Of a stretch of 47,932 bases of DNA, positions 1 to 47,932 are shown piece after piece (position 1 is the stretch's first letter; each line of letters opens with the position of its first letter). Below the pieces are notes generated by a model. That model did no database searches, was not told the origin of the DNA, and worked only from the letters and a program-made list of their open reading frames with translations. The DNA is from Bacteroidota bacterium (lineage in GTDB: Bacteria > Bacteroidota > Ignavibacteria > OLB7), in assembly GCA_018266795.1 (NCBI GenBank), contig JAFDZV010000030.1, positions 1 through 47,932 on the forward strand, read 5' to 3'. A program made the translations under genes and the position numbers.

Positions 1-124
1 CCCACTTGATTAAATGAAGCGCCGAATTTTGAACGTCCTTGACCAAGATTTCCCCGCCGGAACCAATAAATCGATTCACTTTGTTTGGAAAGAACGACTG
101 CTCAAACATTTCCTGGCTCGTCAT
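1..124 (-). CDS. 5' fragment of an unidentified protein (runs off left edge)
   Basis: Only the first 41 codons lie in the window. They begin MTSQEMFEQSFFPNK and read open to base 1. The start is chosen because an AGGAG ribosome-binding site (complement of 131-135) lies 6 nt upstream of the ATG. The visible part has no signal peptide or membrane segment and I do not recognise it. Its base composition is more AT-rich than most of the window. Confidence 0.55.
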   Translation of the reverse strand, partial: MTSQEMFEQSFFPNKVNRFIGSGGEILVKDVQNSALHLIKW

Positions 125-1315
125 GGATCACTCCTGATTATTCTTCTGATTCTTATGTGACTTGCGATGAAATATCGCTCTTCTCTCATGGAAGTAAAGA
201 GAGTCGACGCCGTAATCTCGGCGTTGGTATAGCGAAGCGGAAGGATCCGTGGGCTGCAGATGTTCCTCGGTCCTTCGCCTTCTGTTCAGGATGACACTGC
301 AGTCATCACCAGGGATTCCTCAGATGACAGATCCGTAACATCCCGGCGAGCGGCACTTGCTCAGGCTTCGGCATCGCGGATACGCGATCACTTGCCTGCC
401 CGGTACGCTTCCAGGCTCTCTTTTTCCCGTACCGTGCAGGCATACTCGATCATCTCTGGCTCCCCGACCACATCTTCATGCGAAATCTTCATGCGAATTA
501 TTGCTCTTTCCCGGCCGGATTCAATCTATCAGTGCCATGATTCTTTATCACATGTACTGCTCCGTCATGAATATAGACCGTCGCGTATTGCCTGGGAGGT
601 ACATGATTATGTACTCTCACTTCCTGTTTGCATACGGCGGATTCGCAATACCTGCACCATCCCGCAGGATTGTCCGAGTTTCTTCCACCACCGGCTACCG
701 GCACACGCTCCCCTCTCCCGCCTGATCGCCTTTCCCGACACCAGAGAAAGACGGCGATCCCGGCCCGCCGATCCCAGCCACTGCGTACCGAGCGGATGGT
801 CACCGAGCCGTTGGATATATCCCGAAGGAGCCGCATGCCCGTCACGCGAAGAATCCGGAGGGCATTCTCCCCCTCACGAAGGTGCCCCTTCGTGGGACGG
901 TGGCAATGTTCCTCCGAATACCCGGACCGGGCAACGCTCGCGAGATGATTCCAATCAGGAAGGATGCACCGGTTGGAACGGAAGCATTGCCAGGTTCTCC
1001 CGTGGAGTAAGGGGGTTCGATACATGAGGCATTCGCGCGACTACAGACGTAGAGCACGCAACGCAATATACATTGGAACCAGCATCCCGACAATACATGA
1101 GCACTGTGGCGGAGCGGCAACGCTCTCATCGGCAGGAACATTCGAACAATATACTTTTGTCCGTCGTCGACACAACAACAGGTTTGCTGACGATGGCTGT
1201 AGTATATTCGCGCGCAACACACCGGCGTCCGATGTTCGATTGAATTGCATGCGGGTCGCGGCATCATCGCATCCATCGCCATGCCCGCGGAACGAGCTAC
1301 ATCCCCGGCCTTCTC
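125..1315. other. About 1.2 kb without a convincing gene
   Basis: All long open frames here overlap one another on both strands. They lack ribosome-binding sites and give Arg/Pro/His-rich translations typical of non-coding frames in GC-rich DNA. A perfect hairpin (8-bp stem CACGAAGG/CCTTCGTG, 4-nt loop) sits at 875-894 and a 13-bp direct duplication (ATCTTCATGCGAA) near 473-498. The stretch may hold decayed coding sequence, but I cannot identify any. Confidence 0.5.
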
Positions 1316-2515
1316 ATGACCGCACGAAAAGCCTACACAGCAACGATGACCGCCGCATGCTGGCGCGAGCATATGTGCGGCGCGTGCGGCGGCGCGTTCC
1401 GTGCGCTGCTGGAAACGAGCGCCACGAGTGATTACGCCACTCCCTCCGAGGCAAGGCTCGCGGCTCTCGAGGCTGCCGAAAAGCTTCTCGCCGACACGGT
1501 CGCCATGCAGCCCTGCCCCTCGTGCGGGCTGTACCAGCCGGACATGGTAGCACAGGCACCGATGCGACGGCACCGGAAGTGGACCACGATTGCGGCCATC
1601 GCCATTGTGCCGCTGGCGCTCATCGCAGGCCCGCAGTCCGCCGGCAGCATCATGGCGGATATTCTGACTATCGCCGTCACCATTTTCTGCGCCGCGGCTG
1701 CGTTCGTGCATATCCGAACCGTACTGCACAATCCGAACCGTGACCTTGCTGCAAATCGCGCCGCGGCAACCGGAGCAATCGGCGCCGGATGGATGGAGAT
1801 GCTTGTGCCCGGAATTCCAAACCCGGCAACGGCGAAGCAGTGGCGCTCCCGATATCGCACATCGCGTCTGCTTGCCTGCGCGGCATCGATCCTCGGCGCT
1901 CTGCTTACATCGGCCGGCGTTCTGTTCGTGCATGCGCACAACTGGCCGGTAAATGAACATGCAGACCCGGTGATCGCCGGCCCCGGCGACGACGTGAAGC
2001 TGACGATGGTGGAAACCATCACGCCGCTCGAAGGTTTATGGCGCGCAACCGCGAAGGCTCAGGTGGCAAACGCCGGCGAGCTGGGGCTGGCCGATACCGC
2101 GCTGCAGACCACGTCCAATCTCGATGTATGGCACGAGAGTATTTCGAGGGATTTCTCCCTGATTGCACGCGAGGTGCAGCCGTGGGCAATCGTTACGCTT
2201 CCCGCGACGGAGATGCTGGCCGGCAGGCGGATCTGGATACAGGTGGATCTCGCGGCACATTATCCGGATGCATCCGGGAGCGTGTCATTTCACAACGCGG
2301 ATACGACATTCAGCGACACGTACGTGCTGCAACTGGCAGCGCCGCATGCCGCTCGGGATTCCGTGCTTATCCGCGCAGGCGGGCTTGCGCTCGGGAGCGC
2401 GCTCGTGATCGCCGCCGGATATCTGCTTCATCGTCTGGCCCTTCGCGAGTCGAATCTGGCGCTCCCGACGCGCACGATATCGCTGCACGATAATCCGATC
2501 CAGCCGGAGGAATAG
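1316..2515 (+). CDS. Uncharacterised membrane protein with N-terminal zinc-ribbon-like motif
   Basis: The 399-residue protein starts with a Cys-rich segment (CGACG near residue 22 and CPSCG near residue 68) that resembles a split zinc ribbon. Two hydrophobic segments follow at roughly 89-105 and 110-130, a third near 185-205, then a soluble domain of about 150 residues. A final hydrophobic helix lies near 350-372, before a short basic and Pro-rich tail. This layout suggests an inner-membrane protein with one extracytoplasmic domain. No function is recognised. The start is uncertain because neither ATG 1316 nor ATG 1346 has a clear ribosome-binding site. The gene stands alone, upstream of the repeat-protein cluster and on the same strand, about 760 bp away. 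Confidence 0.7.
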   Translation: MTARKAYTATMTAACWREHMCGACGGAFRALLETSATSDYATPSEARLAALEAAEKLLADTVAMQPCPSCGLYQPDMVAQAPMRRHRKWTTIAAIAIVPLALIAGPQSAGSIMADILTIAVTIFCAAAAFVHIRTVLHNPNRDLAANRAAATGAIGAGWMEMLVPGIPNPATAKQWRSRYRTSRLLACAASILGALLTSAGVLFVHAHNWPVNEHADPVIAGPGDDVKLTMVETITPLEGLWRATAKAQVANAGELGLADTALQTTSNLDVWHESISRDFSLIAREVQPWAIVTLPATEMLAGRRIWIQVDLAAHYPDASGSVSFHNADTTFSDTYVLQLAAPHAARDSVLIRAGGLALGSALVIAAGYLLHRLALRESNLALPTRTISLHDNPIQPEE

Positions 2516-3278
2516 TTATCGGCGGATTCGCGAGCGAACAAATTGACGGACGATGGCAATGCCGCACCGGACAGGGCAGGATGATACAGAGGCGCGTACT
2601 CCACGAATCGGATGGCATGAAACGCACCGGACGAATCCTCCGTTCGGAACCGCAATGCGCTCGGGCCCCGTCCGGCGGGAGCGCCGGTCGGCACGCACGT
2701 GCCGCAGCATCGAGGCCATCGCATTCGATTCGTTCGCTCGGTGCGAACGGAAAAATCCTCCCGCCGCGTTCCGTTCACTCTGCTGCACGGCAGGTCCATT
2801 TCACCAGCCCCAGTGACCGCTGCACTAAATGTTTCGTATTTTTCATCCCGATCTTGACTTCAGCATATGCACATCTGTATCTTTGCCCACCCCGTCACAC
2901 ACCCCGGCGAAGCTGATCCCCCAGCCAAACCGAATTCCCCAGTGTAGCAAGCAGCAATAGCGACCTGTCCAGTCACATTCGGTCGTGGTATAATTTTTCC
3001 TTTCCAGAAAGGGAAAAGCATATCTCAATCCCCATCAGGCCGATCTGAATAACAGGCAACAGCATTTGTCGTGTGCAGAACGCACAACGGCACGGTTGGC
3101 GTATTCCCGCATATGAAGGTAGCGGCATTGTTTGGCGCCGGGTTCTGCACCTGGGCGCCGGGGGAAATGCCGTGCCCAAACACTTCGTGCGATGGCCGCA
3201 TGCCTCTCACGATTCGCCGGCCGTACATACAACAAGATTATTTCGAACACTCTTTCCATCCAACGCAGGGGAAGCACA
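2516..3278. other. Long intergenic leader region of the repeat-protein operon
   Basis: No gene is supported here. The stretch contains the promoter candidate at 2854-2885. Bases 2886-3278 would then be an untranslated leader of almost 390 nt ahead of the repeat-protein gene. A TATAAT box at 2989-2994 has no matching -35 element. An upstream in-frame extension of the repeat protein to 3132 exists, but it lacks a ribosome-binding site. Confidence 0.45.
2854..2885 (+). promoter_or_regulatory. Candidate promoter of the repeat-protein operon
   Basis: TTGACT (2854-2859), an 18-nt spacer and TATCTTTG (2878-2885) match the Bacteroidota-type -7 element TAnnTTTG with a TTG upstream box. It faces the repeat-protein gene at 3279 and implies a leader of about 390 nt. 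The same architecture recurs at 23493-23523, 32641-32672 and 36665-36695. Confidence 0.5.
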
Positions 3279-4841
3279 ATGTCTACGTTCAAGCAGGACA
3301 ATCCGTTGCTGGCCTCACAGCTCCTGGAGGCGCTCAGCAGACCCGAAGTCGCGAGCATCATAGCAAGTACCATCGCCAGCCGGCTGGGGGTTGGCGCGTC
3401 GCCGATTCCGGCCGACGACGCGGTTGAGCGAATCGCCAGCATGGTTGCCAGCCGACTCGGAATAGCCGCGGCATCCGATCTCCCAACCGCAAACGTGGAT
3501 CAGGTTGCCGCAGGCGTAGCCAGCCGCATTGCCAGCCTGCTGGGCGAACGTCTGGGATCGGTGGCAAGTCCGGCAAACGACTTCCCGGCATCGCTTGCAA
3601 GCGCGCTGGCCGAACGGCTTGTGGGCACGGCTCAGGCATCGCCCGTTCCCGGCTTCGCCTCCCTGATCGCGAGCGCTCTGGCCAGCCGCATCGCCGGACC
3701 CATTGCCGTGGCATCCGCACCGGCCGCAAGCGCAGGCTTCGCAAGCCTGATTGCCAGCGCCCTCGCAACACGGCTTGGATCCGTGGCAAGCAGCGCGTCG
3801 CAGATATCTGCAGCAAGCGCCGCGGTTGATCCCGCGTCGATCGCAAGCATGATCGCATCACGACTCGGCTTTGCAGCAAGCGGTATCTCCTCCGTGTCCG
3901 CGGCAAGCGGAGAGAGCGATCTCGCCGCCGCCGTCGCAAGCATGGTGGCATCGCGCCTCGGCTTCGCAGCAAGCGGTATCTCCTCCGTGTCCGCGGCAAG
4001 CGGGCAGAGCGATCTCGCCGCCGCTATCGCAAGCATGGTGGCATCACGACTCGGTTTCGCGGCAAGCATGGTATCGCCCGCGTCCGCGTGGGATGGAACG
4101 AACGACCTCACCTCCATCATCGCAAGCATGGTGGCATCACGACTCGGTTTCGCAGCAAGCGGTGTATCGCCTGCATCCGCTGCGAGCGCTGCTGCCGACC
4201 CGATCGGCGAGCTTGCAAGCATGATCGCATCGCGCCTCGGCTCCACGGCCGGTGTGGCATCCGCAGCAGGCGTTGCATCCGCGGCCGGCGTTGCATCCGC
4301 GGCCGGCGGGGCAGGCGATCTGGCCTCCGCAATCGCAAGCATGGTGGCATCGCGCCTCGGTTATGCGGCAAGCGATGTCTCCCCGGTCTCGGCGGCCAGC
4401 GGACCGAACGAGCTCGTCTCCACGATCGCAAGCATGGTGGCATCGCGCCTCGGCTTCACTCTCGCCAGCGCCCAGTCCCCCACAACGGCGGCCAGCCCCA
4501 TCCCGTACTTCACCGAACTGGTTGCGAGTGCTCTGGCCCGGCAGCTCGTTGCCAGCGCAGGGACTCCGTCGGTAACGGCTGCATCGATTGCCGCGGACAT
4601 TCTCGTCCGCTCCACCGGCACACAGGCCGGCTCGGCAATCGCCTCGGATGCCGCACTCTCCATCGCGAGCGTGCTCGGCAACCGACTCTCCTCACCGGTA
4701 AGCCCATCGCTCGAGGATGTGCAGCAGATCGCGCAGACACTTCGCACGTTCGCACAGAAGTACTCCGCAGGCGCGGCCAGCCCGATCCCGACGCATGAGG
4801 AGAATCTCGGAAGCCAGAATCCGCCGAAGTCGAAAGCATGA
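3279..4841 (+). CDS. Ala/Ser-rich repeat protein, candidate scaffold or multi-core precursor
   Basis: The 520-residue protein has no family I recognise. After an N-terminal segment (MSTFKQDNPLLASQLLEAL, residues 1-19) it consists of imperfect repeats whose core is IASMVASRLGFAAS. The pentapeptide ASRLG occurs nine times. Between about residues 185 and 400 the unit is near 31 residues, and the matching DNA repeats every 93 bp are almost identical. Linkers are Ser-rich (GISSVSAASG, GVSPASAASA). One unit carries three GVASAA steps in a row. The tail is non-repetitive and polar. There is no signal peptide or clear membrane span; the core would form short amphipathic helices. ATG 3279 is chosen because AGGGGAAG lies just upstream, and it discards a 49-codon extension. 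It overlaps the nucleotidyltransferase gene by ATGA, so the two are translationally coupled. Its place at the head of an operon of modifying enzymes makes it a candidate substrate, which is inference. Confidence 0.75.
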   Translation: MSTFKQDNPLLASQLLEALSRPEVASIIASTIASRLGVGASPIPADDAVERIASMVASRLGIAAASDLPTANVDQVAAGVASRIASLLGERLGSVASPANDFPASLASALAERLVGTAQASPVPGFASLIASALASRIAGPIAVASAPAASAGFASLIASALATRLGSVASSASQISAASAAVDPASIASMIASRLGFAASGISSVSAASGESDLAAAVASMVASRLGFAASGISSVSAASGQSDLAAAIASMVASRLGFAASMVSPASAWDGTNDLTSIIASMVASRLGFAASGVSPASAASAAADPIGELASMIASRLGSTAGVASAAGVASAAGVASAAGGAGDLASAIASMVASRLGYAASDVSPVSAASGPNELVSTIASMVASRLGFTLASAQSPTTAASPIPYFTELVASALARQLVASAGTPSVTAASIAADILVRSTGTQAGSAIASDAALSIASVLGNRLSSPVSPSLEDVQQIAQTLRTFAQKYSAGAASPIPTHEENLGSQNPPKSKA

Positions 4842-6031
4842 CCGGCGAATCACATAGCAACGTTGCCGGTCGCGATGGTGCGGAGAGCATGGCACATGCC
4901 AACGGCGCCAACCCGGCGGAGAAGCACGCAACCCCGCCGATGTATCGGGCGCCCTCGCACGAGCGCTTCGCCTGGCTGATTTCGCCGTTCGCCCCGATAC
5001 CGGGCGAACGGCCGTCGGCGGAGGAAGCGAACCAGGCGTGCGCCTTCATGATCGAATGCTGGCAGCAACTGCCAACCGCGCTTCCCCGCTTCGAGACATG
5101 GATGGGGAAAGGTGGCCCGCGCCCTCCCCTGTTGAAGCGCGCACGCGCACGCGAGACGGCCGTGCGTACGTATGCCCGACTCCAGAATCTGCTGCTGGAG
5201 CGGATCATCGACGGCGTGGACCGCCGGCGTATCCCGTACGTGCTGCTGAAGAGCAGCGCGCTCAGATGGTACGTCTACGATTCCCCGCTCACGCGCTGCG
5301 GCATGGATATCGACATCGGCGTGGGAAGCAACGATCTCCAGGAGATGCAGCAGGTACTGTACGATCTGGGATTCGTGCAAGCGCAGTGGAATCAGGCGGA
5401 GCGGCGGTTTGAAGGGGCGGATCCGCTGCTTCGCGCGCTGGTGGAAATGGTGCACTACGAACTCGGCTTCCTGGTGCGGCGCCAGCGCGTCACCGGGCTT
5501 GGGGCCGAGACCGAGCGGATGATCCATTCGCAGCTTGACCTGAGCCCGAACCCGTGGCATCTGGACGAGAGCGGCGAACTGGCCTGCTATGTGGTTGTGG
5601 ATGTGCATCACGGCATCTCGCGCGAGGTGAGTGTGGATACGCTGCTGGAGTCGTACCGCCGCATCGCGACATCGGCCGCGGAGCGTGCGGTGCCGAGCGA
5701 TGCCTGGACGCTGTTCCATCTGATCTTCAAGATCTACTGGGAGGGCGTGCACGACTACGAGAACGGATTCTATCAGTACGGTGATCTGTGCAGGCTGATC
5801 GAGCGCGTAACGGCCGACGACGTTCTGCAGCTCCGCGCACTCCTGAGCCAGTACAACATGAACGCCGGAGCCTACTACGTGCTGCGGCGGATACCGTCCG
5901 ATCTTGGAACACCGCTGCCGCCGGAACTGAACAGCCTGATGATGGAAAACGCCGTGCCGCCGGAGGGAAGACGCCCCGGCGAGGAGAACGACCTCGGCGA
6001 CATGTGGCCGAAGCTGTGGGGACGGCGCTAG
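4838..6031 (+). CDS. Uncharacterised nucleotidyltransferase-fold protein (NTP_transf_5 type)
   Basis: The 397-residue protein matches the NTP_transf_5 pattern (PF14907). VLLKSSALRWYVY (about residues 135-147) stands for the family's LLKG-A-L-YP stretch, followed by R153 and the metal-binding pair D157-x-D159 in MDIDIGV. The C-terminal half is mostly helical and has no motif I know. Family members are predicted nucleotidyltransferases of unknown substrate. In lasso-peptide clusters they travel with HPr-kinase-like proteins, and such a kinase is also present here at 20582-21700. The start overlaps the stop of the repeat protein by 4 bp. The first 38 residues are poorly structured, so a later start is possible. 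Confidence 0.8.
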   Translation: MTGESHSNVAGRDGAESMAHANGANPAEKHATPPMYRAPSHERFAWLISPFAPIPGERPSAEEANQACAFMIECWQQLPTALPRFETWMGKGGPRPPLLKRARARETAVRTYARLQNLLLERIIDGVDRRRIPYVLLKSSALRWYVYDSPLTRCGMDIDIGVGSNDLQEMQQVLYDLGFVQAQWNQAERRFEGADPLLRALVEMVHYELGFLVRRQRVTGLGAETERMIHSQLDLSPNPWHLDESGELACYVVVDVHHGISREVSVDTLLESYRRIATSAAERAVPSDAWTLFHLIFKIYWEGVHDYENGFYQYGDLCRLIERVTADDVLQLRALLSQYNMNAGAYYVLRRIPSDLGTPLPPELNSLMMENAVPPEGRRPGEENDLGDMWPKLWGRR

Positions 6032-6087
6032 TGAAATGCTCCCCGGCCCGGTTCCTCCGCGCCGGAGTAGAACAGCACGATGCAACA

Positions 6088-6897
6088 ATGAAGCATGCCA
6101 TCGACATAGTGGACGATGCGGGCCGCCGGCAGTATGCCGCCGCAGGATTCCTGCGGCTGGAGAACGCCGTGCCCCGGCATGAGATCGAACGCGTGCGCGC
6201 GATCGTTGAACGCCTGTTCGCCCTGCGCGCCGGCCAGGCCCACGGCGACTTCCTGGACCTTGCCGGCGACGACTCGGACGCCGAACACGCCGTGCTGCCG
6301 CAGATCCTGATGCCGGTGAAGTATGCGCCGGAGCTTGCCGAAGGGGCACTGCGCCCATGCGCGGAACGGATTGCGCGCGCATTGCTCGGCGAGAACCTGC
6401 AATACGAGGGGGAGCATGTGATCGCCAAACCGCCGCATGGTCCGGCCACGCCACTGCATCAGGATGAAGCGTTCTGGAGCGAGACGGTGGACTACACCAG
6501 CCTCAGCATCTGGTTCCCGCTTCATCCGGTGAGCGCGCGCAACGGCAGTATCTGCTTCGTTCCCGGTTCGCACACACGAGGCGTACTGCCGCATCACAGT
6601 GTGGACAACGATGTCACGAAGAACGGGATCGAGATAGACGGCGCGGAGACGTTCGCACCGGCCGCGATGGAGCTGCCCGCCGGCGGAGCAACGGTTCATC
6701 ATTGCCGTACGATTCACGGCGCACTGGCCAACGGCACCGGCGAGACACGCTATGCCTACATCTTCGGCTTCGGGCTTCCGGCCGTACACGCAGCGCACCG
6801 GCGCAATCATTACTGGCTTCACGAGAAGCGTCTGCTGCGAGCGGAGCGGGCTCGCTCCGAACAGTTCGAACTGACGAAGATGCGCCCGGAGTTCTAG
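6088..6897 (+). CDS. PhyH-family Fe(II)/2-oxoglutarate dioxygenase
   Basis: The 269-residue protein has the facial triad of phytanoyl-CoA-dioxygenase-like hydroxylases. H124-x-D126 occurs in PLHQDEAFW, the distal histidine is probably H210 in TIHGALANGTGETR, and R221 would bind 2-oxoglutarate. Length fits the family. PhyH enzymes in gene clusters hydroxylate or desaturate small molecules and carrier-bound intermediates; the substrate here is unknown. ATG 6088 gives a normal N terminus (MKHAIDIVDDAGRRQY). GTG 6031, which overlaps the previous stop and has a GGGGACGG sequence just before it, would add 19 residues and cannot be excluded. The gene lies 56 bp after the nucleotidyltransferase gene in the same operon. 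Confidence 0.85.
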   Translation: MKHAIDIVDDAGRRQYAAAGFLRLENAVPRHEIERVRAIVERLFALRAGQAHGDFLDLAGDDSDAEHAVLPQILMPVKYAPELAEGALRPCAERIARALLGENLQYEGEHVIAKPPHGPATPLHQDEAFWSETVDYTSLSIWFPLHPVSARNGSICFVPGSHTRGVLPHHSVDNDVTKNGIEIDGAETFAPAAMELPAGGATVHHCRTIHGALANGTGETRYAYIFGFGLPAVHAAHRRNHYWLHEKRLLRAERARSEQFELTKMRPEF

Positions 6898-6981
6898 CGG
6901 ACCGTTGAAACGGATGCAGAGCTCATCCACTCTCCCCGGATGTAGTGATGGGCACCAAAGTCATGTACATGGAGACAGCGA

Positions 6982-8001
6982 ATGTTCGTTGGATACATCG
7001 AGCATCTTGATCAGGACCGGGTGGGAGCGCTGCAGTATCTGTACGTCTCCCTCTCCAACATCTGCAACGCACATTGTGCCTACTGCGACGTGCACTCGCA
7101 GCCGCCTCCCGTGCGGCCGTTCGATCGCGATGACCTGACGCGAATCTTCGGCGACGCGCGTTCACTCGGCTGCGGCACAGTGCACTTCCTTGGCGGCGGC
7201 GAACCGTTGGTGGCGCCACGGTTCGCCGATGCCGTGAACGCATGCAACGATCTCGGCCTGCACATCGCCATCACCACGAACGGTTCGCATCTGGCGCGGC
7301 GTCTCCGCTCCGATCTGTGCGGGGCCGCGGTGGACATGATCATCGTCTCCATGGACAGCCACCGAAGCCAGGAACACAACGCGATCCGCGGCATGCGCCG
7401 CCTGTGGGAATGGGCGGTGGAGGGAATCATCGCCGCGCGCGAGTTAACCCCCTCCACACATCTGGTTGTGAATCACGTGGTGACCGCGTCGAACATCCGG
7501 CTTCTGCCGGAGTATATCGAGTGGGCCGGCGGGCTGGGAATCAATGCCATCAATCTGATCCCCGTGAAGGACTCTCCGGATCTGGGCGCAACGCTCGAGC
7601 ATGTGACGTGGCTCGCGGAGCACTTCATGGAGCTCACGCTCGAGGCACGCGCGCACGGCATCGAGCTGCTCTGCGAGTTGGAGGATGTGACCGAATGGCG
7701 GAGCCGTCTGCTGGGTGTTGCCGGCGGCCGCGAATATCGCTGCGCGTTTCCGGAGCATACGCTCTACATCGATTTCCCGACCGGCTCCACGTTCCCCTGC
7801 GACTGCACCATTCACCGCGCACCCGCATCCACGTTCGATCTCGGGAACATCTGGCACCAGCCGTTGAGCGCGATATGGGAGGACGAGCGAATCCGGAACC
7901 TTCGGAAGGTACTCGCCTCGCCGTGCGATCCGGGATGCAAGCGCGACTGCGACTGGAACAACGTGCGCACCAACCGGCAACTGGTTACGGTGGGGTCGTG
8001 A
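6982..8001 (+). CDS. Radical SAM enzyme with SPASM-like C-terminal cysteines
   Basis: The 339-residue protein carries the radical SAM cluster motif C28-x3-C32-x2-C35 (CNAHCAYC), then the GGGEPL motif near residue 72 that contacts SAM. The C-terminal quarter has several further cysteines (CAFPEH, CDCTIH, CDPGCKRDC) in the arrangement of a SPASM or twitch domain, which binds extra iron-sulfur clusters. SPASM proteins often modify peptides (sactipeptides, quinohemoproteins), though others act on sugars and cyclitols, so peptide and carbohydrate substrates both remain open. GGAG lies 8 nt before ATG 6982. The gene is 84 bp downstream of the dioxygenase and belongs to the plus-strand operon. Confidence 0.87.
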   Translation: MFVGYIEHLDQDRVGALQYLYVSLSNICNAHCAYCDVHSQPPPVRPFDRDDLTRIFGDARSLGCGTVHFLGGGEPLVAPRFADAVNACNDLGLHIAITTNGSHLARRLRSDLCGAAVDMIIVSMDSHRSQEHNAIRGMRRLWEWAVEGIIAARELTPSTHLVVNHVVTASNIRLLPEYIEWAGGLGINAINLIPVKDSPDLGATLEHVTWLAEHFMELTLEARAHGIELLCELEDVTEWRSRLLGVAGGREYRCAFPEHTLYIDFPTGSTFPCDCTIHRAPASTFDLGNIWHQPLSAIWEDERIRNLRKVLASPCDPGCKRDCDWNNVRTNRQLVTVGS

Positions 8002-8108
8002 TTGCGACCGCAGCCTGACTACGAGTTCCCGACATAACCGGCTGGCAACAGCCTGCCCGCCGGCCTTGCAGCAACTGTAGATAGGAACTCCAAGGAATCA
8101 TCGATCCG

Positions 8109-9461
8109 ATGACAAACACATTCCCACGCGGCAATCGGCTTCTCCAGCGGGCTCACGCATCGATCCCGGCCGGCATCGTCGGCTTTCACAAGCTGATGGC
8201 CTCACCGGAGTATCCATCGTTCCTGGAGCGCGGGCACGGCGCCAGGGTTGTGGACGTGGACGGCAACGAGTACATCGATCACGTGCTTGGAAAGGGTCCG
8301 GTGATCCTTGGCCACGCTCATCCGGATGTCACGCAGGCGGTGATCGAGCAGGCCGAACGCGGCTCGATGCTGGGTCTGACGCAGGCGGTACAGGTGGACG
8401 TTGCGGAGCTGCTCCTCGGCGCATTCGGAGGCGCGGAGAAGATCCGGTTCCACAAGACCGGCTCCGACGCATGCTCCGCGGCGGTACGAATGGCACGGAC
8501 GTTCACCGCCCGGCGCTGGATTCTGAGCAGCGGCTATCACGGGTGGCACGACTGGTGCAACGTCACGGATGTGGGAGTGCCTGCATCCACGATCTGCTGC
8601 GCGGACTTCGCGTACGACCTCGATCGTCTGGAGATGTTGCTGGACGAGCATCACGGCGATGTGGCGGCGCTCTTCGTGGAGCCGCAGCCCTCCTTTCTCG
8701 AGCCGGGCTTCTATGCGGAGCTGCGGGCACTGGCCGATGCCGCGGGCTGCCTGCTGATGTTCGACGAGGTGAAGACGGGGCTTCGCATGCCGGGGAGAAG
8801 CGCGCAGGCCGCAGCCGGCGTCACACCCGATCTGACGACGGTGAGCAAGGCGATCGCCAACGGCTACTGCCTCTCCGCAGTCCTGGGCCGCTCGGAGTTC
8901 ATGGACGTATCGGAACGGACCCATATCTCCACGACCTACGATATCGAGGCAATACCGTTCGCAGCCGCGCGCGCAACGCTGCACGAGCTGTTGAACACCG
9001 ATGCATTGAAGCGCATCGATGCAATGGGACGCAGCCTCGTGAACTCGGTGAACGAGCTGTGTGCGCTGCACAACGTCGGCGCGCGTGCGTTCGGGCCCGG
9101 CGCAATGTTCCGGATCGGTTTCGCGGACGCCAGTGCAGAGACGATGTTCTACGTGGAGATGGTGCGCCACGGCGTTCTGATGTACCCGTACGACAATCAT
9201 TTCATCTCGCTGGCACACGGTGCCGATGAACTGCAGCAGACAATCGCAGCGGCCGACAATGCGCTCGGCCTGGTGGCCCGCACGTTCCGGGACGCAACTC
9301 CGCACAGCGCCGTGGCGGCGTGGGGAATCGATCGCTTTCAGAACCGGAAGGGATTCCTGCGCGACTCCGCAGGCCCGGACGGCCGGCGATCGCGGCGCAC
9401 ACGGGCCGATGACGGCGCAACGGCTGCGCAGGCCATCGAGACCGAACGGCTTCGGAGGTAG
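8109..9461 (+). CDS. Class III PLP aminotransferase, glutamate-1-semialdehyde aminomutase-like
   Basis: The 450-residue protein is a fold-type I PLP enzyme related to HemL. It has the DVDGNEYIDHVLGKGPVILGH opening, the FDEVKTGLR segment that binds the cofactor ring through Asp, and the Schiff-base lysine in TTVSKAIANGY. It is not likely to be the housekeeping HemL, because it sits in a biosynthetic operon and has a charged, non-conserved tail of about 50 residues (QNRKGF onwards). HemL-like enzymes in clusters aminate or shift amino groups on keto sugars or keto acids. A weak AAGGAA lies about 13 nt before the ATG. It is separated by 107 bp from the radical SAM gene. Confidence 0.85.
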   Translation: MTNTFPRGNRLLQRAHASIPAGIVGFHKLMASPEYPSFLERGHGARVVDVDGNEYIDHVLGKGPVILGHAHPDVTQAVIEQAERGSMLGLTQAVQVDVAELLLGAFGGAEKIRFHKTGSDACSAAVRMARTFTARRWILSSGYHGWHDWCNVTDVGVPASTICCADFAYDLDRLEMLLDEHHGDVAALFVEPQPSFLEPGFYAELRALADAAGCLLMFDEVKTGLRMPGRSAQAAAGVTPDLTTVSKAIANGYCLSAVLGRSEFMDVSERTHISTTYDIEAIPFAAARATLHELLNTDALKRIDAMGRSLVNSVNELCALHNVGARAFGPGAMFRIGFADASAETMFYVEMVRHGVLMYPYDNHFISLAHGADELQQTIAAADNALGLVARTFRDATPHSAVAAWGIDRFQNRKGFLRDSAGPDGRRSRRTRADDGATAAQAIETERLRR

Positions 9462-9536
9462 AGCCCGGAGCCTTTCGTTCGGAGCTCAACGAACATCTCC
9501 ATGAACATATCGTGCACTCGACAGGAAGAAAACGTT

Positions 9537-10136
9537 ATGGATCATTTGATACTCAGTCTATCGCCGGACCGATTCAAGGTGTTCTTCGCATGTCCCATCT
9601 CGATGTATATCGATCCGGTGACGTCGCGCCTGAACGCCGGCTACGAACACTTCATCCGCACGGTGCACGGCGTGATCGGCGAGTTGAGCGATGAAACGTT
9701 TCTCGCGATCGAGCGGGAGGAGTGGGGCGCGAGCATACTGCCGTCGCAGGTCTGCACGCCGCTGGACTTCGTGGAGATGCAGCGATGCGATGTGGTGGTT
9801 GCCTATCCCGGGCGGTCGTGCGGCGTGCCGGTGGAACTGGGCTGGGCGACGGCGCTCGGCAAGCCGGTTGTTCTGCTGCTTCGGGACGACGAGGAGTATA
9901 CGCCGGTGATTCTCGGATTGAAGAATGTTCAGGGGTTCCGGGTACAGGAGATCCGGATGCGCGCCGCGGGCGATGCCGGTGCATTCGATCCCGACCGCAT
10001 CACGGCCGATCTGCGCAGGACGCTCGGCGCGCTGGTACGTGAATGGCGGGAGGCGATGCACGGAGGCGACAACCGTCGGCTTGCCGGGACGGAGAACGGT
10101 CTGAACCGGATCACCCACTCAACACAGGACGCCTGA
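9537..10136 (+). CDS. Nucleoside 2-deoxyribosyltransferase-fold protein
   Basis: The 199-residue protein resembles the nucleoside deoxyribosyltransferase/DUF4406 family. The opening FKVFFACPIS corresponds to the family's first strand. CTPLDFVEMQRCDVVVAYPG and GVPVELGWATALGKPVVLL are the usual region around the catalytic glutamate (E of VELGWA). Family members cleave or exchange N-glycosidic bonds. In secondary metabolism they are found in pathways that handle nucleotides or nucleotide-sugar-like intermediates. ATG 9537 is preferred because AGGAAG lies 8 nt upstream; an in-frame ATG at 9501 has no such site. The gene ends 3 bp before the next gene, so the two are almost certainly co-transcribed. 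Confidence 0.75.
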   Translation: MDHLILSLSPDRFKVFFACPISMYIDPVTSRLNAGYEHFIRTVHGVIGELSDETFLAIEREEWGASILPSQVCTPLDFVEMQRCDVVVAYPGRSCGVPVELGWATALGKPVVLLLRDDEEYTPVILGLKNVQGFRVQEIRMRAAGDAGAFDPDRITADLRRTLGALVREWREAMHGGDNRRLAGTENGLNRITHSTQDA

Positions 10137-10139
10137 CGC

Positions 10140-11354
10140 ATGGAAACGATCGAGCGCGAAGTCCGGTTCCACAACCACGGCATGCTTGGCGCATGGTTGA
10201 TCGGCGAGGAGGAGATCGAGGAGTGCACCGACGTGCTTCGGAGCCGCTCCCCCTTCAGACACTACGGTATCGACCTGAAGCACAAGGCACGCACGTTCGA
10301 GGCGGAGGCTGCCGCCACCCTGGGGGTGAGCGGCGCGCTGGCGGTGAACTCCGGGACGTCCGCGCTCGCCTGCGCCATGGCCGCGCTGCGCCTGGCGCCG
10401 GGGGACGAGGTGATCGTTCCCGCATGCACGTTCGTTGCCACCGCAAACGCGGTTGTGCTCGCCGGCGGCATTCCGGTGTTCGCGGAGATCGACGGATCGC
10501 TCGGGCTGGATCCCGAATCCACTGCGGAGCGGATAACGCCGCGCACGGTGGGGATCATCCCCGTGCATCTTCAGGGGATGCCATGCCGCATAGGAGATAT
10601 CGTGAGCATCGCGCGGGAGCGCGGGCTCTGGGTTGTGGAGGATGCAGCGCAGGCGTTCGGCGCGTCGGCGCAGGCGCGCGCGCTCGGAACGCACGGCGAT
10701 ATCGGCGTCTACAGCCTGCAGGCACACAAGACGATCACCTGCGGCGAAGGCGGATTGCTGGTAACGGATGATGCAACGCTGCTGCGCCGCGCGCGCGCGT
10801 ATCAGGATCAGGGAGGTCTGCGCGAGGGGGACGACTATCCTACGTGGGATGCACCGGAGAGCGGATTCGGCCACAACATGAAGATCAGCGAGTTGCACGC
10901 CGCCGTAGCGCTGGCGCAGGTGCGAAAGCTTTCCGTGATCCGCGAGCGGATGCGTGCCCTGCATGCGCTGGTTGCATCGAACGCGGATCTGGGGGGACGC
11001 ATGATGCGGCTTGACCACGATCCCGCCGGCTCGCTCCCCTACGCCTTCATCCTGTTCGCGCACGATGCGGGCGACCGCGCGTGCATCATCGAGCAGCTGG
11101 ATGAACAGGGGATTCCGGCGGACGGCCTGTACGGTGAGGCGATCTATCACCTTCGCCCCTTCGTACGCTGGGCAAACGGCGAACGCGTTCCGGGCCTTCC
11201 GCATCCCGAACTGCGGCCGGAGTTCCGTCCGTGTCCGCGCTCCGAGGAGCTGATGCAGCGCATCGTTCGTATTCCGTTGAACCCGGCCTACGAGCCGGAG
11301 GATATGATGATGCTTGCGCGTGTGCTCACGGCCATTCTGAACAGGAGATCCTGA
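10140..11354 (+). CDS. DegT/DnrJ/EryC1-family PLP sugar aminotransferase (first copy)
   Basis: The 404-residue protein shows the whole sugar-aminotransferase signature. NSGTSAL near residue 75 binds the phosphate, VIVPACTFVATANAV and VEDAAQAFGA follow, and the PLP lysine is in VYSLQAHKTITCGEGG. Length and motif order are those of a standard functional enzyme. The family transfers an amino group from glutamate or glutamine to a nucleotide-linked keto sugar or to scyllo-inosose-like cyclitols. A second member at 12911 suggests two amination steps in the pathway. AGGA lies 10 nt before the start. A gap of 191 bp separates it from the glycosyltransferase gene. Confidence 0.88.
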   Translation: METIEREVRFHNHGMLGAWLIGEEEIEECTDVLRSRSPFRHYGIDLKHKARTFEAEAAATLGVSGALAVNSGTSALACAMAALRLAPGDEVIVPACTFVATANAVVLAGGIPVFAEIDGSLGLDPESTAERITPRTVGIIPVHLQGMPCRIGDIVSIARERGLWVVEDAAQAFGASAQARALGTHGDIGVYSLQAHKTITCGEGGLLVTDDATLLRRARAYQDQGGLREGDDYPTWDAPESGFGHNMKISELHAAVALAQVRKLSVIRERMRALHALVASNADLGGRMMRLDHDPAGSLPYAFILFAHDAGDRACIIEQLDEQGIPADGLYGEAIYHLRPFVRWANGERVPGLPHPELRPEFRPCPRSEELMQRIVRIPLNPAYEPEDMMMLARVLTAILNRRS

Positions 11355-11545
11355 CGGATCCGGGCGGCAACAACCTGCAGGGCGTTCTCCCCTTTCGTTC
11401 GGCCTGTTCCTGCAACTGACCGGGAATCACGGCGAGCCGCAGGCGAGCGTACAAGGAACCGGGCGTCCGGTTATCAGAGGCCCGATAGAACGTGATCAAT
11501 CTTTTGACGGGAACTCCAACACGCAACCATTCCACGAGGGGAACC

Positions 11546-12721
11546 ATGCGACCTCTGATCGTACTCGATGCCGCGCCGTTCTGCTACGGCCCCGTCTCCA
11601 CGCTGATGGCGATCGTGGATCACATCCCCCCCGATGCAGCGGACCTGGTGCTGCTCGCATCCGGCACGGTTGCGGAGTTCGCGGCTCCCTACGGCGACCG
11701 GTTTCGCGTCATCGAATGCGACACCGAGAAGCTGGAGGATCTGGAGCGCATCGCACCGCTGCTGGAGCAGTGCGATCTCTTCATCTCGAACACCAACCCG
11801 CCCGGCGCGCTCTTCGCATGCCGGCGCGGCTGCCCGACCATCTACGTGGATACGCTCTTCTGGATGTGGGACGAGGTGGACCGTGAGATCGCGGAGTCCG
11901 TGCTGGTCTATGCGGCGCAGGACTTCGACGGAATCGGAGAGAACCGCAGGCGCATCGGATCGCATATCAGGAACTTCCGCGTCGTGGGTCCGCTGATCAG
12001 CACGCCCCCTCCCTCCTTCGGTCGCCGGGGGAATCGCTGCATCGTAAGCTTCGGCGGAATGGAGTCCAGCCTGACGATACCCGGAACAACCAACCGCTAT
12101 CCATGGGTGATGACGGAGCTTCTGCTGAAGGCGCTGAACCGTGTCGAGCCGTTCGACAACGTTCTCTTCTGCGGCCGCGGGCCCGTCATGCACCAGCTTG
12201 CATCCGAGTTCGGCCGCCCGGACGTGGAGTTCCGCTTCGTTGCACACCAGGAACTGATCGCGGAACTGCAGCGCTGCAGTATGCTGCTCCTCTCACCGGG
12301 GCTCACCGGCTGCTTCGAGGCCGCGGCCGCAGGCACTCCAACCGTGCTGCTCCTTCCGCAGAACTACAGCCAGCAGTTGCAGGCCGCCACGTTCGCCGCG
12401 GACAGGGGCTGGCCGTTCGCAGGAAATGACTGGAGCAGGATCTATCCATCGGTGAGCTTCCCCCGCTACATGCCGGAGGCCGAGGCGATCGCCGGGCTCA
12501 ATCAGGTAATCCGCACCTTCGAGACCGACGCCGATGCGCAGGAGCGTTACGTGAACATGGTTGTGGAGGATATGCACGCGGCCGCGGGCCGCCGGGCCGG
12601 CCACACGATGCGCTCGGGCGCGGCGGATGTGGCGGAGATGATCGTGCAGGTTCTGGCGGCCGGGCCGCTCCGTTCGCGCCCGCATCGTGCCGCTGCGGGC
12701 GCAGTGATGGAACGCATGTAA
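11546..12721 (+). CDS. GT-B fold glycosyltransferase-like protein
   Basis: The 391-residue protein is built like a GT-B transferase. A Rossmann half opens with MRPLIVLDAAPFCYGP. The nucleotide-sugar half contains IVSFGGMESS, VLFCGRGPVM and the loop LLSPGLTGCFEAAAAGTPTV near residues 250-270, equivalent to the donor-binding region of GT1/GT28 enzymes. LLLPQNYSQQLQA follows. It has no membrane segment, so it should act in the cytoplasm. GAGGGG immediately before ATG 11546 decides the start against an in-frame ATG at 11492. The acceptor is unknown. The C-terminal 30 residues are Arg/Ala-rich and poorly conserved in character. Confidence 0.75.
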   Translation: MRPLIVLDAAPFCYGPVSTLMAIVDHIPPDAADLVLLASGTVAEFAAPYGDRFRVIECDTEKLEDLERIAPLLEQCDLFISNTNPPGALFACRRGCPTIYVDTLFWMWDEVDREIAESVLVYAAQDFDGIGENRRRIGSHIRNFRVVGPLISTPPPSFGRRGNRCIVSFGGMESSLTIPGTTNRYPWVMTELLLKALNRVEPFDNVLFCGRGPVMHQLASEFGRPDVEFRFVAHQELIAELQRCSMLLLSPGLTGCFEAAAAGTPTVLLLPQNYSQQLQAATFAADRGWPFAGNDWSRIYPSVSFPRYMPEAEAIAGLNQVIRTFETDADAQERYVNMVVEDMHAAAGRRAGHTMRSGAADVAEMIVQVLAAGPLRSRPHRAAAGAVMERM

Positions 12722-12910
12722 GCGCGTACAACCGGACATCCTTCCAGCCGGCGGGCCGCACAATCCGGCAATGGTAACCCGTCTCGTCGTATCATGAAAC
12801 GCGTCTCCGATTCAATCGCCGGAACCGCCGCGCACGCCCGATGATGCGGACATCGGGAAGATCGAAGGCTGTGATGCAGGCGAACGTTCCAGAAACAATC
12901 TCACAACGGC

Positions 12911-14080
12911 ATGCCGCCAACCGATACCATCAACAACGGCGCAACGGCGCACGCGGGGCAGGCGCCGGCCCAGCCACGGCACGGGGAGGAGGTGATGCGC
13001 GTCGTGGAGCAACGGCTGAGCGTGGAGTTCGGCTTTCGCGATCCGCTCCTGGTGCGATCGGCGAGCGAGGGATTCCTCTGCACGCTTCTGGCACTCGGCA
13101 TCGGCACCGGCGACGAAGTGATCCTGCCGGTCTCGATCTGCCATACGATGATCAACGCAACGCTCCTCTCCGGCGCAACGCCGGTGCTGGCGGACTGCGA
13201 CCAGCAGATGGCATTGAGCGCCGCGGCTGCGAAGCTGAGGATCACCCCGCGAACGCGATGCATTGCTGCGCACCACCCGTTCGGCCGAGCAGTTGATCTC
13301 TCCCCGTTGAGGGCTGTCGCGGCGCGATCCGCCAACCCGGTCGTGCTTGTGGAGGATTGCGCGCAGGCGCTCGGCGCCGCACTGGATGCACCGGTTGGCC
13401 TCTTCGGTGACGTCGCGCTCTTCTCCTTCGCCGCACGCAAGCCGCTGGCAGCCGGCACGGGTGGGATGGTTGTTGTGCACGGCCACTCTCCGCACAACGA
13501 ATCGCTGCGCGCCCGCCTGCGTCATACCGCACGCGTCGGCGCGCCCGGATATCCCGATGACGAACTGCTCGGCTGGTTCTCCAGCCCCTCCCCATCCGAT
13601 GCCGCGACGTTGCTGGAACAGATCGACCGGTTCCGCGGTGACCTGCGGGCGCGGCTGTCCGCTGCGGCCGAGGCTGTGACGATCCTTGCATCCTCGTTCA
13701 GCGTCCTCTCCTCGGAGGATCCGCGCCGGTGGCCGCCGCGCAGCGTGTTCCACAGAATAGTCGTCGATCTGCCGACACGGAACCGTCCGGCTCGCTACGA
13801 GGGGATCATGCGCCGGCTCGATGCGATGCTTCCCCCGTCCGCGCGCAGAGTTGTGGAGAGCGGCATCCCGCGCGCGCCGTTCGAGACGGAGTATCTGCAG
13901 GAACGATATCGCCGCGCACGGCGCGAGGATCTGTGCGACGCTCCGGGAGTCGAGTTTCCGGTGTGGAACTCGTATCGCTGGCGGTATGTGTATCTGCGTA
14001 CCGATGCCTCGGTATCGCGGAGCGATCTGCTGGCCGCATGCCACGCGCTTGTCCACGCCATCGGCTCCAACGAGGATTGA
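12911..14080 (+). CDS. DegT/DnrJ/EryC1-like PLP enzyme (second, diverged copy)
   Basis: The 389-residue protein follows the sugar-aminotransferase plan less closely than its neighbour at 10140. RSASEGFLCTLLALGIGTGDEVILP replaces the NSGTSAL region, VEDCAQALGA supplies the cofactor Asp, and the lysine lies in LFSFAARKPLAAGTGG. The C-terminal part is shorter than usual. It may aminate a different substrate or have another PLP-dependent activity. ATG 12911 has no ribosome-binding site, whereas ATG 12995 follows GGGGAGG directly and would give a 361-residue protein still containing the fold; the true start may be there. Its stop is immediately followed by the ATG of the methyltransferase. Confidence 0.8.
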   Translation: MPPTDTINNGATAHAGQAPAQPRHGEEVMRVVEQRLSVEFGFRDPLLVRSASEGFLCTLLALGIGTGDEVILPVSICHTMINATLLSGATPVLADCDQQMALSAAAAKLRITPRTRCIAAHHPFGRAVDLSPLRAVAARSANPVVLVEDCAQALGAALDAPVGLFGDVALFSFAARKPLAAGTGGMVVVHGHSPHNESLRARLRHTARVGAPGYPDDELLGWFSSPSPSDAATLLEQIDRFRGDLRARLSAAAEAVTILASSFSVLSSEDPRRWPPRSVFHRIVVDLPTRNRPARYEGIMRRLDAMLPPSARRVVESGIPRAPFETEYLQERYRRARREDLCDAPGVEFPVWNSYRWRYVYLRTDASVSRSDLLAACHALVHAIGSNED

Positions 14081-14875
14081 ATGACGCACGCCACGAGAGA
14101 TGAACGTCTGGAAGGGTGGCTCTACGACTGGGAGAACAGCCTCACGCTCCAGCGGCAGAATCTGGACATCGGCTTCTACAGCGCGCTCGCGGCGCGGCGG
14201 TGGCCTTCGGCTGTGGACATCCTGGAGTTCGCATGCGGAACAGGAAGGGTGGCGCTGCCGCTTTCACGTGCGGGGCACCGGGTACGCGGCGTGGACATCT
14301 CGCAAAGCCGTCTGCTCGTTGCACGCGAGAAGATCGAGCCCGGCCTCGAGATCGCATTCGAGTATGGTGACATGCGCTGCTACGATGGGAAGGCGGCCTT
14401 CGATCTGGTGCTGGTACCGTACAGCTCCTTCCTGCTTCTCGCGTCGGACACGGAGCGCACGTCGTGCCTGCGCTCGCTACGGCAGCGCATGAAGCCCGGC
14501 GGGCTCGCGGTGGTCGATCTCTCCCCGAACTTCCTTCGCCATCCGGAGACGGAACAAGCGCCGGAAGCGTACGGCCTCTGCGCCCCTCTGAATGCAATGG
14601 TGGAGCTCAGCCACACGGTGCGTCAGGACTACGTGCGGCAGATCACGACGATCCGGAAAAACTATCGCATCACGTCGGCAGGCGGCAGCGTCGAGGAGTT
14701 CGCGACCAACGAGACATGGTACACACTGAAGGTGCTGGAGATGCGATGGCTGGCGGCGCAGAGCGGGCTGCGTGTGGCGGACATTCTCGGCACGTATCAC
14801 GGCGATCCGCTCCTGTGCGACGGCGAGTATCAGCCAACGGCATACAAGAACATCTACCTGCTGGAAGGGGCGTAA
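14081..14875 (+). CDS. SAM-dependent class I methyltransferase
   Basis: The 264-residue protein has the Rossmann methyltransferase core. Motif I is ILEFACGTGRVALPLSRAG near residues 48-66, with the acidic end of strand 2 in VRGVDIS, motif II near VLVPYSSFLLL and a post-III region RMKPGGLAVVDLSP. The C-terminal part contains the mixed beta region seen in small-molecule methyltransferases. It probably methylates an O or N of the pathway product. The ATG abuts the preceding TGA, so it is translationally coupled to the second DegT-like gene. Confidence 0.85.
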   Translation: MTHATRDERLEGWLYDWENSLTLQRQNLDIGFYSALAARRWPSAVDILEFACGTGRVALPLSRAGHRVRGVDISQSRLLVAREKIEPGLEIAFEYGDMRCYDGKAAFDLVLVPYSSFLLLASDTERTSCLRSLRQRMKPGGLAVVDLSPNFLRHPETEQAPEAYGLCAPLNAMVELSHTVRQDYVRQITTIRKNYRITSAGGSVEEFATNETWYTLKVLEMRWLAAQSGLRVADILGTYHGDPLLCDGEYQPTAYKNIYLLEGA

Positions 14876-14934
14876 CGGCCATTCCGAACGCTCCCGGTGC
14901 GCGGCGCACCATCACACGATACAGGACAACCTTC

Positions 14935-15933
14935 ATGCAGAGCGGCACATCATCCCTGACAGTTCGCTATTCGCTGGTCACCCCCTGCTACAATGCAGCC
15001 GGCACGCTCGGGCGCCAGCTTGCGCTCCTTGCGAACGAGCACATCGCCGCGCCGTGGGAGATGGTGATTGTCGACAACGGCTCCACGGACGGCACGCTTG
15101 CCGTGGCGGAGACCTACGCCGATCGCATCCCGAACCTTCGCATTGTGGATGCGAGCAACGTTCCGCGCAGCATCGCACATGCCCGCAATACGGGCGTTGC
15201 GGCCGCCGCTGCGGATCGTATTCTCTTCCTCGATGCCGATGACGAGATCGCACCGGGATGGCTTGCGGCGATGGCCGGCGCGCTGGAGACATGCGGGCTG
15301 GTTGGCTGCCGCATCGACTACGACAGGCTGAACCTGAACTGGCCGGCAAGCCGCAGCATGGAGCCGCAGCAATCGGGACTCGCCAGCGAATACGGTTTCC
15401 TTCCCTACTGCACCAGTTGCGGCATGGGAGTCTGGCGTGAATATCACGATGCCGTTGGCGGGTTCGATCCTGTCTACCGACGGCTGGAGGATATCGACTA
15501 CTGCTGGCGCGTGCAGCTTGCAACGGGCGTGACGCCCGGCTTCGTGCCCGCCGCCACTCTCCATTACAGGCTGCGCGGCACCAGCGAACGCGTGTTCATG
15601 CAGTCCATGGACTGGGGATTCGATGAAGCGTATCTCTTCCAGCGGTTTCATCCGCACGGATTCGCACGCCCGGCCTACTCGCCAGTGGGCTCCTGGGAGC
15701 GGGCACAGGCGCTTGCCGACGAGTTGATCGGGCAACGGGATCTCCTGAACGACGATCGCGGGCGGTTGCAGTGGTGGAAGTGGGCAGGGTATTTCGTGGG
15801 ATCGATGGAGGGTTGGGCGGTGTACGGAGCGGATGATCGCGGCGCGAACGCCGGCGCAGTACAGGGTGCCGGCCGGAAGCGTGCGGAGAGTACGCTGGAC
15901 GCGTTCGCGAAGGTCATGCAGGAAGCTCTGTAG
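14935..15933 (+). CDS. Family 2 (GT-A) glycosyltransferase
   Basis: The 332-residue protein has the GT2 hallmarks: YSLVTPCYNAAGTL at the N terminus, the uracil-binding DNGSTDGT near residue 42, the metal-binding DADDE in LFLDADDEIAPGW near residue 100, and a catalytic ED in RLEDIDYCWR near residue 185. There is no membrane helix, so it is a soluble transferase using a nucleotide sugar. ATG 14935 follows AGGA by 9-10 nt; the longer in-frame reading overlaps the methyltransferase and is discarded. It is the last gene of the plus-strand operon, and its end overlaps the convergent isomerase-like gene by 20 bp. Confidence 0.87.
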   Translation: MQSGTSSLTVRYSLVTPCYNAAGTLGRQLALLANEHIAAPWEMVIVDNGSTDGTLAVAETYADRIPNLRIVDASNVPRSIAHARNTGVAAAAADRILFLDADDEIAPGWLAAMAGALETCGLVGCRIDYDRLNLNWPASRSMEPQQSGLASEYGFLPYCTSCGMGVWREYHDAVGGFDPVYRRLEDIDYCWRVQLATGVTPGFVPAATLHYRLRGTSERVFMQSMDWGFDEAYLFQRFHPHGFARPAYSPVGSWERAQALADELIGQRDLLNDDRGRLQWWKWAGYFVGSMEGWAVYGADDRGANAGAVQGAGRKRAESTLDAFAKVMQEAL

Positions 15934-16750
15934 ACCGCGCGGCAAACTCCCGCATCGTTGCGAGGCTGATGCGCGCGGCATCGAGCGTGTGATGTTCCAC
16001 GATGATGGGCCGGCCTGCGATGCCGATCTGCAGCAGCCGCGCTGCCATCGCGGCATTGTGCCGGATCCACTCGCCGGTCACAGGCCGGTGAAGATCGGCC
16101 GCACCGTCGTTGGCATGAAGGTGCACACCCACGACGTGCGACTGCACCGCCGCGAGGAAGTCGATGGGCGGCACCAGCGGATCGATCGCGGCATGCCCCG
16201 TATCGAACACCATCCCCACGCGATCGGCGGGCAGGGCCGCAAGCATGCGCAGACACTCATCGGGAGTATCTCCCAGATAGCTCTTCATGCAGGCATCGGG
16301 AAGCCGCTGCGTGTTCTCCAGTCCCACACGGATCCGCATACCGGCCGTGCGTTCCAGTACCCGCTCCACCGCCTCGATCCCCACCTCCAACCGGCCGGCT
16401 TTCTTCGCGCTCGTCCGGCTGAACCCGCAGGTCCCGAGATGAACGGAGAGCCAGCGAGCACCCAGCCGTTCGCCGAACTCCATCTGCTCCGCGACGATGT
16501 CCACGGCCGTCGCCCGGATGCGCGCGATCTTCTCCGCGAGATTCACACCGGGATAGGAGTGCAGGCTTGCGCCGAGTCCCTCGCTCCGCAGAAGATCGGC
16601 GAGTTCGGCGCAGCGGATGCGATCGTGCAGCGCGCCCCCGGCCTCGATCTCCGTGATACGCATCTCCAGATGCGAGACACCGTGCTCGCGCAGCAGCACG
16701 AGCAGGTCGCGACCGATGTGCATGGATGTATGCGAACAGCCGAGGATCAT
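15914..16750 (-). CDS. Sugar-phosphate isomerase/epimerase-type TIM barrel (AP endonuclease 2 family)
   Basis: The 278-residue protein has the metal sites of xylose-isomerase-like TIM barrels: WLSVHLG near residue 106, IRVGLENTQ near 144, GMVFDTGHA near 182, VGVHLHAND near 212 and IIVEHH near 250. These residues bind two divalent ions in epimerases and in endonuclease IV. The length fits small sugar or inositol isomerases/epimerases such as IolE/IolI or hydroxypyruvate isomerase. The start at ATG 16750 is supported by GGGAG 5 nt upstream and a 4-bp ATGA overlap with the preceding gene. It closes the minus-strand operon and overlaps the plus-strand glycosyltransferase gene tail to tail. Confidence 0.82.
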   Translation of the reverse strand: MILGCSHTSMHIGRDLLVLLREHGVSHLEMRITEIEAGGALHDRIRCAELADLLRSEGLGASLHSYPGVNLAEKIARIRATAVDIVAEQMEFGERLGARWLSVHLGTCGFSRTSAKKAGRLEVGIEAVERVLERTAGMRIRVGLENTQRLPDACMKSYLGDTPDECLRMLAALPADRVGMVFDTGHAAIDPLVPPIDFLAAVQSHVVGVHLHANDGAADLHRPVTGEWIRHNAAMAARLLQIGIAGRPIIVEHHTLDAARISLATMREFAARSTELPA

Positions 16751-17658
16751 GGCTTCTCCCACGCGTTCATCCGGAACGTCCGGTTGCCGACGCTGTTCTG
16801 AAGCAGGAAGAGCATGTCATCCTCCGCGGTATACTCCAGGCAGCGGACATCGTTGTAGTGCGCCTCGATCAACGTACATGCGGCGCGCAGTTGGCGGTAT
16901 GCATCGGGATTCACGTCCGGCATCTCGGAGAGATCCTGCTGCAGCGGAGACGTTGTCCCGCCCAGCGCCATTCCCTGCCGTCCGGGAATGAAGTGCCCGT
17001 AGTCCATCGGCCGGCCGGTGTGCGGATGGCGCGTGTAGCACATGCCGGTAAGCGACCGCGGCGTGAGATTGCCGAACACCATGCGCTGCACGATCACCGT
17101 GGCCAGCGGCCGTCCGGCCTCCGTGCGTTCCTGGCGCATCAGATAGTCGTAGAACGCCGTCACCAGCGTTCGCATCTGATCCTCCAACGGACGATCCGGG
17201 AATTCGTGCGGCATCACCAGATGAAGGAAGGTGTGAAACGCCTCCGCATGCGCCGCGCAGACCGCACGCAGTTCCTCGATGAATGCATCGCTTACTCCAT
17301 GCGCGCGTGCAGCCGCGATGCCGAGCGGGTTCAGGCCGATATCGAGCACCGAGTCCGGGAATCGTTTCGGCTCACCCCGTTTCGATTTCATTCCGCATCG
17401 AAAGGAGAGGAGGGGGATGGGCCCGGTGATGCTCTCCTGCAGCACGCAGGTCTCCCCGCAGAGATCATCCAGCAGAGCGGCCCGGTTCTCGGCATCGCGA
17501 TACTGTTCATACCAGCCCGGCGGAATAATCAATGCCTCCGGCACGCGAAGCCCAAGGCTCTCCAGCTCCATCAGCCCCCGGGCCTTTTCACCGAGCGCCT
17601 CCGGATCTCCGCCGGCTACACCGCCGTAGATCCGCACACGTTCCGATGCCGGTTTCAC
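16747..17658 (-). CDS. Stand-alone ATP-grasp domain of pyruvate phosphate dikinase (truncated form)
   Basis: The 303-residue protein corresponds to only the N-terminal nucleotide-binding part of PPDK. It has GEKARGLMELESLGLRVPEA for the LLGGKGA-NLAEM opening, then VIVQRMVFGN, SLTGMCYTRHPHTGRP (the family's SGTGVaFTRnPsTG) and LEYTAEDDMLFLLQ near the end. The phosphohistidine swivel domain and the PEP-binding barrel, which make up the other roughly 550 residues of PPDK, are absent and are not encoded nearby. It cannot catalyse the full dikinase reaction by itself; it may be a kinase or ATP-dependent ligase for another substrate. GTG 17658 is chosen because GGAGG lies 7 nt upstream and GTGA overlaps the previous stop. 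Confidence 0.78.
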   Translation of the reverse strand: MKPASERVRIYGGVAGGDPEALGEKARGLMELESLGLRVPEALIIPPGWYEQYRDAENRAALLDDLCGETCVLQESITGPIPLLSFRCGMKSKRGEPKRFPDSVLDIGLNPLGIAAARAHGVSDAFIEELRAVCAAHAEAFHTFLHLVMPHEFPDRPLEDQMRTLVTAFYDYLMRQERTEAGRPLATVIVQRMVFGNLTPRSLTGMCYTRHPHTGRPMDYGHFIPGRQGMALGGTTSPLQQDLSEMPDVNPDAYRQLRAACTLIEAHYNDVRCLEYTAEDDMLFLLQNSVGNRTFRMNAWEKP

Positions 17659-19253
17659 CGTGATGCCTCCTGTGCCGTGAACGAGTGTTCGGCCGGGAGG
17701 TCGCCCTGCGAATGGCCGCCGTTGCGCATTACCGCTTCCACTCCGGCAGGAAGATAAAGGCGGCGCAGATCGGGGAGCAGACGCGAGAGCGCAACAACAC
17801 AGGCAGGCCACGAGAACGCATCGCGGTTGAGAACGCGCAGATACGTCACGCGCAGCGCGCGCCGTCCGGGGCTCGGCTCCAGTGCAACGGCTGCCAGCAG
17901 CCCGGTGCCGGACGCGAACGCAATCAGTTCGCCCGGACAATCGGCCGTTGCTGCCCGGAGATGAAACCGGTCGAGCGCGGTTGCCGGCAGTGCGGTCACC
18001 CCCTCCGACGCGTCTCGGCTGTACGCCTGCACCTCCACGCAGAGAGCACGGCCGCGATCGCCGGCGGCAGCGGCAAGCCGTGCCGCCGGAAGAAGCAGCC
18101 AGTGTTCCAGCGGCCCCGGTATGTCGTTCCGCAGACGATACCGTTCGGGACTGCCGTAGATGGCGGCCCGCAGCGGCGCACTGAACGCCTGCATGGCGGA
18201 AGCCGCGGCGGCGCTTATCCGTTCGGACGCGCCGGGCTCCAACTCGATTCGTACGCGATGCCGCGGCGCCGTCTCCCTGCTCCAGGATGACTTGAACCGA
18301 TCGTTGCGTCCCCAGAAGTCCACCATCTCCACTCCCTCCGTCGCAAGCCGCTGCAGCGCCTCGGCCATGATCACCTTGCCCGGCATGAAGTGCGCGGCGT
18401 GATCGGCATAGGTCCAGATGGCGAAGTAGGCGGTACGCTCCATCACGAACGCGATGATGAAGGCCACCGGCTCCGCCTCCACCTCCAGCACGAACAGCCG
18501 CACGGCGCCGTTGCGCGCGAAGCGCTGCATGGCATGCGAGAACTGCACATCCTCGCGATCGCTTCGGCACATCGCCCCGCCGCGCTCGACCTTCCAGCTC
18601 CCGGCATCCACGCGGAGCATCGCCTCGATGCCGCGTTCGAGATCGTGTCCGGAATGGTAGCACCGAACCGCCGCCGAGGCGGCATCCACACGGAGGCGGC
18701 GCCGCGCCTTGCGCAGCCCTTCGCGCGTGTTCGCGGAGAGCCCGGCGTTGAAGGCATCCCAACCATGCCGCAGATCCACCATGACGTTCTCGTGCGTAGG
18801 CCGCCTCGTAATGCACGCGCCTTCGGCATCCATCGCTCCGACAAAGGCCTGCGTCGCCTCCCATGCAAAGTCGATCTGAACCAGGTCGAACACCGCCCGC
18901 CGGTATTCGGCACGGAGGGCACGCACAACCTGAACGGCATGCTGGTGCGAAGCGGAGACAATGAAGAGCGGAACGATCTCGCACAGCCCACGTATCCGCG
19001 CCGTGCGCCCGCGATGCCGTTCAACGACGTGCGGGAAGACGGCCACCAGCCGGCCACTGCACCAGACCGCGAGCATCCGCAGGTCACGACGGTTCTCGTA
19101 CCGCCGCAACTCGCCGTAGGTCCAGGCGGGCACGGTTGTCGGCGGCTGCGGGCATGCGGAAACCGCGACGGCATCCTCCCATTCCCTTTCGAGTTCGAGG
19201 AAGCCATCCAGACTTCGCAGCAGACGATGACGATATGGTTCGTGCGTTGGCAT
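17655..19253 (-). CDS. FemAB-like GNAT acyltransferase (BioF2/Acetyltransf_6 type) with C-terminal extension
   Basis: The 532-residue protein contains a FemAB-type double-GNAT region. NAGLSANTREGLRKARRRL near residues 170-190 matches the SKNTRYNIRRAER-like signature. LRVDAGSWK, VRLFVLEVEAEPVAFIIAFV, PGKVIMAEALQRLATEGVE and VDFWGRNDRFKSSW complete the C-terminal GNAT half (to about residue 330). Beyond it lie about 200 residues that I cannot assign. FemAB proteins add aminoacyl groups from tRNA; Acetyltransf_6 relatives in exopolysaccharide and peptide clusters acylate sugars or peptides. It lies 17 bp after the other FemAB-like gene and overlaps the PPDK-fragment gene by GTGA. Confidence 0.75.
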   Translation of the reverse strand: MPTHEPYRHRLLRSLDGFLELEREWEDAVAVSACPQPPTTVPAWTYGELRRYENRRDLRMLAVWCSGRLVAVFPHVVERHRGRTARIRGLCEIVPLFIVSASHQHAVQVVRALRAEYRRAVFDLVQIDFAWEATQAFVGAMDAEGACITRRPTHENVMVDLRHGWDAFNAGLSANTREGLRKARRRLRVDAASAAVRCYHSGHDLERGIEAMLRVDAGSWKVERGGAMCRSDREDVQFSHAMQRFARNGAVRLFVLEVEAEPVAFIIAFVMERTAYFAIWTYADHAAHFMPGKVIMAEALQRLATEGVEMVDFWGRNDRFKSSWSRETAPRHRVRIELEPGASERISAAAASAMQAFSAPLRAAIYGSPERYRLRNDIPGPLEHWLLLPAARLAAAAGDRGRALCVEVQAYSRDASEGVTALPATALDRFHLRAATADCPGELIAFASGTGLLAAVALEPSPGRRALRVTYLRVLNRDAFSWPACVVALSRLLPDLRRLYLPAGVEAVMRNGGHSQGDLPAEHSFTAQEASR

Positions 19254-19270
19254 CCGTTCGGCGCGAGGCC

Positions 19271-20224
19271 TCACGTGTAGTAGTACAGGATGGGCCGGTA
19301 CTCTTCCGGCCGCGCGTGCCAGTGGACCTGGAAATAATGGCGGCGCTCTCCGCCGAAGCTCTGAAAGAAATTCTCGATGTCCGGCAACACGGACCCTTCG
19401 AAATCGAACGCACGAAGCCCGCGTGCATGTGCGAAGCGGATCGCATGCCATATCAATGCCGCCGGGAGTCCGCGCGGCGCACGCTCGCGATCGAAATAGG
19501 AGAGGAGATCGTACGCCGTGTGTGAATCGTACGCCAGGAACAGGCCGCCGACCGGCCGGCCATCGCTCAACGCAACGAACGGCCGCCCGCTGTCCGCGGC
19601 GCTCATCTCCGCAATCAGGCCGCGCCACGGCGCCACGTGATGCGGGGGCTCGTAGAAGAGCGCCGCATCGAAATCGAACCAGCGCAGATCGGTATCGGCA
19701 ACGATGTCCACGGCCGAGGCACGGCGGATGTGATTCCGTACGCCGCTCTCCATCCCTTCCCAGATGCTCTGCGTTGATGCCAGCGAGAGCGTGTAGGTGT
19801 AGCGCAATTCGAGATTGCAGTGTGCCTGCAGGTACGGCGTCATGTCGCCGATGGAATGGTGCAGCGGAAGCACCAGCGATGCGTAGCGCTCGCGGACGGC
19901 CTCGATCAGCGCCGTGAGCATGGCGCGGCGTGTTCGGTCGCGATACACGCGACGGCCGTTCGAGCGCTCCAGCACCGGCGCCCAGTACGGGGCGATGTAG
20001 GAGCTGCGTTCCGCGTGCAGCGCCCCGTCGCGCTCGGTCACCGGCAGCGCATGGCCGGCAACCAGACGGTCGCCGGCAAACACGCCGAGTGTTTCGATAC
20101 GGCCGGCATGCCGCAGATATGCCGTTCGCGAGAAGAGCGTCCCGTTCTCCGCTTCGGCAACGAACCGATCCCATTGTTCCATCTCATGCGGCTCCAGAAG
20201 CCGCACACTGTATCCATCACTCAT
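19271..20224 (-). CDS. FemAB-like GNAT acyltransferase
   Basis: The 317-residue protein is a compact FemAB/GNAT-type transferase. The N-terminal half includes FVAEAENGTLFSRTAYL, a start typical of these proteins. A GMESGVRNHIRRASAV stretch near 155-170 matches the NRHIRRA signature. SDGRPVGGLFLAYDSHTAYDLLSYFD and ALIWHAIRFAHARGLRAFDFEGS form the acyl-donor half. The end (NFFQSFGGERRHYFQV) resembles the F-K-GFG motif of the family. It is related in fold to the gene downstream but not a close duplicate. A TATAAT box (complement of 20236-20241) lies only about 12 nt before the start codon, so its transcript could be nearly leaderless. Confidence 0.78.
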   Translation of the reverse strand: MSDGYSVRLLEPHEMEQWDRFVAEAENGTLFSRTAYLRHAGRIETLGVFAGDRLVAGHALPVTERDGALHAERSSYIAPYWAPVLERSNGRRVYRDRTRRAMLTALIEAVRERYASLVLPLHHSIGDMTPYLQAHCNLELRYTYTLSLASTQSIWEGMESGVRNHIRRASAVDIVADTDLRWFDFDAALFYEPPHHVAPWRGLIAEMSAADSGRPFVALSDGRPVGGLFLAYDSHTAYDLLSYFDRERAPRGLPAALIWHAIRFAHARGLRAFDFEGSVLPDIENFFQSFGGERRHYFQVHWHARPEEYRPILYYYT

Positions 20225-20581
20225 GCTCTCGATCCATTATACGACTGCCCGCAGGCAACAACCTTCCGGGCCGGCGGCCAACGACAACAGACATTGCCCG
20301 CCACATACATCGGTCGCCGAAGGCCATCCCTTCCACCGTTTGCCCGCAACGACCATGGAGGGAACGTTCGTTCCGTCTCTGCCAGGTTCACCACCGACTG
20401 TGCCAGTGCATCCCTCTGCAATGACCGTTTCGACGGATATTCATCGCCCTGAAACGGCGACGGTGGAAAGCCCGCGGCGTGAGCCCGGGTCGACGGGTTG
20501 AGCCGTTGCCTCGGTAGCTCTGAACGGGCGCCAGAAACCAGCCGGCCACTGTTTGCCATTAGCAGCCCACGCGCCGCGCCG
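20225..20581. other. Intergenic region inside the minus-strand gene group
   Basis: No gene is supported here. Next to the FemAB-like gene start is a minus-strand TATAAT (20236-20241), which may be a separate promoter for the four downstream genes. The rest contains GC-rich dyads around 20440-20500 (CCCGCGG/CCCGGG segments), but I see no clear terminator after the HPr-kinase-like gene. Confidence 0.35.
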
Positions 20582-21700
20582 TCATGCAGAAGTATCCGCG
20601 GCCCCGGCCTGTACATGCGTCAGGAGTTCGCGCGCCATCAGGCGGGGGTTCGCGCGGCCGTGAAGACGCAGCACGCGAACGGAGTCAGGCTTCAGCGGTT
20701 CGGATATCGCGCCGGCGCCCGGCGTGCCCGCACCGAAGCCCGGAGGCAGATCGTACCGCACAGTATGCCGCGCCAGGAGATCACCGGCATCGCGCTCCGG
20801 CCGGCGGGATGCCTCGATGCGATAGCCGCCATCATCCTCCGCGCACAGTTCAACGATGGCCGCAAGGCGGAGACGAGGCGGCACCGGAAGCCGGCGGACC
20901 TGCAAACGGGCGGATTGCAGGAAGTCCCCCGGAGGGAAGCGGAACTTCCCGGCATAGTGATACTGCGGATCGTCGCCGTGCCGATCCATGAGCTCCTGCA
21001 CTCCCTCGAGGCTCTCCCCTTCGAACACGAGCGGCAGGCCGGCCGGATCCAATCGATATGTGCATGGCCACCCGGCAACGAACGTCGCCTCCCCCTCGCG
21101 CCACGCGAACAGCCGGTCGCTCGCCACATATGCGGCCCCTTCGGCAAGCAGTGCGGTAACCAGTGTGGTCTTTCCGCTCCCCTTCTCTCCAACGATCACC
21201 AACGCCATGTCTCCAACGCCCACGGCGCCGGCATGCAGCACGCGGCCGCCGCGATCGGCAAGCGACGCAAGGAGAACGATGCGCGTTGTTGCGTACACCG
21301 TCTGCACGAGGCGGTCGTCGGAGACGTCTTCCGCCGCCTCGATCGCGATCGAGCGTGCAACCGGATCGAGGCGTGCCGCGATCGCTGCGTCGGCTTCATA
21401 CATCCGGAATCGAGCGCCGCCGGCCGGCACGATCCGCGATGCATGTCCCGCAGGACCCGGCTCGGCCTGATACGGCAGGCCTTCGGCGCCGCCGGGAGCT
21501 ACAACGTTCGGAACGCGCCGGACATCGATGCGCCAGACCGGGCGCCCTTCCACGTGGCCCGGCAGAGGCACATAGTGCGGCAGCAGATACGGTCCCAGCA
21601 TGTCGTAAAGGGCAGAACGGCCGGACCGATCCGCAAGCGCGATCTCGATCCCGGACGGGAGCAGATACCAGAGCAGATCGCCGGTTGCATCGCCCGCCAT
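20582..21700 (-). CDS. HPr-kinase-like P-loop protein
   Basis: The 372-residue protein resembles the catalytic domain of HPr kinase/phosphorylase. VLHAGAVGVGDMALVIVGEK precedes the Walker A GEKGSGKTT (residues 171-179). AAYVASDRLFAW then replaces the family's G..L.SDD. An N-terminal region of about 140 residues has no HPr-kinase N-domain signature. HprK-like proteins outside sugar regulation are known from RiPP clusters, where for example the paeninodin-type lasso kinases phosphorylate a serine of the precursor peptide. Phosphorylation of the Ser-rich repeat protein, or of a small molecule, is therefore plausible but inferred. Its ATG directly follows the stop of the APH-like kinase gene, so the two are coupled. 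Confidence 0.8.
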   Translation of the reverse strand: MAGDATGDLLWYLLPSGIEIALADRSGRSALYDMLGPYLLPHYVPLPGHVEGRPVWRIDVRRVPNVVAPGGAEGLPYQAEPGPAGHASRIVPAGGARFRMYEADAAIAARLDPVARSIAIEAAEDVSDDRLVQTVYATTRIVLLASLADRGGRVLHAGAVGVGDMALVIVGEKGSGKTTLVTALLAEGAAYVASDRLFAWREGEATFVAGWPCTYRLDPAGLPLVFEGESLEGVQELMDRHGDDPQYHYAGKFRFPPGDFLQSARLQVRRLPVPPRLRLAAIVELCAEDDGGYRIEASRRPERDAGDLLARHTVRYDLPPGFGAGTPGAGAISEPLKPDSVRVLRLHGRANPRLMARELLTHVQAGAADTSA

Positions 21701-22510
21701 CTACCGCGTCCCCTGCACCACGTGATGTCCGAAGTAATAATCGAGCAGCGTGTAGTAGCGGAGTGTCTCGTGGTTCACCTGCTCTGCACCGTAGACCTCG
21801 AAGAACAGAGCGCGATACTCCTCACCGAGATTGAAGGAGACGCTGTCCGCCATCGCCATCAGGTCGCGATGAGGATCGGCTGCGCCCGCGATCCCCCAGT
21901 CGATGAAGCCCACGATGGACTCCGCGTCGATGATGATGTTCGGCATGCAGTAGTCACCGTGCGTGAACGTGTTCTCGACGATCATCCCCTTCCGCCCGGC
22001 CAGATCCTCGTACACGTCCTCCGGCGTGCGCCCGCCGGCATCGGCCATGAAGCCGGCGCGATCGATCTCCCCGGCTTCGATGCGGCGCTTCGCCTCGCGC
22101 AGCTCGGACTCCAGCGTGTTTCGGAACGGGCAATCATCCAGCGGCACCGCATGAATGGTGCGCATTCCTTCCACGATTCGTTCAATCAGCCGCCGCGGAT
22201 CGTTCTTCCAGCGCTCGTCGGACGATGTGGCGCCGTGCAGTTCGCCGATCAGCAGATAGGAGCCGCCGGCATCGCTCCACCAGCCACGGACCTCCGGCAC
22301 CGGAAGGCGGCCTGCAAGCCACGCCAGCCGCTGCCGTTCTGCATCCAGATCCTCCATGGAACCGGCCGGCGCGAACTTCAGATAGTATCCCTCAGCGTGC
22401 GCGTCCTGAATGTGGTACAGTTCGGTGCCGAGCCGAGCGTCCGGACGACGTTCGATAGCGGCACAGTCAAGCAAGCCCGCGAGGCCCGCAGGAAGAAGCG
22501 TTGCATCCAT
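21701..22510 (-). CDS. Aminoglycoside 3'-phosphotransferase-like kinase
   Basis: The 269-residue protein has the APH(3') fold signature at normal length: K45 in YYLKFAP and E58 for ATP, the Brenner loop THGDYCMPN with D186 and N191, and the metal-binding D204 in GFIDWGIAGAADPHRDL. WLAGRLPVPEV, ELHGATSSDE and PLDDCPF are wording typical of APH(3') enzymes rather than of distant choline-kinase relatives. It may phosphorylate an amino-sugar pathway product, as self-protection or as a biosynthetic step. Whether it confers resistance to clinical aminoglycosides cannot be judged from sequence. It heads a coupled pair with the HPr-kinase-like gene. Confidence 0.85.
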   Translation of the reverse strand: MDATLLPAGLAGLLDCAAIERRPDARLGTELYHIQDAHAEGYYLKFAPAGSMEDLDAERQRLAWLAGRLPVPEVRGWWSDAGGSYLLIGELHGATSSDERWKNDPRRLIERIVEGMRTIHAVPLDDCPFRNTLESELREAKRRIEAGEIDRAGFMADAGGRTPEDVYEDLAGRKGMIVENTFTHGDYCMPNIIIDAESIVGFIDWGIAGAADPHRDLMAMADSVSFNLGEEYRALFFEVYGAEQVNHETLRYYTLLDYYFGHHVVQGTR

Positions 22511-22658
22511 TGGTCTGTAGTTGGGGAAATACGTCGTGCTGACGGCGGAAACGGGGGACAGGAATCTATCCCGCGCGCCGGTTTATTCCAAACATTTGCT
22601 GCAGTTCCAACCGGATCGCGTTCGCAACCGGTTCGTCGGCGCGCCGGCAACGCCGTTC

Positions 22659-23321
22659 CTACCGATGCTTCTCCACACCCACCTGCCCGCACATTTCGAG
22701 CACCGGGCATGCGGAACACTTCGGCAATGTTCCAGTGCAGATGTGCTTGCCGAACGGAACAAGGAGGCGGTTGATCTCCACCCGGTACTCCTCCGGCAGC
22801 CTCTCCCCAAGCGCGGCCATCGTCTGCTCCGGCGTCGCGGCGCTCACATATCCCCAGCGATTCGTGACCCGATGCACGTGAATGTCCACGCTGATCAGTT
22901 TCTGCCCGCAGGCAATGCCGAGAGCAAGATTGGCACACTTGGGTCCGACGCCGTGAAACGAGAGGAGCGTCTCCCGATCGCACGGAAGTTCGCCGTTGAA
23001 CTCCTCGAGTGCTCGGCGCGCGACGGCGTGAATCTGCCCGGCCTTCGCCTCGTGGAATGTGCTCGCCGCAATCAGTTCCCCGATCCGGGCGATCGTGAGC
23101 GCCGCCATCTCGCGCGCCGTGCGGGCATGCCGGAAAAGCCGGCGCGCCGTGACAATGGAAATCTCGTCGCGCGTGCGAACGGAGATGATGCAGGCAACGA
23201 GCTGCTCGAAGAGCGAGACATGGCCATCATCGTACAGCTCGAACATCGCCGCCTTCGCAAAGCTGCCGACGGCGCGCCGGATGCGGCGGATCATCTCATC
23301 GATATCAATTGCATTTTTCAC
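22659..23321 (-). CDS. nth: Endonuclease III-like DNA glycosylase
   Basis: The 220-residue protein has the endonuclease III plan. LFEQLVACIISVRTRDE starts the HhH domain. The helix-hairpin-helix FHGVGPKCANLALGIACG holds the catalytic lysine, VDIHVHRVTNRWG holds the catalytic aspartate, and the C-terminal iron-sulfur motif is C-x6-C-x2-C-x5-C (CTGTLPKCSACPVLEMC). It removes oxidised pyrimidines and nicks the abasic site. GTG 23321 is chosen because GGGAG lies 6 nt upstream and the resulting N terminus aligns with the family; the longer reading to 23387 has no such site. It is a housekeeping repair gene beside the cluster, not clearly part of it. Confidence 0.88.
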   Translation of the reverse strand: MKNAIDIDEMIRRIRRAVGSFAKAAMFELYDDGHVSLFEQLVACIISVRTRDEISIVTARRLFRHARTAREMAALTIARIGELIAASTFHEAKAGQIHAVARRALEEFNGELPCDRETLLSFHGVGPKCANLALGIACGQKLISVDIHVHRVTNRWGYVSAATPEQTMAALGERLPEEYRVEINRLLVPFGKHICTGTLPKCSACPVLEMCGQVGVEKHR

Positions 23322-23774
23322 GAAATGCTCCCGGCATTTTCTCACATCAACGGAGCTGCACGATGCGATTTGGGGAGTCGCCCGCACATCGTCGACAACG
23401 TTTCACTTCACAGGAGGTTATCCCTTCGCACGAAGGTGAATCATTTCATACCAGGAGAAAAAATTCACCGCCGCATCGGGCCAATTTGTTCTTGACACCA
23501 TCGGCTCAGCCTCATATTTTAGGACCGAGACCATCACTCTGCTATTTCCCTCGTTAATAGCCTCCTGATGGCCACGGAGCCGTGGCGATCGAGTGTTTTG
23601 CGGATATCCGCCGCAGGCGTCATCAACATTGCCGCCACGATACCCTCGCAACCGAACACTCGAAATGCTGCGACAGGCCCGGCATGGGAACCTCGCAGAA
23701 GGCCGGAGGCATGCCCGTTGCCGCCGGGAAACACCTGGCATATCGATCACCATACATCACAGGAGAAACACACC
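23322..23774. other. Divergent intergenic region and long leader of the peptide gene
   Basis: The region lies between the divergent nth-like and peptide genes. It contains the promoter candidate 23493-23523, a small dyad CCTTC/GAAGG at 23423-23436, and a 6-bp stem hairpin GCCACG-GAGC-CGTGGC at 23571-23586 within the predicted 245-nt leader of the peptide gene. An in-frame extension of the peptide to 23568 exists but has no ribosome-binding site. Confidence 0.4.
23493..23523 (+). promoter_or_regulatory. Strong candidate promoter of the small-peptide locus
   Basis: TTGACA (23493-23498), a 17-nt spacer and TATTTTAG (23516-23523) lie upstream of the 79-residue peptide gene. The TTGACA box is a perfect match and the -7 box is close to TAnnTTTG. 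It implies an untranslated leader of about 245 nt. Confidence 0.6.
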
Positions 23775-24014
23775 ATGGCCTGTACAACCCAGATTCAGAC
23801 ACTGACCGAGCTGTTCAATCTCATGGGAGCAAACACGGACCTCGCGACCACGTTGAAAGCCGATCCGGGAGGCGTAGCCTCACAGTTCGGCATCACGCTT
23901 ACTACCGCTCAGATCGAAAACATTCGCGCGAATCTCGACGTGACACAGGTTGCCTCCTGGGCATCTCAGGTGAACTCCTACGCCGCGAAGGTTGAATCGG
24001 GAGTCGGCGTCTGA
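23775..24014 (+). CDS. Small RiPP-precursor-like peptide with Nif11-like leader
   Basis: The 79-residue peptide has an excellent ribosome-binding site (AGGAGAAA 7 nt before the ATG). Residues 9-55 (TLTELFNLMGANTDLATTLK, then ADPGG and FGITLTTAQIENIR) follow the Nif11-type leader pattern of a helix, a D-x-x-L-x-x-x-L-K-A stretch, a Gly-containing turn and an FGI-T-x-x-E/Q-I helix. The last 25 residues (from DVTQVASWASQ) are small and Ser/Ala/Val-rich, with one Trp at 62 and no Cys, as a core might be. There is no obvious double-Gly at the end of the leader; PGG at 31-33 is too early. It lies 123 bp before a B12-type radical SAM gene. The precursor role is inferred from size, leader likeness and context. 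Confidence 0.65.
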   Translation: MACTTQIQTLTELFNLMGANTDLATTLKADPGGVASQFGITLTTAQIENIRANLDVTQVASWASQVNSYAAKVESGVGV

Positions 24015-24137
24015 TTGCCGAATCCCATGTGACGCACATCCCGTCCGGCTGCGTCGCGTATCACAGATACCAAGGCAGCCGGCGGGAATCGTGCCAACGC
24101 GACCGCACGAAAATATTCCACGAGAACCTTCGCAACC

Positions 24138-25706
24138 ATGATCGCCGATTTATTACTTCTCCGCCCTCACGGCAAGCGGACCCACGGCCGCATATTTTCG
24201 ATGGAGCAACTCGGCCTGGCGTATCTGGCCGCCGTGGCCCGGGCAGATGGTTTCACCGTTGAGATCATCGACGGATTTCTCGAGCCCGAGCGTTACGACG
24301 CCAGGCTCGCGGCGATGGGCCCGGGAGACTACATGCTGATCGGCTATCCGGTGTATCAGGAGACGGTACGCCGTGTTGCCGCGGACGTCCGGGCTCTTCG
24401 CGAGCGCGGCCTCACGACTCATGTGACAGTCGGCAACTACCTGGCAACGCTGCATGGACAACGGATACTGGAGGATTATCCCGAATTCGACTCGGCAATA
24501 CGCGGCGAGGGGGAATATGCCGTCACCGAGCTATTGCACGCACTTCGCGGCGACCGGCGCCCGGAGGACATTCCGGGTCTGGTTCACAGAGCGGGTGGCG
24601 GAATCGTCGCAAATCCTCCGCGGCCGAACGCCGGCGATCTCGACACCATCCCGTTTCCCTCGCGCGACACGCTCCCGCTGGTGTTGAAGGCCGGCAACGC
24701 CCCTCTCATCTATTCCAGCCGGGGATGCAACGCATGCTGCGAGTTCTGTTCGGTCCATAAATACTACAATGCCTCACCGGGCGGGCGCTGGCGCGGACGT
24801 TCTCCGGCGAACGTTGTGAATGAAATTGAATTCCTCATGCGGACCTTCGGCGTCACGGAGTTTGCGTTCGCAGACGAACAATTCATGGGGCACGGCGGTT
24901 CCGGCCGCGATCGAGCCATTGGAATTGCAGACGAAATAATCCGGCGGGAACTGAAGGTTCGCTGGTACATCGAAACGCGGTCGGCCGACGTGTTCCCCGC
25001 GGTGTTCGGGCGGATGAAGGAGGCAGGCCTCGCTTCAGTCTTCATGGGAGTTGAATCCGGCTACGATCCGGCGCTTCGCGCGCTCCGGAAGGGCCTGCTC
25101 GTGCTCAATCATGTGCAGGCGATCAGAACGCTCCTCGATCTGGAGATATTACCGAGCATCGGCTTCATCATGTTCCGCCCGGAGTCCACGTTCGACGAAC
25201 TCCGGTATAACCTGGATTTTCTGGAAGAGATCGGATGCGGCGAACTGACCGCACTCGCAACCATTGCCAAGGTGTACACGGGAACGGATCTGGAGTCCCG
25301 GCTGCTCGGCGAAGGGATGCTGCAGGGTGACTACAGAAAATATCGATGGAAATTCCGGGACCCCGGCATGAACGATTGCTGCACGCTGTTCATGGAAAAC
25401 GCCGATCTGTTTTCCGTCATGTACAACGAATTTGCCGAGATACGACGCAGCGAATCGTTGTCGTTCGCAGAGTGCCGTTCCCTGCAGCGTTTCATGAATC
25501 ACGCTCCTATCGCTATATTGCGCGACGCCGTGAATACCATCGAGCGCGAGGCCCATTGTCCCGACGATCTCCGCTCCGATGTTCGGACGCGCCTGCTCGA
25601 CGCAGCCCAGGAATTTCTTCGGCTCCTCCGATTTACGACGGCAATTTCGGAGGAACGCGTTGTGGATGACGGATTCCGGCTGCTGAATCCCATGGCGCTC
25701 TGCTGA
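24138..25706 (+). CDS. B12-binding-domain radical SAM protein
   Basis: The 522-residue protein has an N-terminal B12-binding Rossmann region: SMEQLGLAYLAAVARADGFT, then YMLIGYPVYQET and HVTVGNYLATLH, to about residue 150. The radical SAM motif follows as C197-x3-C201-x2-C204 in SRGCNACCEFC. The core runs through FAFADEQFMG, VRWYIETRSADVF, GVESGYDPAL and SIGFIMFRPEST. The last 120 residues are helical. Members of this class methylate unactivated carbon or phosphorus, rearrange rings or epimerise residues; several act on RiPP precursors. The domain lacks the DxHxxG cobalamin motif, as many of this class do. Context with the peptide upstream and a nucleosidase downstream suggests peptide methylation, which is an inference. 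Confidence 0.85.
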   Translation: MIADLLLLRPHGKRTHGRIFSMEQLGLAYLAAVARADGFTVEIIDGFLEPERYDARLAAMGPGDYMLIGYPVYQETVRRVAADVRALRERGLTTHVTVGNYLATLHGQRILEDYPEFDSAIRGEGEYAVTELLHALRGDRRPEDIPGLVHRAGGGIVANPPRPNAGDLDTIPFPSRDTLPLVLKAGNAPLIYSSRGCNACCEFCSVHKYYNASPGGRWRGRSPANVVNEIEFLMRTFGVTEFAFADEQFMGHGGSGRDRAIGIADEIIRRELKVRWYIETRSADVFPAVFGRMKEAGLASVFMGVESGYDPALRALRKGLLVLNHVQAIRTLLDLEILPSIGFIMFRPESTFDELRYNLDFLEEIGCGELTALATIAKVYTGTDLESRLLGEGMLQGDYRKYRWKFRDPGMNDCCTLFMENADLFSVMYNEFAEIRRSESLSFAECRSLQRFMNHAPIAILRDAVNTIEREAHCPDDLRSDVRTRLLDAAQEFLRLLRFTTAISEERVVDDGFRLLNPMALC

Positions 25707-25723
25707 TCTCCTTATGCGAACCA

Positions 25724-26413
25724 ATGTACATAATCATCGTCTCTGCCAACAGCGAATGGCAAAACGTGGTCGAGATTCTCGCTCCGCGGCGGCTGCACAA
25801 TTCACCGTATGGCGAATGGTTCGAGTATGAGTCCGCATGGGAATCGGTAATCGTTGTTCATGGAGGATGGGGAAAGATTGCCGCGGCCGCGTCGGCACAG
25901 TACGCGATCGATCACTGGAAGCCGCTGGCGATTCTGAACATCGGAACGTGCGGCGGCCTTGCCGGCCGCGCGGCCGTGGGCGATATCATCCTCGCCGAAC
26001 GCACGGTGGTATCCGACTTCGTTGTCGAGATCGGCAATCTCGAGGAGGAGGAAGCCGCCTACATCACCATGCTGGAGCCCCCCGCGCTCTTCCGCAGCCG
26101 CCTTCCGCTCTCCGTCCTGCAGGGAACAATCGCTTCGGGTGATCGCGACGTTCAGCGCCACGACGTTCAGCGTCTCGTTGAACGCTACGATGCGCTGGCG
26201 GCAGACTGGGAGTCCGCCAGCATCGCCTTCGTGGCGAAGCAGAACGGTGTGCCGTGCGCCATCCTTCGCGGCGTGAGCGACGTGGTGGGCGAACACCATG
26301 CCGACGCGTACGACGGCCGCGATCATGCCTTCCACAACGGCACGCGGACCATCATGCGGCGGTTGCTCGGCGAGCTTCCCTCCATCCTGGAGGCCGTGGC
26401 CACCGCACTGTAA
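25724..26413 (+). CDS. MTA/SAH-nucleosidase-like (PNP/UDP family) protein
   Basis: The 229-residue protein has the nucleoside phosphorylase fold: SANSEWQNV at the start with a candidate acid E11, ILNIGTCGGLA and VGDIILAERTVVSDF, the ribose-binding WESASIAFVA where family enzymes have MEGAAIA, and ILRGVSDV with the catalytic Asp. Length equals that of MTA/SAH nucleosidase. These enzymes remove 5'-methylthioadenosine, S-adenosylhomocysteine and 5'-deoxyadenosine, the last two being the by-products of a B12 radical SAM methylase. It starts 17 bp after the radical SAM gene, so the two share a transcript. The change from MEGAA to WESAS leaves the exact substrate open. Confidence 0.8.
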   Translation: MYIIIVSANSEWQNVVEILAPRRLHNSPYGEWFEYESAWESVIVVHGGWGKIAAAASAQYAIDHWKPLAILNIGTCGGLAGRAAVGDIILAERTVVSDFVVEIGNLEEEEAAYITMLEPPALFRSRLPLSVLQGTIASGDRDVQRHDVQRLVERYDALAADWESASIAFVAKQNGVPCAILRGVSDVVGEHHADAYDGRDHAFHNGTRTIMRRLLGELPSILEAVATAL

Positions 26414-26609
26414 GCACTCCGCGGAACATCACCCATCCGGTCCGCGAACGCCCCCCTTCGAGCCGGCACTCGCAGACCGCATCTTCCTTCGCCTCCATTA
26501 CCGTTGTACATTTGGCGCACTTCATGCCGCACGGCAGGGGGCATCCGGCCGTGCGGCACGCTCGTTGCGCGCAACGGCCGCCGGCCGGTTCACGAACGAT
26601 GGAGACGAT

Positions 26610-27368
26610 TTGGAGACTGCGAATAAACACCCCCTGAGCAAGGTGCCCGAGGTGACGCTCCTCTTCTGGATCATCAAGATTGCGGCCACGACTCTCGGCG
26701 AGACGGGCGGCGATGCGGTGTCCATGTCCATGGATCTCGGCTACCTCGTCGCCACCGCAATCTTCGCAACCATCTTCCTGCTCGCCGTAGGCACGCAGAT
26801 CAGGGCCGGGAAATTTCATCCCGTCCTCTACTGGACAACCATCATCGCCACAACCACGGTTGGCACCACACTCGCGGACTTCGCGGATCGTTCGCTCGGC
26901 ATCGGCTACGCGGGAGGTTCGTCCCTGCTCCTTGCGCTGCTGATCGGCTCGCTCGCTCTGTGGCATCGCACGATGGGATCGATTTCCGTCGAGACCGTGA
27001 ACTCGCCCCGCACCGAACTGTTCTACTGGGTCACGATCATGTTCTCGCAGACGCTCGGCACGGCCCTGGGCGACTGGATGGCGAACGATGCCGGGCTTGG
27101 CTACACGGGAAGCGCAGCCCTGTTCGGCGGATTGCTGCTGCTGGTCGTCGCGGCATATTACCGGACGCGCATCTCGCGCACGGCCCTCTTCTGGGCAGCG
27201 TTCATCCTCACGCGTCCGCTGGGCGCGGTGGTTGGCGACTTCCTGGACAAGCCGCACGATGCCGGCGGCCTCGCGCTCGGCCGCGTTGCAGCATCCGGCG
27301 TGCTCCTGGCCCTCATCGCCATCTGCATCATCGCCGTCCCCCAGAAACCGGCCGGCCGCAGCCACTGA
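26610..27368 (+). CDS. DUF347-repeat multi-spanning membrane protein (COG4705-like)
   Basis: The 252-residue protein consists of about eight hydrophobic helices. It contains the repeated signature of this family: KIAATTLGETGGDAVSMS, ATTTVGTTLADFADRSLGIG, FSQTLGTALGDWMANDAGLG and ILTRPLGAVVGDFLDKPHD, each a T-x-G-x-x-x-G/A-D element. Family members are integral membrane proteins without an established function; the conserved acidic residues inside helices hint at transport. TTG 26610 is chosen because GGAG lies just upstream and the protein then begins LETANKHPLSKVPEVTLLFW, matching the family's N terminus. The longer frame to 26298 overlaps the nucleosidase gene. Confidence 0.85.
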   Translation: METANKHPLSKVPEVTLLFWIIKIAATTLGETGGDAVSMSMDLGYLVATAIFATIFLLAVGTQIRAGKFHPVLYWTTIIATTTVGTTLADFADRSLGIGYAGGSSLLLALLIGSLALWHRTMGSISVETVNSPRTELFYWVTIMFSQTLGTALGDWMANDAGLGYTGSAALFGGLLLLVVAAYYRTRISRTALFWAAFILTRPLGAVVGDFLDKPHDAGGLALGRVAASGVLLALIAICIIAVPQKPAGRSH

Positions 27369-27445
27369 AGCGCGGCTTCGGGCACGCCGTTCCGGAAGGG
27401 AGCCGGCCGTCGATACAGCGTACGAATTTCACGATGGAGATCGAA

Positions 27446-27829
27446 ATGCCTACAGACAACACCGAACCGAAGAGCATCGACGAATACATCGCCGGATTTC
27501 CGCAGAACATTCAGAATATCCTGAACGAAATTCGCGCGACGATACGGAAGGCCGCACCTGATGCGGAGGAGGCGATCAAATATCAGATGCCGACGTTCAC
27601 ACTGAACGGCAACCTGGTTCATTTTGCCGTCTTCAAGAAGCATATCGGATTCTATCCCGCTCCTTCGGGAGTCCCGGAGTTCGAGGAGGAACTCGCCGAC
27701 TATAAGGGAACAAAGAGCTCCGCGCATTTTCCTCTGGACAGGCCAATTCCGTTCGACCTGATTCGAAAGATCGTCGAGTACAGAGTGCAGCGGAAAATGA
27801 AGCGAGCTGCAGGTTCCGGGAGGCCGTAG
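27446..27829 (+). CDS. DUF1801 (YdhG-like) small protein
   Basis: The 127-residue protein matches the DUF1801/YdhG pattern: SIDEYIAGFPQNIQNILNEI, then IRKAAPDAEEAIKYQMPTF, LVHFAVFKKHIGFYP and SSAHFPLDRPIPFDLIRKIV. Family members are small soluble proteins, some annotated as iron chaperones; function is not settled. ATG 27446 has GGAG 5 nt upstream and is preferred over ATG 27434. It is 77 bp downstream of the DUF347 gene and probably an independent housekeeping gene. Confidence 0.87.
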   Translation: MPTDNTEPKSIDEYIAGFPQNIQNILNEIRATIRKAAPDAEEAIKYQMPTFTLNGNLVHFAVFKKHIGFYPAPSGVPEFEEELADYKGTKSSAHFPLDRPIPFDLIRKIVEYRVQRKMKRAAGSGRP

Positions 27830-28270
27830 GGCACGGATGAATCGCCGCCGATGCGCATCCGGCACGCAGCAGCTTCAGGGAATATTCCCGGAAATTACTC
27901 TCCGATTGTGGAGGATCGATCCCGATTCAATTTCGATCGCGGCAACATAGCAACGGGATTTCCGGCAGCCATCGCGTCCGCCGCGTACATCCCTGTATGC
28001 CCGCAGCACTCGAGCAAAAATTCCGGCAATAATTGCCCGAGCCTGAAGAACCATCCCGGGCCCGGGTGAGGCCGGCGTTCACTACGCGATCTCCCGCAAC
28101 GAGAACGCGCCTTTGCTCCGGCGAATCTCCGAGGCAAAGGCGCGTACGATATCAAAGCCGGCAACTCCGATCGGCCGAAGCGCCCGTTGGCAGCACGCGG
28201 CCGACGGCGCACGGAAACGGCTCGCCATGCATCGGCTCCGATGCGATGCGGACTGCACGTCCGGACGCAC
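27830..28270. other. Convergent intergenic region with terminator-like dyads
   Basis: The region separates convergent genes. It holds a 12-bp perfect palindrome CCCGGGCCCGGG at 28055-28066 and the strong hairpin at 28106-28144. I see no gene. Confidence 0.45.
28106..28144. terminator. Hairpin between convergent genes
   Basis: CGCGCCTTTGC (28106-28116) pairs perfectly with GCAAAGGCGCG (28134-28144), giving an 11-bp stem around a 17-nt loop. It lies about 125 nt beyond the end of the minus-strand lipoprotein gene and could terminate transcription from either side. No U-tract is visible, as in other hairpins of this window. Confidence 0.5.
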
Positions 28271-30256
28271 TCATCGCCCGTCGTTCAACGTCCAGCGAGG
28301 CATCTTGAACATCGGCGCCGTAATCACCGGTGTTCCGGTGAGCAGATAGGTTGCATAGGCAAGCTCCGCGGATGTGGGAGGGCGTCCGGGCGCCTTGTTC
28401 TGGCAGTCCGGATTGGCAAGCCCCGGCATGTTTCCGCTGCTCCAGTATTCATCCCAGCAATTCTTCAGGCCGATCGCGCCGGTATCGGCGTTCTGCCCCC
28501 ATCGGCCGCTGAACAACAGCCACCAGACTGCGCCCGGGTCCGCATTGCTGGTCTTCAGCCATCCTGCCTGCTTGTAGGAGATGATCTCCTGGCCGTCGTA
28601 CCCATACCCCGCGAAGATGTCGCTCACCTTGGTACCCTGCTCGGCCACTTCGGGAACGTTATGATCCAGAAGCTTATCCTCCTTGTAGATCATCTGGCCG
28701 GTTCCGAACACGCGGAGGATGTTGTAGTAGCATTCCTCCGCTGAATGCGTGGGCCGGGCAAGGCTGTTGCAGAAATACTGGAAGATGGCGGCGGCCAATC
28801 CAACCCTCACCGAGACGTTGAAGGCGAAATATGCCCGCGCCTGAATCGCATTTCGCAGCCCATCGTTCTTGTCGGTGAGGCAGGCAGCGATGTAGACGAA
28901 GCTCTTGCCGAAGTTCGCCTGCTTCGCCGTGCGCAACCACTCCCAGAATTTCGGCCGGATGTCGATTCCGTAGTGCATCCCCTTCACGCGCATGCTCTTC
29001 TTGAATGCGGTCACCGCGATCGTCTTCGGCTGTGCCTCCGTGCCGCCGCCATAGGTCAGCACGTCGCCATAGCCATGCGCCTTGATGGACTGTTCCTCCT
29101 GATTGAACGCTGGCCGCCACGACGTATCCACGCCCAGGATCGTTCCGCTGCAGAGCGAACCGTCGGACCCGCCATGCGTTATCACCGTCACGAATCCCGG
29201 CGTCCGCAGCCGGCCTCCCTTCCCCGGAATCAACGCCTCGATGATATTGGTCACACTCGCGTCCGCATTGTTCAGGCGCTGCACGGTGTAGCCGGCATCG
29301 TGGAGGACGCCCTCCATATCACTCGTCTGATAGCTGTTCCCCCAGCCGGTCTGCACCTGCTCGGTGGTCTGCGAACCTGTAAGGCGGTTGTAGAAACTCT
29401 GATCGTACCAGATCACGCCATCGCGGTCATCGTCGTAGGGGGAGATGAAGAGTGCGGTCTTCTCATCCGGATCGGATGCTCCGTTGTGCGGCGATGCCGG
29501 GTCCAGGTGAACGCGGGGATCGGATGCGAGTGTGGAAAGGCTCAGCGGAACACCGTTGCCGCGCACCCAGCCGAAGAGCTGCAGGTTCACGTACGGACCG
29601 TTGTCGAACTGAAGCTGCACACCGTTGGCCAGCTTCTGTACGCCGGTGAGCTTGGGGTCGCCGAACAGCCCCCCCTTGTTGAATCCGCCACCCGCTTGCT
29701 GCGTTCGTCCGCCGATGGCAATCATCGCGTTGGCATACGCCACGGCACGGTCCAGCGCCTGATCGGTGGAGAGATTCTCCGCATAGGTGGAGCTGTTGAA
29801 GATCACACTCAGGTTCTGCTCCACCGGCACGCGAGCAAGCTGCCAGGTGGAGGTACCGTTGCCGGTGGAGAACACCTTGAACGGCATCGTGATCGTGGCC
29901 TTCGACGTGTCGATCGTGAACGATACATCGGGCTTGAAGTCATCGGCGGTGAACTTCAGTGAGATCTTGCCGCCGGAGAAACTGTAGGTGCCTCTGTAGG
30001 CCAGGGCGTCCGTTGCACGCGCCAGATAGAGATCGGCGATGCCGTTCGGTTCAAACTGCATCACCACATCCACACCGTCGCCGGCCTTCCCGCCGTCGGA
30101 ATCCTGGACATGGTAGAAGGTGAGCGGAATGATGGCGTCCGCATTGCCTGCCGTTCCCTGCGGACCCGTTGGTTGTTCGGATTTGCAGCCGAGGACCGCG
30201 GCGCAGAGAAGTATCGTCGCGAGCGTCCGCGCAACGGATGAGAACTTCATATGCAT
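28271..30256 (-). CDS. Large lipoprotein with caspase-like His/Cys motifs
   Basis: The 661-residue protein starts with a lipoprotein signal: MHMKFSSVARTLATILLCAA and then VLGC, with the lipidated Cys at about residue 24. It is followed by a Gly/Pro/Gln linker and a beta-rich N-terminal part (to about residue 200). In the middle, GFVTVITHGGSDG and, about 100 residues later, KSFVYIAACLTDKNDG look like the strand-His-Gly and strand-Ala-Cys motifs of clan CD cysteine peptidases (caspase, gingipain). The spacing fits, but overall similarity is not recognised. The protein should sit in the outer envelope. A TATCTTCG box (complement of 30297-30304) is a candidate -7 element. The longer reading to 30382 puts 42 unsuitable residues before the signal peptide and is rejected. 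Confidence 0.75.
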   Translation of the reverse strand: MHMKFSSVARTLATILLCAAVLGCKSEQPTGPQGTAGNADAIIPLTFYHVQDSDGGKAGDGVDVVMQFEPNGIADLYLARATDALAYRGTYSFSGGKISLKFTADDFKPDVSFTIDTSKATITMPFKVFSTGNGTSTWQLARVPVEQNLSVIFNSSTYAENLSTDQALDRAVAYANAMIAIGGRTQQAGGGFNKGGLFGDPKLTGVQKLANGVQLQFDNGPYVNLQLFGWVRGNGVPLSLSTLASDPRVHLDPASPHNGASDPDEKTALFISPYDDDRDGVIWYDQSFYNRLTGSQTTEQVQTGWGNSYQTSDMEGVLHDAGYTVQRLNNADASVTNIIEALIPGKGGRLRTPGFVTVITHGGSDGSLCSGTILGVDTSWRPAFNQEEQSIKAHGYGDVLTYGGGTEAQPKTIAVTAFKKSMRVKGMHYGIDIRPKFWEWLRTAKQANFGKSFVYIAACLTDKNDGLRNAIQARAYFAFNVSVRVGLAAAIFQYFCNSLARPTHSAEECYYNILRVFGTGQMIYKEDKLLDHNVPEVAEQGTKVSDIFAGYGYDGQEIISYKQAGWLKTSNADPGAVWWLLFSGRWGQNADTGAIGLKNCWDEYWSSGNMPGLANPDCQNKAPGRPPTSAELAYATYLLTGTPVITAPMFKMPRWTLNDGR

Positions 30257-30653
30257 GTTTCGTCTGTGCTTGTTGGATCGGGACCTGAATGCGGATCGAA
30301 GATAATGAATACAGGTGATGGTCGATCCGGCAAGCAGAAGGCCATGTGCCGGGCGGGCAGAGCAAGGCCGCAGTGAGTTCATCCAGGCGGCACTCGGCGC
30401 TGATGCGGCATCACGGAGTATGGCGGGAGGATCGCTTCACACTGAAGGTGAGCCGCGGCTACATGCGGCCGGACACGCGCTCAGCTTCGAGATACCTGCG
30501 GATCTCCGCGGACGCGGTCATGCAGGTGCTGCGGCCGCAGGCGAATGCGGCTGCGCGATCATGTCGCGATGCGACGTGGCGGAACAGAAGGCCCGGAGTG
30601 CAGTTCCGGGCCTTCCGTCAACTCGGCGACCGCACATTGCGCGGCCGTCCCTA
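30257..30653. other. Intergenic region between two minus-strand envelope genes
   Basis: It holds the terminator hairpin at 30587-30615 next to the upstream gene and the putative -7 box of the lipoprotein gene at 30297-30304. No gene is supported. Confidence 0.45.
30587..30615 (-). terminator. Hairpin terminator of the BamE-like gene
   Basis: GAAGGCCCGGA (30587-30597) and TCCGGGCCTTC (30605-30615) form a perfect 11-bp stem with a 7-nt loop. It begins 38 nt beyond the stop codon of the minus-strand gene ending at 30654. Confidence 0.65.
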
Positions 30654-31580
30654 TCACTCGCCGATCGCCGTCACCTTTTCTCCTTCCATCTTCATGGAGG
30701 CACCGCCGGCAAATACCCATTGCTGTGCGTCCGGCCTGCCGGCAACGGCGTACACGCCATCCGGCTCGCCAAGGGCCATGCGCACCTGCCGGGCAGTCAT
30801 CCCAACCACCGCCCGCTTCTCCTCGATCGCCTTGCGAATCCCGGCCGGCCACTGCCGCACGGTCTTCGGATCCACATCGTAGAACGTGTCGTGGAAGTTG
30901 TCGTACTTCCGCATCGCCTCCGGCACGTTCGTGTTGGAGAGATGCACATCCGCATACCACTCCTTGCCGTTCGCAACGCGGACGATGAACCGCACGGGCT
31001 TCTCGCTTCCGGCTCCGGCTGCAACGTCGATCACCTTCAACTCCGCGTTCTGCCGCACCGTTGTCATGGTGGAATCGTCCTTCGGGCTGGTGAGCACAAG
31101 ATAGTCCGTGCGCGCCCAGAGCGTGGCTCCCTTGTAGCGCGCCCGCGCTGAATCGATATCCTCCTCAGGGCCAAGCCCGTCGGCGACACCCGTGTAGGCG
31201 TTGGCCGTGAGCGTCTCGCCATTCTCCATCTTCAGCGATACCTGGGCGGGATCGTCGCCGTCAACGGCCGTCACGGCTCCGATCTTCCCAGCCAGCGCCT
31301 GATACTGCCGCAGTCCGGCGCTGTCGTTTTCCTGCACGCCAACGGCGAGGTAGCCGTATATGCGAAGTGATGGTGCCTTGGGAAGGAACACCAGATGGCG
31401 CCCCACCCATTCGCGTGGCGCAAGGGTCTGGAAGGGAACCGGAAGCCGCTCCTTCTGCGCGCCTCCTGCGGCAACTGCTCCGGCCGTTCCTGCATGCTGC
31501 GCGGGGGAAATCTGCGCACCGGCGGAAGTCACGATGGCGACAAAGAGGACAAGGACAAATACGGGGGTGTGAAGCTTCAT
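30654..31580 (-). CDS. Secreted protein with C-terminal BamE/SmpA-like domain
   Basis: The 308-residue protein begins with a Sec signal peptide (MKLHTPVFVLVLFVAIVTSA, cleavage probably after AGA-Q). The middle part is charged and beta-rich and I do not recognise it. The final 55 residues (VVGMTARQVRMALGEPDGVY, then QQWVFAGG and MKMEGEKVTAIGE) follow the BamE/SmpA pattern GMTxxqVxxaLGeP...W.Y. Such modules occur in many periplasmic and outer-membrane proteins besides BamE. ATG 31580 is chosen because it gives a proper signal peptide; the upstream in-frame residues do not. Confidence 0.75.
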   Translation of the reverse strand: MKLHTPVFVLVLFVAIVTSAGAQISPAQHAGTAGAVAAGGAQKERLPVPFQTLAPREWVGRHLVFLPKAPSLRIYGYLAVGVQENDSAGLRQYQALAGKIGAVTAVDGDDPAQVSLKMENGETLTANAYTGVADGLGPEEDIDSARARYKGATLWARTDYLVLTSPKDDSTMTTVRQNAELKVIDVAAGAGSEKPVRFIVRVANGKEWYADVHLSNTNVPEAMRKYDNFHDTFYDVDPKTVRQWPAGIRKAIEEKRAVVGMTARQVRMALGEPDGVYAVAGRPDAQQWVFAGGASMKMEGEKVTAIGE

Positions 31581-32036
31581 TGGGATGTTGTCTGTTGGGA
31601 TAACCGTTGAATGAAAAAGCCCAGCACTCCTGCAAGTGTGAGCTTCGATGCGTAAGGATGCCGCGGCTGCGCGTAGGCGCACGGCCAAGAGCGGAATCTC
31701 CATTCAGGGGCCGCCGTTCCTGGACGGATATGAATAGAGTCATGCAAAATAACACGGGCCGGCAGTGGGCAATTCAGACGTGTGAACTGAATGTGGCAAT
31801 AATCTTTGGTGACGAAGCGGGCGGACACAGGTTGTCGCCCTCGGGAGAGATGAGGTCCGATCGAGGTGTGGCTTCCAATCTAGACAACAGGGCTATCATG
31901 AAGCACGCCGTCATCCAAATCGTCACCGGCGAACGCACACGCACTGCTCGCGCAGCGATACGTATGCGCCCGCCGGTATTGTCTTGTGCGATGTCATTGT
32001 CCTGGTGACATCGCAGATTCCGCCGGGAAGGTCAGC
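31581..32036. other. Intergenic region
   Basis: No gene is supported. The only strong structure is the hairpin at 31987-32015, next to the Cys-rich peptide gene. The overlapping open frames on both strands lack ribosome-binding sites. Confidence 0.4.
31987..32015 (-). terminator. Hairpin terminator of the Cys-rich small gene
   Basis: TGCGATGTCA (31987-31996) pairs perfectly with TGACATCGCA (32006-32015) around a 9-nt loop. It starts 21 nt past the stop codon of the minus-strand gene at 32037. Confidence 0.55.
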
Positions 32037-32336
32037 TTACGAGCATGCGCATGTGCCGCTGGAACTGGCCTTGGCACGGTAGATAATACGTCCGTTCGCG
32101 TCCTTCCCCTCCTCGATGCCGTCGATCGAGGACTTCGTCTCCTTGTACTTGCAATTCTGCGTGGCATCCGTGCAGGTACCTCCGCACTCGGCCGCGGCCA
32201 GGCGGCGTGCAAGGGCCAGGGCATCGGCAGCGGCCTCATCCTGTGTGAAGAACCAGCCGCCGGTGATGCCGTTTGCCGAGGCCGAGGCCGGCCCGCATTC
32301 TGCCGCAAGATCTGCGTCAACTACATCAATAGCCAT
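32037..32336 (-). CDS. Small Cys-containing protein, possible peptide precursor
   Basis: The 99-residue protein is well expressed on paper: AAAGGAG 6 nt before the ATG, a good promoter upstream and a hairpin terminator downstream. It has no signal peptide. Residues 1-55 are acidic and Ala-rich (FFTQDEAAADALALARRLAA is a likely helix). The rest has Cys at about 51, 55, 62, 97 and 99 (ECGGTCTDATQNC, GTCACS at the end) and a charged, Lys-rich middle. This leader-like helix followed by a Cys/Ser/Thr/Gly tail is compatible with a RiPP precursor or a metal-binding protein. No modifying enzyme is adjacent. I do not recognise a family. Confidence 0.65.
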   Translation of the reverse strand: MAIDVVDADLAAECGPASASANGITGGWFFTQDEAAADALALARRLAAAECGGTCTDATQNCKYKETKSSIDGIEEGKDANGRIIYRAKASSSGTCACS

Positions 32337-33179
32337 GGTGTACTCCTTTCGTTGAGTTGAGTGAATGGGAATCCGGACGCGAGCCGCATGCCCGCGCCGG
32401 GAAAATCAGGATCAACGATCCGTACAATCGCAAATTCGATGGGGGAGTGGATGATGGTGCGCGCTGCGATACCGGAATCGATCAAATATTCTCTGTGGTA
32501 GCGATCTCGTTCAAATAATTCCGAAAAATCCGGCCCGGCGCGAACGCCGACGGTGATGGCCCGCCCCCTTCCCGGTTGATGCACGCACCCGGTTCACGGG
32601 AAGAGAGGAATTTTCCGAGCTGATTTTTTCAACAACCGGTGCAAGATACCACACGGAGAACAGGGAGGTCAAGTCTACATAATCATAGCCGCATGTCGTG
32701 TTCGCTGAATTCCATCCGGGAGAACTCCGCCAACTATGCGAAACAATCATCCATCGTCGCTGCATTTCGCCACACTCCACGCGTGCCGGCATCCATCAGC
32801 CTCTCGCGGTTGCAAGGTTGCCACGTCGGCATCCCGGTCCGCTCCGTGGATGGATGCGCCGTGCGGGAAAGGTCGCCACGGCTTCGCTGCGCTCGCCTCA
32901 CGACGACCACGGGTGGTCATCACAGAGAACGGCCCTGACACAGTCGGGGTTGAGTTTCTCGCGAAGACCTCAGGTGGGGCATTGCCGAAGGATACCGTGA
33001 CATCGTCGCCGTCACGGATTTCGCGAGGGCCGCACGCGGTCATCGCGGAGGAATGTTCTGACGCAATCGGAGTGGACGTTCTCACAACCGCTGTTGTTGA
33101 GTTCTCATATCCACGGCACATCGTTCGCTGGCATCCGCTGATGATTGCCGGAGTGTGCGTGAACTCCGCGGCCCGATGT
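32337..33179. other. Intergenic region with promoter and a decayed repeat
   Basis: It contains the minus-strand promoter candidate at 32641-32672. There is also a pair of imperfect direct repeats of about 54 bp (32913-32966 and 33036-33089) beginning GGTCATC[A/G]C[A/G]GAG. Open frames through it are in-frame extensions of the plus-strand T9SS protein or Arg/Pro-rich shadows. No gene is supported. Confidence 0.4.
32641..32672 (-). promoter_or_regulatory. Candidate promoter of the Cys-rich small gene
   Basis: On the minus strand TTGACC (complement of 32667-32672), an 18-nt spacer and TATCTTGC (complement of 32641-32648) face the gene starting at 32336. It has the same form as the promoter at 2854-2885 and implies a leader of about 300 nt. 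Confidence 0.5.
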
Positions 33180-33548
33180 TCAATCGGCCACGGTGCCGGA
33201 ACTGCGCTCGTAGAACTGCAGGCAGACACCGCCGGGAACGATCATGTGGAACTCGCGACGTCCCCACGCCTTCATCTCCAGCGGACCAACATTCGCCCGG
33301 ATGTTGTGATACTCCTCGTAGAGTGCGTCCAGATCCGAGACGCCGATGCTGAAGCTCGTGTTCTCCCCCCACTCACGGTTGTTGTTCCGGAGCACATTGA
33401 AGCTGACGCCATCGCGCGCAATGCCGGCCATGGTTGCGCTGCTCCAGGTGATTGCGAATCCCATCTCCTCCGTGTAGAAGCGGATCGCATCCTCCAGGCT
33501 CTCGCCGCCCGGTATCATCGGTGTCATGGTAACGAACACTGCCTTCAT
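33180..33548 (-). CDS. Glyoxalase/VOC-superfamily protein
   Basis: The 122-residue protein has the two-module VOC fold: MKAVFVTMTPMIPGGESLED and AIRFYTEEMGFAITW in the first half, SFSIGVSDLDALYEEYH in the second, and EFHMIVPGGVCLQFYER at the end. The family includes glyoxalases, dioxygenases and antibiotic-binding proteins; no substrate can be named. GGAGGAG 7 nt upstream fixes ATG 33548 as the start. Confidence 0.85.
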   Translation of the reverse strand: MKAVFVTMTPMIPGGESLEDAIRFYTEEMGFAITWSSATMAGIARDGVSFNVLRNNNREWGENTSFSIGVSDLDALYEEYHNIRANVGPLEMKAWGRREFHMIVPGGVCLQFYERSSGTVAD

Positions 33549-33785
33549 CGGGAACTCCTCCAATCTGATTTCATACCGCCGCCGTCGATGAGCAGGCGGC
33601 GCCAAGGCCGCCAATGTAACACGGGACGCCGTTTGCAGGTCCACCAGATACCATGGCATGGAATGAGCCGCAACGGGCACATATCTCACGGTACTCCGCC
33701 TTTGGCTGAGAAGATTTGTCCTCGGAGTTGTTTATTGCAATCGACCTGGTGGCCGGCACTGCTCCTCTCGTTACGACGCACGTTA

Positions 33786-36530
33786 ATGATGCACTGGAAA
33801 CGACTCTCCTTCTTACTCATCCTGGCATTGACGGCCTGGATACCTCTGGCCGCACAGACCGGCGACATTCCGCTGAGCCGCGAGCTACTGTATGAACGGG
33901 TACTGAACGATCCGTCCAAGATCCAGTCCTGCGCTCGCAGAGGAAATGTGCTGCTGGCCGCATGGGGAACAACCACATGGTTCGCCGCAGGCAACACCAC
34001 GTTCACGCAGATCGTGATGCAACGTATCGTTGGCGGCGTCCCGGCGGGGAAACCGATTGCCGTGACGAGCGACTCCATGCAGGTGTACGACCTCGTGGCG
34101 GTGGTCAATCTTCCTGCGGGATTCCTGATCCTCTGGAACAGCCTTGTTGCCGATCAGCTCGGCATTCGTGCGCGTGCCGTGGACACCAACGGGAACTTCG
34201 TCTCGGACGTGTACATGCTGGCGCCACGCCACCGCCTTGCCGATGAACGCAACATCTGGGTTACCAGCAGCGGCGGCGTTACCCGGCTCCTCTGGGCCGA
34301 GAATCCGTTCTGGCAGCCGTTGCCGTATTACAGCACGATCATCGCTGCAGATGGAAGCTCCGCCGGCCCGGGAGTGGAGGAACCGCCGCACATCGACTAC
34401 AACGACGATCTCGTCTACGATCCGCCGCGCGTTCATCTCCAGCGCGCGAAGGGAGCCTGCCGGCTGATTCGCACCGACGGCACGGCCGATCCCCGCCCGG
34501 TGGCCGATCGCCTGGTCTACAATCCTCACTACCTGAACCCGGACACCTCCATCGTGGTGCTGGAGCCGGCAAAGGACTCCACCTGGAGCCTTGCCTGGTA
34601 CCGGAGCGTGTTCGAGACGGCGGACACGCATCGGGTTGCGGTGCACATACCGTACCGCAACACACGCCTCGGCTCGGTGTGCCGCGATTCCCTGGGCCGC
34701 CTCTGTCTCGTGATCACCTGGGCGGACTCCACCCCCATCGGCGTCGGCTGGCTGTACGACTGCCGTGCCCTGCGCTGCGCAGTGGACCTGAAGGGGCAGC
34801 TCACCGATACGGTACAGCTCGGGATGTTCATGCAGCTCAAGGTGAACGGGCAGAATGGGTTCACGACGTCCTCCACCACGGTCTCCGACCAGTGGGACTC
34901 CGCCGGCGATTACAACAGCTCGCAGTGGGACTACGAGATCTACGGCTACTCCTACAATCGGGCGAACGGTACAAGCGACAGTTATACCGATACCACGATC
35001 GTACGGATCGATTCCTACGGTAACCTGTACACTCTGGACCCATTGATTCGGTCCGCGGTGGCAACATCCGGCCGGGTGCGCGTGCAGGCCGAACGGCTGG
35101 CAGACGATGATTCCTCGAAGATCGCCGTCACCGATACGCTTGCACGCGTGGCCGACACACTCGGCATTCAGCTTCCGCTCACCCCGAAGGGCATCTCGCA
35201 CGTATCGCCGTGCCTGGCCCGCTACGGCGATACGATCGTGCTTGCATGGGTGGAGCGGTCCGATCCGCAGCTCTGCGTTGCAGCCATCTGGGACGCCGGG
35301 GCGAACTCCCCGCTGGAGCCGTTGGACTCCATATCGCCTGCCTCACTGGAGCTCAAGCCGATCCGGAATCACTTCTATGACAATGACAACGAGAACGTCT
35401 GGCGCTGGAGCGACGCCGCCGCCATCTGCAACGTTCGGAAGGAGTTCTGGTACAACTATGACACGACGCTGTGGCAGTACGATGCCACCATCTGGCTTCC
35501 CACGCCGCGAGGATTGCGGCGCATCGAGAAGTTCAGCCACACGGGGAACCTCAGCCTGCCCGTTCTCGGCTACGATCCGGACGCCGTGCTCATAGCGCGC
35601 CAGATCGATTCCGGGACGGCCGGAGCATTTGCCGACTGCACAACGATGAGATATGATTCCGTTGTAGTTGCACACGACACGCTCGATTTCGCCGGGCCGC
35701 TTGCCGTGCTGCCCCTGGCGGATGGCCGGCTGCTCGCCATTCGCGACTCCGTCGGCATACTCTACGCAGGCGGCGCACGGGTGGACTCCTTCGCACTGCC
35801 ACGCGTAACCGAACCTGCACACACACGCTTCCAGCGGCTCCGGGGCGGCCGGGTGCTGCGCTCCGCTCCGGTCGCCGGGGCAAATTCCAACCAGCAGTTG
35901 TTCGACTCGCTGGTGATGCTCGAAACGTTCGCCGCCAACGGCAGCAGCTACAGATCCGCAACGCTCAGATCGCCAACCGGGCTGATCGATCTCTTCGTCT
36001 ACGAGCGCCCGACAGACAGCGCTCTCTTCGTCATGTGGGGAGGCCGCCACCCGCACCTCACCGTGCTGGACCGCAACCTGCATGTGGTGATCGCGGACAC
36101 ACTGCTCAGCGCCACATCCGACTCCGTTGGCGAACCTGTCTGCACCATGCGGAACGACACACTCTTCGCGGCCTGGACCAACAAGAGCGGAAGCTCCTAC
36201 TACACACGGATCTACGGGCGGATCATTCCGCTCAAGGTTCGCACCGCCACAACGAAGCCAGAGCAGCCGGCGAGCGCCACCATCAGGCTCATCAGCCCGG
36301 TCCCGGCCACGGACGTTGTTGCCGTCCAATACGACATTCCGGATCTGGGGAACGGCACGCTGGAAATCGCGGATGCGCTTGGCCGGCGCATCTCGAGCAC
36401 GACGATCGCAGGAGGGAGTAACCGGACGGCGCAGATCAGCGTCGCGAACCTGCATCCCGGCGCCTACTGGCTCCGCATCCGCTCGGCATCGAGCCTGTCG
36501 CAGGCCGCACGCATGGTTGTGCTTCGCTGA
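33786..36530 (+). CDS. Large secreted protein with T9SS C-terminal sorting domain
   Basis: The 914-residue protein begins with a signal peptide (MMHWKRLSFLLILALTAWIP, cleavage near LAAQ). The body is beta-strand-rich with recurring segments such as IVVLEPAKDSTWSLAWYRS and DTIVLAWVERSDPQ, suggesting propeller-like repeats. The last 75 residues (SPVPATDVVAVQYDIPD, LEIADALGRRISS, LHPGAYWLRIRS, ARMVVLR) are a type A type-IX-secretion sorting domain. It should therefore cross the outer membrane by T9SS and be released or anchored. The function of the body is unknown. The frame is open for another 350 codons upstream, but those residues lack a signal peptide and overlap the glyoxalase gene, so ATG 33786 is used. 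Confidence 0.85.
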   Translation: MMHWKRLSFLLILALTAWIPLAAQTGDIPLSRELLYERVLNDPSKIQSCARRGNVLLAAWGTTTWFAAGNTTFTQIVMQRIVGGVPAGKPIAVTSDSMQVYDLVAVVNLPAGFLILWNSLVADQLGIRARAVDTNGNFVSDVYMLAPRHRLADERNIWVTSSGGVTRLLWAENPFWQPLPYYSTIIAADGSSAGPGVEEPPHIDYNDDLVYDPPRVHLQRAKGACRLIRTDGTADPRPVADRLVYNPHYLNPDTSIVVLEPAKDSTWSLAWYRSVFETADTHRVAVHIPYRNTRLGSVCRDSLGRLCLVITWADSTPIGVGWLYDCRALRCAVDLKGQLTDTVQLGMFMQLKVNGQNGFTTSSTTVSDQWDSAGDYNSSQWDYEIYGYSYNRANGTSDSYTDTTIVRIDSYGNLYTLDPLIRSAVATSGRVRVQAERLADDDSSKIAVTDTLARVADTLGIQLPLTPKGISHVSPCLARYGDTIVLAWVERSDPQLCVAAIWDAGANSPLEPLDSISPASLELKPIRNHFYDNDNENVWRWSDAAAICNVRKEFWYNYDTTLWQYDATIWLPTPRGLRRIEKFSHTGNLSLPVLGYDPDAVLIARQIDSGTAGAFADCTTMRYDSVVVAHDTLDFAGPLAVLPLADGRLLAIRDSVGILYAGGARVDSFALPRVTEPAHTRFQRLRGGRVLRSAPVAGANSNQQLFDSLVMLETFAANGSSYRSATLRSPTGLIDLFVYERPTDSALFVMWGGRHPHLTVLDRNLHVVIADTLLSATSDSVGEPVCTMRNDTLFAAWTNKSGSSYYTRIYGRIIPLKVRTATTKPEQPASATIRLISPVPATDVVAVQYDIPDLGNGTLEIADALGRRISSTTIAGGSNRTAQISVANLHPGAYWLRIRSASSLSQAARMVVLR

Positions 36531-36605
36531 CGCCTCCACACCAGTCCATTCTTCGGCGACGCGCAACCGCGGTGCCGAGCGGCAGGATCGCGGCGATCGC
36601 ACGCA

Positions 36606-36625
36606 GGGTTGCGGATGCGCAACCC
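36606..36625 (+). terminator. Hairpin after the T9SS protein gene
   Basis: GGGTTGCG (36606-36613) and CGCAACCC (36618-36625) form a perfect 8-bp stem with a GATG loop, 75 nt beyond the stop codon at 36530. Confidence 0.45.
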
Positions 36626-36664
36626 GATGGCTCTGCCCATACCGGCCTATTGGCTGAACGTTGC

Positions 36665-36695
36665 TTGGCCCACGTCGATCTTTTGCCAATCTTTG
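36665..36695 (+). promoter_or_regulatory. Candidate promoter of the small secreted protein gene
   Basis: TTGGCC (36665-36670), a 17-nt spacer and AATCTTTG (36688-36695) resemble the TTG/TAnnTTTG form, with one mismatch in the -7 box. It lies 90 bp upstream of the start at 36786. Confidence 0.4.
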
Positions 36696-36785
36696 CGCCG
36701 CTTGCAGTTTGATCGGCCGCATGCCGGACTCACCCAACGGCTCCGATCAGTCCTTCCAAACTTCTCATCTCAGGAGTATCCCAGC

Positions 36786-37130
36786 ATGACGACACAATGG
36801 ACGCGCGCCGCCGGCGTAGCCGTACTTCTTGCACTGCTTGCCGTCGGCTCCGCACACGCACAGAGCGACACGAAGAAGGTTACCATGGTCAACAAGACCA
36901 AATTCAACATTCACGAAGTATATCTCTCCCATGTCAGCAAGGACACGTGGGAGGAGGATCTGCTGGGACCGAAGGATATCATGGAACCTGGCGACAAGCT
37001 GGAGATCACCGTCTCCTGCGGTGATTGGGACGTGAAGCTGGTCGCAGCGGACGGATCCACCTGCGAGGTGCGGAACGTTACCATCTGCGATGCGGACGAA
37101 TGGGACGTCACCGCCGACTGCGGCTCGTAA
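36786..37130 (+). CDS. Small secreted protein of unknown function
   Basis: The 114-residue protein has a clear signal peptide (MTTQWTRAAGVAVLLALLAV, cleavage after AHA-Q). The mature part starts KKVTMVNKTKFNIHEVYLSH and continues with DTWEEDLLG, IMEPGDKLEITVSCGDWDVK and CEVRNVTICDADEW. I know this pattern (VNKTG..I..vy.S....W..DlLG...L..G) from uncharacterised periplasmic or secreted proteins in many phyla; it probably forms a small beta-sandwich with a disulfide. AGGAG lies about 10 nt before the ATG. It has its own promoter candidate and terminator. Confidence 0.82.
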   Translation: MTTQWTRAAGVAVLLALLAVGSAHAQSDTKKVTMVNKTKFNIHEVYLSHVSKDTWEEDLLGPKDIMEPGDKLEITVSCGDWDVKLVAADGSTCEVRNVTICDADEWDVTADCGS

Positions 37131-37180
37131 CGGCCTTCCCTGCATGTGGCCGTGACCGCGCGATCGTCGAGTATGGCATG

Positions 37181-37208
37181 GAGGCCCGCGGCTGAACCCG
37201 CGGGCCTC
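37181..37208 (+). terminator. Strong hairpin terminator
   Basis: GAGGCCCGCGG (37181-37191) and CCGCGGGCCTC (37198-37208) form a perfect 11-bp GC-rich stem with a 6-nt loop, 50 nt after the stop codon at 37130. The following bases (TCAGTTTC) are weakly T-rich. Confidence 0.7.
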
Positions 37209-37261
37209 TCAGTTTCAGGCGAGCCCGATACGCCTCGCGCACAGGTGCGGATGAACGGCGC

Positions 37262-37357
37262 GAAGCATCGATCGCCTGAAGCATCGATCGCCTGAAGCAT
37301 CGATCGCCTGAAGCATCGATCGCCTGAAGCATCGATCGCCTGAAGCATCGATCGCCT
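37262..37357. repeat. 16-bp tandem repeat, six exact copies
   Basis: The unit GAAGCATCGATCGCCT occurs six times head to tail without change, followed by a degenerate start of a seventh. Each unit contains the palindrome ATCGAT and the overlapping CGATCG. It sits between a terminator (37181-37208) and the 3' end of the minus-strand T9SS protein gene. There are no spacers, so it is not a CRISPR. Confidence 0.9.
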
Positions 37358-37363
37358 GAAACG

Positions 37364-38527
37364 TCATCGCCCGAGGAACAGGATGCGGCCGGCGCTCCGG
37401 ATGCCCGAGCCGTTGCAGACGCGATAGAAGTACACCCCGGGAGGAACGGTGGTGCCAGACTGATCGCGTCCGTCCCATACCGCGGTCGCGGGGCCGTCGC
37501 CCGAGCCTTCGCCGTCGATGCGCCGCACAAGCGATCCACGCGCATCCATCAGATCGATGGTGGCGGCGCTTCCGGCGGATGCACGGTAGCCGATGGCAAC
37601 GGATTCGCGGAATGGATTCGGCACGGCCCGATCCGCATCAAACCGCGCGAGACGACCGGCGCCCGGGCCTTCAATGCCGGCCGCTCCGTTGCCGTTCGTG
37701 GTGTCGTAGGGCATCCCCGTTGTATCGATCGGCATGCCGGTGGTGTCGTGACGCAGCACCGCAACCGTATCGAATGTCATCACCATCACGCCATAGTCCA
37801 CCGCCTGACCAACCACGTCCTCGAAGAACGGACCGCCGGTCCCGGCCACCGTAAGGTCCACACTGTCGGTAAGATGGAAGGCCCGGTTCTTCGGGATGCG
37901 GAAGGAACCGCCCCCGTACTGAACTCCCGCCGCCGTATCGAACGCCCAAGGAAGAATCTGGTGATCGATCCTGAGCGGGTTGATTGCACCGCCTCCGCGC
38001 ACGCCGCTGCTGAAGAAGCCGCGAATGAACCGGAACCAGGAGTAGTGTACCGTCACGGTATCGTTGCCGGGAGCGCTGACGGTAACCGGAACGTCGAGCT
38101 GCGTGGAGATGCCTGCAGTAGCCGTCCATGTCAGTACGCCGGAGTGCATCACGTGCGCCGAGCTGTACCACCGCAGTGTGAGGCGGCTCCCGCCGTTGCC
38201 GGAATCAACCAGTTGCGCAAGGCCCTGCGCGCGCGTGGGATTGGTGAGCTCATAGGCCGATGCCTCGGACCTCGCCATCCACGCGCTCACCACGTCGGGA
38301 TCGCCAAGGGATTGCCACTGCTGGCTGGAATGCGTGGTGATCGTCACCGGTCCGTTGTCCGGATGGTCGCCCACGGACCGCGTCATGGTACCGAGTGTCA
38401 CGGATGCATCGCGTCCGCTGTGAAATACGGTCTGTGCAGGCAGCCGTGCAGTCAGAATCATCGCTGCGGCAAGCACCGCAAGATTTGCCGCCAGATGGCG
38501 GCGCACGTTGTTGTTTGCGGGGTTCAT
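37364..38527 (-). CDS. Secreted protein with FlgD-like T9SS C-terminal domain
   Basis: The 387-residue protein has a signal peptide (NLAVLAAAMILTARLPAQ, residues about 15-32). The body of about 240 residues is beta-rich and describes no family I know; it contains SGVLTWTATAGIS and SVDLTVAGTGGPFF. A linker rich in DTTGMP repeats (about 265-285) leads to a C-terminal domain: AVPNPFRESVAIGYRASAGS, then IDLMDARGSLVRRI, AVWDGRDQSGTTVPPGVYFY and GRILFLGR. It combines the FlgD-Ig and type IX sorting patterns. It is likely exported to the cell surface. The 5' region carries an 11-bp inverted repeat (38547-38591). Confidence 0.83.
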   Translation of the reverse strand: MNPANNNVRRHLAANLAVLAAAMILTARLPAQTVFHSGRDASVTLGTMTRSVGDHPDNGPVTITTHSSQQWQSLGDPDVVSAWMARSEASAYELTNPTRAQGLAQLVDSGNGGSRLTLRWYSSAHVMHSGVLTWTATAGISTQLDVPVTVSAPGNDTVTVHYSWFRFIRGFFSSGVRGGGAINPLRIDHQILPWAFDTAAGVQYGGGSFRIPKNRAFHLTDSVDLTVAGTGGPFFEDVVGQAVDYGVMVMTFDTVAVLRHDTTGMPIDTTGMPYDTTNGNGAAGIEGPGAGRLARFDADRAVPNPFRESVAIGYRASAGSAATIDLMDARGSLVRRIDGEGSGDGPATAVWDGRDQSGTTVPPGVYFYRVCNGSGIRSAGRILFLGR

Positions 38528-39173
38528 CGTACAGGTCTCCGTTATTCATGTTGAATGTTGATTGATTCCAATCACGCATGCATTCAACATGAAGCGAAGT
38601 CCTAAAGAACTCTTAAGGGTTCCTGACGGAACGATCTCGAACGCCGCAAACGGCTGTGCACAGCAAAGGGTCTGGTTCCTTGTGCGCTCGCCTTCGGCTG
38701 GCTGAGAGTTCCTGGTCGGTTGCTGGAACACATTGGGCGCATCAGAACAACATCCCGGTTGTCCAGAACTTCCTACCAAAACCCGGTTGCACCGCAGTGC
38801 CTACAGGTGCTGCAGCACCGAATGCCAGGAACTCCCAAGGGGAGCGCAGGCATCAGCACCGCGGAGCGATGCCGGGCTTCGCCTCACGGCAAAGAGCCGC
38901 GAGCCGTCTGCATCGTACACGAGCAACAACGGGACACCATCCAAGCAGGTGGGCGCTCCGAAGATGAGAAGTGATGGAGATGCCGTGCAACGACATACTC
39001 GTACGCGGTTCTTCGGTTCCCCTGCCCCACGGTATCACGCCCGGTGCTTCGATTCCCGCGATGTCGCATGCGTTCAACACCTGCCCTCGCTCCGCAAGCA
39101 CGCCTGCACGATGCCGGCGACGGCAGCGCTCCGGAACATCGTCCCCTCAGCCCTGATCCACTCCATCCCCCTC
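38528..39173. other. Intergenic region with decayed repeat sequence
   Basis: Next to the T9SS protein gene lie the inverted repeat 38547-38591 and the near-palindrome GAACTCTTAAGGGTTC (38607-38622). From about 38700 to 38850 two divergent copies of an element beginning GAGTTCCTGG face each other, and GGTGCTGCAGCACC (38816-38829) is a perfect palindrome. I find no gene. Confidence 0.45.
38547..38591. promoter_or_regulatory. Nested inverted repeat upstream of the T9SS protein gene
   Basis: CATGTTGAATG (38547-38557) and CATTCAACATG (38581-38591) are perfectly complementary. Between them TGATTG and CAATCA can form an inner stem. It starts 20 nt upstream of the start codon at 38527 and could be an operator or a leader hairpin. 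Confidence 0.4.
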
Positions 39174-39674
39174 TCACTCGAACACCACCCGATACCCCTC
39201 CGGAAGCTTCGGGACAAGGAGCCACGACATGTAGCTGGAGAGGCCGCGGCATGGATTCTCGTACTTCTCCAGGATGTGGCGGTAGCAACGGGCACTGTCG
39301 TCGCGGCAGACGGTGATGTTGAAGATCCGCCCGGCACCACAGTTGCCGAGCGTGACCCAGCAACCGATCAGGGTGTACTTCCCGAAGTCGAACGTCGGAA
39401 TTGCGTTCGTATCACACACGGCATTGTAGAGCACGAAGCGATCGTGCAGCTCCGCCGCGGTGGTGACAACCAACTGGCCTTGCACAAGCAGTGTCATGCC
39501 GCAATGGGGCATCTCCACTTCCCTGCAGGGTAGCGTGTCCCTGCAGGGCCGGCCGGCGACGGAGCCGGCAGACTGTTGGGCAGATGCGGGCATGGCGATA
39601 CACAGAAGCAGCACTGCCACCCGCCCCGTAACGGAGCATGCAGTACGCACGTGTCGAACAGTTGGCGCCATCAT
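39174..39674 (-). CDS. Cys-rich small secreted protein
   Basis: The 166-residue protein has a signal peptide (about residues 14-36, ending PASAQ). The mature chain contains about ten cysteines, in RPCRDTLPCREVEMPHCG, YNAVCDTNA, IGCWVTLGNCGAG, ITVCRDDSARC and ENPCRG. FDFGKYTLIGCWVTLGNCG resembles a buried beta-hairpin. Several disulfides are likely, so it should act outside the cytoplasm. GAGG 6 nt before ATG 39674 supports the start. I do not recognise a family. A second Cys-rich secreted protein lies at 40449. Confidence 0.75.
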   Translation of the reverse strand: MMAPTVRHVRTACSVTGRVAVLLLCIAMPASAQQSAGSVAGRPCRDTLPCREVEMPHCGMTLLVQGQLVVTTAAELHDRFVLYNAVCDTNAIPTFDFGKYTLIGCWVTLGNCGAGRIFNITVCRDDSARCYRHILEKYENPCRGLSSYMSWLLVPKLPEGYRVVFE

Positions 39675-40448
39675 GCGGGCCTCAAGTTGGAGGAAGGGAT
39701 CATGCGATGGGATGACGCGGAGCTGCCATGCTGTAACGCTCCGTGCAGGCAGGTGCCGCGGCAATCCGGCGGCATCGCACCAGACCGGTTGGTTCCCACC
39801 GGACGATGAACCGTTCAGGCAGAGGCACAGGCCGCTCCCTGCCGGAGCCTGTAATCGTTTGCCGGAGCCTGTAATCGTTTGCCGGAGCCTGTAATCGTTT
39901 GAGGTCGGGGAATGCTCCAGATAGGATGCAGCCGGTTGCATGAACGGCATCGTATCACGTCCGCACGGACGTTGCTTCATGCGCCGATGATTCCATCCCG
40001 CGTCCGCATCGCACCACCGCACAAGCGTTTCCGTTTGCACATGCTGGTATTCCATCATCCCCGGACGCGGCCGCATACGGTACTCCGCTTCGGCATGGAA
40101 CGCAGGCCATCCCATCTGTAGCAGCCGCCTCCTTCCTCTCCAACAAGCTCGGCCGGAAACGCCCTTTCGGTCGCAACGAAGGTACAGGCTACGGGCAGGA
40201 TGCAGCGAGCGGGTCGGGTACACGATGATGTACTATCTACACGAACACAACATCGATAACTTCACGCATTGCGATTCGTTCAGGTGCGCCCCTCAGTTGC
40301 CATTCCGCAACCATTGGCGGGACTCACCTCGCGCGCGGATTTCACCCCATCTCTCGATTTCCACTGAGGCACGCTGCACTGAATACGGTTCAATCCAGGA
40401 AATCCCCCGGCTATCTCTCACTATCAAACTCATTGGGAGGGCTCGGTT
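39675..40448. other. Intergenic region between divergent Cys-rich secreted protein genes
   Basis: Besides the triple 20-bp repeat at 39841-39900 I see nothing I can name. No promoter of the TAnnTTTG type stands out for either gene. Confidence 0.4.
39841..39900. repeat. 20-bp tandem repeat, three exact copies
   Basis: GCCGGAGCCTGTAATCGTTT is repeated three times without change. It lies in the region between two divergent secreted-protein genes, 167 bp upstream of the one starting at 39674. Confidence 0.9.
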
Positions 40449-40892
40449 ATGAATATGCGTTCTCGCTTTCTCGCAACAGTTGTCGTGCTGGCAACGATTA
40501 TCTCCATGGCCCCGGCCGCGAGCAGGGCTGCAGGTGTACCATGGGGAGGATGCCCCGCAACCACTGTCTGCAATCTCTCCGGATGCAATCTCCGGCTGGT
40601 GTTCGGCTCGTTCCCGGGTCCGGTACTTTTCGCGGTCAACGTCGGCCCGGGTGCATGCGCCCGTGTAAACACCGCGGGCCTCGCTACGATCGACTTCGTT
40701 CGCAGCGCGGGCGGGAACTTCTATGCCGTACAGGCGCCGCCTCCTGCAGTGCCGTGCAACTGTCCGGCCGGAAACTGGTTCGTGGATTGTGTCACGCTGG
40801 TGGCCGGATGTTGCTCCGATGTCTGCTTCGATCAGGCCAACTGCCAGATCAACATACTTCCAGCCGCATGCCCGGGGCCGTGCAGGCCGTAG
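40449..40892 (+). CDS. Cys-rich small secreted protein
   Basis: The 147-residue protein has a signal peptide (MNMRSRFLATVVVLATIISM, cleavage near SRAAG). The mature part has about thirteen cysteines in pairs and clusters: GGCPATTVCNLSGCNL, PGACAR, VPCNCPAG, DCVTLVAGCCSDVCF, ANCQI, AACPGPC at the end. It should be disulfide-rich and extracytoplasmic. GGGAGGG lies about 8 nt upstream of the ATG. No family is recognised. A perfect terminator hairpin follows. Confidence 0.8.
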   Translation: MNMRSRFLATVVVLATIISMAPAASRAAGVPWGGCPATTVCNLSGCNLRLVFGSFPGPVLFAVNVGPGACARVNTAGLATIDFVRSAGGNFYAVQAPPPAVPCNCPAGNWFVDCVTLVAGCCSDVCFDQANCQINILPAACPGPCRP

Positions 40893-40953
40893 GCGCTGCG
40901 TCACATCACGCCGATGCTGGGGAAACCACCTGGCATACGGCCGGCTGAATGCC

Positions 40954-40988
40954 GATACGGAGGGCTCCTCGTGGATGCCCTCCGTATC
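40954..40988 (+). terminator. Strong hairpin terminator
   Basis: GATACGGAGGGC (40954-40965) and GCCCTCCGTATC (40977-40988) form a perfect 12-bp stem with an 11-nt loop, 61 nt after the stop codon at 40892. Confidence 0.7.
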
Positions 40989-41066
40989 TCTTGAATGGGG
41001 TGCCGTGGAAGCCCTCATCTAGGGAGCAGCCATATGAAACCACCGAGCCGATTCTGTTCTCCGAGG

Positions 41067-41100
41067 CACACTGCTGCTAGTAGCACACTGCTGCTAGTAG
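41067..41100. repeat. 17-bp tandem duplication spanning a stop codon
   Basis: CACACTGCTGCTAGTAG occurs twice in direct succession (41067-41083, 41084-41100). The second copy includes the TAG stop of the minus-strand lipoprotein gene, so the duplication probably arose by slippage at the gene end. Confidence 0.85.
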
Positions 41101-42071
41101 ACGACAACCTGCAGTTGCGCATCGGGAGCCAGCGGCTGCATGCCAAGCGTGGTGCGCCCTGTCGCCGTACTACCCACCGGGGGAGTCACAACGTAGCTGC
41201 CGCCCCTACTCCATGCCGAGACCAGATGAGTATCAAATTCGGAGCGTCCAAACGAACATTGAAGCGATCGGTTCGGCCCCTCGATACAGACCAGATCGGC
41301 TGCCGTGAATCCCTCATCGCTCCACGATTCATTGACACGGTCTTTCATCCCCAGGCCTCCTGAATTGCTGTAGCTGCCATACCCAACTTCCAGCCATGCG
41401 ATACGGAGTGCACTCCGGTCAACAACGGCGCGTATGGTAAGTCCCTCGGAGAAACGAGCAGTAGATTGGCCTGTGCCGTTGAAGACAATGGTATCAGGAC
41501 CGGCGACGCCCACGCTGGTTCTCGAATACCAGGCCCGATAGTGCCCCGCGATTCGCACCGTATCGATATGCGAGGTTATCTCTCCACTCTCCTGGATGGT
41601 GGTATCGCGTACCAGCACATTGATTCCCCGAGCGTCCACCGTGACCGAGTCCGGAGTATCGGGGGACACAATCGTAAACACCGAGGGAGATCGCCCGATG
41701 CGCCCCTGCCGTTCAATCACGATCGGCCCGGTGGACGCGCCCTCCGGAACCGTTGCCACGATCACGCTGTTGGTGAGCGAGTCGACCGCGAGCAGGCGAT
41801 CGTTGAGCAGTACGGAGAGCGAAGCCCGATCGGTACCGAACCCATTGCCGCGAACAACCAGCCGACTGCCGGCACGACCGTGCAAGGGCCAAAGGTCGGT
41901 GATGCGTGGCACCGGCTGGCTGGCCACTCCCCTCGAAGTGTCGTTCACCACCAGGGAGGGATCCGGTCCGGTGGACGTTGGAGCATCTCCTGCGCAGCCG
42001 GCCAGGAGAATCAGAGAGAGTGAAAGAACCAACAGCGGACTTCGGATGATGATGAGTGGCATGGCAGGCAT
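41094..42071 (-). CDS. Lipoprotein with IPT/TIG-like domain
   Basis: The 325-residue protein begins with a lipoprotein signal (PLLVLSLSLILLAGC, lipidated Cys at about residue 27). ITDLWPLHGRAGSRLVVRGN followed by GFGTDRASLSVLLNDRLL and ATVPEGASTGPIVIERQGR is a typical IPT/TIG immunoglobulin-like domain at about 55-135. The C-terminal 180 residues are beta-rich with two cysteines (VCIEGPNRSLQC) and are not assigned. It should be anchored to the envelope with the Ig-like domain outside. The start at 42071 gives the signal peptide; the frame continues upstream without sense. Confidence 0.8.
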   Translation of the reverse strand: MPAMPLIIIRSPLLVLSLSLILLAGCAGDAPTSTGPDPSLVVNDTSRGVASQPVPRITDLWPLHGRAGSRLVVRGNGFGTDRASLSVLLNDRLLAVDSLTNSVIVATVPEGASTGPIVIERQGRIGRSPSVFTIVSPDTPDSVTVDARGINVLVRDTTIQESGEITSHIDTVRIAGHYRAWYSRTSVGVAGPDTIVFNGTGQSTARFSEGLTIRAVVDRSALRIAWLEVGYGSYSNSGGLGMKDRVNESWSDEGFTAADLVCIEGPNRSLQCSFGRSEFDTHLVSAWSRGGSYVVTPPVGSTATGRTTLGMQPLAPDAQLQVVVY

Positions 42072-42232
42072 GGAAAATCGCGATGGATTGAATCGCCGGA
42101 AAGCGTACGTACTTATGACAATCGAACGCATCCGAGTTCTCACCATGCTCACGCAGCAACCTGCACGACAACTGTCACTGGAACCGCATCGCACCGATCA
42201 TGTGGCAACGGGCATCACGTGACGCACGTCAA

Positions 42233-44701
42233 TCACCGAATGCGCTGCGGCGAACGCGCCTCCGTTTCGCGGCACCGGATCCAGAGCGGCGTGATGGCAT
42301 CCACCGGGCCGTCGAACAGCCCGATCTGCGCATCGGCGCGGAAGAGCCGGTTGAAATCCTCCGGCGCAAACGCCTTGCGCAGCCGGCCGACATAGGTGGC
42401 GTGAAAGAGATTCAGGTAATGGGCGATGTCGTAGTCGTGCGCGTCCGCGCGGCGCTGCATGGCCGGTGCGGAGGCGCGCTCGTCACCGTCATCGTCGTCG
42501 CCGGTGTCGCCGAACGGCCCATCGCTTTCCTCCGGCAGCAGAACAATCGCTCCGTCCGCGGCGCGATAGAATCGTATGCGCTTGTTGATGCGCCAGGTAG
42601 TACGCCCGGCGTTGAGCATCGCCTCGTACGGGGCTTCACGCAGCCTGCGCCTCGATCGCAGATAGGCCTCCGGTGACTTCGAGAGCCGCGCCGGCGTTGC
42701 CACGTCGGCGGCCGTGAGAAGGCGTGCGCGAAGCGCATCCACAGTTTGTAGATACACACGGTGCAATCCCTCCACGTCGCCGATCAGCACATGCCCCAGT
42801 GCCTGGTGCAGGAAGCGTTCACCGAACGGCTCCGCGCGGCTGGAGCGGAGCGCACCGCCGCGCACGATCACCTGGCCGTCGTAGGTGAGGAGCGCATAGT
42901 TCTTCACCTCGTGCACGAACATCGCCCGATAGCGTCCCTCGTATTCCAGGCGAATGCCGTCGGGAAGCAACGCCGCCACCTCCTCCACCAGGAGACGCTC
43001 GCGATCGGCACTCCAGTCCGACGGCACGGCGAAGAACACGCCGTCGGTATCGGCCTCCAGCAATGCCATGCCGCGCTCGCGCAACGCCTCCACCACGTCA
43101 CCGAGAATCTCCCGGCCATGACGCGTGATGGCATCGGCGCCGGGACGATCGGCGAAGAGCGCCATGGAGCCGGCCCCCATGTAGCCGTAGGCGGAGTTGA
43201 TCAGAATCTTCATCGCCGCCTGCATGGCATGATGCCGATGCGCTTCCGCGGAGTCCGGCGCGGCGGAGCGGGCGGCATTCTTGTGGCGCAGGCGAAGATC
43301 CGTAAGCCGATCGACCAGATAGAGCAGAACGCCCAGCCGGTCGCACTCCGGACCGATGGAGAACGCGCGCATGATGGAGGGATACATCGAGGCGATATCC
43401 GCCTTCACCACATGCTGCGCAACGCCCCCGGCGAAGAGATGGGTAGCCCCACCGGCATGCTGGCCCAGCACGGCCGCGGAGTCCGCGGGCTGCCGCGGCA
43501 GCGCCGCACCGGCATGCAGATAGGCACGGATCATCATCGGCTCCAGGATGCCCATCGCAGGCCCCGCGGAGGCAAGGCTCTCGTAACGGCGCGGCGCCAT
43601 TGCAGCAAGGGCGAACGGCGCGCCGAGAAGTCGCGTTGAGAGACCGTCCACTTCGGTCACGTCGTCCAGTGCGTAGCGCCGCACGGCATCCGGATCACGC
43701 AGGTAGGTGGAGAAGACCTCGGCACCGGCAATGTAGGTTCGCTCCGGCGCCGCCACACCGAAGTAACGGGCAGCCGCCTTCAGGCCGTGCCCGGTCATGT
43801 CGCGCGCCGAGAAGTCGTGGCGGCGCACGGCATCGAGCGTATCGATCAGCTCGCGCCCGGCGAGGCTGAAACGGAAGCGCTTGCGCCGCCGGAATGCAAC
43901 CCGCTCCTCGTAGCGCCTGAGCAGCGGCGGCCCGCCGTCACGCCCCATGTCCAGCGGCACGCCGAGCAACTCGGCACGTTCGTAGAGGAATGGAAGATCG
44001 AATCCGAACAGGTTGTGGTTCTCTATGATATCCGGGTCGCGTTCGCGCACAAGCTCGCAGAGATCGGCGATCAGCTTCGCCTCCTCCGCGTCCGTCCGCG
44101 CCTCGAGCAGAGCGGCAAGCCCGTGCGAGTCGCGAACCGCCACCATGAAGATCCGCCCCCGGTCCGCCCGCAGCGACGTGGTCTCCAGGTCGAACTGAAG
44201 CCGGTGAAGATCGGCATACTCGAGGTCGCGAAAGTAGACGCGGCCGGTTGCCATCAGATACTGCTCAACCGGCCCTACCCAGTAGTAATCCTCCTCCACA
44301 TCGTACAGGCTCGCTGCGGACCGGCCAAGCCTCCTGGAGGCGCCCGCAAGGATCGCGCTCTCCAGACTCCGCCCATCGTGCGAGGAGATGAGATACCGAT
44401 AGGAGCCGGGGGGCCCGTCGAGCTCACGGCAACTGAATCCGCCCCGTCCCGTTCCATTCGCGGTATGCCCCTCCTCGGAGATGTCGTCCAGCGTGGCAGC
44501 GAACAGCCAGGGACGAAAGCGTTCACGGGAGAGCACCACACCGGTCCGGGTACGGCGCCACACAAGGGCACGCCCTGCACGATCGGCCCATATCGATACG
44601 ATGCCGGGTGTGGGGTCCCAACCGAAAAGCCAGCTATCGCCCGGATCCGGAGCAGTGATATCCATGTCTGAAGCTAGCACGCGGACCGCACATGGCGGCA
44701 T
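42233..44701 (-). CDS. Family B DNA polymerase
   Basis: The 822-residue protein has all family B blocks. The 3'-5' exonuclease residues lie in FDLETTSLRADRGRIF (Exo I), NHNLFGFDLPFL (Exo II) and YALDDVTEV (Exo III). The polymerase motifs are DIASMYPSIM (A), KILINSAYGYMGAG (B) and LEADTDGVFFAV (C). It should be a proofreading DNA polymerase comparable to Pol II in size. An acidic insert, GDTGDDDDGDE, lies near residue 750 before the C-terminal part. The start is uncertain between ATG 44701 and ATG 44665. It follows the gene ending at 44748 by 46 bp on the same strand, but I see no functional tie. Confidence 0.88.
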   Translation of the reverse strand: MPPCAVRVLASDMDITAPDPGDSWLFGWDPTPGIVSIWADRAGRALVWRRTRTGVVLSRERFRPWLFAATLDDISEEGHTANGTGRGGFSCRELDGPPGSYRYLISSHDGRSLESAILAGASRRLGRSAASLYDVEEDYYWVGPVEQYLMATGRVYFRDLEYADLHRLQFDLETTSLRADRGRIFMVAVRDSHGLAALLEARTDAEEAKLIADLCELVRERDPDIIENHNLFGFDLPFLYERAELLGVPLDMGRDGGPPLLRRYEERVAFRRRKRFRFSLAGRELIDTLDAVRRHDFSARDMTGHGLKAAARYFGVAAPERTYIAGAEVFSTYLRDPDAVRRYALDDVTEVDGLSTRLLGAPFALAAMAPRRYESLASAGPAMGILEPMMIRAYLHAGAALPRQPADSAAVLGQHAGGATHLFAGGVAQHVVKADIASMYPSIMRAFSIGPECDRLGVLLYLVDRLTDLRLRHKNAARSAAPDSAEAHRHHAMQAAMKILINSAYGYMGAGSMALFADRPGADAITRHGREILGDVVEALRERGMALLEADTDGVFFAVPSDWSADRERLLVEEVAALLPDGIRLEYEGRYRAMFVHEVKNYALLTYDGQVIVRGGALRSSRAEPFGERFLHQALGHVLIGDVEGLHRVYLQTVDALRARLLTAADVATPARLSKSPEAYLRSRRRLREAPYEAMLNAGRTTWRINKRIRFYRAADGAIVLLPEESDGPFGDTGDDDDGDERASAPAMQRRADAHDYDIAHYLNLFHATYVGRLRKAFAPEDFNRLFRADAQIGLFDGPVDAITPLWIRCRETEARSPQRIR

Positions 44702-44747
44702 CGTTTATTGATCGGCCCTTACTCCAATCAGCCTTCGTTCCGGTCCC

Positions 44748-45731
44748 TCATCTCCCGAACAGATTTTCGGCGAAGCGAAAGGTGAGCGCGACAAACGGAT
44801 TGATGCCGTACACCATGCGATGCAATTGTTCGGGTGCGATGCTCTCCTCCAGACGCATCCCCTCGGCATACTGCGGGTTGAGCCGCTTCAACCTGAGCGC
44901 CATTGCACCGGCGGCGATCGAGATATTCTGGTTAAAGGTGAGCGATCCGCCGAACACCACTACCGGATTACTCACATCCAGACCCAGGCCGGCCGTGAGA
45001 CTCCATGACCAGTTGGACCATTGATCCTCGTTGGCAAGCCAGTGGAGCATGAATGCGGGAATCGCGTTCACGACCGCGGGATCGGCAACACGGCGCACCA
45101 GATAGCTGTTGCCGGTATCACGGCGCGTTGTGTACTCGTGGTCCGGATTCACCATCACCGCGAACGCGAAGCCGAAGGAGATGCGCCAGACGCCGCGCGG
45201 CGGCGTTGTCAGCACCGTTGTCCAGACGCGGTCGCCGCCGGGCCCGGGCCTTCGCACAACGATCGTCATGCGCTGTCCCGGGCGCAGCAATGAGCGCCCT
45301 GGCACGTGATAGTGCATCGTTGTGCTGTCGCCGCTCCGCGGAATTTCCTGCGTGCCGAACGCCGAGTTTCCGCGCGACGCGCCCATGCCGGGCACCGAAT
45401 CGCCGCCCGCTCCAACGCCGCGCATAATTCCGGCAAGCGGGCCGGGGCCTGTGCCGGCAGCTCCCAGCGTCATCGAGGTGAGCGCAATCGGAGGCAGGTC
45501 GATGCCATCGATCTGCTCCTCCACATTGCATGCATCCCCCGGTTTGATCCCGGTAACGATGAGCCCCACCTCCGTGGCTCCGCGAATCTCCAGCATGCGC
45601 GTGATGGTGGTCCCCTCCCGCTGCACCGCAATGTCGATCTCCACGTCGACAACCGATGTCGCAGCAAACATGGCCGTTGGGGTAAGCAGGAAGAAGAGAT
45701 GCGTGAGCGTCGGTGGTAGATATCGGTTCAT
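44748..45731 (-). CDS. Exported protein of unknown function
   Basis: The 327-residue protein has a signal peptide (LPPTLTHLFFLLTPTAMFAA) and a perfect GGAGG site 6 nt before ATG 45731. The mature part begins with a beta-rich segment (DVEIDIAVQREGTTITRMLE). A Gly/Pro-rich low-complexity stretch follows (GAAGTGPGPLAGIMRGVGAG), then a C-terminal half with regular alternating strands: GVWRISFGFAFAVMVNP, WSWSLTAGLGLDVSNP, SLTFNQNISIAAGAM, and FVALTFRFAENLFGR at the very end. This ending resembles a small outer-membrane barrel, consistent with an outer-membrane location. No family is recognised. Confidence 0.75.
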   Translation of the reverse strand: MNRYLPPTLTHLFFLLTPTAMFAATSVVDVEIDIAVQREGTTITRMLEIRGATEVGLIVTGIKPGDACNVEEQIDGIDLPPIALTSMTLGAAGTGPGPLAGIMRGVGAGGDSVPGMGASRGNSAFGTQEIPRSGDSTTMHYHVPGRSLLRPGQRMTIVVRRPGPGGDRVWTTVLTTPPRGVWRISFGFAFAVMVNPDHEYTTRRDTGNSYLVRRVADPAVVNAIPAFMLHWLANEDQWSNWSWSLTAGLGLDVSNPVVVFGGSLTFNQNISIAAGAMALRLKRLNPQYAEGMRLEESIAPEQLHRMVYGINPFVALTFRFAENLFGR

Positions 45732-46087
45732 GGCGCACCTCCGGGGGATGGGATCTGGATCGATGCACACCGCGCCCGCAAACGCTGCCCTCCGCCACTC
45801 CCGGTAAGGAATGCGCAGCGGCGATTGCGGCACATCTCAACATACAGACGAAGAAGGTGGTGGTTACCAGGCAACCATCATGGTTGCCGATCGGGCTCAT
45901 CGAGAGACGAATGCGGCGGCTGAATGGATCCACCTCTGTTCGCATTCGCCGCGCAAGAGATCTCCCGAAGCATCTCACGGTGCAATCGGGGATACATAGT
46001 GGTTCCGCGCCTGAATGTGCGGGATCGAGCGGATAACTTGCCCATCACTATGCCGATGACAGTGCTTGTCGACGTTCCCTGCTGCTT
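45732..46087. other. Intergenic region
   Basis: No gene, hairpin or promoter I can support. It marks the boundary between the GC-rich part and the more AT-rich end of the window. Confidence 0.35.
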
Positions 46088-46579
46088 CTAACGCTCCAGC
46101 AGTTTCTCCTGTTTCAGGAGATCCAGGAACGTATCAACCGCTTCGCGATCTGGATATGGCATCCTCGTTGATATCAAGCGCAGCAGCCCCGTGTCGAGAT
46201 CCATGATCCGATGGTCGTTGAACGCCATTCTTGTTGGCGACAGAGCGACCGTATCGTGTGTTCCTCCATGACCCGCGTACATGCAAACGATCCTCGTGTC
46301 GTACCGATACCATGCCTGTGCCCGGTCGGACGACTTTACATCCACAGACGGAAGTGCAGCGATTCTTTCGCGCAGTGAATCACCAAATGCCCTGTCACGA
46401 ACAACCACCCGCTTAGCGGAAGGGTACTCGAGCAACGCCAATGCGTTGAGAGCGGTCTCTCTGCGCATGCGAAAATCGACATAGACTATCTCTACATGGG
46501 AAGCATCCTCTCCGTAGGGAACGCAGCCACCGAGTGCCATGAGACCGACAATGCATGTCAGAATCCTTCGAGTCTTCAT
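46088..46579 (-). CDS. Small lipoprotein of unknown function
   Basis: The 163-residue protein has a lipoprotein signal (MKTRRILTCIVGLMALGGC, Cys at 19). The mature part (VEIVYVDFRMRRETALN, VVVRDRAFGDSLRERIAALP, CMYAGHGGTHDTVALSP) looks like a small alpha/beta domain, and AFNDHRIMDLDTGLLRLI follows. ATG 46579 fixes a proper lipoprotein signal, whereas the frame to 46645 puts 22 residues before it. It is the second lipoprotein gene after the RHS toxin gene and could be an additional or former immunity gene, which is inferred from position. Confidence 0.65.
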   Translation of the reverse strand: MKTRRILTCIVGLMALGGCVPYGEDASHVEIVYVDFRMRRETALNALALLEYPSAKRVVVRDRAFGDSLRERIAALPSVDVKSSDRAQAWYRYDTRIVCMYAGHGGTHDTVALSPTRMAFNDHRIMDLDTGLLRLISTRMPYPDREAVDTFLDLLKQEKLLER

Positions 46580-46660
46580 TTCCGTTCGCTTTTCTCCTGT
46601 CGCTACGAGGTCTCGCGCACATCCATACATGACAAGGTCTTTCATTGGGCGTTCGTCACA

Positions 46661-47035
46661 CTACCTGCAGGTATCGCACACATTATGGGGACCCAAGTAC
46701 ACATATTCGCTCTCGGTCTTGCCATCGGCAGATCTGATAAAAATCCTGCGAGGGCTACTCTCGCTACCCAGGAAGGTACCGTAATCGTCATACCGAACGA
46801 TGGCGCCGACCACACTATCGCGATATTTAATCCTGAAATCCTTCTCAAGTTTCCAGCCACCTGAATCGTTAAAGGAAGCCATATAGCCATGATAATAGCC
46901 GTCGGCATACTTCCAGAGCGATCCCGTGATAAGTTTATAATCGAGCGGCTTGTTCTGGTTGGAGCTACACGCAGCCACCAAACAGCCAAGCACAATCGTT
47001 GCAGGCCCCATAAGTGATCTAGGCATAGGAATCAT
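46661..47035 (-). CDS. Small lipoprotein, candidate immunity protein of the RHS toxin
   Basis: The 124-residue protein starts with a lipoprotein signal (ATIVLGCLVAACSSN, Cys at about 23). The mature chain has an aromatic-rich segment (LWKYADGYYHGYMASFNDSG) and YVYLGPHNVCDTCR at the end. Its ATG overlaps the stop of the RHS gene (ATGA), the arrangement typical of toxin-immunity pairs. If so, the lipid anchor would place it in the periplasm or outer membrane, where it would meet a toxin active in that compartment. The family is not recognised. The region is more AT-rich than the rest of the window. Confidence 0.65.
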   Translation of the reverse strand: MIPMPRSLMGPATIVLGCLVAACSSNQNKPLDYKLITGSLWKYADGYYHGYMASFNDSGGWKLEKDFRIKYRDSVVGAIVRYDDYGTFLGSESSPRRIFIRSADGKTESEYVYLGPHNVCDTCR

Positions 47036-47932
47036 CTTCTGTCCCCAGGTTGGAATTGGCCCGCAGCGACACTCCCATTCCCGTTAATCGACACTCTCAT
47101 CGGGTCTGCAGGCGCGCCGCCAAAATTTAGGAAGTAAGCTCCTCTCCCTTGACCAAGGGAGGCTCCGACTAGATACGTTTTTTTAACCGCGATATCACCG
47201 TATATGTTCGTAACTGGCAGGTAGTCATTTTTGTCTTGCCAAATAGTAAACGCGTGTCTGTCTGCCCATATAGACGGATGCGTTGTCGAGGTTTGGCCCC
47301 AAACGGATACATCCTTTAAATTTGGAAGTGCAGAGAGCGCCGTTGTAAATGACGGCTTCGATGGATGGTGGGGATCGATGGCGCCGGTGTTACACCCAAG
47401 GAAGTATGCTCTTCCGCCTTTCGGCGACCAATTGAAGTCAATCTTCCCCCATCCTGCCAACGTCATCTGATTGTTATCTTTAGGATTCTTGGTAACGTCT
47501 GACAATCGATCTCGCGCAGCTTCGACGCTCCCAGCCGGTCCATCATATGCAGCATGGGACCAGATCCCGAACTCGGCGGTCTTTCCATAGTTGGCATATA
47601 TTCCGATCGCCATTTCAACTTCCTCCTTGATATCCGACACATCTTTAACCGCGATAACCACGACCTTATCTCGATGAGAATCGAACATGGGATTATGCTC
47701 GATATCGAATTTCCGCGTTGAAGCTGCAGCCTCAAACATCTTATCGCCACGCTCACCGTAGCCGGTAACGTACGTAAGGATATACAGGCTATCCCCGTCT
47801 TTGTCAACGCCGGAAATTGGCGTATTTCCCGCATATACATATGGCGAATTGGCCGGGAAGTTTGCAGCCAGACGATCTTCACTGAGGAACCGTCCCAGTC
47901 GTGGGTTGTAGATTCGTGCGCCGTAGTCGTAG
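47032..47932 (-). CDS. C-terminal part of an RHS-repeat toxin protein (runs off right edge)
   Basis: Three hundred codons are visible. They begin in the RHS-repeat-associated core: YDYGARIYNPRLGRFLSEDR, then PYVYAGNTPISGVDKDG, the conserved end of the encapsulating shell. The remaining 254 residues are the variable tip. It is not a nuclease motif I know; instead EFGIWSHAAYDGPAG and, about 50 residues later, GRAYFLGCNTG resemble a strand-His and strand-Gly-Cys pair as in clan CD cysteine peptidases. The upstream shell and repeats lie outside the window. The ATGA overlap with a lipoprotein gene suggests an immunity partner. The lower GC content fits horizontal exchange of toxin tips. Confidence 0.85.
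   Translation of the reverse strand, partial: YDYGARIYNPRLGRFLSEDRLAANFPANSPYVYAGNTPISGVDKDGDSLYILTYVTGYGERGDKMFEAAASTRKFDIEHNPMFDSHRDKVVVIAVKDVSDIKEEVEMAIGIYANYGKTAEFGIWSHAAYDGPAGSVEAARDRLSDVTKNPKDNNQMTLAGWGKIDFNWSPKGGRAYFLGCNTGAIDPHHPSKPSFTTALSALPNLKDVSVWGQTSTTHPSIWADRHAFTIWQDKNDYLPVTNIYGDIAVKKTYLVGASLGQGRGAYFLNFGGAPADPMRVSINGNGSVAAGQFQPGDRR

Follow-up and report, generated by a model that had tools for sequence, protein, structure and literature searches.

Proteusins of the polytheonamide type combine an NHLP leader with PoyB and PoyC, which are C-methyltransferases of the B12-dependent radical SAM (rSAM) type. Class B B12-dependent radical SAM methylases consume two molecules of SAM and release SAH and 5′-deoxyadenosine. 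Inhibition of radical SAM enzymes by 5′-deoxyadenosine is described in PMC8102628. For the small protein Os1348 (PosA) of Pseudomonas sp. Os17, a precursor role was predicted first; later, its cluster was studied as a RiPP pathway and the maturation enzymes were characterized (PMC7726476, PMC12636437). The window analyzed here, which is the whole stretch of 47,932 nucleotides, contains a triad of genes for a small protein, an rSAM protein and a nucleosidase-like protein (Table 1). We propose, with about even confidence, that the triad is a RiPP-type operon in which the B12-dependent rSAM modifies the C-terminal tail of the small protein and the nucleosidase removes SAH and 5′-deoxyadenosine. 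The confidence is set at this level since a unique layout offers no test by conservation.

Table 1. Coordinates of the triad and its signals in the window, and of DPxP peptide genes at loci of related rSAM proteins
Feature	Position	Strand	Basis or remark
Shine-Dalgarno AGGAG	23761..23765	+	9 nt 5′ of the peptide ATG
Small protein of 79 aa and putative RiPP precursor; helical fold resembling Os1348/NHLP at residues 13-78	23775..24014	+	NF038399 match and model
B12-binding domain radical SAM protein (rSAM), 522 aa, C-terminal helical bundle 409-511	24138..25706	+	Pfam domains, model
Divergent MTA/SAH-nucleosidase-like protein (PNP_UDP_1), 229 aa	25724..26413	+	Pfam, NCBIfam, alignments
Promoter-like site TTGACA-17-TATTTT, weak evidence	23492..23520	+	motif scan
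Strong RNA hairpin in the peptide-rSAM gap, without T-run	24039..24087	+	folding z=-3.88
DPxP pairs among loci L024-L058	L039:5491-5832 (rSAM 5962-7548); L045:5355-5831; L035:5563-5898; L053:5618-5851		

An earlier note on this DNA had described a 79-residue peptide with a strong ribosome-binding site, followed by a cobalamin-type radical SAM gene and a nucleosidase gene. The peptide ORF and its AGGAG element were borne out, and both enzyme assignments were confirmed by Pfam. The strong promoter that was also claimed was not supported by scanning, which returned two sites when 0.9 are expected by chance. The peptide ORF starts with ATG and its frame is the best of six when scored by the codon usage of neighboring genes (0.7 vs -11 to -100 bits). 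Per codon the score is neutral, so that coding potential alone is no proof of a gene. The peptide and rSAM genes are separated by 123 bp, and the rSAM stop codon and the nucleosidase gene by 17 bp. The hairpin in the first of these gaps, a feature that the earlier note does not mention, has a stem of 13 bp interrupted by one bulge, lies in a stretch with an MFE z of -3.9 and is present as a single copy within the window. It is a possible processing or attenuation element, and may set an excess of precursor over enzyme.

Close homologs of the rSAM or the peptide were not found in 99 near relatives. Among 395 genomes of the phylum there was no close homolog of the rSAM and no nucleosidase homolog at E≤1e-22. 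The triad is missing from the genus mate, where an empty-site comparison showed EndoIII as the sole shared gene and no synteny, and from family members. The same three-gene layout was not recovered in any relative, including 80 rSAM neighborhoods, and the linkage of the three genes is consequently not confirmable by conservation. We consider it improbable that the triad comprises chance neighbors, namely three accessory genes that are unrelated and happen to share a variable region, with a peptide ORF that possibly is no RiPP precursor. Such an arrangement would match the absence of the triad in the genus mate and in members of the family, the lack of conserved synteny, the near-neutral codon score and the subthreshold family match of the ORF, but sits poorly with the good ribosome-binding site, the best frame of six, the shared strand, the 17-bp spacing between the rSAM and nucleosidase genes, and the occurrence of a RiPP-type match beside a B12-rSAM.

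The 79-aa protein was viewed in the earlier note as Nif11-like, but neither PF07862 nor TIGR03798 matched it at E≤1 in searches of Pfam and NCBIfam. Pfam as a whole produced no match, and phmmer against the PDB and tblastn in plasmids likewise were negative. The sole NCBIfam match was to NF038399 (Os1348 family, NHLP clan) with E=8.2e-4 and 19.4 bits, a score that fails the curated cut-off of 40 bits; peptide residues 25-66 align with positions 18-58 of the 63 in the profile. A six-frame search of the same genome with NF038399 returned the peptide locus as the single match (E=0.01). Across the 395 phylum genomes, 30 matched at E≤0.01 and eight scored above the cut-off, so that the peptide match lies at the noisy end.

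The single-sequence AlphaFold model of the peptide is all helical, with a predicted helix at 56-74 and pLDDT of 64. When this model was compared with the PDB by Foldseek, chains of the Os1348 crystal structure (6lk7) occupied ranks 1-3 (prob 0.97-0.89, E 0.15-0.36), the top match having a TM of 0.5 and E of 0.15, and the matches that followed had prob 0.18 or less. Alignment of the model with 6lk7 in VIA-align gave Z 5.2 over 62 residues, slightly above other helical proteins, and where helical proteins are compared such a Z (about 5) is weak. The best reading of the peptide, unproven and moderately supported, is a folded NHLP-like leader because sequence and fold independently agree on one target among very many. 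The RiPP interpretation in the earlier note is reasonable in view of the Os1348/NHLP-like match in sequence and fold and of the small-peptide partners of related rSAM lineages described below, but it is unproven and the match is subthreshold.

Trp62 had been named as a possible target of modification. The residue is an unlikely one because it is placed within both the Os1348-matching region and the predicted helix, and the tail N67-V79 would be the likelier substrate. There is no protease, transporter/exporter or RRE-type gene adjoining the triad. The absence of a protease and an exporter also would suit a small protein that is no precursor of a secreted product but acts as carrier or activator, is modified by the rSAM or used by it as a scaffold, and stays intracellular as a folded protein. 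Os1348 is folded almost to the C-terminus (PMC7726476), and pathways with a peptide as carrier exist (PMC9303977). Nevertheless, enzymes of carrier type, such as an aminoacyl ligase, do not adjoin the triad, and we judge a carrier role to be distinctly unlikely.

The rSAM protein matches PF02310 (B12-binding, 48.2 bits, cut-off 32.1) and PF04055 (Radical_SAM, 47 bits, cut-off 29.5). Its CxxxCxxC motif (C197/C201/C204) is invariant in an alignment of relatives. With both domains above gathering scores and the cysteine motif intact, the protein qualifies as a predicted cobalamin-binding radical SAM protein. No NCBIfam model reached its cut-off. The top named models were BchE (117 bits), ApyD (98 bits) and HpnJ (96 bits), and the RiPP-enzyme models that matched, ApyD and rSAM_ocin_1 (70 bits), similarly were below cut-off, as was TIGR03975 (RiPP maturation rSAM 1) at 70.5 bits compared to 281.85. 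The protein model has pLDDT of 92, and OxsB, MgmA, AprD4 and TsrM are the nearest solved folds. BchE- and AprD4-like members have the same fold without methylating. A single-protein scan of the genome contigs for the rSAM returned no match, and judged by sequence the protein is an orphan with at most about 36% identity to any match.

A scan for the rSAM family provided 80 loci. The rSAM proteins at 24 of these form one clade with 100/100 support in which each has an upstream peptide gene of 66-158 codons, the count being descriptive as the peptides were initially chosen by eye and the clade was computed later. The peptide genes are located -4 to 216 bp upstream of the rSAM gene, and the products nearly always possess a D-P-x-P type motif (DPxP). 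The motif is tripled at three loci (such as GPVADPAPxW), a pattern that a core might show. The bacterial hosts include Chlorobiaceae, Acidobacteriota, Thermodesulfobacteriota, Nitrospirota and Planctomycetota, and the archaeal hosts include Methanoperedens, Methanosarcinales, Bathyarchaeota, Lokiarchaeota and Heimdallarchaeota. No significant Pfam or NCBIfam model was found for any of the ten DPxP peptides scanned, and nothing specific to the pairing was found in the open-licence literature. The DPxP peptide and B12-rSAM apparently constitute a widespread, undescribed system in bacteria and archaea.

The rSAM of the window is outside the DPxP clade on a long branch (1.85). As the window peptide and the DPxP peptides both present ADP followed by helices, homology between them was considered but rejected, the window peptide scoring 1.1 bits (E=21) against a DPxP profile built from 27 upstream peptides. 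Separately, among other relatives of the rSAM, peptides that start with MAINLMAP are encoded beside tandem B12-rSAM genes in Burkholderia stagnalis (L019:5942-6109), where an insulinase-family gene also is present, and in Desulfosporosinus (L032:3617-3724). These loci are putatively another RiPP type. The earlier note had counted relatives of the rSAM without an upstream small peptide against the RiPP interpretation; this objection does not clearly apply, as many relatives do have such a gene, although of other families. The repeated location of this rSAM group beside small proteins of unrelated families supports, by analogy only, the window peptide as a substrate.

Positions 4838-22510 of the window contain a gene for a nucleotidyltransferase (PF14907), a SPASM rSAM (BlsE-like, 70 bits), a class III and two DegT aminotransferases, a CGA-synthase-like glycosyltransferase, a daptide-type methyltransferase-like gene (74 bits), an HprK-related kinase, GNAT genes and an APH(3′)-family phosphotransferase gene above its cut-off (212.1 vs 205). 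The cluster possibly specifies a pathway of aminosugar or nucleoside type with self-resistance. The rSAM and nucleosidase of the triad may instead function in small-molecule metabolism, for example in tailoring a sugar- or nucleoside-like product of this 4.8-22.5 kb cluster, with a nucleoside intermediate as the substrate of the nucleosidase and no relation to the small protein. The BlsE-like rSAM, the glycosyltransferase, the DegT aminotransferases and the APH(3′)-family gene are upstream of the triad, and the small-molecule enzymes OxsB and AprD4 are among the nearest B12-rSAM structures. However, the cluster is separated from the triad by an EndoIII gene of the opposite strand, the triad and the nearer part of the cluster are transcribed divergently, and small peptides partner sister rSAM lineages. 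We regard this alternative as a serious one, but rather unlikely.

The nucleosidase matches PF01048 with 80 bits (cut-off 25.1), but scores below the MTAN cut-offs of NF004079 (92.4 vs 169 bits) and TIGR01704 (60.6 vs 73.8 bits). Residues E11 (with a one-residue gap), E163 and D186 align with Glu12, Glu174 and Asp197 in MTAN numbering, whereas Trp162 replaces Met173 and the Phe151 region is altered. The genome elsewhere encodes a canonical MTAN (contig C22, 244.6 bits), an SAH hydrolase (contig C1), a PNP and a futalosine-hydrolase-like protein. The possibility that the window nucleosidase is the only MTAN of the organism is rejected by the first two of these, and from the same evidence the protein is classified on sequence grounds as an extra, divergent MTAN-like paralog and not a housekeeping enzyme. 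This status is consistent with a dedicated task, but is not proof of one. The clearance of by-products suggested in the earlier note is plausible for an MTAN-like protein with alignable catalytic residues, but the scores below the MTAN cut-offs and the enzymes encoded elsewhere temper the assignment. No nucleosidase gene was found near the 80 rSAM relatives, several contigs of which are short.

In the RiPP-type operon that we propose, the folded helical part of the small protein (about residues 5-66) would serve as a leader similar to NHLP/Os1348 and dock the B12-dependent rSAM. The target of this enzyme would be the flexible tail at the C-terminus (about N67-V79, NSYAAKVESGVGV), and C-methylation of an unactivated carbon would be the likeliest reaction. 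It would use two SAM per turnover to yield SAH and 5′-deoxyadenosine, both inhibitory, which the nucleosidase would hydrolyze. The chain from peptide to rSAM to nucleosidase is chemically coherent, and we infer each of its links. A wider proposal, which we advance tentatively and consider doubtful, is that a broad B12-rSAM lineage modifies ribosomal peptides in bacteria and archaea and recruited small-protein partners independently. The window would then exemplify an Os1348-type leader with, uniquely so far, an operon-borne nucleosidase that clears SAH and 5′-deoxyadenosine during repeated turnovers on one peptide.

If the proposed operon is genuine, it would be of RiPP type with its own by-product-clearing nucleosidase, of which no described example was found. 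It would be a remedy found in nature for the product inhibition by which B12-dependent radical SAM chemistry is limited in vitro, and would link leaders of the Os1348 type with B12 radical chemistry. The earlier note knew of no described RiPP with this layout, and the 80 rSAM neighborhoods and the open-licence literature likewise revealed none. The comparison also exposed the DPxP peptide and B12-rSAM pair which is directly testable.

Among known systems, MtnN (NF004079/TIGR01704) shares the PNP_UDP_1 family and an alignable catalytic Glu/Glu/Asp set with the window nucleosidase, which differs in scoring below both cut-offs and in the changes at Met173 and in the region of Phe151. The ApyD-type RiPP B12-rSAM (NF050148) is the second-best named model for the window rSAM after BchE, but its 750-bit cut-off is far from reached and the apy pathway has other partner enzymes. 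In the DPxP pairs, too, the gene for a small peptide immediately precedes that for a related B12-rSAM, but the peptide family is unrelated and the window rSAM is outside the clade. Proteusins resemble the window in an NHLP-type leader, which is putative in the window, and in B12-rSAM enzymes. In contrast to proteusins, the window has no match to classical NHLP/nitrile hydratase models and no leader-cleavage motif of the typical kind ahead of the tail, which is short, and the window rSAM scores 70 bits against the cut-off of 282 for the RiPP C-methyltransferase model TIGR03975. Os1348-family proteins of 77-85 aa (NF038399 above cut-off) also are present in Chlorobiaceae (L123-L130) in varied surroundings with no obvious maturation gene, and a lower-scoring relative (L132) is ahead of a YydG-like rSAM. 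The Os17 cluster differs from the window in possessing an acetyltransferase and a HEXXH enzyme, the terms 'radical SAM' and 'nucleosidase' being absent from the text of PMC7726476, and the window peptide scores below the NF038399 cut-off. The two are alike in that a small helical protein, of the NHLP clan in Os17 and putatively so in the window, precedes modifying enzymes; the sequence match is weak, and 6lk7 ranks first by fold.
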